DNA of 64,000 bases, from the NCBI RefSeq assembly GCF_009789575.1, contig NZ_CP046908.1:2521001-2585000 (forward strand). Direction: 5' to 3'. Positions 1 through 64,000 of this stretch are shown piece after piece. Position 1 is the first letter of the stretch. Each line of letters starts with the position of its first letter. The position numbers and the translations under genes were made by a program. The notes beneath the pieces were generated by a model that was not told where the DNA came from, ran no database searches, and saw nothing but the letters and a program-made list of their open reading frames with translations. Source of the DNA: Stappia indica. Its GTDB lineage: Bacteria; Pseudomonadota; Alphaproteobacteria; Rhizobiales; Stappiaceae.

Positions 1-553
1 TCAGCGAGACTTGGATGCCGGCGCCGGCGAGTTCCAGCCGCAGCGTGTCGCTATAGCCTTCCAGCGCGAACTTGGAGGCATTGTAGGCCCCGCGATAGGG
101 CATGCCCATGAAGCCGAGGATCGACGAGCACTGCACGATGCGCCCGTGCCCCTGCCGGCGCATATGCGGCACCACGGCCCGCGTCAGCGTATGCCAGCCG
201 AAGAAATTCGCCTCGAACAGCCCGCGCAGCGCATCGGAGGGGATGTCCTCCAATGCGCCCGGAATGGCATAGGCCCCGTTGTTGAACAGCGCGTCGAGCC
301 GGCCCGAGGTCCGCTCGAACAGCTCCGCGGCGGCCTCGCCGATGCTCGCCTCGTCCTGGTAGTCGAGGCGGAAGCTCTCGAAGCCCTCGTCCTTCAGCCG
401 GTCCACGTCCTCCTGCCGGCGCGCGGTGGCGAAGACGCGCCAGTCGCGGCCGCGCAGCGTATGGGCGGCTGCGGCTCCGATCCCTGAGGAACAGCCGGTG
501 ATCAGGATGATGCGTTGCGGCCGGACATGTTCGGCTGCCTGTGACCCGGCCAT
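1..553 (-). CDS. SDR family oxidoreductase (3' end outside window)
   Basis: Short-chain dehydrogenase/reductase read leftward and cut by the window edge after about 184 residues. Visible: the nucleotide-binding TGCSSGIG motif at residues 19-26, a NNGAY segment corresponding to the family NNAG motif, the catalytic serine in QCSSILG, and the Tyr157-x3-Lys pair in YNASK. These are the classical SDR Rossmann and active-site elements, so an NAD(P)-dependent oxidoreductase is secure. The substrate cannot be told. The start is the ATG at 553. It lies just upstream of, and in the same direction as, the UbiH-like gene stop at 595, so the two could be cotranscribed. Confidence 0.85.
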   Translation of the reverse strand, partial: MAGSQAAEHVRPQRIILITGCSSGIGAAAAHTLRGRDWRVFATARRQEDVDRLKDEGFESFRLDYQDEASIGEAAAELFERTSGRLDALFNNGAYAIPGALEDIPSDALRGLFEANFFGWHTLTRAVVPHMRRQGHGRIVQCSSILGFMGMPYRGAYNASKFALEGYSDTLRLELAGAGIQVSL

Positions 554-594
554 GCGTCCGGCCTTCTCCCCGTCCAGTCCCCTGCCCGATACCG

Positions 595-1824
595 TCAGAT
601 CGCCTCGCCGACCAGAAGCCGCGGCGAGGGGCCTTCCAGACCCGCCGCCTGGCGGATGAAGAACCGCTTCAGCGAAGGCATGCGGTCGACAAGGCCGAGG
701 CCGACGTCGCGGACCGCGCGCACGACATCCATATCGTTCGAAAAGAGCCGGTTCAAGACGTCGGTCACCACCCCCATGCGGAACGTGTCGAAGCGCCGCC
801 AGCGCTCGTAGCGCTCCAGCACGTCGAGCGCGCCGATGTCCTCGCCGAGCCGGCGTGCCTCCACCAGCACCTCGGCCAGCGCCGCAACGTCCTTGAAACC
901 GAGATTGAGGCCCTGCCCGGCGATCGGGTGGATGCCGTGGGCGGCATCGCCCGCCAGCGCCAGGCGCGGCTGCACGAAGGCGCGCGCCAGCGTCAGGCCG
1001 AGCGGGAACGCGTATCGCGGCCCGTCGAGCGAAAGCTTGCCGAGATGGTGTCCGAAGCGCCGCTCCAGCTCCAGCTCGAAGGTGAAGTCGTCGCCCTTGA
1101 CCAGCCGCTCGGCATCGTCGCGCCGCTCGGTCCACACCAGCGACGAGCGGTTGCCGGTCAGCGGCAGGATGGCGAAGGGGCCGGAAGGCAGGAAGTGCTC
1201 CTCGGCGCGGCCCTCATGCGGCCGCTCGTGGGCAACGGTGGTGACGATACCCGACTGGTCGTATTCCCAGCGCACCGTGCCGATACCGGCAAGGTCCCGC
1301 AGCTTCGAGCGCACGCCGTCGGCGGCGACCAGCAGCTTCGCCTTGCGCACGGCGCCTGAGGCGAGGCGGATCTCCACCTCCGAGGGCCCGCTGGTGAAGC
1401 CGGAGACCGCATCCGGCGCGATCAGCTCCACGCCGAGCTCCTCGGCCCGGTCGGCGAGCACCGCCACCATGTGCCCGTTCGGCACCATATGGGCGAAGGG
1501 CTCGCCCGGCTCCACCTCGCCGTCGAAGGTCAGGAACACCGGTCGCACCGCATCGCGCAGGCGCGAATCGGTGACGACCATCTCCATCATCGGCTGGGCG
1601 TGCGGCGCGATCTTCGACCATACGCCGAGCCGGTCGAGCATGCGGCTTGCCGCGGCCGCAACCGCCGAGGCGCGCGGATCCTTCGACAGCGCCTCGCGCG
1701 GGCGCATGTCCACGACGGCAACGCGGAGGCCGGGATCGGCCTGCTTCAGCGCCACCGCCAGCGAAAGGCCGACATACCCGCCGCCGCCGACCAGAACGTC
1801 GAGCTCGTCCATCTGGATGCCCAT
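595..1824 (-). CDS. UbiH/UbiF/COQ6-family FAD-dependent hydroxylase
   Basis: Class A flavoprotein monooxygenase of 409 residues, the usual length for ubiquinone-biosynthesis hydroxylases. The N-terminal dinucleotide fold has a GGGGYVG motif (13-19). The AADG motif sits at 167-170 and the FAD-ribityl GD motif at 292-293, inside a GDAAHxxHPxxGQGLN segment typical of UbiH/COQ6. The family hydroxylates the polyprenylated ring of ubiquinone precursors at the inner membrane using O2 and NAD(P)H. The ring position (C1, C5 or C6) cannot be assigned from sequence alone. The ATG at 1824 is preferred because GGGAG precedes it; a second ATG at 1812 lacks a ribosome site. Confidence 0.85.
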   Translation of the reverse strand: MGIQMDELDVLVGGGGYVGLSLAVALKQADPGLRVAVVDMRPREALSKDPRASAVAAAASRMLDRLGVWSKIAPHAQPMMEMVVTDSRLRDAVRPVFLTFDGEVEPGEPFAHMVPNGHMVAVLADRAEELGVELIAPDAVSGFTSGPSEVEIRLASGAVRKAKLLVAADGVRSKLRDLAGIGTVRWEYDQSGIVTTVAHERPHEGRAEEHFLPSGPFAILPLTGNRSSLVWTERRDDAERLVKGDDFTFELELERRFGHHLGKLSLDGPRYAFPLGLTLARAFVQPRLALAGDAAHGIHPIAGQGLNLGFKDVAALAEVLVEARRLGEDIGALDVLERYERWRRFDTFRMGVVTDVLNRLFSNDMDVVRAVRDVGLGLVDRMPSLKRFFIRQAAGLEGPSPRLLVGEAI

Positions 1825-1943
1825 CCTGTCGCTCCCGTGTTCCTTGCGACCCGCAGGGCATGTGCCCCTGGGTCAGTCTTGACATTGCCGCCCCGCGCCC
1901 CGAAGGCTCTCGCACCCTTTCCGTTCATGCGAACAGGTGCCGG

Positions 1944-2843
1944 ATGCGCTCAGCCGTCGACGACCTCCTCTCGATACTCGATCTCGAGCCGCTGGAACAC
2001 AATCTCTTCCGCGGCATGAGCCCGCAGGTCGGCTGGCAGCGCGTCTTCGGCGGCCAGGTGATCGGCCAGGCGCTGGTCGCCGCCTCGCGCACCGTGCCGC
2101 AGGAGCGCAGCGTCCACTCGCTGCACGGCTATTTCCTGCGCCCCGGCGATCCGGCCGTGCCGATCATCTACGAGGTCGACCGTATTCGCGACGGCGGCAG
2201 CTTCACCACCCGCCGGGTCGTCGCCATCCAGCACGGCAAGCCGATCTTCTCCGTCGCCGCCTCGTTCCAGACCTTCGAGGACGGGCTCGACCACCAGGCG
2301 GTCATGCCCGACGTGCCGATGCCCGAGGACCTGCCCGGCGAGGCGGAGCTGAAGGAAAAGTTCCTCGCCCACGCGCCGGAGGCGGTGCGCCGCTACTGGG
2401 AGCGCGACCGGCCCATCGAGCTGCGCCCGGTCGACATGACCCACTATTTCAGCCGCAGCAAGCTGACGCCCTCGCAGAACGTCTGGGTCCGGGCCAGCGC
2501 CGCCCTGCCGGACGACCCGCGCATCCATTCCTGCGTGCTCGCCTATGCCTCGGACATGACGCTGCTCGACACCTCGCTCTTCGCCCACGGCACCAGCGTG
2601 TTCGATCCCAAGCTCCAGGTCGCAAGCCTCGACCACGCCATGTGGTTCCATCGCCCCTTCCGCGCCGACGAATGGCTGCTCTATGCGGAAGACAGCCCGT
2701 CGGCCTCGGGCGGACGCGGTTTCACCCGCGGCTCGCTCTTTTCCCGCGACGGCCAGCTGGTCGCCTCCGTCGCGCAGGAAGGCTTGATCCGCGTGCGCCG
2801 CGAACGGCCGAAGGATTCGTCGGCAAGCTCACCGGCGGACTGA
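1944..2843 (+). CDS. tesB: Acyl-CoA thioesterase II (TesB)
   Basis: Double hot-dog thioesterase of 299 residues, close to the roughly 286 of E. coli TesB. It begins with a leader (LLSILDLEPLEHNLFRG) shared by TesB proteins and carries the GGQVIGQAL and HSLHGYFLRPGD segments of the first hot-dog. The second has DHAMWFHRPFRADEWLLY and ends in VASVAQEGLIR. It hydrolyses a broad range of acyl-CoAs to free acid and CoA. The reading frame is open upstream, but homology and the divergent ubiH-type gene put the start at 1944. It is divergent from the UbiH-like gene and convergent with the CobW gene. Confidence 0.92.
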   Translation: MRSAVDDLLSILDLEPLEHNLFRGMSPQVGWQRVFGGQVIGQALVAASRTVPQERSVHSLHGYFLRPGDPAVPIIYEVDRIRDGGSFTTRRVVAIQHGKPIFSVAASFQTFEDGLDHQAVMPDVPMPEDLPGEAELKEKFLAHAPEAVRRYWERDRPIELRPVDMTHYFSRSKLTPSQNVWVRASAALPDDPRIHSCVLAYASDMTLLDTSLFAHGTSVFDPKLQVASLDHAMWFHRPFRADEWLLYAEDSPSASGGRGFTRGSLFSRDGQLVASVAQEGLIRVRRERPKDSSASSPAD

Positions 2844-2855
2844 TCGGCGCAGTGG

Positions 2856-4091
2856 TCAGCGGAAGCTGCCGCTGAAGCCGCGGATCGCCAGCGGATTGTC
2901 GGACAGCGCCGCCGCATCGGGGGTGTCGGTTGCAGGCTGCCCGGTGAAGGCGTCGAACAGCTTGCGCACGAAGGTCTCCGGAAGGTCCCGGGTGATGAAC
3001 ACCAGCCGGCTGCGATGGTCGTCGTCCGGCCAGGCCGGCAGCGTCGCCGGCGGGTGAAACACGTGCTGCACCCCGTGCAGCACCACCGGCCGGTCCGGGT
3101 CCTCGGCGATCTGCACCACCCCCTTCATCCGCAGCAGCTTCGGCCCATGCGCCGAGCGCAGGAGGTCGAGAAACATCTCCAGCGCCGCCGCCGGGATCGG
3201 CCGGTCGGTCGACAGCGAGAAGGCGCGGATCGAATCGCCGTGGCGGTTCACGTCGTGGGAATGGTCATGTCCGTGACCATGGCTGTGGCTGTGGTCATGA
3301 TGCCCGTGGCTGTGCCCATGGTCATGCGCGTGATGCCCATGCCCATGCGAATGCCCGCCATGGCCGTCGCGATAGGCTTCCTCGTTCAGCCAGCGCGCCA
3401 CATCCGCCGTCTTGGTCGCCGGATCGTAGAGCCCGGTGCCGATCAGCCGTGCCGCGCTCGCCTCGCCGCTGGCCGCGACGATCACCGGCGCCGCCGGGTT
3501 GAGCCGGGCGATGCGCCGGCGCAGCGGGCTCTCCGGGTCGAGCGCTGCCGCGCCCTCCGCCAGGTCGGTCTTGGTCAGCACGATGCGGTCGGCGACCGCC
3601 ACCTGCTTCACCGCCTCCTCCTGCGCGTCGAGCGTCGCAAGGCCGTTGACCGCATCGACCAGGGTCACCACCCCGTCGAGCTGGTAGCGCATCACCAGAT
3701 AGGGGTGCTGCATCACCGTGTGCAGCACGGGGGCCGGATCGGCGAGCCCCGTCGTCTCGATCACCACCCGCGACAGCCGCTCGGTACGGCCATTGTCGAC
3801 GCGCCGCAGCAGATCTTCGAGCGTCGTCACCAGGTCGCCGCGAATGGTGCAACACAGGCACCCGGAGGCCAGCTCGACGATGCCCTCCTCGCCGCCTTCG
3901 ACGAACAGGTGGTCGAGGCCGACCTCGCCGAACTCGTTGATGATCACCGCCGCGTCGGCAAGCGCCGGATCCTTCAGCAGCGTGTTGAGCAGCGTCGTCT
4001 TGCCCGCGCCCAGGAAGCCGGTGATGACGGTCAGCGGGATGGGCGGCTTCGGCCCGCGCGCGCGCTTGCCGGTCTGGTCGGTCTCGGTCAC
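2856..4091 (-). CDS. CobW/COG0523 GTPase with His-rich metal-binding insert
   Basis: G3E-family P-loop GTPase of 411 residues and a presumed metallochaperone. The Walker A GFLGAGKT lies at 25-32. The COG0523 hallmark CxCC (Cys78, Cys80, Cys81, GCLCC) follows, and the TKTD guanine motif is at 173-176. A linker at 243-284 holds about 20 histidines and precedes the C-terminal CobW domain. CxCC members are known to handle Zn, Co or Ni. This gene is 1.8 kb from a urease cluster whose UreE is also His-tailed, so Ni or Zn buffering is possible but unproven. The start is a GTG with an AGAGGA site 8 nt upstream. Confidence 0.88.
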   Translation of the reverse strand: MTETDQTGKRARGPKPPIPLTVITGFLGAGKTTLLNTLLKDPALADAAVIINEFGEVGLDHLFVEGGEEGIVELASGCLCCTIRGDLVTTLEDLLRRVDNGRTERLSRVVIETTGLADPAPVLHTVMQHPYLVMRYQLDGVVTLVDAVNGLATLDAQEEAVKQVAVADRIVLTKTDLAEGAAALDPESPLRRRIARLNPAAPVIVAASGEASAARLIGTGLYDPATKTADVARWLNEEAYRDGHGGHSHGHGHHAHDHGHSHGHHDHSHSHGHGHDHSHDVNRHGDSIRAFSLSTDRPIPAAALEMFLDLLRSAHGPKLLRMKGVVQIAEDPDRPVVLHGVQHVFHPPATLPAWPDDDHRSRLVFITRDLPETFVRKLFDAFTGQPATDTPDAAALSDNPLAIRGFSGSFR

Positions 4092-4136
4092 GTCACTGTC
4101 CTCTGGCGGGCGCCGTCTTGGCGACGGCGCGCCTGG

Positions 4137-5546
4137 CTACGGGCGGGGATTGGGGGTGGGCCGCGGCAGGATCACGAGCGGCTGGCCGCGAAAGATCGCG
4201 CCCGGCTTGGCTTCGCCTGCCGGCGCCTGGGCGCTGGCGGCAGGCAGCAGCGCCGACGAGCCCGCCCCCATCACCGAAACCGGCTTTTCCTTCGGCATCG
4301 GCACAGTTGCGAGCGTCGCGATCTTCGCCTCCGAGGCAGGCGCCCGGCCCTTCGGCACGCCGAGCCCGACTTGCACCGCCTGGTCGACGCGGGACCGCGG
4401 GCCGATGATCTCGTCCATCACCTTGCCCCAGTCGGTCTTGCCGTCGTCGCGGGTCGGCACGTCGTCGTCGTCGGCCGAGACCACCTGCTGCGGCGCCTGG
4501 CCGACGATCGGCCGGCGCACGCCGTTGGTCGCCGGATCGAGCTGGGCATAGGACAGCGCCGTGGTGCCGCGCAGGCCGCCGGTGCCGTAGGTGGCCAGCA
4601 GCTCCTCCGCCGTCGGCTTGGTGTTGCGCTTGCAGTAGCCGTCGGCCGGCGGCCCGCCGGCAACGCCGGTCATCGAGGAAAGGTTGCGCCCGGAGCGCTG
4701 GCGAAAGCCGGCATCGACCAGCACGCGGGCCTTGGCGGCGCGTTCAACGCCCGAGGCCGCGCCCAGCACCACCGCCAGCACGGTGCGCCCGCCGCGCGTC
4801 GCCGAGACGACCACGTTCAGTCCGGAATTGCAGATATAGCCGGTCTTCATGCCGCTCGCGCCGGGCACCCGGGCCAGGAACTCGCGGTTGGCCGAGCGCA
4901 GCGTCTTCTTGCCGACCTTGATCGCCGGCAGGCCGTAATAGGCGTGGTACTGCGGGAATTCCTGCCACAGCGCCCGCGCCAGCACGGCAAGGTCGCGCGC
5001 GGAGGACACCTGGCGGTTGTCCGGCAGCCCGTGCGGGTTGACGAAACGGGTCGCGGTCATGCCGAGCCGGCGCGCCTCGGCGTTCATCATCTCGATGAAG
5101 GCGGGCTCGGAGCCGGCCAGCGATTCCCCGACCGCCACGGCGATGTCGTTCGCCGACTTGACGATCAGCATCTTCAGCGCGCTGTCGAGCGTCAGCTGGG
5201 TGCCGGGCTTGAAGCCCATCTTGCTCGGCGGCTGCGCATGGGCATTGGCGCTGATCGCCACCGCGCTCTCCAGCGTCGCGCGTCCCTCGCGCACCGCCTT
5301 GAAGGCGAGATAGGCGGTCATCAGCTTGGTGATCGAGGCGGGATACCACTGGCGCAGCGCGTCCTTGTGGTCGAGCACCGCTCCCGTCTCCGCATCGACG
5401 ACGATCCAGGCGGCAACCTCGGCCCGCGCGGTCTCGCCGGATTGCAGCAGGCCGGCAACGGCAAGGCTGGCCGCGACCGCAAGGCCGCACAGGCGCCTGC
5501 CCAGATGGCATCCGGTAATCTTCAGCACGTCAGAAAGCCTCCGCAT
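4137..5546 (-). CDS. D-alanyl-D-alanine carboxypeptidase (peptidase S11)
   Basis: Periplasmic penicillin-binding protein that trims the terminal D-Ala of peptidoglycan stem peptides. A hydrophobic signal segment (about residues 20-42, cleavage near ARA-EV) is followed by the serine nucleophile motif SITK (71-74), SAN (131-133) and KTG (234-236), in the right order and spacing. The S11 domain ends near residue 270. The remaining roughly 200 residues are low-complexity and rich in Pro, Ala and acidic residues, longer than the usual beta domain and unlike the E. coli membrane-anchor helix. I chose the ATG at 5546 so that the signal peptide is N-terminal; its ribosome site is weak. Confidence 0.88.
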   Translation of the reverse strand: MRRLSDVLKITGCHLGRRLCGLAVAASLAVAGLLQSGETARAEVAAWIVVDAETGAVLDHKDALRQWYPASITKLMTAYLAFKAVREGRATLESAVAISANAHAQPPSKMGFKPGTQLTLDSALKMLIVKSANDIAVAVGESLAGSEPAFIEMMNAEARRLGMTATRFVNPHGLPDNRQVSSARDLAVLARALWQEFPQYHAYYGLPAIKVGKKTLRSANREFLARVPGASGMKTGYICNSGLNVVVSATRGGRTVLAVVLGAASGVERAAKARVLVDAGFRQRSGRNLSSMTGVAGGPPADGYCKRNTKPTAEELLATYGTGGLRGTTALSYAQLDPATNGVRRPIVGQAPQQVVSADDDDVPTRDDGKTDWGKVMDEIIGPRSRVDQAVQVGLGVPKGRAPASEAKIATLATVPMPKEKPVSVMGAGSSALLPAASAQAPAGEAKPGAIFRGQPLVILPRPTPNPRP

Positions 5547-5697
5547 GTCCGGCCGCCGCGGCAATCCTGCGGCGTTGGCGGACCCTCCCGTCCGGGAGTT
5601 TCGGTCCGTCGATGCTCCCCCTATGTAACCGATCCTGAGGGCAGAATGCAAAGCGCGCTCGCAGCCCCCTCGCCCGCAGACTGCCCATGAAGACGGC

Positions 5698-5720
5698 AAT
5701 TGCCGAAGTTTGCGGCAATT
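5698..5720. repeat. Inverted repeat in the ureD upstream region
   Basis: The arms AATTGCCG (5698-5705) and CGGCAATT (5713-5720) are perfect inverted copies around a 7-nt spacer, in the 341-bp gap between the divergent carboxypeptidase and ureD genes. The position suits an operator for the urease operon, but no cognate regulator is visible here. The rest of the gap shows no gene. Confidence 0.4.
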
Positions 5721-5887
5721 CGGCGTCCAGCGGCGTAGTCCGACCTCGCGCCTTTCGGGAGCGAACCGACTGGCCCCTCTCTTGCTATGCTGGAGGCAGC
5801 AAGGGGCGGCGACCGTCGTTCCGCCCTCAGCCGATCCGGCACAAGCCCCGGATTCCCATCAGTATTCGAGCGAGGCCGGACACCGGA

Positions 5888-6736
5888 ATGACCGTCGAAC
5901 CCGCCGCCCCGGCCACACCGATCCCCGCGATGCAGCGGGTGCGCGGGCATGCGCATGTCTCCTTTGCCAGGCAGGGCGAGACCACCCGGCTGAAGGAGCT
6001 CGGCCAGAGCGGCTCGGCCAAGATCCGCCTGCCGAAAACCCACGGCACCCCGCCGGTCGCCGTCTTCCTCAACACCGCCGGCGGCCTGACCGGCGGCGAC
6101 CGGATCGAATTCGACGCCACCGCCGGCCCCGGCGCCCATGCCGTTCTGACCACCCAGGCGGCCGAGCGCGTCTATCGCAGCATCGACGGCGCGGCCGAGG
6201 TGGCGAGCGCCCTGCGCGCCGAGGAGGACGCCGTTCTGGAATGGCTGCCGCAGGAGACCATCCTGTTCGACCGCGCCGCCCTGCAGCGCTCGCTCACCGT
6301 CGACCTTGCCCCCGGCGCCCGGCTGCTGGCGATCGAGAGCCTGGTGCTCGGGCGCGAGGCGATGGGCGAGGACGTGCACACGCTCGGCTTCCGCGACCGC
6401 TGGCGCATCCGCCGCGGCGGCCGGCTGGTCTTTGCCGACGAGGCCCGCATCCAGGGCGATGCCACCGACATTCTCTCCGGCTCGGCGACGGCCGCAGGCA
6501 GCCGCGCCTTCGCCACGCTGGTCGATTGCCGCGAGGGCGCGCCCGGCCTGCTGGAGCGGGCCCGCGAGGCCCTCTCGCCCCTGCTCGGCGAGCGGCTGCG
6601 CGGCGGCGTCAGCGCCCTTCCCGATCTTCTTGTCTTCCGCTTTCTCGCCGACAGCGGCCAGGACCTGCGCGCCGGCCTCGTCTCCTTCCTGGAGACCTGG
6701 CGCGGCTCGGCCCTGCCCCGGACATGGTATTGCTGA
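5888..6736 (+). CDS. ureD: Urease accessory protein UreD
   Basis: UreD (UreH) is the scaffold on which UreF and UreG assemble to deliver nickel to apo-urease. The 282-residue protein has the family hallmarks PPVAVFLNTAGGLTGGDR near residue 60, LTTQAAERVYRS, and LEWLPQETILFDRA. It heads the urease cluster, followed 33 nt later by ureA. The frame is open upstream but the ATG at 5888 gives the conserved N-terminus. The divergent carboxypeptidase gene places the operon promoter in 5547-5887. A TATGCT-like hexamer near 5785 is a possible -10, without a convincing -35. Confidence 0.95.
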   Translation: MTVEPAAPATPIPAMQRVRGHAHVSFARQGETTRLKELGQSGSAKIRLPKTHGTPPVAVFLNTAGGLTGGDRIEFDATAGPGAHAVLTTQAAERVYRSIDGAAEVASALRAEEDAVLEWLPQETILFDRAALQRSLTVDLAPGARLLAIESLVLGREAMGEDVHTLGFRDRWRIRRGGRLVFADEARIQGDATDILSGSATAAGSRAFATLVDCREGAPGLLERAREALSPLLGERLRGGVSALPDLLVFRFLADSGQDLRAGLVSFLETWRGSALPRTWYC

Positions 6737-6768
6737 GCGGACGGATGGCTCCAGATGAGGACTGACGC

Positions 6769-7071
6769 ATGAAACTGACCCCGCGGGAAAAGGACAAGCT
6801 GCTGATCGCCATGGCGGCGGAGGTTGCCCGCAAGCGGCTCGCCCGCGGCGTCCTGCTCAACTATCCCGAGGCCGTGGCCCTGATCAGCGACTTCGTCGTC
6901 GAGGGGGCCCGCGACGGGCGCAGCGTCGCCGAGCTGATGAGCGCCGGCGGCCAGGTGCTGACCCGCGACCAGGTGATGCCCGGCATCGCCGAGATGATCC
7001 ACGACGTGCAGGTCGAGGCGACCTTTCCCGACGGCACCAAGCTCGTCACCGTCCACCAGCCGATTCGCTGA
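6769..7071 (+). CDS. ureA: Urease subunit gamma
   Basis: The 100-residue gamma subunit of the (alpha-beta-gamma) nickel urease that hydrolyses urea to ammonia and carbamate in the cytoplasm. It starts [20 protein letters not shown] and ends [12 protein letters not shown], both characteristic of UreA. A GAGGA site precedes the ATG. Gamma and beta are separate genes here, as in most bacteria and unlike the fused Helicobacter UreA. UreB begins 16 nt downstream. Confidence 0.97.
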
Positions 7072-7086
7072 CAAGAGGAGCGCCGG

Positions 7087-7392
7087 ATGATCCCGGGTGA
7101 ACTGATGCCCGCCGAGGGCGATATCGAGCTGAATGCCGGCCGCCGCGTGCTGGAGATCGAGGTCGCCAACACCGGCGACCGTCCGGTCCAGGTCGGCTCC
7201 CACTATCATTTCGCCGAGACCAACCCGGCGCTCGCCTTCGACCGGGCGGCGGCGCGCGGCCACCGGCTGGACATTCCCGCCGGTACGGCGATCCGCTTCG
7301 AGCCGGGACAAAGGCGCAAGGTCGCCCTCGTGCCTTATGTTGGGGATCGCGCTGTCTACGGTTTCAATGGCAAGGTGATGGGCACGCTTTGA
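7087..7392 (+). CDS. ureB: Urease subunit beta
   Basis: The 101-residue urease beta subunit. Family signatures are the opening [19 protein letters not shown], the central [13 protein letters not shown] and the closing [16 protein letters not shown]. It packs with gamma and alpha into the urease trimer. The ribosome site AAGAGGAG lies 8 nt before the ATG. The gene is followed without a real gap by an LprI-like reading frame rather than directly by ureC. Confidence 0.97.
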
Positions 7393-7412
7393 CCAACAGA
7401 AGGAACCGTCTC

Positions 7413-7841
7413 GTGACCCGTCTTGCCGTTCTCACCGCCTCCGCCGGCCTGCTTGCCCTGCTGCTGCCGGCCGCCCCCGCCAGTGCCCAGCAGGATCCGG
7501 ACATCGACTGCGACAACGCCACCGTCCAGATGGAGCTCACTTACTGCGCCGAAAAGGACTGGCAGGCCGCCGACGCCAAGCTCAACACCGCCTATTCGGC
7601 GGCGATGAAGTCCATGCGCGAGATGGATGCGGACCTGCCCGCCGACCTCAAGGGCGCCGCCGAGGCGCTGAAGGAAGCTCAGCGCGCCTGGATCCCCTAT
7701 CGCGACAAGGCCTGCGCCGCCGCCGGCTTCCTCGCCCGCGGCGGCTCGATGGAGCCGATGCTCATCTATTCGTGCCTTGCGCAACTGACCGCAGATCGCA
7801 CCCAGGAACTGGAACAACTGGCCGAGGGCCTGGGGAACTGA
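7413..7841 (+). CDS. Secreted LprI/DUF1311-family protein inside the urease operon
   Basis: About 142 residues. An N-terminal signal peptide (hydrophobic stretch about residues 5-25, cleavage after ASA) is followed by a DUF1311 (LprI-like) domain with four cysteines and the family pattern [14 protein letters not shown] and [19 protein letters not shown]1311 proteins include lysozyme inhibitors of the periplasm; the role here is unknown. The GTG at 7413 is chosen because AGAAGGA lies 8 nt upstream. An in-frame TTG at 7389 overlaps the ureB stop and has no ribosome site. Its place between ureB and ureC implies cotranscription with urease. Confidence 0.85.
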
Positions 7842-7878
7842 TCCCAGCCCCGGCCGCCGCCGCGCCACGGAGACGCCG

Positions 7879-9587
<1,709 letters not shown>

Positions 9588-9591
<4 letters not shown>

Positions 9592-9862
9592 AGCCCTTTC
9601 GGCCAATTCGGAGCCATTCTGGCGGAGCGATTTTGTGGCAAGGTCAAGCAAAGACACGCAGGCCGTATCTGGATACGGACAAGGGGCTTTGCGCCGGAAT
9701 TGGCGCAAAATCGCTCGCCCCGCAGGGCTTCCGATTGGCGGGCGCCCGGCGCCGAACCGGTCTTGCCCGATGCGAAGGCATCGCGCGGCGACTGTTTCGA
9801 CGCCGGATCGCCGCCCCTATCGAGAAGCAGAATTGACTTCGAATTGGCCGAAAGGGCTCTAG
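9588..9862. mobile_element. MITE-like palindromic element with CTAG target duplication
   Basis: A 267-bp element (9592-9858) bounded by perfect 19-bp terminal inverted repeats, AGCCCTTTCGGCCAATTCG at 9592-9610 and its complement at 9840-9858. It is flanked by CTAG at 9588-9591 and 9859-9862, read as a 4-bp target duplication. A second, nested inverted pair lies inside (GAGCGATTTTG near 9625 and CAAAATCGCTC near 9707). No credible gene is inside. The left CTAG contains the ureC stop codon, so insertion left UreC intact but separated it from the GST gene. This accounts for the whole 9592-9904 gap. Confidence 0.75.
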
Positions 9863-9904
9863 GGTTCGGTTCGGAGGAACCGTCACCGACCGGAGGATCA
9901 TTGC

Positions 9905-10513
9905 ATGTACACGCTGATCGGCTATCCGCGCACCCGCGCCATGCGCGTCCTGTGGATGCTGGAGGAACTGGGCGAGTCCTACGAGTACCTTCCGGCGGCT
10001 CCGCATGCCCCGGAGGTCACCGCGCTCAACCCGACCGGCAAGGTGCCGGTGTTCAAGGACGGCGACACGGCGCTCACCGATTCCGTCGCCATTTGCCAGT
10101 ATCTCGCCGACAAGCACGGCAAGCTGACCTATCCCGCCGGCACGCTCGAGCGGGCACGCCAGGACGGGGTCACCCAGTTCACCGTCGATGTTCTGGAAGG
10201 CGCGCTGTGGACGGCCGCCAAGAACAGTTTCATCCATCCGGAAGAGCTGCGGGTGCCGGAGGTCAAGCGCGTCTGCGCCGCCGAATTCGCCGATGGCCTG
10301 CGCCATCTGGAGCAGCTTCTGGGCGAGGGCCCCTTCGTCATGGGGGCGGAGTTCACCTTGCCCGACATCCTGATCGCCCACTGCGCCAACTGGGCAAGGC
10401 TGGCGAAATTCGACCTGCCGGAGACCGGCCCCGTCGCCGATTATCTCGAGCGGGTCCGGTCGCGTCCGGCGCTTGCCGCCGCCATGAAACGAGGAGCCGA
10501 GGCCATCGCATGA
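9905..10513 (+). CDS. Glutathione S-transferase family protein
   Basis: A 202-residue GST with a thioredoxin-fold N-terminus (MYTLIGYPRTRAMRVLWMLE), the glutathione-binding NPTGKVPVF segment with its cis-Pro, and the TDSVAICQYLADK motif. A helical C-terminal domain follows, containing FTLPDILIAHC. Members conjugate glutathione or act as reductases; the substrate is unknown. Its stop overlaps the ureE start (ATGA at 10510-10513), so GST and ureE are translationally coupled even though GST is not a known urease factor. GGAGG precedes the ATG. Confidence 0.9.
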   Translation: MYTLIGYPRTRAMRVLWMLEELGESYEYLPAAPHAPEVTALNPTGKVPVFKDGDTALTDSVAICQYLADKHGKLTYPAGTLERARQDGVTQFTVDVLEGALWTAAKNSFIHPEELRVPEVKRVCAAEFADGLRHLEQLLGEGPFVMGAEFTLPDILIAHCANWARLAKFDLPETGPVADYLERVRSRPALAAAMKRGAEAIA

Positions 10514-11106
10514 TCCGCGTGCAGGAGATCCTCGCCGCCGGCAGCTGGGAGGGCGCGCCGGCCGACAGCGTCGTGCTCGACCGGGAAGACCGGCACCGCC
10601 GCCGCGCGGTGCTGCACTGCGCCGGCGGCACCCGCGTGCTGCTCGACCTGCCGCGCGCGGTACAGCTGCATCACGGCGACGCGCTGCGGCTGGAGGACGG
10701 CCGCACCGTCGCCATCCTCGCCGCCGGCGAGGATCTCGTCGACATCGAGGCGGAGACGGCCGACGACCTGCTGCGCATCGCCTGGCATCTCGGCAACCGC
10801 CATCTGCCGACCCAGCTCCTGCCCGGCGCCCTGCGCATCCGCCGCGACCACGTGATCGAGGACATGGTGGCCCGGCTCGGCGGCAAGATCACGCCGCTTA
10901 TCGCCCCCTTCGATCCCGAAGGCGGCGCCTATGGCCACGGCACGGTCGAGGGGCACGATCACGCCCATCACGGCCATGCCCATTCCCACACCTCTTCGCA
11001 TTCCCATGAGGCCGGCCACCACCATCCTCACGGCCACTCGCACTCGCACTCCCATTCCCACTCGCACGCGCACTCCCATGACGGCACAGCTGCGGATGGT
11101 TCCTGA
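10510..11106 (+). CDS. ureE: Urease accessory protein UreE (nickel metallochaperone)
   Basis: A 198-residue UreE that delivers nickel for urease maturation. An N-terminal peptide-binding domain is followed by the metal-binding domain with WHLGNRH (His93) and RRDHV (His114). The last 50 residues (about 149-191) hold about 21 histidines in His-Ser and His-Gly repeats, a nickel reservoir known from several UreE proteins. The ATG overlaps the GST stop. The 3' end, encoding the histidine tail, overlaps the start of ureF. Confidence 0.96.
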   Translation: MIRVQEILAAGSWEGAPADSVVLDREDRHRRRAVLHCAGGTRVLLDLPRAVQLHHGDALRLEDGRTVAILAAGEDLVDIEAETADDLLRIAWHLGNRHLPTQLLPGALRIRRDHVIEDMVARLGGKITPLIAPFDPEGGAYGHGTVEGHDHAHHGHAHSHTSSHSHEAGHHHPHGHSHSHSHSHSHAHSHDGTAADGS

Positions 11107-11842
11107 GACGAGCACCGGGGCCGGCGCCGTCTCCGGGGCGGGGCTGCACGCCCTGCTCGCCTGGATGTCGCCGTCCTTCCCCGTCGGCGCCTATACCTAC
11201 AGCCACGGCCTGGAATGGACCGTCGAGGACGGCACTGTGCGCGACGCCGCGACGCTGCAGGCCTGGGCGACCGGCGTCCTGCGCCATGGCGCCGGCTGGA
11301 GCGACACGCTGCTGCTCGTCCATGGCATGCGGGCGGCCGCCCTCGGCGACGAGGCGGCGTTCCGCGAGCTGCTCGATCTCTCGCTTGCCCTGCAGCCGAG
11401 CTCGGAGCGCCGGCTGGAGGCGACCGCGCAGGGCGATGCCTTCATCGCCACCATCATTGGCGCCTGGCCGCCGCCCGGCGACACGGCGGCAACGCGCCTC
11501 TTCGCCCGCCTGACGAAAGGCGAGGCAGCCCTTGCGCGCGGCCAGTGGACCTATGCGCTTGCCGCCGCCGCCGCTGCCGCCGCCTGGGGCCTGCCGGCCG
11601 GCCCGGTCGCCACCGCCTTCCTGCATGCCTTCGCCGCCAACCTCGTTTCGGCGGCGGTGCGCGCCGTGCCGCTCGGCCAGACCGACGGCCAGCGGGTCGT
11701 CAACGGCCTGGGGGAAGAGATCGTCGCCCTTGCCGCAGCCGCGCTTCAAGCCCCACTCGACGAGATCGGCGGCTGTGCCTTTGCCGCCGACATCGCCTCC
11801 ATGAAGCACGAGACCCAGTACACCCGGCTGTTCCGCTCTTGA
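11078..11842 (+). CDS. ureF: Urease accessory protein UreF
   Basis: An all-helical UreF that works with UreD and UreG as the regulator of GTP-dependent nickel insertion. Family motifs are [21 protein letters not shown], GRAYxxH-like helices, and the C-terminal [13 protein letters not shown]. Two in-frame ATGs (11078 and 11096) both overlap the end of ureE and neither has a clear ribosome site, so translation is probably coupled. I give the longer form (254 residues); 248 is possible. ureG follows after 23 nt. Confidence 0.93.
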
Positions 11843-11865
11843 GCGGCTTTTCGAAGGAGATCCCC

Positions 11866-12495
11866 ATGCCCTCCCCCAACGGCCCCCTGCGCATCGGCAT
11901 CGGCGGCCCCGTCGGTTCCGGCAAGACCGCCCTGATGGACGCCCTGTGCAAGCGGCTGCGCGACACCTACGACATCGCCGCCATCACCAACGACATCTAC
12001 ACCCGCGAGGATGCCGAGTTCCTGACCCGCTCCGGCGCATTGGCGCCCGAGCGCATCCGCGGCGTGGAGACCGGCGGCTGCCCGCACACGGCGATCCGCG
12101 AGGACGCCTCGATCAACCTTGCCGCCGTCGCCGAGCTCGAAGCCGCCTTTCCCGCCCTCGACCTGATCCTGATCGAGTCGGGCGGCGACAACCTCGCCGC
12201 CACCTTCTCGCCGGAGCTTGCCGACCTGACGATCTACGTCATCGACGTCTCCGCCGGCGACAAGATCCCGCGCAAGGGCGGGCCCGGCATCACCCGCTCG
12301 GACCTTCTCGTCATCAACAAGACGGATCTCGCGCCGCTGGTCGGCGCCTCGCTGGAGGTGATGGACCGGGACTCCCGCCTGATGCGCAAGGAGCGGCCCT
12401 TCGTCTTCACCAATGTCAAGGACGGCAAGGGCGTTTCCGACGTGCTCGATTTCATCATTGCGCGCGGCGGCCTGGCCCCTTCGGCGGTCGCCTGA
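11866..12495 (+). CDS. ureG: Urease accessory GTPase UreG
   Basis: A SIMIBI-class GTPase of 209 residues that drives nickel transfer to urease. Walker A GPVGSGKT (14-21), the nickel-binding Cys-Pro-His motif (72-74) and the guanine-specificity NKTD (151-154) are all present. A strong AAGGAGA site lies 6 nt before the ATG at 11866, so the open frame further upstream is not translated. It is the last urease gene and is convergent with the ChaC-like gene, with only 9 nt between stops and no visible terminator. Confidence 0.97.
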
Positions 12496-12504
12496 CGCAG
12501 GCTC

Positions 12505-13065
12505 TCAGCCGGCGGAAAGCTGTGGGGCCATCGACTGGCGCAGGTGCTTGCCCAGCGCTTCCAGCCCATGGTCGCGGATGCCGATCTGCGACAGGTGGTC
12601 GACGGTGTTGAGCACATAGTCGGGATTGGCGCCGGACTGGCCGACGGCGCCGCTCACCAGCTCCAGCTGGCGCTCCAGCGACAGCACGCCGGCATATTGC
12701 GGGTGGGTCCGGTCGACCACATAGGTCAGCGCCGTGACCTGCCGGTCGGCGAGCCCCTCGAGCCGCACCCGGCGATGCGCCTCGCGGTAGACCATGGTCG
12801 CCTGCTCGCGCTCGCGCAGGTAGGCGATCACCTCGTCCCGCCGGCGGGCGGCAACGCGAAAGGCCATGCCCCGGCAGGCGCCGCCCCTGTCGAGGCCGAG
12901 CACCAGCCCGGGCCGCGTCTCGGTGCCGCGATGGACCCAGGAATAGATGCAGAGCGAACGGTGGGCGCCGTGCAGCACGCCCTGCACCGCGTCCTCGTAC
13001 TCGAAGCCCGGCCGCCACATCAGCGACCCGTATCCGAACACCCAAAGATCCTGCCTGTCCTGCAT
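12505..13065 (-). CDS. ChaC-like gamma-glutamylcyclotransferase
   Basis: A 186-residue protein of the ChaC branch of gamma-glutamylcyclotransferases, which cleave glutathione to 5-oxoproline and Cys-Gly in the cytosol. The hallmark FGYGSL occupies residues 10-15 and binds the gamma-glutamyl group. A catalytic Glu is expected in the YLREREQ stretch (82-88). The C-terminal PDYVLNTVDHLSQIGIRD resembles ChaC proteins. A GAAGGGG site precedes the ATG. The name ChaC comes from cation transport operons, but no transporter is next to it. Confidence 0.88.
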   Translation of the reverse strand: MQDRQDLWVFGYGSLMWRPGFEYEDAVQGVLHGAHRSLCIYSWVHRGTETRPGLVLGLDRGGACRGMAFRVAARRRDEVIAYLREREQATMVYREAHRRVRLEGLADRQVTALTYVVDRTHPQYAGVLSLERQLELVSGAVGQSGANPDYVLNTVDHLSQIGIRDHGLEALGKHLRQSMAPQLSAG

Positions 13066-13212
13066 GCACCCCTTCCCGTCCCGTCCGGGTCAAACGACCT
13101 AGCAACAGCGGCCGTCGCTGGCAACCGTGGCGAACGGCCTTGAATCCGCCGCCGGCCCGTGCTTTCAGGCATCACGGCGCCCGCTCGGGCGCAAAACCGC
13201 AGGACAGCTGAC

Positions 13213-14256
13213 ATGACCGACGACACGCCCCGCTCCCCGCTTACCCCAGACGCGCGCCCGCGCAAGACGGGGTCGAAGCGCGGCTACATCCTGCTGGCGA
13301 CGCTGGTGGTTCTGGTGATCGCCCTGTGGAGCGGCTACTGGACGGTCGCGCGCGGCATGGTCTCGGACCTCTTCACCACCATGCGCCTTGCGGCAAAGGC
13401 GGAAGGCGGCGAGATCGCCTGCACCGACCAGGACCTCGGCGGCTACCCCTTCCGTTTCGAGCTGTCCTGCCAGCCGTTGAGCGTCGCGGGCCTGCGCGGC
13501 GAACGCGCCAGCTTCGAGGGCTTCCGCGCCGTCGCCCTTGCCTACAATCCCTGGCATGTGATCGTCGAGGCCGACAGCCCGGCCAATGTGGAAGCGCAGG
13601 GCCTTGCCCCCGGCCTCAAGGCCGCCTGGACCACCGCCCGCGCCAGCCTGCGCCTCGGCAACAGCGATCTCGACCGCGGCGACATCGAGATCGTCGCCCC
13701 CGTGCTCAGCCTTGCCGACGACAGCCTCTCGGCCACCGCCGGCCTTGCCAACCTGCACCTGCGCAAGTCGCCGGATATGGAGGGCGCCGCCGACGCCGCC
13801 CTGCGGCTCGACGCGCTCGCCCTGCCGGGAACGGCAGCGCCTGTCGATGTTCTGGCCGATGTGCGGCTGGCCGGCGGCGCGGCGCTGCTTGCCCCCCGCG
13901 GGGCCGACCTGATCGCACTGCTGAAGGATGAGGGCGCGCTCAGCATCCGCGAGCTGCGCCTTGCCTCCGGCGGGGTCACCCTGTCGGCCAGCGGCAGCCT
14001 CTGGCTGGACGAGGCCGGACGGCTCAACGGCACGCTGCCGCTCACCGTTTCCGGCGCCGCCGGCCTGCCGCCGCTGCTCGCCCCGTTCTTTCCGCAAGGC
14101 TCGAACGTGCCGACGACCCTCGCCGCGGCGTTGGCCGCCCTCGGCCAGCCGGCCACTCTCGACGGAGAGCCCGCCGTTGCCGTGCCGCTCGCCTTTGCCG
14201 GCGGCACCGCACGGGTCGGCTTCATCCCGATCGGCACGCTCCCGCCGCTGCGCTAG
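13213..14256 (+). CDS. DUF2125 family protein
   Basis: A 347-residue protein of a family confined largely to alphaproteobacteria and of unknown function. One N-terminal membrane helix (about residues 24-43) anchors a large domain likely to be periplasmic. It contains the DUF2125 signature GGYPFRFELSC followed by RAVALAYNPWHVIVEADSP. The repeated beta-strand style (alternating hydrophobics, ASGxLxLDExGRLNGTLPL) recalls AsmA-like lipid-associated folds, but that is only an impression. AGGACA lies upstream of the ATG at 13213. Its TAG stop is part of a CTAG used as a target by the adjacent palindromic element. Confidence 0.82.
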   Translation: MTDDTPRSPLTPDARPRKTGSKRGYILLATLVVLVIALWSGYWTVARGMVSDLFTTMRLAAKAEGGEIACTDQDLGGYPFRFELSCQPLSVAGLRGERASFEGFRAVALAYNPWHVIVEADSPANVEAQGLAPGLKAAWTTARASLRLGNSDLDRGDIEIVAPVLSLADDSLSATAGLANLHLRKSPDMEGAADAALRLDALALPGTAAPVDVLADVRLAGGAALLAPRGADLIALLKDEGALSIRELRLASGGVTLSASGSLWLDEAGRLNGTLPLTVSGAAGLPPLLAPFFPQGSNVPTTLAAALAALGQPATLDGEPAVAVPLAFAGGTARVGFIPIGTLPPLR

Positions 14257-14521
14257 GTCGTGGACTCATAATTGTGCCGGAAACGGCGTCCGGTCGGGCA
14301 AAGATATGCCAGGAGGATCGCGAGGGCCGGGGCAAGTCCCCCGGCCGAGCGGTCCGACGCCGCAGATCGCAGCCGGGTCGACGCCCTTCGGGTATGCCGG
14401 AACCCGCCGGCAACAGCGTCGCAAACCCTTGAAAACCTGATGGTTTCCTGCGGTCTTGCTTCTTGTATCCGATCGGGTTCGGGCATACCGTTTCTCGTCA
14501 GAATTATGAGTTCACGACCTA
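14253..14521. mobile_element. Second MITE-like palindromic element, interrupted at its end by an IS
   Basis: A 262-bp element (14257-14518) with 19-bp terminal inverted repeats that match at 17 positions: GTCGTGGACTCATAATTGT at 14257-14275 against the complement of 14500-14518. The left flank is CTAG (14253-14256), holding the stop codon of the DUF2125 gene. The right flank is CTA followed, on the far side of the IS, by G at 15345, so the empty site was also CTAG. No gene is seen inside. Size and target match the element at 9588-9862, but the termini differ. Confidence 0.68.
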
Positions 14522-14535
14522 AGGCCTGTGGGGAT

Positions 14536-14922
14536 TCATCGTGAGTTGATGACGGCGGCGGTGAGGTAGATCATGGCCTCGAAGCTCTGATCGGTTTTGC
14601 AGGCGCGCATGGCGATGCGTTTGAACTCCTTGAGTTTGCAGAAGAAGTTTTCGATCAGATGGCGCCATTTGTACATCTCGACGTCGAGCGGGATGGGCTT
14701 GGCGCGGCGTGGGTGCTGCGAGATGACGATCTTCGCGCCGCGTTCATTGAGGTTGGCGACAATGTCGTTGCTATCGAAAGCCTTGTCAGCGAGCAGAGCT
14801 CCGAACTCGACGCCGTCGATGAGCGGGGCAACGCCAACGGTGTCGAAGCGGTGGCCGGGCATCAGGCGGAAGCGGACAAGGTTCCCGAGCCCATCAGTCA
14901 GGGCCAGAACCTTGGTCGTCAT
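14536..14922 (-). CDS. IS5-family transposase, C-terminal frame (orfB)
   Basis: Second half of the transposase, 128 residues from its own ATG but probably made as a frameshift fusion. It holds the second catalytic aspartate in ALLADKAFDSNDI and the Y/R-x3-E-x6-K signature as RHLIENFFCKLK. The first catalytic aspartate is in the other frame. Its frame is open upstream to the slippery tract at 14959-14967, so a -1 shift there would join the two into one protein of about 250 residues, the usual size. Confidence 0.88.
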   Translation of the reverse strand: MTTKVLALTDGLGNLVRFRLMPGHRFDTVGVAPLIDGVEFGALLADKAFDSNDIVANLNERGAKIVISQHPRRAKPIPLDVEMYKWRHLIENFFCKLKEFKRIAMRACKTDQSFEAMIYLTAAVINSR

Positions 14923-14939
14923 GCCGCCTTTGGAGCGGC

Positions 14940-15287
14940 CTATGGCCTGGCTCTGAGTCCCCCTTTTGCGCCCTGACCGTGCCGGTGAACCTTGACGATG
15001 GTGGCATCAATCATGGCGTATTCCATGTCCGGCTCATCCGACAGAGCATCGAAAATCCGCTTGAAAACGTCGGCTTTGCGCCAGTCGCTGAACCGCCGGA
15101 ACGCCGTACTCCAGTTGCCGAACATGGCAGGCAGATCACGCCACGGACTACCCGTGCGAGCAATCCACAGCACCGCCTCCATGAACAGTCGGTTGTTACC
15201 CCCGCTGCGTCCAGGGTCCGTCGGCTTGCCCAAACAGTGCGGTTCCATCTTCGCCCATTGGGCGTCGGTCAGTACGAAGCGTTCCAT
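14940..15287 (-). CDS. IS5-family transposase, N-terminal frame (orfA)
   Basis: 115 residues opening MERFVLTDAQWAKMEPHCLG, the typical start of IS5/IS427 transposases (DUF4096-type DNA-binding region), with RTGSPWRDLPAMFGNW. The first catalytic aspartate is in MIDATIVKVHRHGQGAKGG. On the coding strand the tract GCA-AAA-GGG-GGA (within 14958-14970) provides an A-AAA-GGG slippery heptamer. A -1 shift there gives GAKGGTQSQAIGRSKGG and continues into the orfB frame. Confidence 0.88.
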   Translation of the reverse strand: MERFVLTDAQWAKMEPHCLGKPTDPGRSGGNNRLFMEAVLWIARTGSPWRDLPAMFGNWSTAFRRFSDWRKADVFKRIFDALSDEPDMEYAMIDATIVKVHRHGQGAKGGLRARP

Positions 15288-15383
15288 CCGGAGTGTGAAT
15301 CACATCTCCGGCAAAATGGGAATCCTGAATCCCCACAGGCCTTAGGCAGCAGCGGGCGCGATCTCGAACCTTCGGCGGCGGCC

Positions 15384-15842
15384 TCAGTTGCCGCCGCGGT
15401 CGATCGCCAGGATATAGCCCTTCCAGTCGGCCGGCTCGGCGATCTGGTCGTAGAGCGCGACGGCCGGCGCATTCTTGCCCGGCACGATCCAGCGCAGCTC
15501 GTACCAGCCGCGCCGCCCGCCCTCGGCGACCAGCCACTCGATCATCCGCCGCGCCAGCCCGTTGTTGCGGGCGTCCGGATGCACGTAGATTTCATCGAGC
15601 TGGCCGGTGCGCAGGCCGGAGATGATCTCCGGCAGGTCGAAATAGATGGCAAAGCCCACCAGCCGCCCCTCGAACTCGGCGCCGATCACTTCCGCCGTGC
15701 GGTCGCCGAGGATGCGCTCGGCGTAAAACTGGTCGGGCCGGCGCGGCGCGCCGCGCTTCAGCGCCTGCGCGTATTCGGCGATCAGCGGGGCAAGCGCCGG
15801 CGCGTCGTCCGGGCCGAGCTTCTTGATGGCGATGGTGCTCAT
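15384..15842 (-). CDS. GNAT family N-acetyltransferase
   Basis: A 152-residue GCN5-related acetyltransferase. The fold is visible as GRLVGFAIYFDLPEIISGLRTGQLDEIYVHPDARNNGLARRM, where the last part is motif A (pyrophosphate binding of acetyl-CoA). The tail is WYELRWIVPGKNAPAVALYDQI. The acceptor is unknown; this branch resembles polyamine or amino-acid acetyltransferases. The ATG at 15842 has GGAG upstream. Its stop lies 41 nt from the IS right end, so the insertion may have removed a downstream neighbour or terminator. Confidence 0.85.
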   Translation of the reverse strand: MSTIAIKKLGPDDAPALAPLIAEYAQALKRGAPRRPDQFYAERILGDRTAEVIGAEFEGRLVGFAIYFDLPEIISGLRTGQLDEIYVHPDARNNGLARRMIEWLVAEGGRRGWYELRWIVPGKNAPAVALYDQIAEPADWKGYILAIDRGGN

Positions 15843-16030
15843 GAACACTCCGAGACAATTCAGGACTTGCCGGACGATGCCGGACCGGGTCGCCACCTTG
15901 CCCCGAATGACGCGGCGATTTCAACTGCCTGATACGCCGCATGGCAACAACCCGTACGCGCGCGATTGACGCCGCCGCACCCGGCTGCGAATAGTCGTCG
16001 ACCTGCCGTCTTCCATCCGGAACCCACCCG

Positions 16031-16960
16031 ATGTCCGAGCCCAGCCTCGCCGCCTCCGGTCGCCTGCGCGCCACCCTGATCGGCCTCACCGCCGTCCTGA
16101 TGTGGTCGACCCTCGGCCTGTTCGGCGCCGCCTCGGGCAAGGTGCCGCCATTCCTGCTCAATGCGCTGTGCTTCGGCCTGTCCGGCCTTGCCGCGACGCT
16201 CTGGCTCGGCCTGACCGGCCGCCTCGCGCGGATGCGCCAGCCCCTCGGGGTCATGGCCTTCGGCACGCTCGGCCTCTTCGGCTTCCATTTCTTCTACTTC
16301 ACCGCCATCCGCAACGCCCCGCCGGTCGATGCCAACCTCATCAACTACACCTGGCCGCTGCTGATCGTCGTCTTCTCGGCGCTGCTGCCGGGCGAGAAGC
16401 TGAAGGCCCATCACGTCCTCGGCACGCTGCTGGGGCTCGCCGGCGCCGCGCTGCTGGTCACCGGCGGCAAGGGGCTGACGCTCGACCCCGCCCACGCGCC
16501 GGGCTATCTCGCGGCCTGCGCCTCGGCCCTGTTCTGGTCCAGCTACTCGGTGCTCTCGCGCCGCCTCGGCAAGGTCCCGACGGAAGCCGTCGCCGGCTTC
16601 TGCCTCGGCACCTCGGCCCTGTCGCTTGCCGCCCATCTCGCCTTCGAGACCACCGTCTGGCCGGCCGGCCCCGGCGAATGGGGCGCGGTGCTGGCGCTTG
16701 CCGCCTTTCCGGTCGGCCTTGCCTTCTTCGTCTGGGACATCGGCGTCAAGCATGGCGACATCCAGGTGCTGGGCGCCGGCGCCTATGCCGCGCCGGTGCT
16801 CTCCACGCTGCTGCTGATCGCCTTCGGCTTCGGCGCCTTCACCCTGGTGGTGGCGCTCGCCTGCGCCCTCGTCACGATCGGCGCGGTGGTCGCCGCAAAG
16901 GACATGATCTTCCGCTCTCCGACGAAAAGACGGCTGGCGAAGAACGAGCCGAGCGCCTAG
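16031..16960 (+). CDS. DMT superfamily (EamA) transporter
   Basis: A 309-residue inner-membrane protein with about ten hydrophobic segments arranged as two EamA repeats. The N-terminal repeat has the conserved NYTWPLLIVVFSALLPGEKL and the second has LFWSSYSVLSRRLG and GAYAAPVLSTLLL. The overall look is that of YddG-type aromatic amino-acid or metabolite exporters, but the substrate cannot be deduced. The following CitE-like gene begins 43 nt downstream in the same direction and may share its transcript. Confidence 0.88.
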   Translation: MSEPSLAASGRLRATLIGLTAVLMWSTLGLFGAASGKVPPFLLNALCFGLSGLAATLWLGLTGRLARMRQPLGVMAFGTLGLFGFHFFYFTAIRNAPPVDANLINYTWPLLIVVFSALLPGEKLKAHHVLGTLLGLAGAALLVTGGKGLTLDPAHAPGYLAACASALFWSSYSVLSRRLGKVPTEAVAGFCLGTSALSLAAHLAFETTVWPAGPGEWGAVLALAAFPVGLAFFVWDIGVKHGDIQVLGAGAYAAPVLSTLLLIAFGFGAFTLVVALACALVTIGAVVAAKDMIFRSPTKRRLAKNEPSA

Positions 16961-17003
16961 AGGAAAAGCTCGCCCCCGGACACCTTCAGGAGACGAGGCC
17001 CCG

Positions 17004-17897
17004 ATGACCGCACCCGTCACGATCCGCCCCCGCCGCAGCGTCCTCTACATGCCCGGCTCCAACGCCCGCGCGCTGGACAAGGCGCGCAGCCTCGACGTCG
17101 ACGCGCTGATCCTGGACCTGGAGGACGCGGTCGCGCCGCACGCCAAGGAGACCGGGCGCGCGCAGATCCGCGCGGCGCTGGCAGAGGGCGGCTACGGCCA
17201 CCGCGAGGTGGTGATCCGCATCAACGGCCTTTCGACGCCCTGGGGCGCCGCCGATCTCGACATGGCGATCGCCGCCCGGCCGGATGCGATCCTGCTGCCC
17301 AAGGTCTCCTCCCCGGCAGATCTGGAGCGCGTCGCGCACAAGCTCAACGCGGCGCGCGTGCCCGCCAGCGTCCGCCTCTGGGCGATGATGGAAACGCCGC
17401 TCGCCATGCTGAACGCCGCCGCCATTGCCGCCGCGGCCGCAAATCCCGAGACGCGCCTTGCCTGCTTCGTCATGGGCACCAACGACCTTGCCAAGGAAAC
17501 CCGGGCGGCCCTGGTGCCGGGCCGCGCGCCGATGCGCCCCTGGCTGATGACCTGCGTCGCCGCCGCCAGAGCCTATGGCATCGACATCGTCGACGGCGTC
17601 TACAACACGCTCGACGACGAGGACGGGTTCGCCGCCGAATGCCGCGAGGGCGCGGAAATGGGCATGGACGGCAAGACGCTGATCCACCCGAAGCAGGCCG
17701 CCCCGTGCAACGCCGCCTTCAGCCCCACCGACGCCGACATCGCCTGGGCGCGCCGCATCATCGCCGAGTTCGAGCGGCCGGAAAACGCCGCCAAGGGCGC
17801 GATCCAGGTCGAGGGCCGCATGGTCGAGCGGCTCCACGCCGAAATGGGCGCCCGCCTCGTCGCCATTGCCGACGCCATCGCCGCGCGCAACGCCTGA
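17004..17897 (+). CDS. HpcH/HpaI aldolase / CitE-like CoA-ester lyase
   Basis: A 297-residue TIM-barrel of the CitE/malyl-CoA lyase family. Signature parts are RRSVLYMPGSN (CoA- and acid-binding Arg), LILDLEDAV (metal-binding acidic pair), VIRINGL, WAMMETPLAML (second metal-binding Glu), MGTNDLAKE and MDGKTLIHPKQ. Members cleave malyl-CoA, beta-methylmalyl-CoA, citramalyl-CoA or citryl-CoA. The free-standing form without citrate lyase alpha and gamma subunits points to a CoA-ester lyase rather than citrate lyase. AGGAGACGAGG precedes the ATG. A DUF1737 gene follows 23 nt later. Confidence 0.88.
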   Translation: MTAPVTIRPRRSVLYMPGSNARALDKARSLDVDALILDLEDAVAPHAKETGRAQIRAALAEGGYGHREVVIRINGLSTPWGAADLDMAIAARPDAILLPKVSSPADLERVAHKLNAARVPASVRLWAMMETPLAMLNAAAIAAAAANPETRLACFVMGTNDLAKETRAALVPGRAPMRPWLMTCVAAARAYGIDIVDGVYNTLDDEDGFAAECREGAEMGMDGKTLIHPKQAAPCNAAFSPTDADIAWARRIIAEFERPENAAKGAIQVEGRMVERLHAEMGARLVAIADAIAARNA

Positions 17898-17920
17898 TCC
17901 AGCAGCAAGGGACATCCCCC

Positions 17921-18127
17921 ATGAAACTCTACCGCTTCATCACCGGCCCCGACGACAGCGCCTTCTGCCACCGGGTCACCGCCGCCCTCAACAAGGGCTG
18001 GCAGCTCCAGGGCTCGCCGCAGCTCTCCTTCGACGCGGTGCGCGGCCTGACGATCTGCGGCCAGGCCGTGGTCAAGGAGGTCGAGGGCGTCGACTACCAG
18101 CCGGACATGAAGCTCGGCGACTACTGA
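17921..18127 (+). CDS. DUF1737 small protein
   Basis: A 68-residue protein matching the DUF1737 pattern MKLYRFITGPDDSAFCHRVT, ALNKGWQLQGSPQLSFD and AVVKEVEG. It is a common stand-alone alphaproteobacterial protein of unknown function. It reads in a different frame from its neighbours. An AGCAAGGGA site precedes the ATG at 17921, and the gene most likely ends the DMT-CitE transcript. Confidence 0.85.
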   Translation: MKLYRFITGPDDSAFCHRVTAALNKGWQLQGSPQLSFDAVRGLTICGQAVVKEVEGVDYQPDMKLGDY

Positions 18128-18169
18128 GTCCTGCCGTCCCCGCAAGGATATCTTTGCAAATCCCGTGTA

Positions 18170-18200
18170 CCGATGAGGCGCCCACAAGAGGCCTCATCGG
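18170..18200 (+). terminator. Perfect hairpin after the DUF1737 gene
   Basis: A ten-base-pair perfect stem, CCGATGAGGC (18170-18179) with GCCTCATCGG (18191-18200), and an 11-nt loop, 43 nt after the stop and 13 nt before the next ATG. It lacks a T-tract, so it may be a weak terminator or a leader structure controlling the downstream hydrolase gene. Confidence 0.4.
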
Positions 18201-18212
18201 GGACCGGATATC

Positions 18213-19472
18213 ATGCAGCTTGCCCGTCTGTTGCCCTGCCGCGCGCTCGCCGTCCTGGCGCTCCTGCTCGGCAGTGCCCTTGCCGCACCCAGCGTCGGCG
18301 CCCAGCAGTCGCCGGCCGCGCCGGCCGCGCCGCTCGAACCTGCCGTCGCGGTCAGCTCCACCGTCAGCTACCAGCTGGTCGGCCGGCTGGACACGGACGC
18401 GCTCAATACGATCCTGACGGTCGATACCCCGAAATTCTTCGGCGTCGAAGTCGCCTACACGCCGGCGACCAACGCCGTGCGCCTCTACCGGGTCACCTAT
18501 GGCTCGGTCATTCCCGAGCAGGGCAACCGGCCGACGCTCGCCAGCGGCCTGCTGGCGGTGCCGGAGGTGGAGGCGACCCGCCTGCCGCTGGTCTCCTACC
18601 AGCACGGCACGGTCTACGGAAAGGAGCAGGTGCCCTCCTTCGCCGACCAGTCGCCCGAGACCCAGCTGATGATCGCCCAGTTTGCCGGCCAGGGCTATCT
18701 GCTGATCGGCGCGGATTATTTCGGCCTCGGCACCTCGGCCGAGCCAGAAGGCTACATGGTCAAGGCGAGCCACCAGCAGGCGACGCAGGACATGCTGACC
18801 GCCGCCCGCGCGGTGATCGCGCATCTCGGCCTTGCCGATGACGGGCTCTATCTCGGCGGCTGGTCGCAGGGCGGCTTCGTCACCCTCGCCATGCTGGAGC
18901 GGCTGGAGCTGTCCGGAACGCCGGTGAAGGCCACCGCCACCGCCAGCGCGCCGATCGACGTGTTCGCCGCGCTGAACGGCTTCCTCAGCTATCCGCGCGC
19001 CAACGATGCCGACTGGGTCAACAGCCTGTTCATCCTCTCCGCCTTCTCCTTCGAGAACTATTACGGCGTGCCGGGCCTTGCCCGTTCGCTGATCAAGGAC
19101 GAACACTACGAGATGGCGCGCAAGGCCTATGCCCGCGAGCCGGTCGATCCGACGAAGATCCCGACCGACCTGCACGAGCTGCTGAATGCGGATTATTTCG
19201 ACGCCCGCTTCTTCGCCGCCTCGGCCTATGGCCGGCTGGTCGCGGAAACGCAGGTCTATCGCTGGCTGTACGAGACGCCGGTGCGCACCTATTACGGCGA
19301 GGCGGACGAGGCCATCGCGACCGGTCTCGGCCGGCTGGCGATGACCTATCAGCAGGCCATGGGCGCCGGCAATGCCAACGTGGAGGCGGTCACCACCGGC
19401 CCCACCTCGCATCGCGGCACCTTCGCCAGCGCCGTGCCGGAATGGAAGATCTGGTTCGACAGCCTGAACTGA
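18213..19472 (+). CDS. Secreted alpha/beta hydrolase
   Basis: A 419-residue exported protein. A signal peptide (about residues 1-30, cleavage near VGA-QQ) is followed by an alpha/beta hydrolase with SYQHGTVYGKE in the oxyanion region, the nucleophile elbow GWSQGG (about residues 215-220), an acidic residue in YYGEADEAI and His in TSHRGTF. The arrangement resembles secretory lipases and prolyl-oligopeptidase-like esterases. Location is periplasmic or secreted; the substrate is unknown. It stands alone downstream of a hairpin. Confidence 0.85.
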   Translation: MQLARLLPCRALAVLALLLGSALAAPSVGAQQSPAAPAAPLEPAVAVSSTVSYQLVGRLDTDALNTILTVDTPKFFGVEVAYTPATNAVRLYRVTYGSVIPEQGNRPTLASGLLAVPEVEATRLPLVSYQHGTVYGKEQVPSFADQSPETQLMIAQFAGQGYLLIGADYFGLGTSAEPEGYMVKASHQQATQDMLTAARAVIAHLGLADDGLYLGGWSQGGFVTLAMLERLELSGTPVKATATASAPIDVFAALNGFLSYPRANDADWVNSLFILSAFSFENYYGVPGLARSLIKDEHYEMARKAYAREPVDPTKIPTDLHELLNADYFDARFFAASAYGRLVAETQVYRWLYETPVRTYYGEADEAIATGLGRLAMTYQQAMGAGNANVEAVTTGPTSHRGTFASAVPEWKIWFDSLN

Positions 19473-19500
19473 CGGCAGGACGAGGCCGCCGCCGGCATTG

Positions 19501-20145
19501 TCAGCCGGCGCGGTCCTTGTCGTCCTCCAGCGTGTGACGCTGGATCAGCGGCAGCTGGAACAGGGTGAAGGCGATGGTGATCGGCATCACGCCGAACACC
19601 TTGAACGACACCCAGAAGTCGGTGGAAAAGCTCCGCCAGACCACTTCGTTGACGGCAGCCAGGAAGAAGAAGAACACGCCCCAGCGGAAGGTCAGCTTGC
19701 GCCAGCCCTCGTCGTCGAGGTGGAACACGCTGTCGAACACGTAGCCGAGCAGCGACTTTCCGAACAGGAGCCCGCCGAGCAGCACCGAGCCGAACAGCGC
19801 GTTGACGATGGTCGGCTTGAGCTTGATGAACAGCTCGTCGTGCAGCCACAGGGTCAGCGCGCCGAACACCAGCACGACGACGCCGGACACCACCGGCATC
19901 ACCGGCAGGCGCCGCGTCAGCGCATAGGAGACGACGAGCGAGACGGTGATCGCCACCATGAACACGGCGGTGGCGAGAAAGATCGGATCGCCCAGCGCCG
20001 CCAGCCCGGGAAAAAAGTCGTAGAGCACGTCCCCGCGCGCATTGGCGAAGAAGAACAGGCCCAGCGGACCCAGTTCGAGCACCAGCTTGAGGAGCGGCGA
20101 CAGCTCCTTGCGATCCGGCGCGTTGGGTCCCTGCTCGAATTCCAT
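19501..20145 (-). CDS. yciB: Inner-membrane protein YciB (septation protein A / IspZ family)
   Basis: A 214-residue protein with five to six membrane helices, characteristic of the YciB family. Visible landmarks are [32 protein letters not shown], a [14 protein letters not shown] segment, [21 protein letters not shown] and [13 protein letters not shown]. It is involved in cell-envelope and division integrity. Its ATG overlaps the ftsY stop (TGATG), and gene order dapF-mtaB-ftsY-yciB is typical for this group of bacteria. A weak inverted repeat (19490-19510) spans its stop and could end transcription from both sides. Confidence 0.93.
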
Positions 20146-21530
20146 CAGTGCTCCCTGTGCCTTCCGGCAATGGCGGAGGCGAAGTCCTCCGCGGTGAACG
20201 GCTCGAGGTCGTCGATGCCCTCGCCGACGCCGATGAAATGCACCGGCAGGGCATGCTTGGCGGCGATGGCGACGAGAATGCCGCCGCGCGCGGTTCCGTC
20301 GAGCTTGGTCATGACGAGGCCGGTGACGCCGGCCGTCCGGCCGAAGATCTCGACCTGGCTCATGGCGTTCTGGCCGGTGGTCGCATCCAGCGTCAGCAGC
20401 ACGCTGTGCGGTGCGGACGGATCGTGCTTGCGGATCACCCGCACCACCTTCTCCAACTCGGCCATCAGCTCGGCGCGGTTCTGCAGCCGCCCGGCCGTAT
20501 CGATCAACAGCACGTCGCAGCCCGCATCGCGTGCCGCCTGCATGGCATCGAACACGAGCCCGGCCGCATCCGCGCCGATATCGCGGGCAACGACCGGCGC
20601 ACCGGTGCGCTCGCCCCAGATCTTCAGCTGCTCCACCGCCGCGGCGCGGAACGTGTCGCCGGCCGCCAGCATCACCTTGCGCCCCTCGGCCGAAAGTTTC
20701 GCCGCCAGCTTGCCGATGGTGGTGGTCTTGCCGGTGCCGTTGACGCCAACCACCAGCACCACATGCGGCTTGTGCCCGGTGTCGAGCACGAGCGGCTGCG
20801 CCACCGGCGCCAGCACCTTGGTCACTTCCTCGGCCAGGATCCGGCGCACCTCGTCCGGCGAGATCTGCTTGTTGAACCGCCCTTCGGCAATGCGCTCGGT
20901 GATCGCCATCGCCGTCTCGACGCCGAGATCGGCCTGGATCAACAGGTCCTCCAGCTCCTCCAGCGTCGCCGCGTCGAGCTTGCGCTTGGTGAAGAGCGAA
21001 GAAATGCCGCCGGTCAGCGAGGCGGAGGAGCGCGACAGGCCTTCCGTCAGCCGCGACAGCCAGGAGCGGCGCGGCGCCTCGTCGGACGCCGGCTCGCCGG
21101 CGGGTTCCGCGACCTGCTCTTCGACGGGTTCTTGGTAAGGCTCTTCGAAAGGCTGCTCGGCAGGCACGTCGGCAGGCACATCGATAGGCGCCTCTGCCAC
21201 ACCCTCTTGCGCCGGCACCGGATCGGGCTCGGCAACAGGGGCCTCGGCCGGCTTTGCTTCCAAGGTCTCGGGCGCCGTCGGCTCGACGGACAGGCTCGAG
21301 ACCTTTTCCGGCACCGAGACGTCGGCCGTCTCATCAGACGGCTCTGCCTGGGCAGGCTCGCGCGCGGTCGGTTCGCCCTGCGGCGCGCCGCTGTCGGGAG
21401 CCTGCGCTTCCAGTGCGTCCGGCTCGTGCGTTGTCTCGTGAGTTTCTGGCGTCTCGGGCGTCTCGGGACGCGCCGGGGCCTGCCGGCCCCCGAACAGGCG
21501 TCCGAGGAATCCGCGTTTTTGCTCGCTCAT
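20145..21530 (-). CDS. ftsY: Signal recognition particle receptor FtsY
   Basis: A 461-residue SRP receptor GTPase that docks ribosome-SRP complexes at the inner membrane. An acidic, Pro/Glu/Ala-rich region (about 20-150, the A domain) is followed by the NG domain: [16 protein letters not shown], the N-domain helix [17 protein letters not shown], Walker [10 protein letters not shown] (262-270), [16 protein letters not shown], and [10 protein letters not shown]. The start is the ATG at 21530. The gene ends in a one-base overlap with yciB and lies 4 nt from the mtaB stop. Confidence 0.97.
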
Positions 21531-21534
21531 GCCG

Positions 21535-22821
21535 TCATGCCGCCTGTCGACCGGTGGTTACGCCCAGAAGATGCCGCCCGGTATGCCCGGCAATGCGCAG
21601 CGTGACAAGGTCGCCCGCCCCCTTGCCGGCCGCGGCCTCGGGCGAGAACTCCACCTGGGTGAACTGCTCGCTGCGTCCCAGCCCCTCGCGCTCGATCAGG
21701 ACCTGCCGCTCGCGTCCCTGCTCGGCTTCCAGATGCACCAGCAGCGCCGCCTCGCCCTTTTCGCGCAGCCGCGCGGCGCGCTCCTTCACCACCTGGCGGG
21801 GCAGCTGCGGCATGCGTGCCGCCGGCGTGCCCTTGCGCGGCGAGAAGGGAAAGACATGCAGATGCGTCAGCCCGCAATCGTCGACGATGGCGAGCGAATT
21901 GGCGAACATCGCCTCGGTCTCGGTCGGGAAACCGGCGATGATGTCGGCGCCGAACACCACGTCCGGGCGCAGCCGGCGCACCTCCTCGCAAAAGCCGATC
22001 GTGTCGGCGCGCAGGTGCCGCCGCTTCATCCGCTTGAGGATCATGTCGTCGCCGGCCTGCAGCGACAGGTGCAGATGCGGCATCAACCGCTCTTCCTCGG
22101 CGATGGCGCGCATCAAGGCCGGGTCCGCCTCGATGGAATCGATGGAAGACAGCCGCAGCCGGTCGAGCCCCGGCACCAGCTTGAGGATCTTGGCGACGAG
22201 ATCGCCGAGCTTCGGCGCCCCCGGCAGGTCGGCGCCGTAGCTGGTGATGTCGACGCCGGTCAGCACCACTTCGCGGTAACCGTTGTCCGCCAGCCTTGCA
22301 ATCTGGTCGACGACGACGCCCATCGGCACCGAGCGGGAATTGCCGCGCCCGAACGGGATGATGCAGAAGGTGCAGCGATGGTCGCAGCCGTTCTGCACCT
22401 GCACGAAGGCGCGGGCGCGGCCCTCCAGCCCGTCGATCAGGTGCTCGGCCGTCTCGCGCACGCTCATGATGTCGTTGACGCGGATCTTCTCGCTGTCGTC
22501 GAGGCCGAACTGCGCGACGCGGCCGTAGGAGGCGCGCTCCAGCTTCTCCGAGTTGCCGAGGACGAGGTCGACCTCCTCCATGCCGGCGAAGGTTTCCGCC
22601 TCGGTCTGGGCGGCGCAGCCGGTGACGATGATGCGCGCGCCCGGATTGTCGCGCCGCGCCTTGCGGATCGACTGGCGCGCCTGGCGCACCGCCTCCGCCG
22701 TCACCGCGCAGGTGTTGATCAGGATCGCGTCCTTGAGGCCGGCGGCCTCCGCCTCGCGCTTCATCACCTCGGATTCGTAGGCGTTGAGGCGGCAGCCGAA
22801 TGTGACGACGTCGATGCTCAC
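21535..22821 (-). CDS. mtaB: tRNA t6A37 methylthiotransferase MtaB
   Basis: A radical-SAM methylthiotransferase of 428 residues that converts t6A to ms2t6A at position 37 of ANN-decoding tRNAs. The N-terminal UPF0004 domain has Cys10, Cys38 and Cys69 for one 4Fe-4S cluster. The radical-SAM CxxxCxxC is Cys146, Cys150 and Cys153 in NGCDHRCTFC. TRAM-like residues finish the protein. The start is a GTG at 22821 that overlaps the dapF stop (GTGA), giving the conserved N-terminus MSIDVVTFGCRLN. The longer open frame upstream runs inside dapF and is not real. Confidence 0.95.
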   Translation of the reverse strand: MSIDVVTFGCRLNAYESEVMKREAEAAGLKDAILINTCAVTAEAVRQARQSIRKARRDNPGARIIVTGCAAQTEAETFAGMEEVDLVLGNSEKLERASYGRVAQFGLDDSEKIRVNDIMSVRETAEHLIDGLEGRARAFVQVQNGCDHRCTFCIIPFGRGNSRSVPMGVVVDQIARLADNGYREVVLTGVDITSYGADLPGAPKLGDLVAKILKLVPGLDRLRLSSIDSIEADPALMRAIAEEERLMPHLHLSLQAGDDMILKRMKRRHLRADTIGFCEEVRRLRPDVVFGADIIAGFPTETEAMFANSLAIVDDCGLTHLHVFPFSPRKGTPAARMPQLPRQVVKERAARLREKGEAALLVHLEAEQGRERQVLIEREGLGRSEQFTQVEFSPEAAAGKGAGDLVTLRIAGHTGRHLLGVTTGRQAA

Positions 22822-23726
22822 CGGACCACCTCGAGGATCGGCCGGTCGCCGGGCGCGGTCTTCTCGAAGGTCAGCGTCTGCGGGTCCAGCAGTCCCTCGA
22901 ACTCCACCTCGGTGTCGCCGGTCATCAGGATGTGGTCGTCGCTCTCGCGCCACTCGATGTCGAGCGGCCCGCCCGGCAGCAGCACCCGCACCTTGCGCCC
23001 CGTGCGCCGGTCGCGCGCAGCGGCAACGCCGACGGCGCAGGCCGCCGTGCCGCAGGCCTTCGTCAGCCCGACGCCGCGCTCCCATACCCGGATCTCGACT
23101 TCCCCGTCCGACAGGACATGGGCGAGCGAGATGTTCGCCCGCTCCGGGAACATCGGATGGTTCTCCAGCATCGGCCCGATCCGCGCCAGATCGTAGGCGT
23201 CCAGATCGCGCACCCAGAAGATCGCGTGCGGATTGCCGACATTGACCACCGAGGGCGTATGCAGGATCGGCGCATCGATCGGCCCGATCTGCAGCTCGAT
23301 CGCCCGCGTGTCGTGGAATTCCTCGGCCAGCGGGATCTCGTTCCAGGCAAAGCGCGGGCGGCCCATGTCGACCGTCACCCGGCGCGCATCGTCCGTTGCC
23401 GAGGCCTTCAGCAGCCCCGCATTGGTCTCGATGGTCGCGGCCGCATTGCCGCTTTCCTCCATCAGGAGCCGGCCGATGCAGCGCGTGGCGTTGCCGCAGG
23501 CATCCACCTCGCCGCCGTCCCGGTTGTGGATGCGCATGAAGGCATCCGCCCCGCCGTGGCTGCGTTCCACCGTGATCATCTGGTCGAAGCCGATGCCGCC
23601 GTCCCGCTCGCCGATCCGGCGGATGGCATCCGGATCGAGGCGCACGGGCGCCTCACGGGCGTCCCAGACAACGAAATCGTTGCCCAGCCCGTTCATCTTC
23701 AGAAAGGGAATCCTGCGCTCGCTCAT
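22818..23726 (-). CDS. dapF: Diaminopimelate epimerase
   Basis: A 302-residue epimerase interconverting LL- and meso-diaminopimelate for lysine and peptidoglycan synthesis. The two catalytic cysteines are present as Cys77 in DACGNATRC and Cys225 in KACGTAAC. KMNGLGNDFVV at the N-terminus and VVNVGNPHAI are also diagnostic. It is the first gene of the dapF-mtaB-ftsY-yciB unit, whose members overlap or nearly touch. The promoter should lie in the 224-bp gap up to the pirin gene. Confidence 0.96.
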   Translation of the reverse strand: MSERRIPFLKMNGLGNDFVVWDAREAPVRLDPDAIRRIGERDGGIGFDQMITVERSHGGADAFMRIHNRDGGEVDACGNATRCIGRLLMEESGNAAATIETNAGLLKASATDDARRVTVDMGRPRFAWNEIPLAEEFHDTRAIELQIGPIDAPILHTPSVVNVGNPHAIFWVRDLDAYDLARIGPMLENHPMFPERANISLAHVLSDGEVEIRVWERGVGLTKACGTAACAVGVAAARDRRTGRKVRVLLPGGPLDIEWRESDDHILMTGDTEVEFEGLLDPQTLTFEKTAPGDRPILEVVR

Positions 23727-23950
23727 CGCGAAAGTCGTCCATCTCGCCGCCCGCCGCCTGTCGGGCGGGGCAGGCCATCTGCGGCGCGCGCCTCGATATC
23801 GAGGAAGGCGCGACCGGCCGTTTCCCGTCTATATGGCGGAAAAGGCCGCGCGGTTCCAGTGCTCGCGTGTTTCGCCGCGCTGACAGGCCGCAGACAGCCG
23901 GGACGGGACGGCGGCGCGTCCGGGCGAACCTGCCGCCCGGACGCGCTCCT

Positions 23951-24868
23951 TCAGCGCTTGGCACCCTCGCGGATGAAGGTGCCCTTCTGCAGCTCGGTCA
24001 CCGCCTGGATCAGCTCCTGGCGGGTGTTCATGACGATGGGCCCGTGCCAGGCCACCGGCTCGCGGATCGGCGCGCCGGAGACCAGCAGGAAGCGGATGCC
24101 GTTCGGCCCGGCGGTCACGGTCACCTCGTCGCCGGTGCCGAAGCGCACCAGCGTGCGGTCGCCGCTCTGATCGCGCACATGCACCTCCTCGCCGTCGACC
24201 TCCTTCTCCAGCAGCACGCCGAAGGGCTGCGACGCGTCGCGGAACGTGCCCGACCCCTCGAAGATATAGGCGAAGGCCTTGCGGTAGGTGTCGACCTTGA
24301 AGCGCTTGGTGCGCCCGGCCGGCACGAAGATGTCGGCATAGCTGGGGTCCGCGGCGATGCCGTCGACCGGCCCGCGCCGGCCCCAGAACTCGCCGCAGAT
24401 GACGCGCACATGGGTGCCGTCGTCGTCGGTGATTTCCGGGATCTCGGTCGAGGGCACGTCCTGGTAGCGCGGGCTCGTCATCTTCAGCGAGGACGGCAGG
24501 TTGGCCCACAGCTGGAAACCGTGCATCCGCCCCTTCGCGTCGCCCTTCGGCATCTCCTGGTGCATGATGCCGCTGCCGGCGGTCATCCACTGGATGTCGC
24601 CCGCACCGAGCGTGCCCTGGTTGCCGAGGCTGTCGCCATGGTCGACGGTGCCGGCCAGCACATAGGTGATGGTCTCGATGCCGCGATGCGGGTGCCAGGG
24701 AAAGCCGGCCTTGTAGTCCTGCGGCCGCTCGTTGCGGAAATCGTCGAACAGCAGGAACGGATCGAGCGCGGTCGGATCGCCGAAGCCGAAGGCGCGGTGC
24801 AGCTTCACGCCGGCGCCTTCCAGCGTCGGCTTCGCCGTCTCCAGATGGGTCACGGGTCTGACGGACAT
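23951..24868 (-). CDS. Pirin family protein
   Basis: A 305-residue bicupin. The N-terminal cupin carries the pirin metal site His59 and His61 (WHPHRGIETITYV), His103 and Glu105 (IMHQEMP). The C-terminal half matches the Pirin_C domain, including YIFEGSGTF. Bacterial pirins include quercetinases and redox-sensing regulators of metabolism, so the function is open. The ATG at 24868 gives the typical N-terminus. It stands alone between the dapF unit and the transpeptidase-like gene. Confidence 0.88.
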   Translation of the reverse strand: MSVRPVTHLETAKPTLEGAGVKLHRAFGFGDPTALDPFLLFDDFRNERPQDYKAGFPWHPHRGIETITYVLAGTVDHGDSLGNQGTLGAGDIQWMTAGSGIMHQEMPKGDAKGRMHGFQLWANLPSSLKMTSPRYQDVPSTEIPEITDDDGTHVRVICGEFWGRRGPVDGIAADPSYADIFVPAGRTKRFKVDTYRKAFAYIFEGSGTFRDASQPFGVLLEKEVDGEEVHVRDQSGDRTLVRFGTGDEVTVTAGPNGIRFLLVSGAPIREPVAWHGPIVMNTRQELIQAVTELQKGTFIREGAKR

Positions 24869-25009
24869 GGGACTTCGCCTTTCTCCCGCCCCTTGCAAGG
24901 CAGGCTGTTGCACGTCGTTTCGCCAAAGATAGGCGCCCTGCCCCGCCGCACCAGAGTGCAGCCGCTGGACGCAGTGTTCAACCTAACGACGACAATCGCA
25001 ACGCACCGT

Positions 25010-25582
25010 TCAGCCGACCTCGATGGCGGCACCCGGCCCGCAGGCGGAAAGCAGGATCTCCATGTCCGCCCGCGCCACCGCCACGCAGCCTTCCGTCGGC
25101 GTGTAGCCGGGCCGCGCCAGGTGAAAGAAGATGGCGCTGCCGAGCCCCGGCACCGCCGGATGGAGGTTGCAGTCGAGCACCACAACGATGTCGTAGAGCG
25201 GATCGTCCCGCCACAGCACCTCGTGCGAGGCGGCAAAGGGCAGCGGCACCAGCTTGTTGTAGCGCGGATGGCCCGGCGCATCGCACCAGCCGGCGCGCGG
25301 CAACGGCGCAACCGGCAGGGCCGAGCGCGGCCGCGCCCCCCGGTCGGGGCGATAGTAGACCTGCAGCAGCTCGAAGCGTCCGGCCGGCGTTGCCCCGTCC
25401 CCCTCGCGCTTGAAGCGGGAAATCCCCCCGCGCCCGATCGCACACGGCGCCGTGAAGGTGCCGAGCTGCAGCACGCCGCGCTTTGCGCCCGCCGAAAGCG
25501 CCCGGACCCTCAAGGTTTCGCTCCCCTCTTCGCCGGAAGGCAGGGCCGGCCGGCGGCGCGGTGCGACAAGATCCAGCGTCAT
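25010..25582 (-). CDS. L,D-transpeptidase (YkuD)-like catalytic domain protein
   Basis: A 190-residue protein of the COG3786/YkuD type. The catalytic signature His154-x11-Cys166 is visible as FFHLARPGYTPTEGCVAV. DGATPAGRFELLQVYYRPD is also typical. No signal peptide or membrane helix is seen at the N-terminus, which is common for this subgroup. It is predicted to act on peptidoglycan peptides, but cytosolic or exported location is undecided. The start at 25582 is the first ATG. Confidence 0.82.
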   Translation of the reverse strand: MTLDLVAPRRRPALPSGEEGSETLRVRALSAGAKRGVLQLGTFTAPCAIGRGGISRFKREGDGATPAGRFELLQVYYRPDRGARPRSALPVAPLPRAGWCDAPGHPRYNKLVPLPFAASHEVLWRDDPLYDIVVVLDCNLHPAVPGLGSAIFFHLARPGYTPTEGCVAVARADMEILLSACGPGAAIEVG

Positions 25583-25747
25583 GGCGGCGGCGTCCTCACC
25601 CGGGGCTCAAGGTTGCGTGAGCAAGATTTGTTGGCGCAAGGCGGGCTTTGCGTCAATGCGCCCTCGCGCAATCGTGTCCGCTTGCTTATGTCAGGAAAAC
25701 AGGTGCAGATTCCATAGCATGCCCTTCGGTCAGGAAAGGACACGACC

Positions 25748-26431
25748 ATGCCCGCACGCAAAATCCTCATCGTCGACGACGACGACGATCTTCGCGAGGC
25801 GCTGGTCGAGCAGCTGTCGCTCTACGACGAGTTCGAGACCCAGGAGGCGGCGAACGCCGCCACCGGCATCAAGCTCGCCGAGGAAGGCCACACCGACCTT
25901 CTCCTGATGGATGTCGGCCTGCCGGACATCGACGGCCGCGAGGCGGTGAAGCTGCTGCGCAAGAAGGGCTTCAAGGCGCCGATCATCATGCTGACCGGCC
26001 ACGACACCGACAGCGACACGATCCTGGGGCTCGAGGCCGGCGCCAACGACTATGTCGCCAAGCCGTTCAAGTTCGCCGTATTGCTCGCCCGCCTCCGGGC
26101 GCATCTGCGCAGCCACGAGCAGAGCGAGGACGCGGTCTTCACCATCGGCCGCTACTCCTTCCGCCCGGCGCAGAAGCTGATGACCGACGAGGCAGGCGCC
26201 AAGATCCGCCTGACGGAGAAGGAAACCTCGATCCTGAAGTTCCTCTACCGGGCGGGCGAGAAGCCGGTGACCCGCGACGTGCTGCTGACCAAGGTCTGGG
26301 GCTACAATTCGGGCGTCACCACCCACACGCTCGAGACCCATATCTACCGCCTGCGGCAGAAGGTCGAGCGCGACCCGTCCAATGCCGAACTGCTGGTGAC
26401 CGAGGCCGGCGGCTACAAGCTCGTTCCCTGA
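25748..26431 (+). CDS. OmpR-family DNA-binding response regulator, CenR-like
   Basis: A 227-residue response regulator with receiver residues Asp10-Asp12, phospho-acceptor Asp55, Thr83 and Lys105, and a winged-helix domain (about 130-227) ending THTLETHIYRLRQKVE. The opening ILIVDDDDDLREALVEQLSLYDEFET and the overall length resemble CenR, the conserved alphaproteobacterial regulator of cell-envelope genes. The assignment rests on recalled similarity, not alignment. No histidine kinase is adjacent, which fits an orphan regulator. AGGAAAGGA precedes the ATG. Confidence 0.85.
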   Translation: MPARKILIVDDDDDLREALVEQLSLYDEFETQEAANAATGIKLAEEGHTDLLLMDVGLPDIDGREAVKLLRKKGFKAPIIMLTGHDTDSDTILGLEAGANDYVAKPFKFAVLLARLRAHLRSHEQSEDAVFTIGRYSFRPAQKLMTDEAGAKIRLTEKETSILKFLYRAGEKPVTRDVLLTKVWGYNSGVTTHTLETHIYRLRQKVERDPSNAELLVTEAGGYKLVP

Positions 26432-26587
26432 TCCCGCCCCGTTTTTCGCCTCGCCGCCGCACCGGCCGGCAAACTGTCCGGCATCCTGTCCGGCGGGGCG
26501 AACTGTCCACCGGCAGTCCGGCCTCGGGCCTTCTCACGCGGTTTCCGGGCTTGTGCAAATCGCCGGCTTCGGCGTAATGCTCAAGGC

Positions 26588-27115
26588 ATGAGTCTCGTCC
26601 GGGATATGGAATTGTTGCGCCAGGTGCCCTTGCTCGCCGAGTTCCCGGAGGAGCAGATGCGCCTGCTCGCCTTTTCGGCCGAGAATGTCACCTATCGCGA
26701 CGGCGAGGTGCTGTTCATCGCCGGCGAGCGCGCCGATGCCGGTCTGGTCGTGGCCAGCGGCGAGGTGCTGCTGGAAGGCGCCGACGAGGAGCGCAAGGAA
26801 CTCGGCACCTTCGGCCCCGGCAGCCTGATCGGCGAGACCGCGCTCCTGGTCGAGACGCGCCGCCCGGCCCGGGCCGTCGCCGTCGGTCCGACCGAGGTGA
26901 TCCGCATCCGCCGGGCGCTGTTCAAGCGCATGCTGCAGGAATTTCCCGATATCGCCAGCCGCCTGTTCGAATCGCGGGCGGCCCGCTTCCGCGCCACAGC
27001 CGGGGCGCTTGCCCGTGTCGGCACCGTGCTGGAGCAGCTGGAGCGCGAGCACGTCGCGTTTCGCGAGTCCCGCCGCCGCGCCGGCCCACAGGACGGCGAC
27101 GGCGACGAGAGCTGA
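26588..27115 (+). CDS. Cyclic nucleotide-binding domain protein
   Basis: A 175-residue protein consisting of one cNMP-binding (CAP_ED) domain followed by a helical, Arg-rich tail. The domain shows FSAENVTYRDGEVLFIAGERAD and the phosphate-binding-cassette-like FGPGSLIGETALLVETRRPARAVAV, where the RPA-type stretch contacts the nucleotide in the family. There is no helix-turn-helix, so it is not a complete Crp/Fnr regulator. It may sense cAMP or cGMP or act through partners. It is in line with the response regulator gene 156 nt upstream. Confidence 0.82.
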   Translation: MSLVRDMELLRQVPLLAEFPEEQMRLLAFSAENVTYRDGEVLFIAGERADAGLVVASGEVLLEGADEERKELGTFGPGSLIGETALLVETRRPARAVAVGPTEVIRIRRALFKRMLQEFPDIASRLFESRAARFRATAGALARVGTVLEQLEREHVAFRESRRRAGPQDGDGDES

Positions 27116-27171
27116 GGACCGCAGGCCGGGCAACCCGCCCAGGCTCCGGTCAGGCCAGGTTCAGTTCCCGA

Positions 27172-27594
27172 TTACTTGACGTTCAGCGTCACCGGGATGT
27201 TGCCCCGCGTTGCGTGGGAATAGGGGCACACCACATGCGCCTTTTCCACCAGCGCCTGCGCATCCGCCGTGTCGAGGCCCGGCACGGTGATGTTCAGCGT
27301 CACGGCGATGCCGAAGCCGGTGCCGTCGTCGCGCGGGCCGATGCCCACATCCGCGGCGACCTGCGTCTCTTCCGACAGCTTCAGCTTCTGCTGGCCGGCG
27401 ACGAACTTCATCGCGCCGAGGAAGCAGGCCGAATAACCGGCCGCAAACAGCTGCTCCGGATTGGTGCCGGCGCCGCCGTCGCCGCCGAGCTCCTTCGGCG
27501 TCGAAAGGGTCACCTCGAGGCGGTTGTCGTCGGACTTGGCATTGCCGGTGCGCCCGCCGGTGGCGGAGGCGTGAGCGGTGTAGAGAATGGCCAT
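27172..27594 (-). CDS. ohr: Organic hydroperoxide resistance protein (Ohr)
   Basis: A 140-residue OsmC/Ohr peroxidase that reduces organic hydroperoxides with lipoyl-dependent thiols. The redox pair is Cys57 (GYSACFLGAMKF) and Cys123 (VVCPYSHATRGN). The N-terminus (MAILYTAHASATGGRTG) is that of Ohr rather than OsmC. An AAAGGAGA site precedes the ATG. A clear promoter with an overlapping palindrome lies upstream. No ohrR-type MarR gene is beside it. Confidence 0.95.
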   Translation of the reverse strand: MAILYTAHASATGGRTGNAKSDDNRLEVTLSTPKELGGDGGAGTNPEQLFAAGYSACFLGAMKFVAGQQKLKLSEETQVAADVGIGPRDDGTGFGIAVTLNITVPGLDTADAQALVEKAHVVCPYSHATRGNIPVTLNVK

Positions 27595-27652
27595 GTCGAT
27601 CTCCTTTGCATGTGCGTTGGTGCGTTGCCGAGTGTGGCTCGGTGCCGACCCC

Positions 27653-27703
27653 TATATAGGCGCAAATTAGATCGTGCACAATATAATTGTGTGCGATTTA
27701 TTT
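27653..27703 (-). promoter_or_regulatory. ohr promoter with overlapping OhrR-like operator
   Basis: Read toward ohr, TTGTGC (27681-27676) and TATATA (27658-27653) are separated by exactly 17 nt. A symmetric CACAAT-ATA-ATTGTG centred at 27684 covers the -35 and extends into AT-rich arms (about 27664-27703). OhrR operators of this group are AT-rich palindromes with CAAT/ATTG halves, so thiol-peroxide-controlled repression is the natural reading. Confidence 0.65.
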
Positions 27704-27767
27704 TTGCCGCCCGTTCCGTCGCACAGCCTTTTCGGGGAAAATGGCGGAAATCTGCCGCTGGAGCGGA

Positions 27768-28676
27768 TCAGCCGCGTCCCGGGGCGCCCTGCGCGACCGC
27801 CTGCCGTGCCCGGGATCCGAGCCTCAGGACCAGCGGCAGGGCGGCCACGACGAGCATCACGCCAAAGACCCACCAGGCCGGGCGGATCGAGTAGCGGAAG
27901 TCGAGATTGGCCGCGAGCACCCGCTCCGCCGGCACGCCGGTCGCCAGCGCGTACCACAGGTATTCGATGCCGGCGGTGGCAAGGCCGGCGAAGACAGCGA
28001 TCCCCGCCAGCACCAGCGGCGATGTCAGCCTCAGGCCCAGCTTGTGGGCGATGCGGCAGGCGAAGAGCGCCACCAGGAAGCCGGCCATCAGCACCGCCTC
28101 GGTCACGTCCGCCTTCGATTGCAGGAAGAAGTGGACCGTTGCCAGCACCGCGATGGCATAGGTCAGCCGGTGCAGCCGGTGCCAGGTCGGCCCCATCCGC
28201 CGGATCGCCCCGTCGGTCGAGGTCGCGGCAAGCGCCAGCAGCCCGAGAAGCGCGACGAAACCAATGGTGAGATAGACGCGCAGCACGATCTCGCTCGCGA
28301 CCTTGGCAAGGTCGAAGGATTGGTCGACCACATAGAGGCTGAGATGCGCCAGCGCGTACCCTGCCGCCGCCAGGCCCAGCATGCGGCGGATGCCGATGAG
28401 CTTGCCCCATCCGGATACCCGCCGCAGCGGGCTCACCAGCAGCGACAGCAGCAGGAAGCGGATCGCCCAGTCGCCGGTGCCGTGCAGCACCTCCGTCACC
28501 GGCTTGGCGCCGAGCGTGCCGGCGAGCAACCCGTAGGCGAGATGCGCGCCGGGCGCCAGGATCGCCAGCAACACCGCAAGCCCGAGCGGCGAGAAGCGCC
28601 CGTTGCGCTCGCGCCACGGGATATAGGCCCGATAGGCCGGGGTCCTGGTTGCGGATGCCTGCATCTGTCCACTCAC
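27768..28676 (-). CDS. MsrQ-like haem-binding ferric reductase transmembrane protein
   Basis: A 302-residue inner-membrane protein with about six to seven hydrophobic helices and the ferric-reductase-like domain. Haem-ligand histidines lie in LAHLSLY and in WHRLHRLTYAIAVLATVHFF. WHRLHRLTYAI with LLLSLLVSPLRR is typical of MsrQ (YedZ), which passes electrons to the periplasmic methionine-sulfoxide reductase MsrP. No msrP is adjacent: upstream lies only repeat DNA. The start is a GTG at 28676 with GGAGGG 8 nt upstream; an ATG at 28664 is the alternative. Confidence 0.8.
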   Translation of the reverse strand: MSGQMQASATRTPAYRAYIPWRERNGRFSPLGLAVLLAILAPGAHLAYGLLAGTLGAKPVTEVLHGTGDWAIRFLLLSLLVSPLRRVSGWGKLIGIRRMLGLAAAGYALAHLSLYVVDQSFDLAKVASEIVLRVYLTIGFVALLGLLALAATSTDGAIRRMGPTWHRLHRLTYAIAVLATVHFFLQSKADVTEAVLMAGFLVALFACRIAHKLGLRLTSPLVLAGIAVFAGLATAGIEYLWYALATGVPAERVLAANLDFRYSIRPAWWVFGVMLVVAALPLVLRLGSRARQAVAQGAPGRG

Positions 28677-29557
28677 TCGGTCTGCCCTCCAGCGCCGCCG
28701 TCACCGGACACATAGTCCTTCGCAAGGTGCAGGTCGCCGCACGCCTGTTCAAGCCTTGGTGAGGCCGCCGTGCACCGGCGTGAGGGAAAGCCCCGTTTGC
28801 GCCCGCCGAGCGACCGGCGCGCGCCTTCTCCGTCCTCCTGCGTCCTCCCCGCTCCGCCCTTTCGTTCGTCATTCCGGGCAAGGCGAAGCCGCACGCCGGG
28901 GCCCATTCGTTCCCAGAGCGGTGGCGACGGCACGCCTGCGCTCCCCTCACCCTCCCAGACGCACACCTATCCCCGCGTCTTCCCGGGCAAGCGAAGCGCG
29001 ACCCGGGACCGGCGAGCCGAGGGCCTCTCGACAGCGCTCCCGGACACAACCACACCCACCGTGCCTCCCCGATCCCGGATCTTCGGCCTTCGGCCTCGTC
29101 CGGGAAGACGCGGGGATAGGGTTGAGCGCAGGAGCGACGGAAACGATCCTCCGACGAGAATCCCATCCGCAGGATGTCATCCCGGTTTCGGCAAAGCCGA
29201 AGACCGGGAACCAGTAACCCCGAACGATTGAGCCCGAGCCGCAGCGGTGCCGCGGATGACCCTCGCCAAGGCTGGAGTTTCTGCCTTCGCGCCGTCCCCC
29301 GGTCCGGCGGATACTGGATACCTGCCTTCGCAGGTATGACAGCGGAGGGTGGAACGAGCACCGCCCGCCTCATACCTGCCGAAGGTGCCAATGGGTCCGG
29401 CTCTCCCGGGCGACGTTCGCCCCGCACGCCCCTTTCCCCCCTTGAGGGGGAGATGTCGGCGCAGCCGACAGAGGGGGGTGAGCAGCGCCAGCGACGACAC
29501 GCCGCGACCAGAAACACAAATGGCAGCCGAACCGCCCGCTCCGCCGTTCACCGCCCA
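28677..29557. repeat. Island of intergenic repeat elements, no gene
   Basis: About 0.9 kb without a credible gene and full of short inverted repeats. CCTATCCCCGCGTCTTCCCGG at 28966-28986 is inverted perfectly at 29100-29120. A hairpin with stems TCCCGGT-TTCGGC and GCCGAA-ACCGGGA sits at 29180-29209. ATACCTGC/GCAGGTAT forms a hairpin at 29318-29337. The unit CCCCTTGAGGGGGAGATGTC plus TGTCGGC-GCA-GCCGACA lies at 29436-29480. The last type is familiar from intergenic regions of many Hyphomicrobiales. Frames on both strands are open only because the DNA is GC-rich. Confidence 0.7.
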
Positions 29558-29591
29558 AAAAACAAAAGGGCCGACGCAAGCGCCGGCCCTT
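29558..29591 (-). terminator. Rho-independent terminator of leuD
   Basis: On the minus strand a GGGCCGGCGC/GCGTCGGCCC stem (29568-29589, one wobble or mismatch) is followed by TTTTGTTTTTT. It begins 22 nt after the leuD stop. It separates leuD and argC from the repeat island. Confidence 0.8.
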
Positions 29592-29613
29592 TGCAATGAA
29601 AAACGGTCCGCCC

Positions 29614-30219
29614 TCAGATCCAGGGGCGCTCGCCGTCGACCTTGGTCTCGAAAGCACCGATGGACGGGGCCTTTTCCATCGTCAGGCCGATGTCGTCGAG
29701 ACCGTTGAGCAGGCAGTGCTTGCGGAACGGGTCGATGTCGAAGCCGATCGAGCCGCCGTCGGGGCCGCGGATCTCCTGGGCTTCCAGGTCGACCGTCAGC
29801 GTCGCGTTGGCGCCGCGCCTGGCGTCGTCCATCAGCTTGTCGAGGTCTTCCTGGCTCACCACGATCGGCAGGATGCCGTTCTTGAAGCAGTTATTGTAGA
29901 AAATGTCGGCGAAGCTGGTGGAGATCACGCAGCGGATGCCGTAGTCGAGCAGCGCCCACGGCGCGTGCTCGCGGCTCGAGCCGCAGCCGAAATTGTCGCC
30001 GGCGACCAGGATCCGCGCCTTGCGATAGGCCGGCTGGTTCAGCACGAAATCCGGGTTCTCGGCGCCGTCGTCAAGCGTCCGCATCTCGTGGAACAGCGCG
30101 GAGCCGAGGCCGGTGCGCTTGATCGTCTTGAGGAACTGCTTCGGGATGATCATGTCCGTGTCGATGTTGATGATCGGCAGCGGCGCGGCGACCCCGGTCA
30201 GCGTGGTGAATTTTTCCAT
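29614..30219 (-). CDS. leuD: 3-isopropylmalate dehydratase small subunit
   Basis: A 201-residue LeuD, the swivel domain that pairs with LeuC to isomerise 2- to 3-isopropylmalate in leucine synthesis. Diagnostic segments are [48 protein letters not shown] and [20 protein letters not shown] site precedes the ATG. The partner leuC is in this window too, but 29 kb away. argC lies 27 nt upstream in the same direction, so the two may share a transcript. Confidence 0.96.
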
Positions 30220-30246
30220 GGGCGTTTCTCCTGCGAAAACGGACGA

Positions 30247-31197
30247 TCAGGCGGCAAGGCTCGTGGCGGCGTCGACACCGAGCATCAGGTTGAGATTCTG
30301 CACGGCGGCGCCCGAGGCGCCCTTGCCGAGATTGTCGTAGACGGCCATCAGCACCACCTGCGCCCGCGCATCGTTGGCGAAGACATGCAGGCGCATGCGG
30401 TTGGTGCCGTTGAAGGTCTCCGGATCGAGGTCCGGCGCCTTGTCGGAGCCGCTGAGCGGCGCGACATCGACGAAGGAGCCCTGCAGCGCGCCGTAATGCG
30501 CCTCCAGCGCGCCGTGGATCTCGGCCGCGCTCGGCGCCTTGGCAAGGCTCTCGAGGCGCAGCGGCACCGCCGTCACCATGCCTTGCGCGAAATTGCCGAC
30601 CGCCGGCACGAAGATCGGCGTTGCGGCAAGACCGGCAAAGCGCGTCATCTCCGGCAGGTGCTTGTGGTTGAGGCTGAGCGCGTAAGGCAGGAAGGCCGGC
30701 TTGGCGGCGCCGTCCGCCTCGTAGGCCTCGATCATCTGCCGCCCGCCGCCGGAATAGCCGGAGATGGCGTTGACCGTCACCGGATGATCGGCCGGCAGCA
30801 GCCCGGCATCGATCAGCGGCCGCAGGCAGGCGATCACCCCTTGCGGGTAGCAGCCCGGATTGGCGACGCGCTTGGAGGCGGCGATCGCCGCGCCCTGCCC
30901 GGCGGCCATCTCGGCAAAGCCGTAGTCCCAGCCCTCAGTCACCCGGTGCGCCGTCGAGGCGTCGATCACCCGCGTGGTGTCGTTCTCGATCAGGGCGACG
31001 CTCTCGCGCGCCGCATCGTCCGGCAGGCAGAGGATCGTCACGTCGCAGGCGTTGAGCAGCTCGGCGCGTGCGCCGAGGTCCTTGCGCCGCTCCGGCGCGA
31101 TGGACAGGAGCTCCAGGTCGCGGCGACGGGCAAGGCGCTCGCGGATCTGCAGACCCGTCGTGCCGGCTTCGCCGTCGATGAACACTTTCGCGACCAT
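30247..31197 (-). CDS. argC: N-acetyl-gamma-glutamyl-phosphate reductase, type 2
   Basis: A 316-residue ArgC of the short type-2 class common in alphaproteobacteria, the NADPH-dependent third step of arginine synthesis. The nucleotide-binding start [13 protein letters not shown] and the catalytic cysteine Cys116 in [10 protein letters not shown] are present, as are SGYSGGGR and [14 protein letters not shown] site lies 5 nt before the ATG. It sits directly upstream of leuD. Confidence 0.95.
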
Positions 31198-31339
31198 GGC
31201 TTGTCTCCGTGAAAAGAACGACCCTGCCGGCGGGCGAAACGGCTCCGCCTGTCGGCACGGGCTTGCGTTCTACACCAGGGCGGTGCCCCTTGTCATGTGG
31301 CAGGGCGCATGTCGGCGCGATCCGCGCGCGCCGCTCGCC

Positions 31340-31927
31340 TCACACCTTGGCCGGCTGGCGCGCCATCGCATGATAGTCCGGGTTGGGCCGCATGTCGGTC
31401 GCCGCCGCCACCCGGTTCGACATGTTGAAGAAAGCCGCGACCGCCGCAATGTCCCAGATGTCCCGGTCGGAAAAGCCGGCATCGCGCAGGGCCTGCCGGT
31501 CGCCCTCCAGCATCTCCGCCGGCCGCTCGGTCAGCTTCACCGAGAAGTCGAGCATCGCCCGGTGGCGCGGCGACAGCTCGGCGACGCGGTAGTTCATCAC
31601 CATCAGCTCGCCCAGCTCCGGATCGCCGGACAACTGCCGCACCGCCGCCCCGTGCGCAGTCAGGCAGTAGAAGCAGCGGTTCACCGCCGACACCGCCACG
31701 GCGATCATCTCGCGCTCCAGCTTGCTGAGGCCGCTGTCGGCCAGCATCAGGTCGTTGTACATCTGGGTGAAGGCGGAGAGCTTCGCCTCACTGAACGCAT
31801 AGGCCGCGAGCACGTTCGGCACCATGCCGAGCTTCTCGCGGCACTTGTCGAAATAGGCGCGCGTCGCCTCGCTGAGCTCGCCCTCGTCCTCGATCGCCAG
31901 CGCGATCGGCCGCTCCGTTGCGTTCAT
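31340..31927 (-). CDS. AhpD-like alkylhydroperoxidase (peroxidase-related)
   Basis: A 195-residue all-helical protein of the carboxymuconolactone decarboxylase/AhpD superfamily. The redox CxxC is Cys85-Cys88 in NRCFYCLTAHGA, with the helix SKLEREMIAVAVSAVN ahead of it. The pattern matches the peroxidase-related subfamily that reduces peroxides with a thiol pair and a proton relay histidine. GGGAGGA precedes the ATG. It is monocistronic and divergent from the glutamate dehydrogenase gene. Confidence 0.85.
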   Translation of the reverse strand: MNATERPIALAIEDEGELSEATRAYFDKCREKLGMVPNVLAAYAFSEAKLSAFTQMYNDLMLADSGLSKLEREMIAVAVSAVNRCFYCLTAHGAAVRQLSGDPELGELMVMNYRVAELSPRHRAMLDFSVKLTERPAEMLEGDRQALRDAGFSDRDIWDIAAVAAFFNMSNRVAAATDMRPNPDYHAMARQPAKV

Positions 31928-32173
31928 GTCATGCTCCTCCCTTACATATGGCCGCGTCGTCGGTCCGCCCCTCCCCGAATTCGGACACCTTTGACCGATA
32001 GCGGTGAATCCGGCTCGGGAAAGGATTCCCTCGCGCTCCTACTCGCTCTAGCATGCCGTGCTACCGGCGGCGACCGCGGGATGCACCCCGCGCCAGCCAT
32101 GTCCGGTGCAAACATGAGAACCGGGCGCGATCGGACGAGACCCGTTCAGTAAGACCCGGATGGTGGGGGACCA

Positions 32174-35100
32174 ATGCCCGAAGCACGTGAGCAAGCAAAA
32201 GCCCGATTGATCGACACGGTGGTCGCGGCGCTCGAGCCCGAGATCGGGGAGTTCGCGCGCGCCCTGTTCGCCCGCGGCGCGGCCGAGGATGTCGTCAGCT
32301 ATCCGGCGGCGGACCTCGTCGCCCTCGCCCGCACAGCCTGGGCCGAGATGGCGAGCCATCCGCTCGGCACCCATCGCATCCACATCTACAACCCCGCCCC
32401 CGCCGGCGAGGGCAGCCGCGCCGACGAGATCACCGTCGTCGAGATCTTCAACGACAACATGCCGTTCCTGGTCGATTCGGTGATGGGCGAGCTGCAGGCG
32501 AGCGGCTTCGAGGCCCGCCTCGTGCTGCACCCGATCCTCGCGGTCGAGCGCGATGCCGACGGCCGCCTCCTCGCCTGCCACGGCACGGCGAAGGCCAAGA
32601 CCGAAGGCGCCCGCCGCGAGAGCGTCATCCACATCCATGTCGGGCGGATCGACGCCAGCATCGAGCGCGAGCAGCTCGCCGAGCGCCTCGACGCCGTGAT
32701 GAAGGACGTGCGCGCCGCCGTCACCGACTGGAAGCCGATGCGCGAGCGCCTCGCCGACGCCATCGCCACCTACAAGAACACCCCGCCGCCGGTGCCGGTC
32801 GACGAGCTCGCCGAGGCGATCCAGTTCCTGGAATGGCTCGCCGCCGACAACTTCACCCTGCTCGGCATGCGCGAATACTATTTCGAGGGCGGCGTGGCGG
32901 AAGGCGAGCTGTCGCACCGCCGCGGCTCGGGCCTCGGCCTGCTCGCAGATCCGGACGTGCGCGTCCTGCGCCGCGGCTCGGAATTCGTCGTCATCACGCC
33001 GGAGATCCGCGAGTTCCTGATGAAGCCGGAGCCGCTGATCGTCTCCAAGGCCAATGTCAGGAGCCGGGTCCATCGCCGCGTCCACATGGACTATGTCGGC
33101 GTCAAGCTGTTCGACGACACCGGCGAGCTCGCCGGCGAGCTGCGCATCGTCGGCCTGCTCACCGCCACCGCCTATACGCTGTCCACCGGCAGCATCCCCT
33201 TCCTGCGGCGCAAGGTCGACAGCGTGCTGGCGCGGGCCGGCTACGACCCGGAGAGCCATTCGGGCCGGGCGCTGACCAACGTGCTGGAGAGCTATCCGCG
33301 CGACGAGCTGTTCCAGATCGACCCGGACCTGCTTTACGACTTCACCCTGGCCATCCTGCAGCTCGACGAGCGCCCGCGCATCCGCGTGCTCGCCCGCCGC
33401 GACCGGTTCGACCGGTTCGTGTCGATCCTGTGCTACGTGCCGCGCGACCGCTACACGACCGAGGTGCGCCTGAAGATCGGCGCCTATCTCGCCAAGGTCT
33501 ATGACGGCCGCCTGTCGGCCTGGTACGTCACCTATCCCGAAGGCCCGCTCGCCCGCGTCCACTTCATCGTCGGCCGCGACAGCGGCGAGACGCCCGATCC
33601 GTCCCAGGAGGATCTGGAGCAGGCGGTCGCCGGCATCGTCCGCACCTGGGCCGACGGCTTCCGCGAGGCCCTGCGCGCCGCCTATGGCGGCAACAAGGCG
33701 CTGGAAAAGGCCGCCCGCTATGCCGATGCCTTCCAGGCCGGCTACCGCGAGGTCTATGGCGGCGAGACGGCGCTGGAGGACATCCGCATCGTCGAGAAGC
33801 TGAGCGAGGCGTCCGACACCGCCCTCACCTTCTCCCGCCGGTCGCAGGACGCGCCCAACCGCGTCGTGCTCAAGGTCTATCACCACCTGGTGCCGATCCC
33901 GCTGTCGGCCCGCGTGCCGATCCTGGAGAACATCGGCTTCAAGGTGATCAACGAGCGCACCTACCGCATCACCCCGGCCGACCGGCCGCTCGCCTATCTG
34001 CACGAGCTGTCGCTGGAGCCGGCGGGCGGCGGCGACATCGACCTCACCGACGACCTGCGCAGCCGCCTGGAGGCGATCTTCCTGGCGATCTGGCGCGGCC
34101 AGGCGGAATCCGACGGCTACAACGCGTTGGTGCTCAGTGCCGGGCTCGCCTGGCGCGACATCGCCATGCTGCGCGCCCTGTCGCGCTACCTGCGCCAGGC
34201 CGGCATCCGCTATTCCGAGGACTACATGTGGCGGACGCTGAACCGCTACAGCGACGTCGCGGCCCGGCTGGTCGGGCTGTTCCACCTGCGCTTCGATCCC
34301 GATCTGGACGGCTCCGACCGCTCGCTCGGCGCGGCCCGCGTCGAGCAGGAGATCACCGACGCGCTCGACAAGGTCGACAGCCTCGACGACGACCGCATCC
34401 TGCGCCGCTTCGGCAATGTCATCGCCGCCATGCTGCGCACCAACTTCTTCCAGCTCGACGCGCACGGTCAGCCGAAGCCGACCTTCGCCTTCAAGCTGGA
34501 CCCGCAGCGCATCGAGGAGCTGCCGCTGCCGCGGCCCTTCCGCGAGATCTTCGTCTACAGCCCGCGGGTCGAGGGCGTGCACCTGCGCTTCGGCAAGGTG
34601 GCGCGCGGCGGCCTGCGCTGGTCCGACCGGGCGCAGGACTTCCGCACCGAGGTGCTGGGCCTCGTCAAGGCGCAGCAGGTCAAGAACGCGGTGATCGTGC
34701 CGGTCGGTGCCAAGGGCGGCTTCGTGCCCAAGCTTCTGCCGGAGGGCGGCAGCCGCGACGAGGTCTTCGCCGAAGGCACCAAGGCCTACAAGATCTTCAT
34801 CTCCTCGCTGCTCGACGTCACCGACAACCTGTCGGGCGACAAGGTCTGGGCGCCCGAGCGTGTCGTGCGCCACGACGAGGACGACCCCTATCTGGTCGTC
34901 GCCGCCGACAAGGGCACCGCGACCTTCTCCGACACGGCCAACGGCATCTCGGAAAGCCGCAACTTCTGGCTCGGCGACGCCTTCGCCTCCGGCGGCTCGG
35001 CCGGCTACGACCACAAGAAGATGGCGATCACCGCGCGCGGCGCCTGGGAGGCGGTCAAGCGGCACTTCCGCGAGATGAACCGCGACATCCAGAGCGAGCC

Positions 35101-36970
35101 CTTCACCGTCGCCGGCGTCGGCGACATGTCGGGCGACGTGTTCGGCAACGGCATGCTGCTGTCGAAGCAGATCCGCCTGGTCGCCGCCTTCGACCATCGC
35201 GACATCTTCCTCGATCCCGATCCGGACGCGGCCGTGAGCTGGGAGGAGCGCAAGCGCGTCTTCGACCTCGGCCGCTCCTCGTGGAACGACTACAACACCG
35301 CCCTGATCTCGGAGGGCGGCGGCATCTTCTCGCGCCAGGCCAAGTCGATCCCGCTGTCGCCGCAGGTGCAGGAGATGCTCGGCCTTTCCAAGGCCAAGGC
35401 AACGCCCCAGGAGGTGATGAACGCCATCCTGAAGATGAAGGTCGACCTGCTGTGGTTCGGCGGCATCGGCACCTATATCCGCTCCGCGAAGGAGAGCGAT
35501 GCGGATGTCGGCGACCGTGCCAACGACGCGATCCGCGTCACCGCCGACCAGGTCGGCGCCAGGGTCATCGGCGAGGGCGCCAATCTCGGCATGACCCAGC
35601 TCGCCCGCATCGCCTTCAACCGGCGCGGCGGCCGCAGCAACTCCGACGCCATCGACAACTCCGCCGGCGTCAACTCCTCCGACATGGAGGTCAACATCAA
35701 GATCGCGCTCGGCGCGGCCGTTCGGGCCAACCGCCTGTCCGTCGCCGACCGAAACGTGCTGCTGGCGGCGATGACCGACGAGGTCGCCGACCTGGTGCTG
35801 CGCAACAACTACCTGCAGACGCTGGCGATCAGCCTGACGGAAGCGCGCGGCATGGAGGATTTCGGCTACCAGCGGCGGATGATGCGCCAGCTGGAGCAGG
35901 CGGGCCTGCTCGACCGCACGGTCGAGCAGCTGCCCGACGAGGCGGCCCTCGACGAGCTTGCAGCCAGCGAGGCCGGCCTCACCCGCGCCGAGATCGGCGT
36001 GCTGCTCGCCTATGCCAAGATCACCCTGTTCGACCGGCTGCTCGACAGTTCGGTGCCGGACGACAGCTATCTCGCCCGCGAGCTCTTCCGCTACTTCCCG
36101 CCCGAAATGCAGGAAGCCTATGCGGCGGAGATCGAGGGACACCGGCTGCGGCGCGAGATCATCTCGACGATGCTCGCCAACTCGATGATCAACCGCGGCG
36201 GGCCGACCTTCCTCACCCGCATCGCCGACCAGACCGGCGCCGATCCGGCGCAGATCGCCCAGGCCTTCGCCGCCGTGCGCGACGCCTACGGCCTGACGAT
36301 CCTCAACGGCGAGATCGACGCACTCGACACCCTGATCGACGGCCAGATCCAGCTCGGCCTCTACCGCGCGGTGCAGGACCTGGTGCTGGAACAGACGGTC
36401 TGGTTCCTGCGCAATGTCACCTTCGAGGGCGGGCTGCAGTCCATCGTCACCCGCTTCGGCAGCGGCATCGACACGCTGGCGCCGGTGCTGGCCGGCGTGG
36501 TGCAGCCGGCGCTGAGGGCCGAGATCGAGGCGGAGACCCAGCGCCTCGCCGATGCCGGCGTTCCCGATCCGCTGGCCGCCCGCATCGCCCGCCTGCCGGT
36601 CGAGGCCGAGCTGCCGGACATCGTGCTGATCGCCGAGCAGACCGGGCGCGAGCTCACCGATGTCGCCGAGGTCTTCTTCCGCGTCGCCGGCCACTTCCGC
36701 CTCGGCGCCATGGAGGCCAAGGCACGCAGCCTGAAGATCTCCGACTACTATGACGGTCTGGCGCTCGACCGGGCGCGGGCGACCCTTGCCGGCGCCCATC
36801 GCGACGTCACCGCCGAGGCGCTGGCCGCCGGCGGCTTCGATGCCTGGCTTGCCGCCAACGAGGCGCGCGTCGCGCGCACCGCACGGGCGGCGGGCGAGAT
36901 CATCGAGGGCGATCTCTCCGTGTCGAAGTTCTCCGTCGCCGCCGGCCTGCTCGCAGAGCTCGCCGGATGA
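32174..36970 (+). CDS. NAD-specific glutamate dehydrogenase, large (about 180 kDa) class
   Basis: A 1598-residue enzyme of the large NAD-GDH class (bacterial GdhB/GDH-180), which oxidises glutamate to 2-oxoglutarate and ammonia. A long N-terminal ACT-like regulatory region is followed by the catalytic domain with KVARGGLRWSDRAQDFRTEV, the substrate-binding PVGAKGGFVPK and KDG-like loops. A nucleotide-binding domain (GVGDMSGDVFGNGML, FGGIGTYI, GEGANLGMTQ) and a helical C-terminus complete it. Length is normal. TGGGGGA precedes the ATG. The stop overlaps the start of the MFS gene. It can return amino-acid nitrogen as ammonia, tying in with the urease cluster metabolically only. Confidence 0.97.
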   Translation: MPEAREQAKARLIDTVVAALEPEIGEFARALFARGAAEDVVSYPAADLVALARTAWAEMASHPLGTHRIHIYNPAPAGEGSRADEITVVEIFNDNMPFLVDSVMGELQASGFEARLVLHPILAVERDADGRLLACHGTAKAKTEGARRESVIHIHVGRIDASIEREQLAERLDAVMKDVRAAVTDWKPMRERLADAIATYKNTPPPVPVDELAEAIQFLEWLAADNFTLLGMREYYFEGGVAEGELSHRRGSGLGLLADPDVRVLRRGSEFVVITPEIREFLMKPEPLIVSKANVRSRVHRRVHMDYVGVKLFDDTGELAGELRIVGLLTATAYTLSTGSIPFLRRKVDSVLARAGYDPESHSGRALTNVLESYPRDELFQIDPDLLYDFTLAILQLDERPRIRVLARRDRFDRFVSILCYVPRDRYTTEVRLKIGAYLAKVYDGRLSAWYVTYPEGPLARVHFIVGRDSGETPDPSQEDLEQAVAGIVRTWADGFREALRAAYGGNKALEKAARYADAFQAGYREVYGGETALEDIRIVEKLSEASDTALTFSRRSQDAPNRVVLKVYHHLVPIPLSARVPILENIGFKVINERTYRITPADRPLAYLHELSLEPAGGGDIDLTDDLRSRLEAIFLAIWRGQAESDGYNALVLSAGLAWRDIAMLRALSRYLRQAGIRYSEDYMWRTLNRYSDVAARLVGLFHLRFDPDLDGSDRSLGAARVEQEITDALDKVDSLDDDRILRRFGNVIAAMLRTNFFQLDAHGQPKPTFAFKLDPQRIEELPLPRPFREIFVYSPRVEGVHLRFGKVARGGLRWSDRAQDFRTEVLGLVKAQQVKNAVIVPVGAKGGFVPKLLPEGGSRDEVFAEGTKAYKIFISSLLDVTDNLSGDKVWAPERVVRHDEDDPYLVVAADKGTATFSDTANGISESRNFWLGDAFASGGSAGYDHKKMAITARGAWEAVKRHFREMNRDIQSEPFTVAGVGDMSGDVFGNGMLLSKQIRLVAAFDHRDIFLDPDPDAAVSWEERKRVFDLGRSSWNDYNTALISEGGGIFSRQAKSIPLSPQVQEMLGLSKAKATPQEVMNAILKMKVDLLWFGGIGTYIRSAKESDADVGDRANDAIRVTADQVGARVIGEGANLGMTQLARIAFNRRGGRSNSDAIDNSAGVNSSDMEVNIKIALGAAVRANRLSVADRNVLLAAMTDEVADLVLRNNYLQTLAISLTEARGMEDFGYQRRMMRQLEQAGLLDRTVEQLPDEAALDELAASEAGLTRAEIGVLLAYAKITLFDRLLDSSVPDDSYLARELFRYFPPEMQEAYAAEIEGHRLRREIISTMLANSMINRGGPTFLTRIADQTGADPAQIAQAFAAVRDAYGLTILNGEIDALDTLIDGQIQLGLYRAVQDLVLEQTVWFLRNVTFEGGLQSIVTRFGSGIDTLAPVLAGVVQPALRAEIEAETQRLADAGVPDPLAARIARLPVEAELPDIVLIAEQTGRELTDVAEVFFRVAGHFRLGAMEAKARSLKISDYYDGLALDRARATLAGAHRDVTAEALAAGGFDAWLAANEARVARTARAAGEIIEGDLSVSKFSVAAGLLAELAG

Positions 36971-38466
36971 CGACACCCGGTGCCGGACACGCCCCGGGTG
37001 ACATGACCAGGACCGCAACCGACAAGGGAGCGCCCGCAGCTGCGGGCGTTTCCCCGCCGGACGGAAACGCCCCCGGGAACGCCCTCGAAAACGCCCTCGG
37101 GGGCGCCCTGTTGCCGCCGCGCCGGGGCGCGGTCGCCAGCTGGCTGTTCTTCGACTGGGCTGCCCAGCCCTTCTTCACGCTGGTCACCACCTTCGTCTTC
37201 GCCCCCTATTTCGCCTCCGCGCTGGCGGCAACGCCCGCTGAGGGCCAGGCGCTGTGGGGCTATGCCACCGCCGCCGCCGGGCTCACCATCGCCCTGCTCG
37301 CACCCGTCCTCGGCGCCATCGCCGACCGCACCGGCGCGCGCAAGCCGTGGATCGCCGCCTTCTCCCTGCCACTGCTCGCCGGCTCCGCCGCCCTGTGGTT
37401 CGCCGTGCCCGGCGAGCCATGGGCCATCGCCATCGCGCTTGTCGGCTTTGCCGTTGCAACGCTCGGCGCCGAGTTCGCCACCGTCTTCACCAATGCGATG
37501 ATGCCGGACCTCGTGCCCCGCGCCCGGCTCGGCCGCCTGTCGGGCAACGGCTGGGCGCTCGGCTATGCCGGCGGCCTCGTCTCGCTGGTCCTCGCCCTCG
37601 GCCTGATGGCCTCGAACCCGCAGACCGGCCTGACGATGCTGGGGCTGGAGCCGATCTTCGGCCTCGATCCGGCAACCCATGCCGGCGACCGCGCCTCCGG
37701 CCCGTTCTCGGCGATCTGGTATCTCGTCTTCGTGCTGCCGCTGTTCCTCCTGGTGCCGGACGTGCCGCGCCGTCCCGTTGCGCTCGGCACCGCCGTGCGC
37801 CAGGGACTTGCCGATCTGGCCGCCACCTTCCGCGAGGCGCGCGCCGACCGCCGCATGCTGCTCTTTCTCGCCGCCAACATGATCTACAAGGACGGGTTGG
37901 TCGCGCTCTTCGCCTTCGGCGGCATCTATGCCGCCGGCGTGCTCGGCTGGTCCTCCATCGAGATCGGCACCTTCGGCATCCTGCTGACCATCACCGGCAC
38001 GCTCGGCGCGGTGATCGGCGGGCGGGTCGACGACCGGCTCGGGCCGAAGCCGGTGATCGCCGGCGCCCTGTTCGTGCTGATCCTGTGCGGCCTCGGCCTC
38101 GTCTCGGTCGACCGCGACACGGTGTTCTTCATCATTGAGGCAAGCCCGGCCGAGCCCGGCGCGGGCCTGTTCTCCAGCCTGCCGGAACAGGTCTTCCTGG
38201 TGCTCGGCGGTGTGCTGGGTGCGGCCGCCGGCCCCTTGCAGGCCGCCTCGCGCACGCTGCTCGTGCATGTCTCGCCGCCCGGCGCCATGACCCGCTATTT
38301 CGGCCTCTTCGCGCTCTCGGGCAAGGTCACGAGCTTCCTCGCGCCGCTGCTCGTCGGCCTCGTCACCGCCGCCACCGCCAACCAGGCGGCCGGCATGGCG
38401 GTGATCCTGGTGTTCTTCGCCGCCGGCCTCGCCCTGCTGTCGCGGGTTACCGACCGGCCGCACTGA
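36967..38466 (+). CDS. MFS transporter, UMF1 family
   Basis: A 499-residue membrane protein with 12 predicted helices of the UMF1/Atg22-like MFS group. Signature stretches are ASWLFFDWAAQPFFTLVTTFVFAPYF, LAPVLGAIADRTGARKPWI, and SGNGWALGYAGGLV. The first roughly 50 residues are a soluble low-complexity leader rich in Gly, Ala and Asn. The ATG overlaps the glutamate dehydrogenase stop (ATGA), so expression is coupled and export or uptake of an amino acid or related metabolite is a reasonable guess. The substrate is unknown. Confidence 0.9.
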   Translation: MTTPGAGHAPGDMTRTATDKGAPAAAGVSPPDGNAPGNALENALGGALLPPRRGAVASWLFFDWAAQPFFTLVTTFVFAPYFASALAATPAEGQALWGYATAAAGLTIALLAPVLGAIADRTGARKPWIAAFSLPLLAGSAALWFAVPGEPWAIAIALVGFAVATLGAEFATVFTNAMMPDLVPRARLGRLSGNGWALGYAGGLVSLVLALGLMASNPQTGLTMLGLEPIFGLDPATHAGDRASGPFSAIWYLVFVLPLFLLVPDVPRRPVALGTAVRQGLADLAATFREARADRRMLLFLAANMIYKDGLVALFAFGGIYAAGVLGWSSIEIGTFGILLTITGTLGAVIGGRVDDRLGPKPVIAGALFVLILCGLGLVSVDRDTVFFIIEASPAEPGAGLFSSLPEQVFLVLGGVLGAAAGPLQAASRTLLVHVSPPGAMTRYFGLFALSGKVTSFLAPLLVGLVTAATANQAAGMAVILVFFAAGLALLSRVTDRPH

Positions 38467-38475
38467 CCAATCCGC

Positions 38476-38507
38476 AAAAGAAAACGGGCGGGGAAAACCC
38501 CGCCCGT
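38476..38507 (-). terminator. Rho-independent terminator of typA
   Basis: A perfect stem ACGGGCGGGG/CCCCGCCCGT with a 4-nt loop (38484-38507). On the minus strand it runs into TTTTCTTTT, so it terminates typA. It also lies 18 nt after the UMF1 gene stop and could act, more weakly, in that direction. Confidence 0.85.
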
Positions 38508-38538
38508 TCGAAAGACATCCACTCGACCTTGCGGCGTA

Positions 38539-40362
38539 TCAGGCGCTCTGCTTGGTCGCCGCACGCTCCGCGCGCTTGCGGTCATGCGGATCGAGCAGCG
38601 CCTTGCGCAGGCGGATGGTCTTCGGCGTCACCTCGACCAGCTCGTCGTCGTTGATGTAGGAGAGCGCCGCTTCCAGCGACAGGCGGATCGGCGTCGTCAG
38701 GCGCACCGCCTCGTCCTTGCCGGCCGCGCGCACGTTGGTGAGCTGCTTGCCCTTCAGCACGTTGACCTCGAGGTCGTTGCCGCGCGTGTGCTCGCCGATC
38801 AGCATGCCGCGATAGACCTTGACGCCCGGGTCGATCAGCATCGGGCCGCGGTCTTCCAGGTTGAACAGCGCATAGGCCACCGCCTCGCCGTCGCCGTTGG
38901 AGATCAGCACGCCGGTGTGACGGCCGGCGATCTCGCCCTTGTACGGCGCGTAGTCGTGGAACAGGCGGTTGAAGATCGCCGTGCCGCGCGTGTCCGACAG
39001 CAGCTCCGACTGGTAGCCGATCAGGCCGCGGGTCGGGGCGTGGAACACCAGCCGGGTGCGGCCGGCGCCCGACGGGCGCATCTCGAGCAGGTCGGCCTTG
39101 CGCTCCGACAGCTTCTGCACGACGACGCCGGAATGCTCCTCGTCGACGTCGATGATGACTTCCTCGATCGGCTCCAGCCGCTCGCCGTTCTCGCCGGTGC
39201 GGAACACCACGCGCGGACGGCCGACGCACAGCTCGAAGCCCTCACGGCGCATGTTCTCGATCAGGATCGCCAGCTGCAGCTCGCCGCGGCCCGCGACGAT
39301 GAAGGCGTCGGCCTCGGTGCTGTCCTCGATCTTCAGCGCGACGTTGCCCTCGGCCTCGTCCATCAGCCGCTTGCGGATGACGCGCGACTGCACCTTGTCG
39401 CCTTCCGTGCCGGCCAGCGGGCCGTCATTGACGCGGAAGGTCATCGACAGGGTCGGCGGATCGATCGGCTGGGCCGGCAGCGCCTCGGTGTATTCCGGCG
39501 CGCAGATCGTGTCGGAAACCGTCGCCTCGCTCAGGCCCGAGATCGAGATGATGTCGCCGGCGACGCCCTTCTCGATCGGCTGGCGCTCGAGGCCGCGGAA
39601 GGCCAGCACCTTGGAGATGCGGCCGGTCTCGACCAGCTTGTTGTCGCGCGACAGCGCCTTGACCGCCATGTTCGGCACCGCCTCGCCCGAGACGATGCGC
39701 CCGGTCAGGATGCGGCCGAGGAACGGGTTGGCCTGCACCGTCGTCGCCAGCATGCGGAAGGCGCCCGGCTCCGCCTTCGGCGGCTGGATATGGGCACGCA
39801 CCAGGTCGAAGAGCGGATCCATGGAATCCTTCGGACCCGCCGGATCGCTCGCCATCCAGCCCTGCTTGGCCGACCCGTAGAGCACCGGGAAGTCCAGCTG
39901 CTCCTCGTTGGCGTCGAGCGCGGCAAAGAGGTCGAACACCTCGTCCAGCACCTCTTCGGCACGCTGGTCCGGCTTGTCGATCTTGTTGATCGCGACGATC
40001 GGGCGAAGGCCGAGCTTCAAGGCCTTGCCGAGCACGAACTTGGTCTGCGGCATCGGCCCTTCGGCCGCGTCGACCAGCAGAACCACGCCGTCGACCATGT
40101 GCAGGATACGCTCGACCTCGCCGCCGAAATCGGCGTGGCCGGGCGTGTCGACGATGTTGATGCGGGTGTCGCCGTGGGTCAGCGAGGTGACCTTGGCGAG
40201 AATGGTGATGCCACGCTCCCGCTCAAGGTCGTTGGAATCCATCATCCGCTCTTCCGTGCGCTGATTGTCGCGGAAGGCGCCCGACTGCTTCAGCAGCACG
40301 TCGATCAGGGTGGTCTTGCCATGATCGACGTGCGCGATGATGGCGATGTTGCGCAAGTCCAT
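38539..40362 (-). CDS. typA: Translational GTPase TypA/BipA
   Basis: A 607-residue ribosome-associated GTPase of the EF-G superfamily, involved in stress and low-temperature 50S assembly. Domain order is G domain (AHVDHGKTT at 10-18, [14 protein letters not shown] switch II, NKIDKP), beta barrel, two EF-G-like domains and the BipA C-terminal domain ending in [17 protein letters not shown]. The length is exactly that usual for the family. The ATG at 40362 is chosen because the extra 12 upstream codons are not conserved. It is transcribed divergently from the MarR gene. Confidence 0.97.
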
Positions 40363-40531
40363 GTTCGGGCTGCTCCGGAAATGACAACGCGGGCCCACCG
40401 GGACCCGCGGATTTTCGCGCCCTCTATAACCGCAGAGCCGGATTCTTGCAACGCAGCATTACGCAGGGCGTCCTTGACAGATCCGCAGGACGGGCGCATT
40501 TGATAAGGTAACCATACTATCTGGAAAGCTT

Positions 40532-41017
40532 ATGGACCCCGATCTTCCGACCAGGCCGCTCGGCTTTCTCGTCGGCGACATCGCCCGGCTTTTGCGCCGC
40601 CGCTTCGAGAAAGCGCTGGCCGAGGCCGACACCGGCCTCACCGCCGGCGAGGCCCGCACCCTCGCCTTCGTCGAGCATTATCCCGACCAGCGCCAGAGCG
40701 CGCTGGCCGAGCGTTTCGGCGTCGAGCCGATGACCATGTGCGGTTTTCTCGACCGGCTGGAAAATGCCGGCCTCGTTGCGCGCCGCCCCGACCCGTCCGA
40801 CCGGCGGGCCAAGCTCGTCGCGCTGACGGCGGCGGCCGAGCCGGTGCTCGACCGCATCCATGCCGAGGCGGTCACGATCCGCCGCGCCGCCCTGGCCGGC
40901 ATGAACCGGCAGGAGATGGACGCCGTCTACGCCCTGCTGGAACGCATGCACACCAACCTGCACGCCTCGACCGACCACAAGACCTATCAAAAGACAGACC
41001 AACCGGAGCGCTCATGA
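40532..41017 (+). CDS. MarR-family regulator of the adjacent MFS exporter
   Basis: A 161-residue winged-helix MarR protein. The recognition region TAGEARTLAFVEHYPDQRQSALAERFGVEPMTMCGFLDRLENAG and the wing RRPDPSDRRAKLVALT are typical. Its stop overlaps the ATG of an MFS drug-efflux-type gene (ATGA at 41014-41017), the classic arrangement in which MarR represses its own operon until a phenolic or drug ligand binds. The 169-bp gap to typA must carry the promoter; I see no clear palindrome. Confidence 0.9.
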   Translation: MDPDLPTRPLGFLVGDIARLLRRRFEKALAEADTGLTAGEARTLAFVEHYPDQRQSALAERFGVEPMTMCGFLDRLENAGLVARRPDPSDRRAKLVALTAAAEPVLDRIHAEAVTIRRAALAGMNRQEMDAVYALLERMHTNLHASTDHKTYQKTDQPERS

Positions 41018-42342
41018 GCAGCACCGCCACATCCGCCGTTTCCGAGGCGATGGACAAGCTTCCCCCGCTCGATCCCGCCCTTGCCCCCGGCGCCCCGCGC
41101 GCCCGGACCGGCCGGCCGGCCCCGCCGGAGGGCGGCCCGATCATGAGCGAGATGCGCACCTCGCTGCTGGGCGCTGCGCTCGTCGCCATCGGCCCGATCA
41201 CCATGGCCCTCTACACCCCGGCCATGCCGGTGCTGGCCGAGGCCTTCGGCACGTCCCAGTCGATGATCAAGCTGACGCTGACCGCCTATTTCGCCGGCTT
41301 CGCGCTGACCCAGCTGATCTGCGGCCCCCTGACCGACGCCTTCGGCCGCCGTCCGGTGACCCTGGCCTTCCTGGTGCTCTATCTGGCCTCCACCGTGGTC
41401 GCGACCTTCGCCCCCACCATCGAGTGGATGATCGTCGCCCGCACGCTGCAGGGCATCGGCGCCTCGGTCGGCGTCGCCGTCTCGCGCGCCATCGTCCGCG
41501 ACCAGTTCACCGGCCAGACCTCGGCCCGCATCATGAACACCATCGCCATGATGCTGGCGATCGGCCCGGCGCTCGCCCCCACCATCGGCGGCGTCACGCT
41601 GGAACTGTTCGGCTGGCGCGAGATCTTCTGGGCCATGCTGATCTACGGCGTCGTCCTGCTCGTGGTGACGCAGGTCGCGTTCCGCGAGACCAATCCCTAT
41701 ATCGACCGCGCCAACCTGCGGCCGCGGGTGCTCCTGCACAATTACGCGACGCTGCTGCGCGATCCGCGCTACATGCAGCCCAGCATGCTGGTCGGCTTCG
41801 GCATCGGCACCATCTACACCCTCGCCTCGGTGCTGCCCTTCGTGCTGATCGACCATGTCGGCCTGACGCCCAGCCAGTTCGGCTTCGGCATGATGGTCCA
41901 GTCAGGCTCGTTCATCTCCGGCACCATCGTCACCGGCTTCGCCATGCGGCGGGTCGATGCCATCCGCCTGCTGCCCTTCGGCATGACCGGCATGGTCGCC
42001 GCCGCCGCGGCCCTGCTCGCCTCCTTGAGCCTGTTCCCGCCGACCTTCCTCGGGGTGATGCTGCCGGTCGGCGCCTTCGCCTTTTCGCTTGCCATGTCGC
42101 TTCCTTCCGTCACCAGCGCCGCGCTGCAGGGCTTCCCGCGCATGGCCGGAGCGGCCTCCGCACTGATGGGTTTCCTGCAATTCGGCGCCGGCCTGCTCGG
42201 CAGCCTGATCATCGCCGCCCTCGGCAATCCGCTGCTCGGCATCATCCTGGTGCCGCCAGCAATGCTGTTCATCGCGGTCGCCTCCTACCTGCTGCTCGGC
42301 CGGGTCAATGCCCGCCGGGTTGCCGCCGCCGGCCAGGGCTGA
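41014..42342 (+). CDS. MFS multidrug efflux transporter, Bcr/CflA type
   Basis: A 442-residue drug:H+ antiporter with 12 predicted helices. After a soluble leader of about 45 residues, the first helices show ALYTPAMPVLAEAFGTSQSMIKLTLTAYF and the motif A loop GPLTDAFGRRPV. The DHA1 motif C is seen as GPALAPTIGG. These identify the DHA1 Bcr/CflA group. It is coupled to the MarR gene by a 4-nt overlap. The substrate is unknown; chloramphenicol, bicyclomycin and organic acids are known for relatives. Confidence 0.9.
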   Translation: MSSTATSAVSEAMDKLPPLDPALAPGAPRARTGRPAPPEGGPIMSEMRTSLLGAALVAIGPITMALYTPAMPVLAEAFGTSQSMIKLTLTAYFAGFALTQLICGPLTDAFGRRPVTLAFLVLYLASTVVATFAPTIEWMIVARTLQGIGASVGVAVSRAIVRDQFTGQTSARIMNTIAMMLAIGPALAPTIGGVTLELFGWREIFWAMLIYGVVLLVVTQVAFRETNPYIDRANLRPRVLLHNYATLLRDPRYMQPSMLVGFGIGTIYTLASVLPFVLIDHVGLTPSQFGFGMMVQSGSFISGTIVTGFAMRRVDAIRLLPFGMTGMVAAAAALLASLSLFPPTFLGVMLPVGAFAFSLAMSLPSVTSAALQGFPRMAGAASALMGFLQFGAGLLGSLIIAALGNPLLGIILVPPAMLFIAVASYLLLGRVNARRVAAAGQG

Positions 42343-42528
42343 AATCCGCCGCGACCCTTGACGCGATTGGGCCTTGACGCGGCGGGGCGAACGGCGCAAG
42401 ACCGCGGCGGAGACGGTTGTTCCGGTCGCAATCTCGGCCGTGCGCGGAGGCTGGCCAGCCATATCTGGCGGCGGGGCTTCCGGGCCGGGGCATCACGCCA
42501 GGTCGGGACACGAGACCGGGGCAGACGA

Positions 42529-43404
42529 ATGACATCACCTCGCAGCGACGCACCCCCTTCGCCGGCTGCCGATGCACGGGCGCCGCGCCTTCTGCGCCAC
42601 AGCCGCGGCGCGGTGCCGCTCGACCGGCCGCGGGTGATGGGCATCCTCAACATCACGCCGGACTCCTTTTCCGACGGCGGCCGCTTCCTCGCCCGCGACG
42701 ATGCCCTGTCCAGCGCCCGGCGGATGATCGCCCACGGCGTCGACGTGATCGACATCGGCGCCGAAAGCACCCGGCCGAACGCCGACCCGGTCTCGGCCGA
42801 GGAGGAATGGCGCCGCCTCGCGCCCGTGCTGGGCGAGGTCGTCGCCCTCGGCGCGCCCGTCTCCATCGACACCTACAAGGCCGACATCGCCGCCAGGGCC
42901 TGCGCTCTGGGCGCCGTCATCGTCAACGATGTCTGGGGCCTGCAGAAGGATCCGGCGATGGCCGAGACGGTCGCCGAGGCCGGCGCCGCAGTGATCATGA
43001 TGCACAACCGCGAGCGCGCGGATCAGGGTATCGACATCCTCGCCGACATCGACCGCTCCTTCGAGCGCTCGATGGAGCTTGCCGCCCGCGCCGGCATCCC
43101 GGCCGAGCGTCAGATGCTGGATCCGGGCATCGGCTTCGGCAAGACCCAGGACCAGAGCTACAAGGTGGTCAACCGGCTGGAGCATTTCGCCCGCCACGGC
43201 CTGCCGCTGATGGTCGGCGCCTCGCGCAAGCGCCTGATCGGCGCGGTGCTGGACGTCGACACCGAGGACCGGCTCTACGGCTCCCTTGCCCTGCACACCA
43301 TCGCCTTCCTCAAGGGCGCGGCCATGGTCCGCGTCCACAATGTCCAGCCGCATGTCGATGCCGCCCGCATCGCCCATGCCACCATGAGCGAGCACGTGGG
43401 ATGA
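42529..43404 (+). CDS. folP: Dihydropteroate synthase
   Basis: A 291-residue TIM barrel joining 6-hydroxymethyl-dihydropterin pyrophosphate and p-aminobenzoate, the sulfonamide target. Signature 1, MGILNITPDSFSDGG, lies at 37-51; signature 2, DIGAESTRPNA, follows; DPGIGFGKTQDQSYKVVNRLE and GASRKRLIG are also typical. The frame is open upstream, but the ATG at 42529 is supported by homology and by the spacing of signature 1. folK overlaps its stop directly, without the usual folB between them. Confidence 0.95.
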   Translation: MTSPRSDAPPSPAADARAPRLLRHSRGAVPLDRPRVMGILNITPDSFSDGGRFLARDDALSSARRMIAHGVDVIDIGAESTRPNADPVSAEEEWRRLAPVLGEVVALGAPVSIDTYKADIAARACALGAVIVNDVWGLQKDPAMAETVAEAGAAVIMMHNRERADQGIDILADIDRSFERSMELAARAGIPAERQMLDPGIGFGKTQDQSYKVVNRLEHFARHGLPLMVGASRKRLIGAVLDVDTEDRLYGSLALHTIAFLKGAAMVRVHNVQPHVDAARIAHATMSEHVG

Positions 43405-43910
43405 GCACCGCACAGAGAAAGACCCTGGTGCGCGCCGCGCTCGGCCTGGGGTCCAATGTCGGCGACACGCTGGCCAATCTGGACGCGGCGCTCGCCGCGC
43501 TGGCGGCAACGCCGGGCATCGTCGTGGTCGCCCGCTCCTCCGACTACCGCACCCCGCCCTGGGGCCCGGTGCCGCAGGACGACTACCGCAATGCCTGCGC
43601 GGTGATCGAGACCCGGCTGTCGCCGCGCGACCTGCTCGACCGCTGCCTGGAGGTCGAGCGCAGCCTCGGCCGCGTCCGCGACATCCGCTGGGGGCCGCGC
43701 GTCATCGATATCGACGTGCTGATCTATGGCGAGGAGCGGATCGAGGAGGACGGCCTGACGATCCCGCATCCGCGCATGGGCGAGCGCGCCTTCGTGCTGG
43801 TGCCGCTGGCCGAGATCTGGCCGGACGCGCCGGTCGGCGACGGGCGCACCGCGCGCCAGGCGCTCGCCACCTGCCCGGGCCGCGACGAGATCCGCCCCAT
43901 CAGGGACTGA
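43401..43910 (+). CDS. folK: 6-hydroxymethyl-7,8-dihydropterin pyrophosphokinase
   Basis: A 169-residue HPPK, the step before dihydropteroate synthase in folate synthesis. Family motifs are ALGLGSNVGDTLANL, SSDYRTPPWGPVPQDDYRNA, RWGPRVIDIDVLIYG and the closing LTIPHPRMGERAFVLVPL. The ATG overlaps the folP stop (ATGA), so the two are coupled. It is convergent with the prephenate dehydrogenase gene 33 nt away. Confidence 0.96.
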   Translation: MSTAQRKTLVRAALGLGSNVGDTLANLDAALAALAATPGIVVVARSSDYRTPPWGPVPQDDYRNACAVIETRLSPRDLLDRCLEVERSLGRVRDIRWGPRVIDIDVLIYGEERIEEDGLTIPHPRMGERAFVLVPLAEIWPDAPVGDGRTARQALATCPGRDEIRPIRD

Positions 43911-43943
43911 TCCCGTCCGCCAGCGTGCGCCCGGAAACTCCGC

Positions 43944-44864
43944 TTAGCGCTTGGCGTCGCGGCCGAAGTTCGGCGCGTCGGTCTCCTGGCCCGCCTCGAC
44001 GATGGAACGGCGGATGCCGCGCGTGCGGGTGAAGAGCTCGAACAGCGCCTCGCCGTCGCCCCAGCGCACCGCCCGCTGCAAGGCCGACAGGTCCTCGGAG
44101 AAGCGCGACAGCATCTCCAGGATCGCGTCCTTGTTGTGCAGGCACACGTCGCGCCACATGGTCGGGTCGGAGGCCGCAAGCCGCGTGAAGTCGCGAAAGC
44201 CCGAGGCGGAATACTTGATCACCTCGGACTTGGTCACCGTCTCCAGATCGTCGGCCGTGCCGACGATGTTGTAGGCGATGATGTGCGGCACATGCGAGAC
44301 GATGGCCAGGACCAGGTCGTGATGCTCGGCATCCATCGTGTCGACCATCGAGCCGCAGGCCCGCCAGAAGGCCGACAGCCGCTCCAGCGCCTCAGGGTCG
44401 GTGCCCGGCACCGGCGTCAGGATGCACCAGCGGTTTCGGAACAGTTCGGCAAAGCCCGCATCCGGTCCCGAATGCTCGGTGCCGGCGATGGGATGGCCGG
44501 GGATGAAATGCACCCCGTCCGGCAGGTGCGGCGCCATCTGCCGCACCACGGAGGCCTTGGTCGAGCCGACATCGGTGACGATGGCACCGGGGGCAAGCGC
44601 CGGGGCGATCCACTTGGCCACCGCCTCGCTCGCGCCCACCGGCACGCACAGGATGACGAGATCGGCACCGCTCACCGCCTCGGCGGCGTCGAGATGATAG
44701 CTGTCGCCGAGCCCCAGTTCCTCGGCCCGGCGCAGTGTCTGCTCCGAGCGGGTGGAAATGGCGATCTCCTCGGCCAGCCCCTCGCGCCGCGCCGCATGCG
44801 CGATGGAGGAGCCGATGAGGCCGATGCCGATCAGGGCAAGGCGGCGGAATTTCGGATCTGACAT
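43944..44864 (-). CDS. Prephenate/arogenate dehydrogenase family protein
   Basis: A 306-residue NAD(P)-dependent dehydrogenase for tyrosine synthesis (TyrC/TyrA_a type). The Rossmann motif GIGLIGSS lies at 13-20. The substrate region shows GHPIAGTEHSGPDAGFAELF and a helical dimerisation domain contains SHVPHIIAYNIVG. Prephenate and arogenate specificity cannot be separated by eye. hisC lies 62 nt upstream in the same direction, a pairing frequent in this group because HisC-like aminotransferases can also serve aromatic amino acids. Confidence 0.93.
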   Translation of the reverse strand: MSDPKFRRLALIGIGLIGSSIAHAARREGLAEEIAISTRSEQTLRRAEELGLGDSYHLDAAEAVSGADLVILCVPVGASEAVAKWIAPALAPGAIVTDVGSTKASVVRQMAPHLPDGVHFIPGHPIAGTEHSGPDAGFAELFRNRWCILTPVPGTDPEALERLSAFWRACGSMVDTMDAEHHDLVLAIVSHVPHIIAYNIVGTADDLETVTKSEVIKYSASGFRDFTRLAASDPTMWRDVCLHNKDAILEMLSRFSEDLSALQRAVRWGDGEALFELFTRTRGIRRSIVEAGQETDAPNFGRDAKR

Positions 44865-44926
44865 GAAAACGGCCTGACACTTGCGGTTCCCGCGCGCCGT
44901 GGCGCGGGAACCGTCGCCGTGGCGCC

Positions 44927-46048
44927 TCAGCGCCCGGCGAGGAACTCCTTCAGCACCGAGACGACCTCGCGGTTGGCCTCCTCGCTGCCGATCGACATGC
45001 GCAGCGCATTGGGCAGCCCGTAGGCGCCGACGGCCCGCAGCACGCATCCGCGCGCGCTGAGATAGGCATCGGCCTCCGCCGCGGTGCGGCCCGGCTCCTC
45101 GGGGAAGTGGATCAGCACGAAATTGCCGACGCTCGGCGTAACTTCAAGGCCCAGCGCCGCCATTTCCTTGCTCACCCAGTCCAGCCAGATGTCGTTATGG
45201 GCGACGGCGGTCTCCAGGAAGGCGCGGTCGCGCACGGCGGCGATGCCGGCGGCCTGCGAGGCGCCGGAGACGTTGAACGGCCCGCGCACCCGGTTCAGCG
45301 CGTCGATCACATGCGCCGGGCCGTAGCCCCAGCCGATGCGCAGCGCCGCCAGACCGTAGATCTTGGAGAAGGTGCGCGTCATCAGCACGTTGTCGGCCGT
45401 CGCCGCCAGTTCGACGCCGGCCTCGTAGTCGTTGCGGCGCACATATTCGGCATAGGCCGCATCGAGCACCAGAAGGACGGAAGGCGGCAGGCCGGCATGC
45501 AACCGGCGGATCTCGTCGAACGGCAGGTAGGTGCCGGTCGGATTGTTCGGATTGGCAAGGAACACGACCTTGGTGCGCGGGGTCACCCGCGCCAGCAGCG
45601 CGTCGACATCCGTCGTCAGGTTCTGCTCCGGGGCGACGACCGGCGTGCCGCCGGCGGCCAGGATGGCGATCTTGTAGACCAGGAAGCCGTATTCGCTGTA
45701 GAGCCCCTCGTCGCCCGGACCGATATAGGTACGCGCCACCAGCTCCAGGATCTCGTCCGAGCCGTTGCCGCAGATCATCCGCTCCGGGTTCAGGCCGTAG
45801 ACGTCGGCGATCGCCTCGCGCAGACCCGTCGAGCCGCCGTCCGGATAGAGCTCCAGATGACCGGCGCAGGCGCTGAACGCCTCCACGGCGCGCGGGCTCG
45901 GGCCCAGCGGCGTCTCGTTGGAGGACAGCTTGTGGAGCTTCGCACCGCCCGCCGCCTTGGTCCGGCCGGGCACGTAGGGAGCGATCTCCAGAATGCCGGG
46001 GCGCGGCTCGGGACGGGACGGGGAACGGGGATCGGCGGTCGTCAGCAT
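44927..46048 (-). CDS. hisC: Histidinol-phosphate aminotransferase
   Basis: A 373-residue class II PLP aminotransferase. The cofactor lysine is Lys229 in [41 protein letters not shown] and [13 protein letters not shown] are HisC hallmarks. It converts imidazole-acetol phosphate and glutamate to histidinol phosphate and often transaminates aromatic keto acids as well. Located just ahead of the prephenate dehydrogenase gene, it is likely dual-purpose. An 81-codon frame in the repeat array upstream ends across its start codon. Confidence 0.94.
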
Positions 46049-46078
46049 GGCCGAGATTTCCTGACTGCGGCGGTCTTG

Positions 46079-46208
46079 GCCGGCACGCGGGCCGGCCTTG
46101 CGGGACTACCGTATCGGCAACCATGCCGGCACGGCGGAAGAACGGCCGGCAACCATGCCGGCCTTGCGATGAGGGCGGCCGGCAACCATACCGGCCTTGC
46201 GAAAAGAC
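46079..46208. repeat. Tandem array of four 32-33-bp palindromic units
   Basis: Four degenerate units lie between the divergent hisC and metX genes. The core CGGCAACCATGCCGGC occurs at 46115-46130 and 46147-46162, with one change at 46180-46195. An eroded copy sits at about 46083-46103. Each full unit (GGCCGGC-AACCAT-GCCGGCC then TTGCG) is self-complementary. The 33-bp period equals 11 codons, so a minus-strand frame (46042-46287) would encode repeats such as ARPAWLPAVL. No gene is called. Confidence 0.7.
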
Positions 46209-46286
46209 AGCCGGCGCCCGCTGAAAACGGGGCTCCGGCCAGCGCATACTCATAGGCAGTAGGCCTGTCGAAAGCAAAAGAAAACA

Positions 46287-46315
46287 TTGACGTTGCCCGG
46301 ACGGGCTCCTACGTC
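46287..46315 (+). promoter_or_regulatory. Candidate metX promoter
   Basis: TTGACG (46287-46292), 17 nt, then TACGTC (46310-46315), upstream of metX. The -35 is strong and the -10 is weak. This would give an approximately 110-nt leader containing the structured region described next. Confidence 0.4.
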
Positions 46316-46325
46316 TGCTGGTCCC

Positions 46326-46366
46326 CGCGGGCCGGCCCCCACAAGGGCGAAAACCGGCCCTCGCGA
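46326..46366 (+). promoter_or_regulatory. Structured leader upstream of metX
   Basis: CGCGGGCCGG (46326-46335) pairs with CCGGCCC-TCGCG (46354-46365) with a bulge, enclosing an inner CCC-CACAA-GGG hairpin. It lies about 70 nt before the metX start, where alphaproteobacteria often carry SAM-responsive RNA. I see none of the conserved SAM-II bases, so only structure is claimed. Confidence 0.3.
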
Positions 46367-46432
46367 GACAGTTTCGACCCCAGGCGTTGCCTGCAAACCG
46401 CGCGAACGCCGCCAGGAGGATGTCCGGCACCG

Positions 46433-47662
46433 ATGAGCAAGGACACGACCGCCGAAGAGACCCCGCCCGATCAGAGCCCACCGGAACTGCGGGCAGCGCC
46501 GGCCAGCGAGGCCGACAACCCGTCGAGCCGCGTCGAGAGGTTCGGCGGCGACAAGGCGTTGCAGCTCGATTCCGGCACCGTGCTCGATCCCTGGCAGATC
46601 GCCTACGAGACCTATGGTACGCTGAACGAGGACCGCAGCAACGCGATCCTCGTCGCCCACGCCCTGACCGGCGACCAGTATGTCGCCTCGCCCAATCCGC
46701 TGACCGGCAAGCCCGGCTGGTGGTCGCTGCTCGTCGGCCCGGGCAAGCCGGTCGACACCGACCGCTTCTTCGTCATCTGCGCCAATGTGCTCGGTGGCTG
46801 CCTCGGCACCACCGGCCCCGCCTCCACCAATCCGGCGACCGGCCGGCGCTGGGGCCTCGACCTGCCGCTGGTGACCATCCGCGACATGGTCCGCGCCCAG
46901 GCGGTGCTGCTCGACCATCTCGGCATCGAGACGCTGTTTTCCGTGGTCGGCGGCTCCATGGGCGGCATGCAGGTGCTGCAATGGGCGGTGAGCTATCCCG
47001 AGCGGGTGTTTTCCGCCGTGCCCATCGCCGCCGCCGCCCGCCATTCCTCGCAGAACATCGCCTTCCACGAGGTCGGCCGCCAGGCGGTGATGGCCGATCC
47101 CAACTGGTGCGGCGGGCGCTATTTCGAGCGCGGCGTGCGCCCCTCCAAGGGGCTGGCGGTGGCGCGCATGGCCGCCCACATCACCTATCTCTCCGACCCG
47201 GCGCTGCACCGCAAGTTCGGCCGCAACCTGCAGGACCGCGAGGCGATCACCTTCGGCTTCGACGCCGATTTCCAGATCGAGAGCTACCTGCGCCACCAGG
47301 GCATGACCTTCGTCGACCGGTTCGACCCCAACTCCTATCTCTATGTCACCCGGGCGATGGACTATTTCGACCTGGCCGCCGATTTCGGCGGCTCGCTGCC
47401 GCGCGCCTTCCTGCATTCGCCGACCCGGTTCTGCGTCATGTCCTTCACCTCCGACTGGCTGTTCCCCACCGCCGAGAGCAAGGCCGTGGTCAAGGCGCTG
47501 AATGCGGCCGCCGCCAACGTCTCCTTCGTCGAGGTGGAGAGCGACCGCGGCCACGACGCCTTCCTGCTCGATGAGCCGGAAATGTTCCGCACCGTGCTCG
47601 GTTTCCTGACCGGCGCGGCCCATGCCCGCGGGATCGCCCCGCCGGCGGGAGGTGCTGCATGA
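46433..47662 (+). CDS. metX: Homoserine O-acetyltransferase (MetX)
   Basis: A 409-residue alpha/beta hydrolase-fold acyltransferase that activates homoserine for methionine synthesis. The nucleophile is Ser175 in [10 protein letters not shown]. The catalytic Asp and His lie in SDWLFP and RGHDAFL near the C-terminus. [14 protein letters not shown] is diagnostic. Some MetX-like enzymes use succinyl- rather than acetyl-CoA, which cannot be settled here. A leader of about 40 variable residues precedes the domain. AGGAGGA lies 12 nt before the ATG, slightly far. metW overlaps its stop. Confidence 0.93.
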
Positions 47663-48351
47663 GCGTGACGACCATCACCACACCCGAGGCCGCGGTGGAC
47701 GCGCCGCCCGTGCCGACGACCGCGCCGCAGGCTGCCGCCCAGCCGGGCAGCGCGCGCGGCGACCACCGTCTCGTCGCCGATCTGGTCATGCCGGGATCGC
47801 GGGTGCTCGACATCGGCTGCGGCGAGGGCGAGCTGCTCGATCTGCTGATCCGCGAGAAGCAGGTGGACGGGCGCGGCCTGGAACTGTCGCAGGCCGGCGT
47901 CAACGCCTGCGTCGCCCGCGGTCTGTCGGTCGTCCAGGGCGATGCCGACCGCGACCTGTCGGACTATCCGGACAACGCCTTCGACTTCGTCATCCTCAGC
48001 CAGACGCTGCAGGCGACCTACGCTCCGCGCCGGGTGCTGGAGGAGCTGCTGCGCATCGGCTCCAACGTCATCGTGTCCTTCCCGAACTTCGGCTTCTGGC
48101 GCAATCGCCTGCAGCTTCTGTTCGGCGGCCGCATGCCGGTCACCGACTACCTGCCCTATTCCTGGTACGACACGCCGAACATCCACTTCTGCACCATCCG
48201 CGACTTCGTGCTCCTGTGCCAGGAGGCCGATGCCCGGATCGTCAAGTCGATGGCGCTGGATGCGGGCGGCCGCCCGGTCGGCTTCACCGCGCCCTGGTGG
48301 GTCTGGAACCTGATCGGCGAACAGGCCCTGTTCCTGCTGAAACGCTCGTAA
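47659..48351 (+). CDS. metW: Methionine biosynthesis protein MetW
   Basis: A 230-residue SAM-methyltransferase-like protein of the MetW family. Motif I is [15 protein letters not shown], and [20 protein letters not shown] and [26 protein letters not shown] are diagnostic. MetW works with MetX in methionine synthesis in these bacteria. Its ATG overlaps the metX stop (ATGA). The last 68 bp overlap the 3' end of the oppositely transcribed methyltransferase gene. Confidence 0.95.
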
Positions 48352-49138
48352 GGCCTGACCGCCCGAAGCCAGACCGCCTGAACCCGGAGCCGGCGCGCCC
48401 GTTCATGCCGGGCGCGGCGCCCTCCGGCACGAAGACCGGCCGCAGCGCCTTCATCAGCCGCGTCTCGCCGCCGGCCGGCGCACCGCGGAACATCTGCTTC
48501 TCCGCCTCGATCACCAGCAGACCGGCAAAGGCCGGCCACAGCCGGCGGCCGATCCGGTCCCAGGCCGGCGCGCTGCGCAGCACCAGTCGCGAGCGGGTCG
48601 GCGGCAGGCACAGCGCCTCGTCGCTTCCCGACGGGCGGAACTGGCAGGCGCGCAGCAGCCCCTCGATCTGTCCGCGCGAGAACGGCCGGCCGTAGCCGAA
48701 GGGCGAGATTTCCGAGCGCGCCCACAATCCCCGCCGGTTGGCGACGACGACGATCATCCGCCCGCCCGGCACCAGCACCCGCCAGATCTCGCGCAACAGC
48801 GCTTCCGCATCGCCGCAATGGTCGAGGCAGTGGACGACGAGCACATTGTCGAAGACGTGATCGGGGAACGGCAGCTCGGTCTCGTCGACCAGCGTCGCCG
48901 AGTTGCGCCCGCCGCGCGGCCAGGCGACCACCCCTTGCGCCGCCGGCATCGCGGCGATGCACCGCTCCGCCTCTTCCAGATAGGGCCGCATGTACGGCGC
49001 GGCGTAGCCGACCCCGAGCAGGCTACGCCCTTTCAGGTCGGGCCAGCGGGCGCGGATCCGCGCGCCGACCAGCACCCGCATCATCCGTCCGAGCGGCAGG
49101 TCGTAGAAGGTACGCTGGTGCTGGACGTCGAGATACAT
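48284..49138 (-). CDS. Class I SAM-dependent methyltransferase
   Basis: A 284-residue methyltransferase. Motif I is degenerate (SLLGVGYAAPYMRPYL); a clear FDNVLVVHCLDHCGDAEALLREIWRVLVPGGRMIVVVAN stretch covers motifs II-III. No substrate can be named. The start ATG at 49138 begins MYLDVQHQRTFYDLPLGRMMR, the conserved N-terminus. The final 40 or so residues are Arg/Gly/Ser-rich and are encoded partly by the antisense of metW, so they look like a read-through extension rather than a domain. Confidence 0.85.
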   Translation of the reverse strand: MYLDVQHQRTFYDLPLGRMMRVLVGARIRARWPDLKGRSLLGVGYAAPYMRPYLEEAERCIAAMPAAQGVVAWPRGGRNSATLVDETELPFPDHVFDNVLVVHCLDHCGDAEALLREIWRVLVPGGRMIVVVANRRGLWARSEISPFGYGRPFSRGQIEGLLRACQFRPSGSDEALCLPPTRSRLVLRSAPAWDRIGRRLWPAFAGLLVIEAEKQMFRGAPAGGETRLMKALRPVFVPEGAAPGMNGRAGSGFRRSGFGRSGLTSVSAGTGPVRRSGSRPTRAR

Positions 49139-49282
49139 GCTGACCCGCCTGAGGCAGACCCCGGCGGGGCGTGCGGGCTGATTGAACCCGTTGCGGCGTT
49201 TGGATGCAACAACGCAACTTTTCGGCATTTCGAGACGGAATTTTGCAAAATCCGTCTCAATTTCTGCAATAGCCCTCAAATC

Positions 49283-49296
49283 ATTGTAATTACAAT
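49283..49296. promoter_or_regulatory. Perfect 14-bp palindrome ATTGTAATTACAAT, candidate MarR operator
   Basis: A fully symmetric AT-rich site in a GC-rich region, immediately past the stop of the MarR gene at 49298 and 145 bp upstream of the methyltransferase start. Size and symmetry fit a MarR operator, but the position suits control of the methyltransferase rather than of the catabolic operon. Confidence 0.4.
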
Positions 49297-49297
49297 A

Positions 49298-49837
49298 TTA
49301 TTTTTCGGAAAAACCGTCGAAATCCACGAAAGGAGCGCCAGATCCCGCCCGTTCGATCAGCCGCAGCAGGGCCCGGCGCAGCGTCTCCGTTTCCCCCTCG
49401 CCGATCGCCTCGACCAACCGCGCCTGATGTGCCTGCGCCTCGAGGATAAGTTCGTCGACATGCGCCTCGCCCGCCGGCGTCAGCCGCACCCAGACGCGGC
49501 GCCGGTCTTGCTCATCCGCCTGCCGCGCGACCAGCCCCTTGGCGACCAGCTTGTCGACGGTCTTGGAGATCGCCGGCTGGTTGGCAAGGCAGCTCTTCGC
49601 CAGTTCGCCGACGGTCAGCCCCTCGCCCGTCCCCTTCAGCGAGGCGAGGATGCGCCACACCGCCACCGGCACGCCGCGGGCCCGCACCTGCTCGTGGAAT
49701 TCCGCGCTTGCAACGCTGGAGGCCCGCGCCAGCAGATAGAGCAGATAGCCGTCGACGAAGCGCCCGGAGGCAGCGCCGGAAGCGCCTTCAGGCGGGCTGC
49801 CGGGGGACGGGCGGCTAGGTGCCGCAAGATCGGTCAT
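49298..49837 (-). CDS. MarR-family regulator of the catabolic module
   Basis: A 179-residue winged-helix protein: VPVAVWRILASLKGTGEGLTVGELAKSCLANQPAISKTVDKLVAKG is the recognition region and RQADEQDRRRVWVRLT the wing. MarR regulators (NicR, PicR) control known nicotinate and picolinate clusters, so its position beside a NicX-like gene suggests it senses the substrate or an early intermediate. GAGAG precedes the ATG at 49837. It is 10 nt downstream of the flavin reductase gene and shares its transcript. Confidence 0.88.
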   Translation of the reverse strand: MTDLAAPSRPSPGSPPEGASGAASGRFVDGYLLYLLARASSVASAEFHEQVRARGVPVAVWRILASLKGTGEGLTVGELAKSCLANQPAISKTVDKLVAKGLVARQADEQDRRRVWVRLTPAGEAHVDELILEAQAHQARLVEAIGEGETETLRRALLRLIERAGSGAPFVDFDGFSEK

Positions 49838-49847
49838 TGCACGCCTC

Positions 49848-50351
49848 TCATTCGGGCAGGGCGGCCGACGGGCCGGCATAGCTCGGGGTCGCGTAGCGCC
49901 CCGAATGATAGAGCAGCGGCTCGCGGTCCGCATGGTCGAAGGCCTCGACCCGCCCGAGGAAAACCAGGTGGTCGCCGCCCTCCACCCGGGTCGCGTTGAG
50001 GCACTCGAACACGGCGGTTACCCCCGCCAGCACGGGCACGCCGCACTGCCCCGGCTGCCACGAAACTCCAGCGAAACGGTCCTCCACCGGCCGCGCGAAC
50101 CGGTCGGACAGCGCCTGCTGATCGGACGCCAGGATGTTGACCGCATAGTGCCGGGACCGCTCGAAAACGGCGAGATTCTGCGATTTTCGGGCGAGACTCC
50201 ACAGCACCATCGGCGGGTCGAGCGAGACCGAGTTGAAGGAATTGGCCGTCAGCCCGACCGGCCGGCCGGCCTCGTCCAGCGTGGTGACGATGGTGACGCC
50301 GGTGACGAACCGCCCGAGGGCGCTGCGGAAGCTGCGGTGATCGCTCATCAT
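49848..50351 (-). CDS. Flavin reductase domain protein (HpaC-like)
   Basis: A 167-residue flavin reductase. Signatures are FRSALGRFVTGVTIVTTLDEAGRPVGLTANSFNSVSLDPPMVLWS, AVNILASDQQALSDRFA and GGDHLVFLGRVEAFDHAD. Such enzymes feed reduced FMN or FAD to a separate monooxygenase. No HpaB-type oxygenase is present; the acyl-CoA-dehydrogenase-fold protein of the divergent operon is the only candidate partner in view. AGGA lies 6 nt before the first of two adjacent ATGs. It is the head of the leftward reductase-marR transcript. Confidence 0.9.
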   Translation of the reverse strand: MMSDHRSFRSALGRFVTGVTIVTTLDEAGRPVGLTANSFNSVSLDPPMVLWSLARKSQNLAVFERSRHYAVNILASDQQALSDRFARPVEDRFAGVSWQPGQCGVPVLAGVTAVFECLNATRVEGGDHLVFLGRVEAFDHADREPLLYHSGRYATPSYAGPSAALPE

Positions 50352-50404
50352 GGCCCGTCCTCGTGCCTTCGGCTTGCGGAATGCCGGCGACCCGCCGCCG
50401 GCAA

Positions 50405-50475
50405 CAAGTTCATGCCTAAAAATATTCCTTTTCATACAATAACGAAATTGCTACGCTCCTCCAAGTTCTTTTCGC
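50405..50475. promoter_or_regulatory. AT-rich divergent promoter region of the catabolic module
   Basis: The gap between the divergent flavin reductase and NicX-like genes holds an AT-rich stretch (about 50413-50452, including AAAAATATTCC and ACAATAACGAAATTG) that stands out from the GC-rich surroundings. CAAT and ATTG halves occur as inverted copies around 6 nt. It is the natural place for both promoters and a MarR operator; individual boxes cannot be fixed. Confidence 0.45.
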
Positions 50476-50586
50476 TTGCTGCGAAAATTGCCCGCCCGGC
50501 GCAACAAAACGTCGGACGGCACGGATCTGGCCGTGCCGGACATCGGCGCGAAGCGATGGGCCGGGGCGGATCGGGAGGAGGATCTG

Positions 50587-51633
50587 ATGCTCGCCGACAG
50601 GATCGAGGGAAAGTGGATCGACGCCTTCGCGGCCGTCTTCACCCTCTGCAAGGTCGCGCCGGGGGAGAGTGTCGCAATCCTCTCCGAAACCCAGTCGCGC
50701 GCCCTCAACGTCCACATCGCGGAACTCGCCCTGCTGCGCCTCGGCGCCCGACCCTTTCACGTGGTCGTGCCGACGCCCCCGCAGGATGCGCCGGTGCCGG
50801 TGCGCTCGACCGGCGCGTCGGCCGCGCTCACCGGACAGGACGCGGCGATTGCCGCCCTTGCCGCCAGCGGCCTTGTCGTCGACCTGACGGTCGAAGGCCT
50901 GCTGCACGCGCCGGAGCTTCCGCGCATCATCGCGGGCGGCGCCCGCATGTTGATGATTTCAAACGAACATCCGGACGCGCTTGAGCGCCTGCTGCCGCAG
51001 CCACGCGACAAGGACCGGGTGCGAGAGGCCGTCTCCCGCATCCGTGTGGCGACCGAGATGACTGTCACCTCCGCCGCCGGCACGGACCTCAAGGTCGCCA
51101 TGAAAGGCGCCTCGACCGTCGGCGTTTGGGGCTGGTGCGACCGGCCGGGCTCCGTCGCCCACTGGCCGGCCGGCCTCGTCGTCAGCTTTCCCGCCGCCCA
51201 CAGCGTCAACGGCACATTGGTGCTGGATGCCGGCGACATCAACCTGACCTTCAAGCGCTATCTCGAGCGCCCGGTCCGCCTCACCATTGTCGACGACTAC
51301 GTGACGGCGATCGAGGGCGAAGGTACGGATGCCGAGCTGACCCGCCGCTATCTCGCCGCCTGGGGCGACAAGGAGGCCTATGCCGTCGCCCATGTCGGCT
51401 TCGGCATGAATGCCGGGGCACGCTACGAGGCGCTGACCATGTACGACCAGCGCGAGACCAACGGAACGGAAGTGCGCGCCTATTCGGGCAATTTCCTGTT
51501 CTCGACCGGGGCCAACGAGTTCGCCGGCCGCTTCACCAAGGGTCATTTCGACATCCCGGTGCGCGGCTGCACCATCGCGCTCGACGGCGAACCGGTGGTG
51601 GTGGACGGCGAGCTGATCGAGGCGCTGCGATGA
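50587..51633 (+). CDS. NicX-like 2,5-dihydroxypyridine 5,6-dioxygenase family protein
   Basis: A 348-residue protein resembling NicX of nicotinate degradation, an M29-peptidase-related Fe(II) extradiol dioxygenase of about 350 residues. As I recall them, NicX ligands are His265, His318 and Asp320; here His269 (AVAHVGFG), His320 and Asp322 (GHFDIP) match in order and spacing. HWPAGLVVSFPAAHSVNGTLVLDAGDI and AYSGNFLFSTGAN also agree with NicX. The alternative annotation, leucyl aminopeptidase, rests on fold only. The ATG at 50587 has AGGAGGA ahead and fits NicX length. Its stop overlaps the next gene. A related hydroxypyridine is the likely substrate. Confidence 0.8.
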   Translation: MLADRIEGKWIDAFAAVFTLCKVAPGESVAILSETQSRALNVHIAELALLRLGARPFHVVVPTPPQDAPVPVRSTGASAALTGQDAAIAALAASGLVVDLTVEGLLHAPELPRIIAGGARMLMISNEHPDALERLLPQPRDKDRVREAVSRIRVATEMTVTSAAGTDLKVAMKGASTVGVWGWCDRPGSVAHWPAGLVVSFPAAHSVNGTLVLDAGDINLTFKRYLERPVRLTIVDDYVTAIEGEGTDAELTRRYLAAWGDKEAYAVAHVGFGMNAGARYEALTMYDQRETNGTEVRAYSGNFLFSTGANEFAGRFTKGHFDIPVRGCTIALDGEPVVVDGELIEALR

Positions 51634-52433
51634 GCCGGCCCGACCACATCCGCAGGACCGGGGGCGAACGCGCCGTCGTGCTGCTGCACGGCATCGGCGC
51701 CGGCGCGGAGATGTTTGCGCCGCAGATCGAGGGGCTCGGCCGGGACCACGACACCATCGGCTGGAACCTTCCCGGCTACGGCAGCACCGCGCTGCTGTCG
51801 CCGATGACCTTCCCGGCCTTGTCTGCGGCCCTGCTCGCCTTTCTCGACCGGCTCGGGCTCGACCAGGTCGACCTGCTCGGGCACTCGATCGGCGGCATGC
51901 TGGCCCAGGACTTCGTCGCCCGCCATCCGAACCGCGTGCGCACCCTGGTTCTGTCCGCCACCACCGCCGCCTTCGGCAGCCGCGACGGCGAGTTCCAGAA
52001 GCGCTTCGTCGCCGAGCGGCTGGCCCCGCTCGATGCCGGACGGACGATCCCCGAGCTGGCCCGCGAATTCGTGCCGGATCTCGTCGGACCGGCCTGCGAC
52101 CCGGCCGCCGTACCAGTGGCCACCGCCGCCATGAGCCGGGTCCCGGAGGCTACCTATCGCGAGGCGATCCGCTGCCTTGCTACCTTCGATGCGCGCGACA
52201 CGCTGGCCGACATCGCCGTGCCGGTGCTGCTCGTCGCCGGCGAGGTCGACCGCAATGCCCCGGCCCCGACCATGCGCCGGATGGGCGAGAAGCTGCGCGA
52301 TGCCCGCTACGTGGAGCTGCCCGGCACCGGCCATCTGGCCCCGCTGGAATGCCCGCAAGCCTTCGAGGCCGCGCTCCGCGACTTCCTGAAACAGACCGAG
52401 ACCACACCGCCGCAAGAGGGAGCAGGCCGATGA
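51630..52433 (+). CDS. Alpha/beta hydrolase, candidate ring-fission product hydrolase
   Basis: A 267-residue hydrolase with oxyanion motif LLHGIGAG (18-25), nucleophile Ser86 in GHSIGG, acid Asp207 in LLVAGEVDRNAP and His235 in GTGHLAP. Relatives include 3-oxoadipate enol-lactonase and N-formylmaleamate deformylase (NicD). Next to a NicX-like dioxygenase the deformylase role is the more attractive: NicX yields N-formylmaleamate, which NicD cleaves to maleamate and formate. Overlaps of 4 nt on both sides (ATGA) show strict coupling. Confidence 0.85.
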   Translation: MSRPDHIRRTGGERAVVLLHGIGAGAEMFAPQIEGLGRDHDTIGWNLPGYGSTALLSPMTFPALSAALLAFLDRLGLDQVDLLGHSIGGMLAQDFVARHPNRVRTLVLSATTAAFGSRDGEFQKRFVAERLAPLDAGRTIPELAREFVPDLVGPACDPAAVPVATAAMSRVPEATYREAIRCLATFDARDTLADIAVPVLLVAGEVDRNAPAPTMRRMGEKLRDARYVELPGTGHLAPLECPQAFEAALRDFLKQTETTPPQEGAGR

Positions 52434-53701
52434 CCGTCGCCGATCTCGAGACGCTCGACATGGACAAGCCGATCTTCGATCCCAAGGCCTTCCGCCTGAC
52501 CGAGCAGGAGGAGGAACTGACCGCCCTCGCCCGCCGGGTGGCCAAGTCCCGCTTCGCTCCGCGCGCCGAGGCCATCGACCGCGACGCGGTGTTTCCGACG
52601 CAGAACTACCGCGACATGCACGAGACCGGCCTGCTCGGCATCTGCGTGCCCAAGGAGGACGGCGGCCACGGCGCACCGTTCCGCACCTACATGATGACGG
52701 CGGCCGAGATCGGTCGCTATTGCGGCGCGACGGCCCTGACCTGGAACATGCATGTCTGTTCCTGCCTGTGGACCGGCGCGCTGACCGACGACCTGGAAAT
52801 CGAGGCCGGCGAGCGCGAGCTGCATCGCCAGCGCCGTGCCGTCCACTATAAGCGCATCCTGGAAGACGGGGCTATCTACTCCCAGCCCTTCTCGGAAGGC
52901 GGCGCCGCCGCGGCCGGTGCCGCGCCCTTTTCCACCTCCGCCCGCAAGGTCGACGGCGGCTGGATCATCAACGGCAAGAAGATCTTCGCCTCCCTGTCCG
53001 GCCATGCCGATTATTACGGTATCCTCTGCGGCGAGATGAAGGAGGGCGAGCGCCCCTCGCGCCGCGACACGATGTATATCGCCGTGCCGGCGACGGCCGA
53101 GGGCGTCGAGGTGGTCGGCCCGTGGGATCCGCTCGGCATGCGCGGCACCGTTTCGCGCACCCTGCTGTTCAAGGATGTCTTCGTCTCCGAGGACGAGTCC
53201 CTGATGCCGCGCGGCGTCTACTACCAGGCGGCCAGCCGCTGGCCGCACATGTTCATGACCCTGTCGCCGACCTATATGGGCATCGCCCAGGCGGCCTTCG
53301 ACTTCACCGTGAAATACCTGCGCGGCGAATGGCCGGGCCTGCCGCCGGTCAAGCGGCGCATGTTCCCCACCAAGCAGATGGGCGTCGCCCAGATGCACCT
53401 GATGCTGGAGCAGACCAAGGCCCTGTGGTTCCATGCGATCACCGAGGCCGGTCCCGATCCCTCGCGCGAGCAGATGCTGCGCGCCTGGGCGGCCCATTAC
53501 ACGGTGATGGAGAACGCCAACGAGATCTGCCAGCTCGCCATCCGCACCTGCGGCGGCCAGTCGATGCTGAAGTCCCTGCCGCTGGAGCGCCTGTTCCGCG
53601 ACAGCCGCTGCGGCGCCCTGATGCTGCCCTGGACCGCCGAGATCTGCCTCGACCGGATCGGCCGGGAAAGCCTCTACCTGCCGGGAGAAACCGACGAGTG
53701 A
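52430..53701 (+). CDS. Acyl-CoA dehydrogenase-fold flavoprotein with atypical active site
   Basis: A 423-residue protein with the full ACAD architecture: helical N-terminus (GLLGICVPKEDGGHGA), a beta domain (YSQPFSEGGAA, WIINGKKIFASLSGHAD) and a C-terminal helical domain. Where ordinary enzymes have the catalytic base in YEGTSEIQ, it reads MLPWTAEIC (398-406), so the Glu is replaced. It may use another base, as isovaleryl-CoA dehydrogenase does, or be a flavin monooxygenase of the DszC type served by the divergent flavin reductase. It is coupled at both ends by 4-nt overlaps. Confidence 0.85.
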   Translation: MTVADLETLDMDKPIFDPKAFRLTEQEEELTALARRVAKSRFAPRAEAIDRDAVFPTQNYRDMHETGLLGICVPKEDGGHGAPFRTYMMTAAEIGRYCGATALTWNMHVCSCLWTGALTDDLEIEAGERELHRQRRAVHYKRILEDGAIYSQPFSEGGAAAAGAAPFSTSARKVDGGWIINGKKIFASLSGHADYYGILCGEMKEGERPSRRDTMYIAVPATAEGVEVVGPWDPLGMRGTVSRTLLFKDVFVSEDESLMPRGVYYQAASRWPHMFMTLSPTYMGIAQAAFDFTVKYLRGEWPGLPPVKRRMFPTKQMGVAQMHLMLEQTKALWFHAITEAGPDPSREQMLRAWAAHYTVMENANEICQLAIRTCGGQSMLKSLPLERLFRDSRCGALMLPWTAEICLDRIGRESLYLPGETDE

Positions 53702-55236
53702 CGTCGATCGACCACTGGATCGAGGCGCATGCGCGCTTCACCCCGGGAAAGACGGCGCTGGTCTTCGGCGACGAGCGGATCGACTACGCCGCTCTCGCCG
53801 ACCGCATCGGCCGGCTGGCCGGCGCGCTTGTGGCCCGCCACGGCATCAAGCGCGGCGAGCGGATCGCGTATCTCGGCACCAATTCGCCCGACCAGCTGCT
53901 GCTGACTTTCGCCGCCGCCCGGATCGGCGCCATCGTCGTACCGCTGAACTGGCGCCTTGCCCCGCCCGAGCTCTCGCACGCCCTCGCTGACAGCGGCGCA
54001 AGGCTCCTGGTGCACCAGCCCGATTTCGCGGCCACCCTTGCCGCGATGGCGACTCTCTCCCCGCTTCCCGAGCAGTTATTGGCCGACCCGGCAACGGGCG
54101 GGCTCGCCCACCAGGCGAGGGATGACGCGCCGCTCGGCCATGACGAGGGAGACGGCACGGCGCAGGATCCCCTGCTGATCGTCTACACCTCCGGCACGAC
54201 CGGCCGGCCGAAGGGCGCCGTGCTGACCCAGGCCGCCGTCGAGGCCAACGCGCTGAACGCCCTGCACATGCAGGAGATCACCGCCACTGACACGGTCCTG
54301 ACGGTGCTGCCGATGTTCCATGTCGGCGGGCTCAACATCCAGACGACGCCGGCGCTCTATGCCGGGGCGACGGTGATCCTGCACGACCGCTTCCACCCCG
54401 GCGCGACGCTCGCCGCGATCCGCGACCAGCGCCCCGACCTCACCGTGCTGGTGCCGGCAACGCTCGCCGCACTGATCGCCCATCCCGAGTGGGAGACGGC
54501 GGACCTTTCCTCCCTGCGCCTTGTCGCGACCGGTTCTTCCGACGTGCCGCACGCCCTGATGCGCGCCTTCGTCGACCGCGGCGTGCCGGTGCTGCAGGTC
54601 TATGGCGCGACCGAGACCGGACCGGTCGCGATCTACCAGCGCCGCGAGAACGTTGTCCCGGAATTCGGCGCCATCGGCCGGCCCGGCCTGCATACGAAGG
54701 CGCGCATCCGCATCGGCGAGCGCGACGCCCGCCCCGGCGAGATCGGCGAGATCGAGCTGAAGGGCGGCAACATCACGCAAGGCTACTGGAACAACGAGAC
54801 GGCAACGGCCGACACGTTCCGCGGCGGCTGGTTCCGCACCGGGGACCTTGCCCTTTGCGACGAGGCCGGCGTCTTCTGGTTCAAGGACCGCTTGAAGAAC
54901 GTCATCATCTCCGGCGGCGAGAACATCTATCCGGCCGAGCTGGAGCGGGTGCTCGGCGAGATCGCCGACTTGAGGGAGGCCGCAGTGGTCGGCATTTCCG
55001 ATCCGCGCTGGGGCGAAAGCCCCGTGGCGGTGGTGGTTGCGGAACCCGGCCGGGAGGTCACCGCCGAGGCGGTGCTGGCAGGGTTCGACGGACGTCTGGC
55101 GCGCTACAAGCACCCGAAATCCGTCGTCTTCACGCAGGAGCTGCCGCGCAATGCGCTCGGCAAGATCCAGCTGGAAAGGGTCAGGAAAATAGCCGAGGAT
55201 GCGCTCAATGCGTCCGGCAAGAAGCAAAGCGCCTGA
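53698..55236 (+). CDS. AMP-dependent acyl-CoA synthetase/ligase
   Basis: A 512-residue ANL-superfamily ligase. The phosphate loop YTSGTTGRPKG lies at 163-173. YGATE, the WFRTGDL aspartate, LKNVIISGGENIYPAE and the acyl-adenylating lysine in NALGKIQ follow in order. It activates a carboxylic acid to its CoA thioester; the acid is unknown but is presumably imported by the adjacent TRAP system or made in the pathway. The start is a GTG overlapping the preceding stop (GTGA at 53698-53701). The longer open frame upstream lies inside the ACAD gene and is rejected. Confidence 0.92.
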   Translation: MTSIDHWIEAHARFTPGKTALVFGDERIDYAALADRIGRLAGALVARHGIKRGERIAYLGTNSPDQLLLTFAAARIGAIVVPLNWRLAPPELSHALADSGARLLVHQPDFAATLAAMATLSPLPEQLLADPATGGLAHQARDDAPLGHDEGDGTAQDPLLIVYTSGTTGRPKGAVLTQAAVEANALNALHMQEITATDTVLTVLPMFHVGGLNIQTTPALYAGATVILHDRFHPGATLAAIRDQRPDLTVLVPATLAALIAHPEWETADLSSLRLVATGSSDVPHALMRAFVDRGVPVLQVYGATETGPVAIYQRRENVVPEFGAIGRPGLHTKARIRIGERDARPGEIGEIELKGGNITQGYWNNETATADTFRGGWFRTGDLALCDEAGVFWFKDRLKNVIISGGENIYPAELERVLGEIADLREAAVVGISDPRWGESPVAVVVAEPGREVTAEAVLAGFDGRLARYKHPKSVVFTQELPRNALGKIQLERVRKIAEDALNASGKKQSA

Positions 55237-55267
55237 CCGGAACAAGAACCAGACAGAGGGGACTGAA

Positions 55268-56281
55268 ATGCGGAAATTCATCGGGATGCTGACCGCGGTC
55301 GCGGCACTTGGCCTCGCCACTGCCGCCTCCGCCGAGACCACCTTGCGCGTGTCCAACTGGCTGCCGCCGTCCCACCCCATCGTCAAGGACATCCTGGCCC
55401 CCTGGGGCGAGCAGGTGGCCAAGGCGACCGACGGACGCGTCAAGGTCGAGATCATGGCCGCGCCGATCGGCAAGCCGCCGGCACAGTTCGACCTGATCCG
55501 CTCGGGCGCGGCCGATGTCGGCTATGGCGTGCATGGCTACACGCCCGGCCGCTTCAAGCTGACGCCGCTGGTCGAGGGGCCGTTCCTGTCCGATAGCGCC
55601 GAGGCGCTGTCCGTCGCCTACTGGAAGGTGCAGGAGGCGATGCTCTCCAAGGCCGACGAGCATGAGGGCGTCAAGCTGCTCACCGTCTTCACCCATGGTC
55701 CCGGCGGCATCTACACGACCACCAAGAAGGTCGCCTCGGTCGACGACCTTGCCGGCCTGAAGATGCGCATCGGCGGCGGCATCGTTGCCGAGATCGCCTC
55801 GCGGCTCGGCATGGTCGGCGTGCAGGCCCCCTCGCCGCAGGTCTACGAGATCCTCGCCAACGGCGTCGCCGACGGCATCCTGTTCCCGCCGGAGTCCGTG
55901 CCCTTCTTCCGCATCGACGAAGTCATCCGCAACGGCGTCTCCGTGCCGGGCGGCCTCTACAACACCTCATTCTTCGTGGTGATGAACCGCGGCGCCTGGG
56001 ACAAGCTGTCGGATGAGGACAAGGCCGCCATCGACAGCGTGTCGGGCGAAGCCATGGCCCGCATGGCCGGCCAGGCCTGGGACGCGGCCGACGCGGCCGG
56101 CGTCAAGGTGATGGAGGACAAGGGCGTCGCCCAGACCACCGCCGACGAGGCCATGACCGCCGCCATCGCCGAGAAGCTCGCCGGTGTCGAGAAGGGCTTC
56201 CTCGACGCGGCCTCCGCCGCCGGCATCGATGGCCAGGCGGCCATCGACATGCTCAAGGCCGAGATCGCCGCGGCGAAATGA
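55268..56281 (+). CDS. TRAP transporter solute-binding protein (DctP type)
   Basis: A 337-residue periplasmic receptor with a signal peptide (about residues 1-22, cleavage after ASA). The DctP fold shows LRVSNWLPPSHPIVKDILAPWGEQV, GRVKVEIMAAPIGKPPAQFDLIRSG, LAGLKMRIGGG, and the conserved Arg of that last segment, which binds the ligand carboxylate in the family. The ligand is therefore probably a carboxylic acid. AGAGGGGAC precedes the ATG at 55268; it starts 31 nt after the ligase and its stop overlaps dctQ. Confidence 0.93.
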   Translation: MRKFIGMLTAVAALGLATAASAETTLRVSNWLPPSHPIVKDILAPWGEQVAKATDGRVKVEIMAAPIGKPPAQFDLIRSGAADVGYGVHGYTPGRFKLTPLVEGPFLSDSAEALSVAYWKVQEAMLSKADEHEGVKLLTVFTHGPGGIYTTTKKVASVDDLAGLKMRIGGGIVAEIASRLGMVGVQAPSPQVYEILANGVADGILFPPESVPFFRIDEVIRNGVSVPGGLYNTSFFVVMNRGAWDKLSDEDKAAIDSVSGEAMARMAGQAWDAADAAGVKVMEDKGVAQTTADEAMTAAIAEKLAGVEKGFLDAASAAGIDGQAAIDMLKAEIAAAK

Positions 56282-56787
56282 CCGGCGAACCCCGCGACGG
56301 CGCGACCGGCGGGGGCGCCAGCCCCTTCCGGCCGCTCGCCGCGGCGACGCGCCTCCTCCAGCTCGTCGCCGCGCTGCTGCTGCTGGTGATGATGGCGGTG
56401 ACCTTCGTCGACGTCATCGGCCGCTACGTGTTCAACAGTCCGCTGCCCGGCGCCTTCGAGCTGACCGAGGTGCTGCTGGCGCTCGTCGTCTTCGTCGGCC
56501 TGCCGATCGTCACCGCACGGCGGGAGCATGTCACTGTCGACCTTCTCACCGGCCGGCTTCCGGGCCGTCTCCGGCAGGGTCTTGCCCGGGCAGCGCTGGC
56601 AGTGACCGCCGGCGTGCTGGCGGTGTTTGCCTGGCGGCTGGCGCTTCTGGGCCGCGACTACAGCTCCTATGGCGATGCCACGGTCTATCTGGGCATCCCG
56701 CTCGGGCCCGTCGCCGTCGCCATGGCGGTGCTGGCCGGGATTTCCGCGCTCGTCGCCGCCGTTCTCATCCTGCGCCGGCAGCCCTGA
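56278..56787 (+). CDS. TRAP transporter small permease (DctQ type)
   Basis: A 169-residue membrane protein with four hydrophobic helices. MMAVTFVDVIGRYVFNSPLPGAFELTEVLLALVVFVGLPIVT is the DctQ signature, and YSSYGDATVYLGIPLGPVAVAMAV corresponds to the last two helices. It forms the membrane part with DctM. The ATG overlaps the receptor stop (ATGA). The large permease follows after 43 nt. Confidence 0.93.
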   Translation: MTGEPRDGATGGGASPFRPLAAATRLLQLVAALLLLVMMAVTFVDVIGRYVFNSPLPGAFELTEVLLALVVFVGLPIVTARREHVTVDLLTGRLPGRLRQGLARAALAVTAGVLAVFAWRLALLGRDYSSYGDATVYLGIPLGPVAVAMAVLAGISALVAAVLILRRQP

Positions 56788-56830
56788 GCGGGCCGCCTCG
56801 TCCACCTCCCCGAGGGACCTTCGCAAGACC

Positions 56831-58123
56831 ATGGAAACCTGGCTTCCCGGCCTCGTCATTCTCGTCGTCGTGATGTTCGCGGGCGTGCCGATCGCCGTCG
56901 CCATGGCCGCCGTCGGCGGCCTCGGCCTGACGATGATCCTCGGCTTCGCCCCGGCCATGGCGATGGTCGGACAGACCACGTTCGACACCGGCCTTTCCTA
57001 CCCGCTGTCGGTGGTGCCGCTCTTCGTGCTGATGGGCAATCTCGTCACCCGAGCAGGCCTCTCCGACGAGCTCTACGCCGCCTGCCACGCCTGGCTCGGC
57101 CATCGCCGCGGCGGCCTTGCCATGGCGACCGCCGTTGCCTGCGGCGGCTTCTCCGCGGTCTGCGGCTCTTCGCTCGCCACCGCCGCGACCATGGGCAAGG
57201 TCGCCCTGCCGCAGATGCGCCGCTACAAGTACGACGACGGGCTGGCGAGCGGGGTGATCGCGGCCGGCGGCACGCTCGGCATCCTGATCCCGCCCTCCGT
57301 GATCCTGGTACTCTACGGCGTCACCGCCCAGCAGGACATCGCCAAGCTGTTCATCGCCGGCATCATTCCCGGCATTCTCGGCATCCTCGGCTACATGGCC
57401 GCCGTCTGGCTGGTCTGCTGGCGGCGCCCCGAAGCCGGCCCGCCGGCCGAGCGCCTGCCCTATCGCGAGCGCTTCCGCGCGCTTGCCGGCGTTGCCGGCA
57501 TCACCGCCCTGTTCGCGCTGGTGATCGGCGGCATCTATGCCGGCATCTTCACCGCAACGGAGGCCGCCGGCATCGGCGCCAGCGGCGCCTTCGTGATCGC
57601 GCTGGCCCGCCGCCGGCTGACCCTCGCCACCCTGCTGGAGACGCTGAGCGATACGGCCGCCACCACGACGATGATGTTCATGGTGCTGATCGGCGCGCTG
57701 ATCTTCTCCAACTTCGTCAACATCGCCGGTCTGCCGGCGGCGCTCTCGGGCATGGCGGCCGCCTCCGACCTGCCGCCCTGGGCGATCCTGCTCGCCGTGC
57801 TCGGCGTCTATCTCTGCCTCGGCATGGTGCTGGAAAGCCTGTCCATGGTGCTGCTCACCGTGCCGATCTTCGCACCGATGATGGCGGCCCTCGGCTACGA
57901 TCTCGTCTGGTTCGGCATCGTCGTCGTGGTGGTCACCGAAATCAGCCTGATCACACCGCCGGTCGGCCTCAACGTCTTCGTGCTGAAGACGGTGATGCCG
58001 GACGTGCCGCTCGGCCGGATCTTCCGCGGCATCGTGCCGTTCATCCTGGCCGATATCGTCCGCCTGGCGCTGATCGTCGCCGTGCCCTCGCTGGTGCTGC
58101 TGCTTCCCGGCCTGATGCGCTGA
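56831..58123 (+). CDS. TRAP transporter large permease (DctM type)
   Basis: A 430-residue, roughly 12-helix permease of the IT superfamily that carries out Na+-driven solute uptake. Conserved blocks are VPLFVLMGNLVTRAGLSDELY, GGFSAVCGSSLATAATMGKVALPQM, AGGTLGILIPPSVILVLYG and VVVVTEISLITPPVGLNVFVLK. The ATG at 56831 matches the usual N-terminus; the frame is open further upstream only within dctQ. It is the last recognisable gene of the module, followed by 575 bp without a clear gene. Confidence 0.94.
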   Translation: METWLPGLVILVVVMFAGVPIAVAMAAVGGLGLTMILGFAPAMAMVGQTTFDTGLSYPLSVVPLFVLMGNLVTRAGLSDELYAACHAWLGHRRGGLAMATAVACGGFSAVCGSSLATAATMGKVALPQMRRYKYDDGLASGVIAAGGTLGILIPPSVILVLYGVTAQQDIAKLFIAGIIPGILGILGYMAAVWLVCWRRPEAGPPAERLPYRERFRALAGVAGITALFALVIGGIYAGIFTATEAAGIGASGAFVIALARRRLTLATLLETLSDTAATTTMMFMVLIGALIFSNFVNIAGLPAALSGMAAASDLPPWAILLAVLGVYLCLGMVLESLSMVLLTVPIFAPMMAALGYDLVWFGIVVVVVTEISLITPPVGLNVFVLKTVMPDVPLGRIFRGIVPFILADIVRLALIVAVPSLVLLLPGLMR

Positions 58124-58698
58124 CGCCGCCGCGCCGGCGTGCCGGGCGAGCCCCCCGCAGGCAACTGCGGCCTTGACCCGGCAAGGCAATCGGCGCAAAT
58201 GAAAGGGAACGGGCATGACAACGGCAGGCGCGGCTCGCAGGAGCCGGCGCCTCCTTGCGATGTGGCCCGTTGTCGATCGACATGCCGGCCGCCCGCCGCA
58301 GGCGGAGAGGGACCCGGCAGCGTCGGAAGCTGGAGCCGCTGGAGACCATGCCGGTCGCATCGTGTGACAGGACGCCCGCGCCGCCGCGCGGCAGGACATT
58401 GCAGCCGGGCGGCACCGTCCGGATTGCGAAGGCCTGCACGCGTCCGCGCCCGACCCGCACCCGCCGCTGGCAGCGTATCGAGATCGGCGACCGTCGCCGC
58501 CTGCCCGCGCGCTTTCACGCCCTCTTCGCCTCCCCCGGTGATCCCGGCCTTACCGCCGGCCTCGCGCCGGCCGGGAGTGCCGCCGGCTGAGAGGCCAGGC
58601 CCCTTTCTTCGAAATCCGCCATTCGCCGCACCTCATGCGGCACCCGGCCGGAGGCCCGACAGCCCCGTCCAGGACCTTCAGAATATCAGGAGAGACAG
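58124..58698. other. Gap of 575 bp without a supported gene
   Basis: Between the TRAP permease and leuC. Several frames stay open but none has a ribosome site, a recognisable domain or a consistent start. A short stem ACGCCG/CGGCGT follows the dctM stop without a T-tract. The leuC promoter must be in the right half; I cannot pick boxes. Confidence 0.5.
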
Positions 58699-60111
58699 AT
58701 GAACGCTCCGCGCACGCTCTACGACAAGATCTGGGACGACCACGTGGTCGAGACCCAGGAGGACGGCACCGTCCTGCTCTATATCGACCGCCACCTGGTG
58801 CATGAGGTCACCAGCCCGCAGGCCTTCGAGGGCCTGCGCATGACCGGCCGCAAGGTCCGCCAGCCGCAGCGCACGCTGGCCGTGGTCGACCACAACGTGC
58901 CGACCACCGACCGCAGCCACGGCATCGACGATCCCGAGTCCGCCCTGCAGGTCGACACGCTGGCGAAGAATGCCGCCGAGTTCGGCGTCGAATATTACAG
59001 CGAGACGGACCTGCGCCAGGGCATCGTCCACATCGTCGGCCCCGAGCAGGGCTTCACCCTGCCGGGCATGACCATCGTCTGCGGCGACAGCCACACCTCG
59101 ACCCATGGCGCCTTCGGCGCGCTCGCCCACGGCATCGGCACCTCGGAGGTCGAGCACGTGCTCGCCACCCAGACGCTGATCCAGAAGAAGGCGAAGAACA
59201 TGCGCGTGACCGTCGACGGCATCCTGCCGGACGGCGTCACCGCCAAGGACATCATCCTGGCGATCATCGGCGAGATCGGCACGGCCGGCGGCACCGGCCA
59301 TGTCATCGAATATGCCGGCGAGGCGATCCGCGCGCTGTCGATGGAAGGCCGCATGACCGTCTGCAACATGTCGATCGAGGGCGGCGCCCGCGCCGGCCTG
59401 ATCGCCGCCGACCAGAAGACCTTCGACTATATCAAGGGTCGTCCGAAGGCCCCGAAGGGCGCGGACTGGGACAAGGCGGTCGCCTACTGGCAGAATCTCT
59501 TCACCGACGAGGGCGCCCATTTCGACAGCGAGCTGCGCCTCGACGCGGCCAACCTGCCGCCGATCGTCACCTGGGGCTCCAGCCCCGAGGACGTGATCTC
59601 GGTGACCGGCCGGGTGCCGGATCCCGAGGAGATCGAGGACGAGAACCGCCGCGCCTCCAAGCGCCGCGCGCTGCAGTACATGGGCCTGACCGCGGGCACC
59701 CCGATCACCGACATCGCCGTCGACCGGGTGTTCATCGGCTCCTGCACCAACGGCCGCATCGAGGACCTGCGTGCCGCAGCCTCCGTCATCCGCGGCCAGA
59801 AGGTGCGCGAGAGCGTCAACGCCATGGTGGTGCCGGGCTCGGGCCTGGTGAAGGCCCAGGCCGAGGCCGAAGGCCTCGACAAGGTGTTCCGCGAGGCCGG
59901 GTTCGATTGGCGCGAGCCGGGCTGCTCCATGTGCCTTGCCATGAACGCCGACAAGCTGTCGCCGGGCGAGCGCTGCGCCTCCACCTCGAACCGCAATTTC
60001 GAGGGCCGCCAGGGCTTCAAGGGCCGCACCCATCTGGTGTCGCCGACCATGGCGGCAGCCGCCGCGATCGCCGGCCATTTCGTCGACATCCGCGAGTGGC
60101 CGCACGGCTGA
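58699..60111 (+). CDS. leuC: 3-isopropylmalate dehydratase large subunit
   Basis: A 470-residue aconitase-family catalytic subunit with a 4Fe-4S cluster. Cysteine motifs are [15 protein letters not shown] and [24 protein letters not shown] at the start and [32 protein letters not shown] are diagnostic. Together with LeuD (encoded 29 kb away on the other strand) it isomerises isopropylmalate. AGGAGAGAC precedes the ATG. A strong terminator follows. Confidence 0.97.
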
Positions 60112-60142
60112 CAGCCGCCGCCGAACCGGCCGGGACGATGAA

Positions 60143-60170
60143 CGCGGGCCTTCGGGCCCGCGTTTTTTTT
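60143..60170 (+). terminator. Rho-independent terminator of leuC
   Basis: A perfect stem CGCGGGCC/GGCCCGCG with a TTCG tetraloop (60143-60162) followed by eight Ts, 31 nt after the leuC stop. Confidence 0.95.
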
Positions 60171-60338
60171 GCCCGCAAGCCCCTGGCGCCGAAGACCGAG
60201 CCATGCGCTTTGTCGGGCTTCACAAGACTGTCACTGTGGCTCTACACTATGCCTGCGTTCGGTCGACCGGCCGGGGAAGCGAATCGCGGTTGCGATGCGC
60301 CTTCGCCGGGCCGGCGAGCAGGCATGAGGAGCGAAGGT

Positions 60339-60896
60339 GTGACACTCGCCGTCTCTCCAGGTGCTCACCCGGCCCTGGTGCTCAATGCTGACTACCGCCC
60401 GCTGGCGTATTATCCGCTGTCGCTCTGGGCGTGGCAGGATGCGGTGAAGGCCGTGTTCCTCGACAGGGTCAATATTGTCTCCGAATACGACATCACGGTC
60501 CGAAGTCCGAGCAGCGAGTTCAGACTTCCCAGCGTCGTATCGCTGAAAAGCTACGTAAAGCCGAGCCGCCATCCCGCCTTCACCCGCTTCAACGTCTTCC
60601 TGCGCGACCGGTTCCAATGCCAGTATTGCGGCTCGCGGGAGGAACTGACCTTCGACCATCTCGTCCCACGCTCGAAAGGCGGGCAGACCACCTGGGACAA
60701 CGTGATCACGGCCTGCTCGCCCTGCAACCTCCGCAAAGCCAACAAGTCCTGCGCCGATATCAGCATGTGGCCGATGCATTTGCCCTTCCCCCCGACCGTC
60801 CAGGACCTGCACAACAACGGTCGCCTGTTCCCGCCGAACTACCTGCACGACAGCTGGCTCGACTTCCTCTACTGGGACACCGAGCTGGAGCCCTGA
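60339..60896 (+). CDS. HNH endonuclease
   Basis: A 185-residue HNH nuclease. The beta-beta-alpha metal finger is complete: zinc cysteines Cys94/Cys97 (CQYCGS) and Cys126/Cys129 (CSPCN), catalytic Asp106-His107 (FDHLVPRSKGG) and Asn121 (WDNVITAC). The N-terminal half, ALVLNADYRPLAYYPLSLWAWQDA, is the conserved partner region of stand-alone HNH proteins common in alphaproteobacteria. The role is unknown. A GTG at 60339 with AGGAG 8 nt upstream is preferred; an ATG at 60324 is the alternative. Confidence 0.9.
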   Translation: MTLAVSPGAHPALVLNADYRPLAYYPLSLWAWQDAVKAVFLDRVNIVSEYDITVRSPSSEFRLPSVVSLKSYVKPSRHPAFTRFNVFLRDRFQCQYCGSREELTFDHLVPRSKGGQTTWDNVITACSPCNLRKANKSCADISMWPMHLPFPPTVQDLHNNGRLFPPNYLHDSWLDFLYWDTELEP

Positions 60897-61095
60897 GCCC
60901 ATCGGCTCCCCCGTCACTCGCTGCAGGCTCATGCCCCGCCGGACACCGTCCGCAGGGCCGGCGCTTTTACCCTTTGTCAACCGACTCGTCGAAACCCCCG
61001 TCTTTCGCAGATCGGTTTAACCAACCGGTCGCTCCTTCGTGCCACTGTCCCGGACAAAGGCACGTGCCGCCGCATCGGCACGGGAGTGGGAAAAG

Positions 61096-62496
61096 ATGCT
61101 GTCTCGTAATTCCGGCAAGAAGCTCGGTGCCACCATGCGCCAGGCGCGGCGCTTCGCCCTGGACCGCAGCGGAGCGATCCTGCCGCTCTTCGCGATCGTT
61201 GCGATCTTCGCGATCGTCGCCGGTGGCGCCGGTCTCGACTTCGCCCGCGCCATCAACCAGCGTCAGAGCATTGCCCGCGGTCTCGACGCGGCGATGCTGG
61301 CGGTGGCCCGCGAGCTGTCGATCCGCAACATGACCTCGGCAGAGATCCAGTCCTACCTCGACGCCAATTACGAGGCCTATTTCGGCGCCAACACCAAGGG
61401 CTCGAACGCGGGCAGCGAGATCATCATCGACGCGCCGAAAATCGATACCGAAGCGCGGGTGATCCAGGTCTCGGCACGCTCTCGCGTACCCACCTACTTC
61501 ATCCATCTCGCAGGATTCGGCCCGAAGGAGCTGAACGTCGCCGTCAATGCCGAGGCCGTGTACCCGAAGAGCGTCGAGGCGACGCTGGTGCTCGACGTCA
61601 CCGGCTCGATGGGCGGCAGCAAGATCTCCGCGCTGCGCAATGCCGCTGCGAGCTTCGTCAACACGCTGGTGCCGCCGGACATCGCCCCGATCAACGAGAA
61701 GGTGCGGATCGCCGTCGTCCCCTATGCCTCCGGCGTCAACATCGGCTCCTCGCGCGCGACGCTCGCCACCAAGGGAGCGAACGCGACGCGCAGCTCCTAC
61801 ACCGATTGCGTCTCCGAGCGCACAGGCGCGCAGGCCTATACGGATGCCAGCTACATCACCGCCTCGGTCGGACCAGGGACGACCCGGGCCGGCAACAACA
61901 GCGGCTATTACTGGAACGGCTCGCGGGCCTACAGTTCCTCCGGCTTCGTCTGCCCCAATGCCGAGGTCGTGCCCCTGACGCTCGATCCCGGCTCCTCGTC
62001 CAAGGCGGGAACGCCGCTCTACACGATCTCGCGGCTCTCAGCGAGCGGCAACACCGCCGGCCAGACCGGCGTCGCCTGGGGCTGGTACACGCTGTCGCCC
62101 AACTGGTCGACGCTGTGGCCGTCGGACAGCAAGCCTGCCGCCTATTCGGACGAGCGCGTGCTGAAATACATGCTGCTGATGACCGACGGCGAGTTCAACA
62201 CCTGGTTCGACGGACCGGTGAGGCTGGGCAAGACGAACTACGACTGGATCGCCCGAACCGACCAGAGCACGAACTCGACCAACCGTGCCTTCGAGTTGTG
62301 CAACGCGATCAAGAAGAGCGAGATCAAGATCATCACCGTCGGCTTCCAGATCGGCAGCAACTCCCAGGCCAAGAAGGTCATGAGCCAGTGCGCCTCCTCG
62401 TCCAGCGACTACTATCTTGCCGACAACGAGGCCGAGCTGAACGCACGGTTCCAGGCGATCGCCAACCAGATCAAGTCGACCTACCTGTCGCGCTGA
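61096..62496 (+). CDS. TadG-like pilus-associated protein with VWA domain
   Basis: A 466-residue protein. One membrane helix (about 27-49) sits just after a basic segment, in the TadE/TadG-like context SGAILPLFAIVAIFAIVAGGAGLDFARA, followed by an extracytoplasmic von Willebrand A domain. The metal-ion-dependent adhesion site is Asp167-x-Thr169-x-Ser171 in LDVTGSMGG, with MLLMTDGEFNTW further on. Such proteins (TadG) accompany Flp/Tad pili; no other tad gene is here, which is common for dispersed copies. The ATG at 61096 is chosen for the GGAGTGGG upstream. Confidence 0.88.
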   Translation: MLSRNSGKKLGATMRQARRFALDRSGAILPLFAIVAIFAIVAGGAGLDFARAINQRQSIARGLDAAMLAVARELSIRNMTSAEIQSYLDANYEAYFGANTKGSNAGSEIIIDAPKIDTEARVIQVSARSRVPTYFIHLAGFGPKELNVAVNAEAVYPKSVEATLVLDVTGSMGGSKISALRNAAASFVNTLVPPDIAPINEKVRIAVVPYASGVNIGSSRATLATKGANATRSSYTDCVSERTGAQAYTDASYITASVGPGTTRAGNNSGYYWNGSRAYSSSGFVCPNAEVVPLTLDPGSSSKAGTPLYTISRLSASGNTAGQTGVAWGWYTLSPNWSTLWPSDSKPAAYSDERVLKYMLLMTDGEFNTWFDGPVRLGKTNYDWIARTDQSTNSTNRAFELCNAIKKSEIKIITVGFQIGSNSQAKKVMSQCASSSSDYYLADNEAELNARFQAIANQIKSTYLSR

Positions 62497-62765
62497 GGCA
62501 GACGCCGACGGGTCCTGCGAAAGCGGGGATGGCGGGCGTAAAGCCTCTTGCGCACCGCCCGCTTGTCCGCTATCACACCGCCACCTGACGGACCGGTCGT
62601 CCGGCATCACCCTTCCCGTGGCATCGCCCTTGAGGCTCTGCCGAAGCGGAACGGGACGCTTGCCGAAAAGACAGACCGCCCGGCGGGCAACCGGTCCGGC
62701 CCTGTGCCGCCGGTTCTGGCGGGAACCCGCCACACGCCCCGGGGCACTTCGTCCCGGTCTGGTAC

Positions 62766-62841
62766 GCCGCTGTAGCTCAGTTGGTAGAGCACGTCATTCG
62801 TAATGATGGGGTCGTAGGTTCGAGTCCTATCAGCGGCACCA
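62766..62841 (+). tRNA. tRNA-Thr (anticodon CGU)
   Basis: A 76-nt cloverleaf with encoded CCA. Acceptor GCCGCTG/CAGCGGC, D arm GCTC-AGTTGGTA-GAGC, anticodon stem CGTCA/TGATG around loop TTCGTAA (anticodon CGT), T arm GTAGG-TTCGAGT-CCTAT, discriminator A then CCA. It reads ACG threonine codons. Confidence 0.97.
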
Positions 62842-63041
62842 CTTTCTTTCCTCTTGAAGATCGGCCGGTCCTTGCCGCCCTGGCGGCGCGGATCGCATTC
62901 CTTTGCTCCCGGACCATTTCTGCGCCCCGCAAGCCCGGCGATCTGCCAGGACGCCTGGACCGGCGGCACGTGCATGACAGGCGCGCAGTCAGGCGCGCAT
63001 TTGTGCTGGCAGGAGTTCACGATACGTTCTATCATCGCGGC

Positions 63042-63692
63042 ATGACCGGACCCGTTGCAACCCTGCCGGCCGGCACGACCGCGACTGACGGCGGGACTGC
63101 CGGAACGGAGCATCGACCGCCTGTCCCTGCCAATTCCACATCGGCAAGGGCGGAACAGCTCCCCTTTGCCATGCTGCCGGGGGACGCAGACACAGCCGAG
63201 CCGGCAGGCAATGCCGACAGCCAACCGGCGGACCTGCTCGCCGCATCGCTGGTCGAGACCCCGGTGGCACAGGAACAGCAGACGCCGACGGGTGAGCTCG
63301 TTCCGGCGCAGGCGGGCGCACCGCGCGCGGCCGAGGCGCTTGGCCTCGGCGACCGTTACCGCTATCTCACCGGGGCCTCTGGCCGGCGCTACCTGTTTTC
63401 CGGCGTCGATCTCGACGCGCTGGAGGACTTTCGCAACGCGGTGGTGGTGATCGGTCTCGGCGAGGGGCGCCCGGAGAGCGGCCACGCCCGCCGGGTGTGG
63501 ATCGGCGAGATCGACCGCGACGGCATCCGCCGCGGCCCGGCCCTGCCCCGTGCGCTGTCCCGTGCAGCGGAAGAGGCGCACGGAACCGTGCTGGTTCACC
63601 TGCTGGCGGGCCATGCGGCGGAACGGCGCGAGGTGCTGGAGGATCTGGCCGCCGGCCTTGCCAGCGCCGGACTGGAAACACTGAGCGCCTGA
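63042..63692 (+). CDS. Hypothetical protein with disordered N-terminus and compact C-terminal domain
   Basis: 216 residues, not recognised. Residues 1 to about 100 are low-complexity (Ala, Thr, Pro, Glu, Gln) and predicted disordered. The C-terminal part (about 105-216) looks folded: YRYLTGASGRRYLFSGVDLDALEDFRNAVVVIG is followed by RRVWIGEIDRDGIRRG and helices ending in a Leu/Ala-rich tail. There is no signal peptide, membrane helix or known motif. The start at 63042 is the first ATG after the tRNA; a weak AGGAG lies 30 nt upstream, too far, so the start is uncertain. It begins 200 nt after tRNA-Thr. Confidence 0.6.
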   Translation: MTGPVATLPAGTTATDGGTAGTEHRPPVPANSTSARAEQLPFAMLPGDADTAEPAGNADSQPADLLAASLVETPVAQEQQTPTGELVPAQAGAPRAAEALGLGDRYRYLTGASGRRYLFSGVDLDALEDFRNAVVVIGLGEGRPESGHARRVWIGEIDRDGIRRGPALPRALSRAAEEAHGTVLVHLLAGHAAERREVLEDLAAGLASAGLETLSA

Positions 63693-63721
63693 ACGGCGAA
63701 AATTGGGGACGGATCAGGCTG

Positions 63722-64000
63722 ATGATGTTCGACGGGATCGATCTTCTCGCCGTGCTGGCAGCGGCGGTGGCCTCCTTCGCCGCCGGGGCGGTGTGGTACG
63801 GATTGCTCGGGAAGGTCTGGATGCGGGCCCCGCGCCTGGACAAGGCCGCCATCCGGCCGCGCCCGCTCTTGTTCATCGGCAGCTTCGTTTGCCAGTTGGT
63901 CATGGCGCTGATCTTCGCCGGCATCATCTACCATGCCGGCCCGATGACGGTCGCCAACGGCGTCCTGTCCGCCGTGCTGGTATGGACCGGATTTCTCGCC
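63722..64000 (+). CDS. DUF1761 membrane protein (3' end outside window)
   Basis: The first 93 residues are visible. MMFDGIDLLAVLAAAVASFAAGAVWYGLLGKVWM is the characteristic first helix of DUF1761 proteins. A second and third helix follow (LLFIGSFVCQLVMALIFAGIIYH and VLSAVLVWTGFLA). These are small four-helix membrane proteins of unknown function. Two adjacent ATGs (63722, 63725) are possible starts. It lies 29 nt after the hypothetical gene in the same direction. Confidence 0.82.
   Translation, partial: MMFDGIDLLAVLAAAVASFAAGAVWYGLLGKVWMRAPRLDKAAIRPRPLLFIGSFVCQLVMALIFAGIIYHAGPMTVANGVLSAVLVWTGFLA

Follow-up and report, generated by a model that had tools for sequence, protein, structure and literature searches.

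A conserved NicX-related dioxygenase block in a Stappia operon and its probable link to anthranilate catabolism

We describe here a compact, divergent set of nine genes in the genome of a marine Stappia that, on balance, appears to encode a peripheral pathway in which an aromatic, probably nitrogen-containing, carboxylic acid would be funneled into the 2-aminobenzoyl-CoA (anthranilate) pathway. Its dioxygenase belongs to a widespread sister clade that is here set apart from NicX and given a genomic context, within a conserved block, read as hydroxylase-dioxygenase-hydrolase, that is linked, in soil and marine bacteria, to the breakdown of anthranilate. Full-text searches of an open-access collection found no paper describing such a module.

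The genes lie at positions 49298 to 58123 of the window, the whole 64,000-nucleotide stretch that was analyzed (Table 1). MarR and flavin reductase genes diverging from a run of seven had been noticed in a sequence-only reading of this DNA; all nine genes were found, and the arrangement was confirmed. The MarR and reductase genes are 10 nt apart. Within the run of seven, each of the six junctions is either a 4-nt overlap or a gap of at most 43 nt, which upholds the reported tight packing and corrects its count of five. At E cut-offs of 0.001 for Pfam and 0.01 for NCBIfam, models match eight of the nine proteins; the sole exception is the dioxygenase, for which neither library gave a match.

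Table 1. Features of the operon and the basis of their assignment
Feature	Position	Strand	Basis
MarR-type regulator	49298-49837	-	Pfam/NCBIfam matches
Flavin reductase, HPAH-C1-like	49848-50351	-	Pfam/NCBIfam matches
AT-rich intergenic block	50416-50480	.	Conserved in 9 Stappiaceae sequences; putative function
NicX-fold Fe(II) ring-cleaving dioxygenase, separate clade	50587-51633	+	Homology to NicX, iron ligands
Alpha/beta hydrolase (Ser86, Asp207, His235)	51630-52433	+	Pfam/NCBIfam; putative deformylase-like role
ACAD-fold flavoprotein lacking the typical catalytic Glu	52430-53701	+	Putative oxygenase role
AMP-forming acyl/aryl-CoA synthetase, GTG start	53698-55236	+	Pfam/NCBIfam matches
DctP, TRAP solute-binding protein	55268-56281	+	Pfam/NCBIfam
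DctQ, TRAP small permease	56278-56787	+	Pfam/NCBIfam
DctM, TRAP large permease	56831-58123	+	Pfam/NCBIfam

The dioxygenase aligns with P. putida NicX (7cn3; E=2.4e-58) over residues 13 to 344 of 348, with about 38% identity. The NicX iron ligands His265, Ser302, His318, and Asp320 correspond to His269, Ser306, His320, and Asp322, and all four are kept in 83 of 85 clade members, the exceptions being L051 and L107, a cut sequence that aligns poorly. The protein is thus predicted to be a member of the NicX-fold Fe(II) ring-cleaving superfamily, within a clade that is separate from NicX and has a long stem. Pocket residues Leu104, His105, His189, and Arg293 of NicX are kept, a likeness to NicX and NdpE, whereas Glu177 and Glu308 are replaced by Val180 and Phe312; no clade member (0/85) has Glu at either position, versus both in 10 of 10 NicX-type sequences. 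In NicX, these two glutamates lie on the polar side of the pocket, where Glu177, with His189, contacts the O1/N side of the substrate. NicX proper, the 2,5-dihydroxypyridine dioxygenase, was rejected because of the separate clade and the lost polar residues. An M29 aminopeptidase was rejected as well, in agreement with the sequence-only reading, on the near-full-length NicX homology, the four iron ligands, and the lack of any Pfam family on the protein or of a PF02073 match (E 0.001) in the whole genome. Some public records name NicX-related proteins "peptidase M29" or "leucyl aminopeptidase."

The dioxygenase-hydrolase-ACAD-ligase block recurs in Alpha-, Beta-, and Gammaproteobacteria. Eighty related loci were mapped, 47 of which extend 7 kb or more in both directions from the dioxygenase (here, fully covered); relatives of its neighbors were sought within 8 kb at identity cut-offs of 25% (hydrolase), 40% (ACAD), and 38% (synthetase). 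Among the 47, a hydrolase relative was found in 40, hydrolase and ACAD relatives together in 39, and these plus the synthetase in 34; an ACAD relative is absent within 8 kb from 7. This conservation is beyond chance and bears out the expectation that the gene set would be kept as a unit. The dioxygenase is carried by all 14 Stappia-genus genomes sampled. A flavin reductase relative lies within 8 kb in 22 fully covered loci and not in the other 25, and reductase-MarR fusions occupy the equivalent place in some related loci. Opine-dehydrogenase-like and 3-hydroxyacyl-CoA dehydrogenase-like clusters, each in 11 of the 80 loci, are regarded as accessory because neither has a close relative in the operon's own genome (full-length matches, 28 and 30%). 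The operon itself has no maleamate amidase, maleate isomerase, or NicC, and its hydrolase shares only the broad fold of NicD. Genes like those for NicC, NicD, NicE, and NicF, by which the nic and ndp clusters differ from this module, occur in 0 of 94 loci at 35% identity and 60% coverage with queries from one Azospirillum locus, as the claimed absence of nic partners would have it.

Neighborhoods and co-occurrence connect the block to anthranilate and kynurenine catabolism. NF006101 (the 2-aminobenzoyl-CoA monooxygenase family) or its cluster genes adjoin the block in 3 of the 80 loci (L060, L064, and L084), with NF006101 over its cut-off in the first two; in L060, the NF006101 gene and the dioxygenase stand in tandem, 35 nt apart. 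The same adjacency appears in L145 to L147, among seven further loci fetched from the order, L147 having the SDR and hydratase genes only. Kynurenine genes adjoin the block in L097, L099, and L107 (of the 80) and in L148 (of the 7). Across genomes of the order, NF006101 (E up to 1e-200) is present in 23 of 24 dioxygenase-positive versus 46 of 195 negative genomes, or in 20/24 versus 40/195 over the curated cut-off. The control gene pcaH is enriched too (21/24 versus 76/195), so the co-occurrence partly reflects lifestyle; it still holds among pcaH-positive genomes, with NF006101 in 20 of 21 dioxygenase-positive and 33 of 76 negative ones (P=9e-6). One dioxygenase-positive genome (G110) lacks NF006101, the matches of G132, G198, and G262 either fail to reach the cut-off or are partial, and that of G196, the source of L147, is on a different contig from the block.

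The operon's own genome encodes kynU-TDO-kynB (L131) and, at about 4.70 Mb and separate from the operon, an NF006101 cluster (L141), because of which the module is not favored as Stappia's basic anthranilate pathway. TDO occurs in all 22 genomes whose dioxygenase is at least 72% identical versus 50 of 65 others, a co-occurrence within the family that is weak and phylogenetically confounded. The name of NF006101 refers to salicylyl-CoA, and the central pathway could be salicylate-type; the kyn and RidA genes would favor an amino compound. The 2-aminobenzoyl-CoA pathway of the Azoarcus evansii type thus adjoins the block in several lineages and accompanies it in most genomes, yet the block is not among its steps as described in excerpts of PMC4539516.

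In the pathway that we propose, the TRAP transporter would import the aromatic acid, and MarR would sense it and de-repress the divergent operon. The flavin reductase would provide the ACAD-fold protein with reduced flavin, the two acting as a two-component monooxygenase that adds a ring hydroxyl, beside which the NicX-fold Fe(II) dioxygenase would cut the ring. The alpha/beta hydrolase would then strip an acyl or formyl part from the cleavage product in a deformylase-like reaction, and the synthetase would form the CoA thioester for the 2-aminobenzoyl-CoA pathway, whose genes lie in another part of the genome. Homologies, iron ligands, clade membership, block conservation, neighborhoods, and co-occurrence are direct observations; we infer the hydroxylase and hydrolase roles, the order of the steps, and the position of the CoA step. 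The order proposed earlier, with CoA activation ahead of oxygenation, is not supported: five loci (L045, L047, L086, L093, and L096) have dioxygenase, hydrolase, and ACAD and no relative of the module ligase in the mapped stretch.

The substrate class is weakly favored to be an indole-type acid. NicX cuts 2,5-dihydroxypyridine at an HO-C=CH-NH unit that 3-hydroxyindole also contains; cutting 3-hydroxyindole there would yield N-formylanthranilate, from which a NicD-like hydrolase would release anthranilate. Opening of the pyrrole ring in compounds of the 3-hydroxyindole type is attributed to heme dioxygenases (TDO/IDO) and cofactor-free enzymes. We suggest, tentatively and well short of even chances, that this clade opens it with mononuclear non-heme iron and that the operon is a third aerobic route from indole acids to anthranilate beside iac and iad, with TRAP uptake and an IadR-like MarR sensor in Stappia. 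Such a substrate, if true, would mean a new breakdown route for auxin-type signals. Counter-evidence comes from L064, where the block and the NF006101 cluster lie together, an arrangement also compatible with a parallel branch.

According to excerpts of PMC9613470, PMC11676955, and PMC12633357, IacA and IacG are an ACAD-type flavoprotein and a flavin reductase, and the end product of iad is anthranilate. The module has the same two protein types as IacA/IacG, and its MarR is close to IadR, carboxylate clamp included. It differs in having no Rieske oxygenase (iacCD/iadDE) in the operon, for which reason it was rejected as an iac or iad system, and in having a NicX-fold dioxygenase, which those excerpts do not mention. 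TIGR03228 (anthranilate 1,2-dioxygenase large subunit) had no match in the genome at E 1e-80, and IadDE could still be encoded elsewhere.

We consider rather unlikely a carbocyclic para-aminophenol or hydroquinone acid, in which the ACAD and reductase would 5-hydroxylate anthranilate (or salicylate), free or as a CoA thioester, and the dioxygenase would cleave 5-hydroxyanthranilate (or gentisate) on a branch parallel to, not upstream of, 2-aminobenzoyl-CoA monooxygenase. The L060 tandem and the loss of polar pocket residues throughout the clade would suit such a ring, as would a paralogous locus in another Stappia genome (L130) with a single FAD aromatic-ring hydroxylase (PF01494, PF21274) and an Aminobacter locus (L111) with a gentisate/5-aminosalicylate-dioxygenase-like cupin, below both cut-offs, and FAH beside the block. 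With the NF006101 cluster elsewhere in Stappia, however, a second anthranilate route would be redundant, and the hydrolase is widely retained although a carbocycle yields no formyl product. A 5-hydroxyanthranilate substrate, if true, would imply a new ring-cleavage route.

The ACAD-fold protein is most likely the oxygenase of a two-component hydroxylase because it lacks the catalytic Glu, adjoins a flavin reductase, and has an FAD aromatic hydroxylase in its place at L130, where no relative of the window ACAD, reductase, or ligase was found. The catalytic Glu of ACADs stands at the MCAD 376 or IVD 254 position. The aligned Glu column reads YEG in three ordinary ACADs (L141 to L143) versus M-L-P, with Leu at the Glu column, in the window protein, whose MLP-T motif is invariant in 43 sequences; near position 254-256, Phe-Met faces Phe-Arg, the comparison being one of aligned sequences. 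The closest PDB sequences are 5gj7 ("putative Acyl-CoA dehydrogenase") and 5z8t ("Flavin-containing monooxygenase"). The reductase has its best NCBIfam match to the HPAH C1 model (E=7.2e-62, below the full-length cut-off), a likeness to p-hydroxyphenylacetate 3-hydroxylase (C1 reductase/C2 oxygenase), whereas the module oxygenase is a different ACAD-fold branch, which the HPAH oxygenase model matches at only E=3.7e-12.

By family E-values and fold, the window ACAD is nearer to dehydrogenases than to most monooxygenases, and structural comparison puts ordinary acyl-CoA dehydrogenases at the top; a fold cannot by itself settle which role the protein has. These matches, and the 3-hydroxyacyl-CoA dehydrogenase-like cluster (one member scanned against NCBIfam, in L056, is over the PRK08269 cut-off), would fit a true acyl-CoA dehydrogenase that, with the ligase, degrades the aliphatic acid left by ring cleavage while another enzyme hydroxylates the ring. 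We regard this as improbable in view of the Leu-Pro at the Glu column with its invariant motif, the divergently linked reductase, the substitute hydroxylase at L130, and the type-2 ACAD (L081) or luciferase-like monooxygenase (L092) near the dioxygenase in loci without the module ACAD.

Among solved structures, the window MarR is closest to 3CDH and IadR (Variovorax MarR_73, an indole-3-acetate binder). The IadR carboxylate contacts Ser28, His32, and Arg46, together with Trp45 and Tyr15, are all kept (Ser44, His48, Arg62, Trp61, and Tyr31), while two indole-ring contacts differ (Ala18 to Tyr and Val65 to Ser). The Y-S-H-W-R set is kept in 34 of 41 module MarRs versus 0/3 in abm and 0/3 in nic contexts, and the carboxylate clamp is absent from the other 7. 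These residues support the prediction of a carboxylate-type sensor, and with DctP, DctQ, and DctM all present as a TRAP transporter, the suggested pairing of such a sensor and transporter stands. Dedicated TRAP uptake is not supported as a constant feature of the module: TRAP genes accompany the block in 14 of 47 fully covered loci (1 of the 34 not belonging to the Stappia set) and in 3 of the 7 fetched from the order, and NMT1/THI5-type ABC genes occur in some other block loci.

The monocyclic carboxylated hydroxypyridine first proposed, taken up by TRAP, converted to a CoA thioester, oxygenated, and ring-opened, is very doubtful: NicX homology, a hydrolase suited to deformylation, the carboxylate-type regulator and TRAP, a Glu177 loss that could also suit an N-substituted pyridine, and a molybdopterin hydroxylase in L103, roughly 7 kb away from the truncated dioxygenase there, are set against the loss of both glutamates in 85/85 clade members, the lack of nic-like genes at the cut-offs used, and genomic company of kynurenine and 2-aminobenzoyl-CoA catabolism. 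Of the "N-heterocycle module," the NicX-type dioxygenase, the conserved unit, and the missing nic partners survive, and a monocyclic pyridine is unlikely. Homarine (N-methylpicolinate) was considered because methylation of its ring nitrogen would account for the absence of Glu177, and is given low weight; excerpts of PMC13390433 cite a homarine paper of 2026.

A sigma-70 promoter scan gave 0 hits versus 0.6 expected. The imperfect palindrome TTTCATACAATAACGAAA (50430 to 50447) lies inside the conserved AT-rich intergenic block, which is a candidate MarR operator/promoter.

The window lies within a single 5.1-Mb contig, and relatives with 97 to 99% dioxygenase identity are named Stappia. All nine genes grouped by the sequence-only reading were located where it placed them, with MarR and flavin reductase genes diverging from those for the dioxygenase, hydrolase, ACAD-fold protein, synthetase, DctP, DctQ, and DctM. 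Along the plus strand, adjacent genes of the run overlap by 4 nt or are separated by no more than 43 nt at each of the six junctions. The flanking genes, hisC- and metX-like on the left and leuC-like on the right, were recognized by eye and are presumably ordinary. The AT-rich block between the divergent starts is almost invariant across nine Stappiaceae sequences.

Coordinates of features in the window and at related loci of other genomes (L-numbers)
Feature	Sequence	Position	Remarks
Nine-gene set	Window	49298-58123	MarR and flavin reductase (-), other genes (+)
Imperfect palindrome	Window	50430-50447	Inside the conserved AT-rich intergenic block; candidate MarR site
Reductase-MarR fusion	L065	8924-9886	
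Genes beyond MarR	L103	27-9844	Molybdopterin hydroxylase, RidA, SDR, and ligase on far side of MarR; histidine kinase also beside MarR; dioxygenase cut by contig end
Block with further genes	L111 (Aminobacter pAA02)	5263-14694	Gentisate/5-aminosalicylate-dioxygenase-like cupin, FAH, C-N hydrolase, glutamine-synthetase-like gene; APC permease farther along
Dioxygenase homologue in two reading frames	L106 (Pseudomonadales MAG)	10001-11060	Sequencing error or decay

The window dioxygenase matched no Pfam or NCBIfam model. The alignment with NicX proposed in the sequence-only reading confirmed homology: in a search of solved structures, Pseudomonas putida NicX (7cn3) was found at E=2.4e-58, with 38% identity and 328 aligned positions. 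An M29 peptidase is rejected, since a profile search of the genome gave zero matches to PF02073 and the best solved structure is NicX. With residue roles taken from PMC7910607, the NicX ligands His265, Ser302, His318, and Asp320 are all retained in the alignment with 7cn3, as are Leu104, His105, His189, and Arg293, and Glu177 and Glu308 are replaced by Val and Phe. These positions were compared in 100 aligned sequences: 10 NicX-type (P. putida NicX, seven loci with shown nic- or ndp-like context, and L128 and L129, assigned from the tree only), 85 of the window clade, and five in neither group. Both glutamates are present in 10/10 NicX-type rows and each is present in 0/85 window-clade rows, where position 177 is Val (48), Gly (12), Ile (11), Ser (5), Asn (5), or Thr (4) and position 308 is Phe (53), Val (14), or another residue (18); the four iron ligands are intact in 83/85. 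The five others (L117, L120, L122, L126, and L127) have Gln177 in 5/5 and Glu308 in 4/5. In a quick tree of 94 rows without bootstrap, with long branches flagged for L117, L130, L120, L093, and L089, the window clade holds 79 rows (stem, 2.1 changes per site; SH-aLRT, 100), including L130 and four plasmid loci with a glutamine-synthetase-like gene or close kin. Judged by its sequence, the window dioxygenase is a NicX-superfamily enzyme and not NicX.

NicX-type dioxygenases of nic/ndp-like clusters on Pseudosulfitobacter and Rhizobium plasmids (L118 and L119) are labelled "leucyl aminopeptidase," and window-clade dioxygenases of Aminobacter and Ensifer (L111 and L112) are labelled "peptidase M29"; these annotations should be revised. 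L120 and L122 contain NicX relatives outside nic clusters. Neighbors there include hydroxylases of the HpaB type along with flavin reductase and amidase or isochorismatase-family genes, and these loci may represent other uncharacterised ring-opening pathways.

One scan of named genomes, with search patterns derived from the window protein and hence biased toward close relatives, found 86 dioxygenase relatives, for which 80 loci were kept; these span Alpha-, Beta-, and Gammaproteobacteria and Acidimicrobiia and include many MAGs. Among the 47 loci covered for 7 kb or more on each side of the dioxygenase, ACAD was found at 40 (absent from seven), the hydrolase at 40, both at 39, both plus the synthetase at 34, MarR at 29, flavin reductase at 22, and TRAP at 14. 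After removal of a Stappia set of 13 loci (L030-L039, L041, L042, and L108), the respective counts were 27, 27, 26, 21, 16, 10, and 1 of 34. Conservation of the gene set as a unit, raised from sequence alone, thus held for the dioxygenase, hydrolase, ACAD, and synthetase genes and was not supported for TRAP as a constant member. TRAP genes adjoin the block in 3/7 loci taken from further genomes in the order (L148-L150), and NMT1/THI5-type ABC genes are present at some related loci. In Acidimicrobiaceae MAGs (L081, L082, and L088), arginase-family and aminotransferase genes flank the dioxygenase, a type-2 ACAD is present, and the synthetase is absent (Pfam was applied to L081 only), which suggests a different use of the window dioxygenase clade.

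The 42 other members of the ACAD family share 44 to 91% identity with the window protein, which has M-L-P at the usual catalytic base site, versus YEG in three ordinary ACADs in the alignment. The nearest PDB sequences (E=1.3e-50) are 5gj7, titled "putative Acyl-CoA dehydrogenase," and 5z8t, titled "Flavin-containing monooxygenase." The predicted model (pLDDT, 89.6) has the ACAD fold, and dehydrogenases come first in its structure-based ranking. We infer that the window ACAD is a hydroxylase, mainly because hydroxylases are swapped among loci. At L130, a second locus in another genome of the genus, genes for a hydrolase, YCII protein, FAD aromatic hydroxylase, and TRAP system accompany a dioxygenase with 49% identity to that of the window; a type-2 ACAD lies near the dioxygenase in L081 and a luciferase-like monooxygenase in L092. 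The top NCBIfam model for the flavin reductase is C1 of p-hydroxyphenylacetate hydroxylase, the structure of which ranks second among solved structures. A reductase-MarR fusion occurs in L065; length and residues point to the same arrangement in L102, L148, and L149. The fused MarR domain keeps the aromatic-carboxylate clamp, at the position where the two Stappia genes lie 10 nt apart, and may sense substrate for the reductase, besides or in place of DNA binding.

The solved structures nearest to the window MarR are 3CDH and Variovorax MarR_73 (IadR), a binder of indole-3-acetate. According to PMC9613470, IadR contacts the carboxylate through Ser28, His32, and Arg46 and the indole through Tyr15, Ala18, Trp45, Arg46, and Val65. 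The window MarR keeps equivalents Ser44, His48, Arg62, Tyr31, and Trp61 and differs at two indole contacts (Ala18 to Tyr34 and Val65 to Ser82). The Y-S-H-W-R contact set is present in 34/41 module MarRs (exceptions, L048, L054, L061, L068, L094, L096, and L098) and in 0/3 MarRs each of abm (2-aminobenzoyl-CoA) and nic context, which are distant and less surely aligned. Because these contacts are kept, an aromatic carboxylate is the probable inducer; its identity as an indole acid is our guess. The structure nearest to DctP is 4p56 (E=3.3e-91), which we take to be mandelate-bound.

A 770-residue protein at L060 and L064 scored above the curated cut-off of NF006101, a model named salicylyl-CoA 5-hydroxylase/oxidoreductase. 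We take it to be 2-aminobenzoyl-CoA monooxygenase/reductase, in part because an SDR, RidA, enoyl-CoA hydratase, and benzoate-CoA-ligase-family protein lie alongside at one or other locus. The 2-aminobenzoyl-CoA pathway is described in PMC4539516. The block immediately adjoins an NF006101-type cluster in L145 and L146; in L147, the SDR and hydratase of the cluster adjoin the block, and the NF006101 match in the L147 genome lies on a different contig. L084 contains the ligase, ACAD, hydratase, and RidA of such a cluster. L097, L099, and L107 contain kynU, TDO, and kynB, and L148 contains TDO. Elsewhere in the Stappia genome, an NF006101 protein is surrounded by SDR, MarR, hydratase, ligase, and RidA relatives (L141), and kynU and TDO are adjacent, with a kynB-like gene (L131).

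Co-occurrence was counted in 219 genomes of the order, 24 dioxygenase positive and 195 negative. NF006101 matches (E up to 1e-200) were found in 23/24 positive versus 46/195 negative genomes, above the curated cut-off in 20/24 versus 40/195, and by genus in 12/13 versus 26/93. The control pcaH (TIGR02422) was also enriched (21/24 versus 76/195); therefore, lifestyle accounts for part of the co-occurrence. With genomes counted individually and without phylogeny correction, NF006101 remained associated among pcaH-positive genomes (20/21 versus 33/76; P=9e-6), and the pcaH-dioxygenase link among NF006101-positive genomes fell short of significance (P=0.13). The dioxygenase seldom occurs without NF006101, and NF006101 frequently occurs without the dioxygenase, a pattern expected if a peripheral pathway feeds a central one.

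Judged by the features tested, the window operon matches none of nic, ndp, iac, and iad. Relatives of nicC, nicD, nicE, and nicF were found in 0/94 loci at the cut-offs used, in agreement with the lack of maleamate amidase and maleate isomerase genes noted from sequence alone. Full-text searches of a partial open-access collection found no description of this gene block. 2,5-Dihydroxypyridine and 3-hydroxyindole have an HO-C=CH-NH unit in common, the C-C bond of which NicX cuts to give an acid and an N-formyl group. NicX-like cleavage of 3-hydroxyindole would yield N-formylanthranilate, which a NicD-like hydrolase would convert to anthranilate; a ligase would then form 2-aminobenzoyl-CoA. Loss of both glutamates, mostly to Val and Phe, would suit a fused benzene ring. 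We infer that this scheme would employ every operon enzyme gene and account for the NF006101 dependence. At L111, the same ring-opening unit possibly acts on a hydroxylated amine such as a 5-hydroxyindole.
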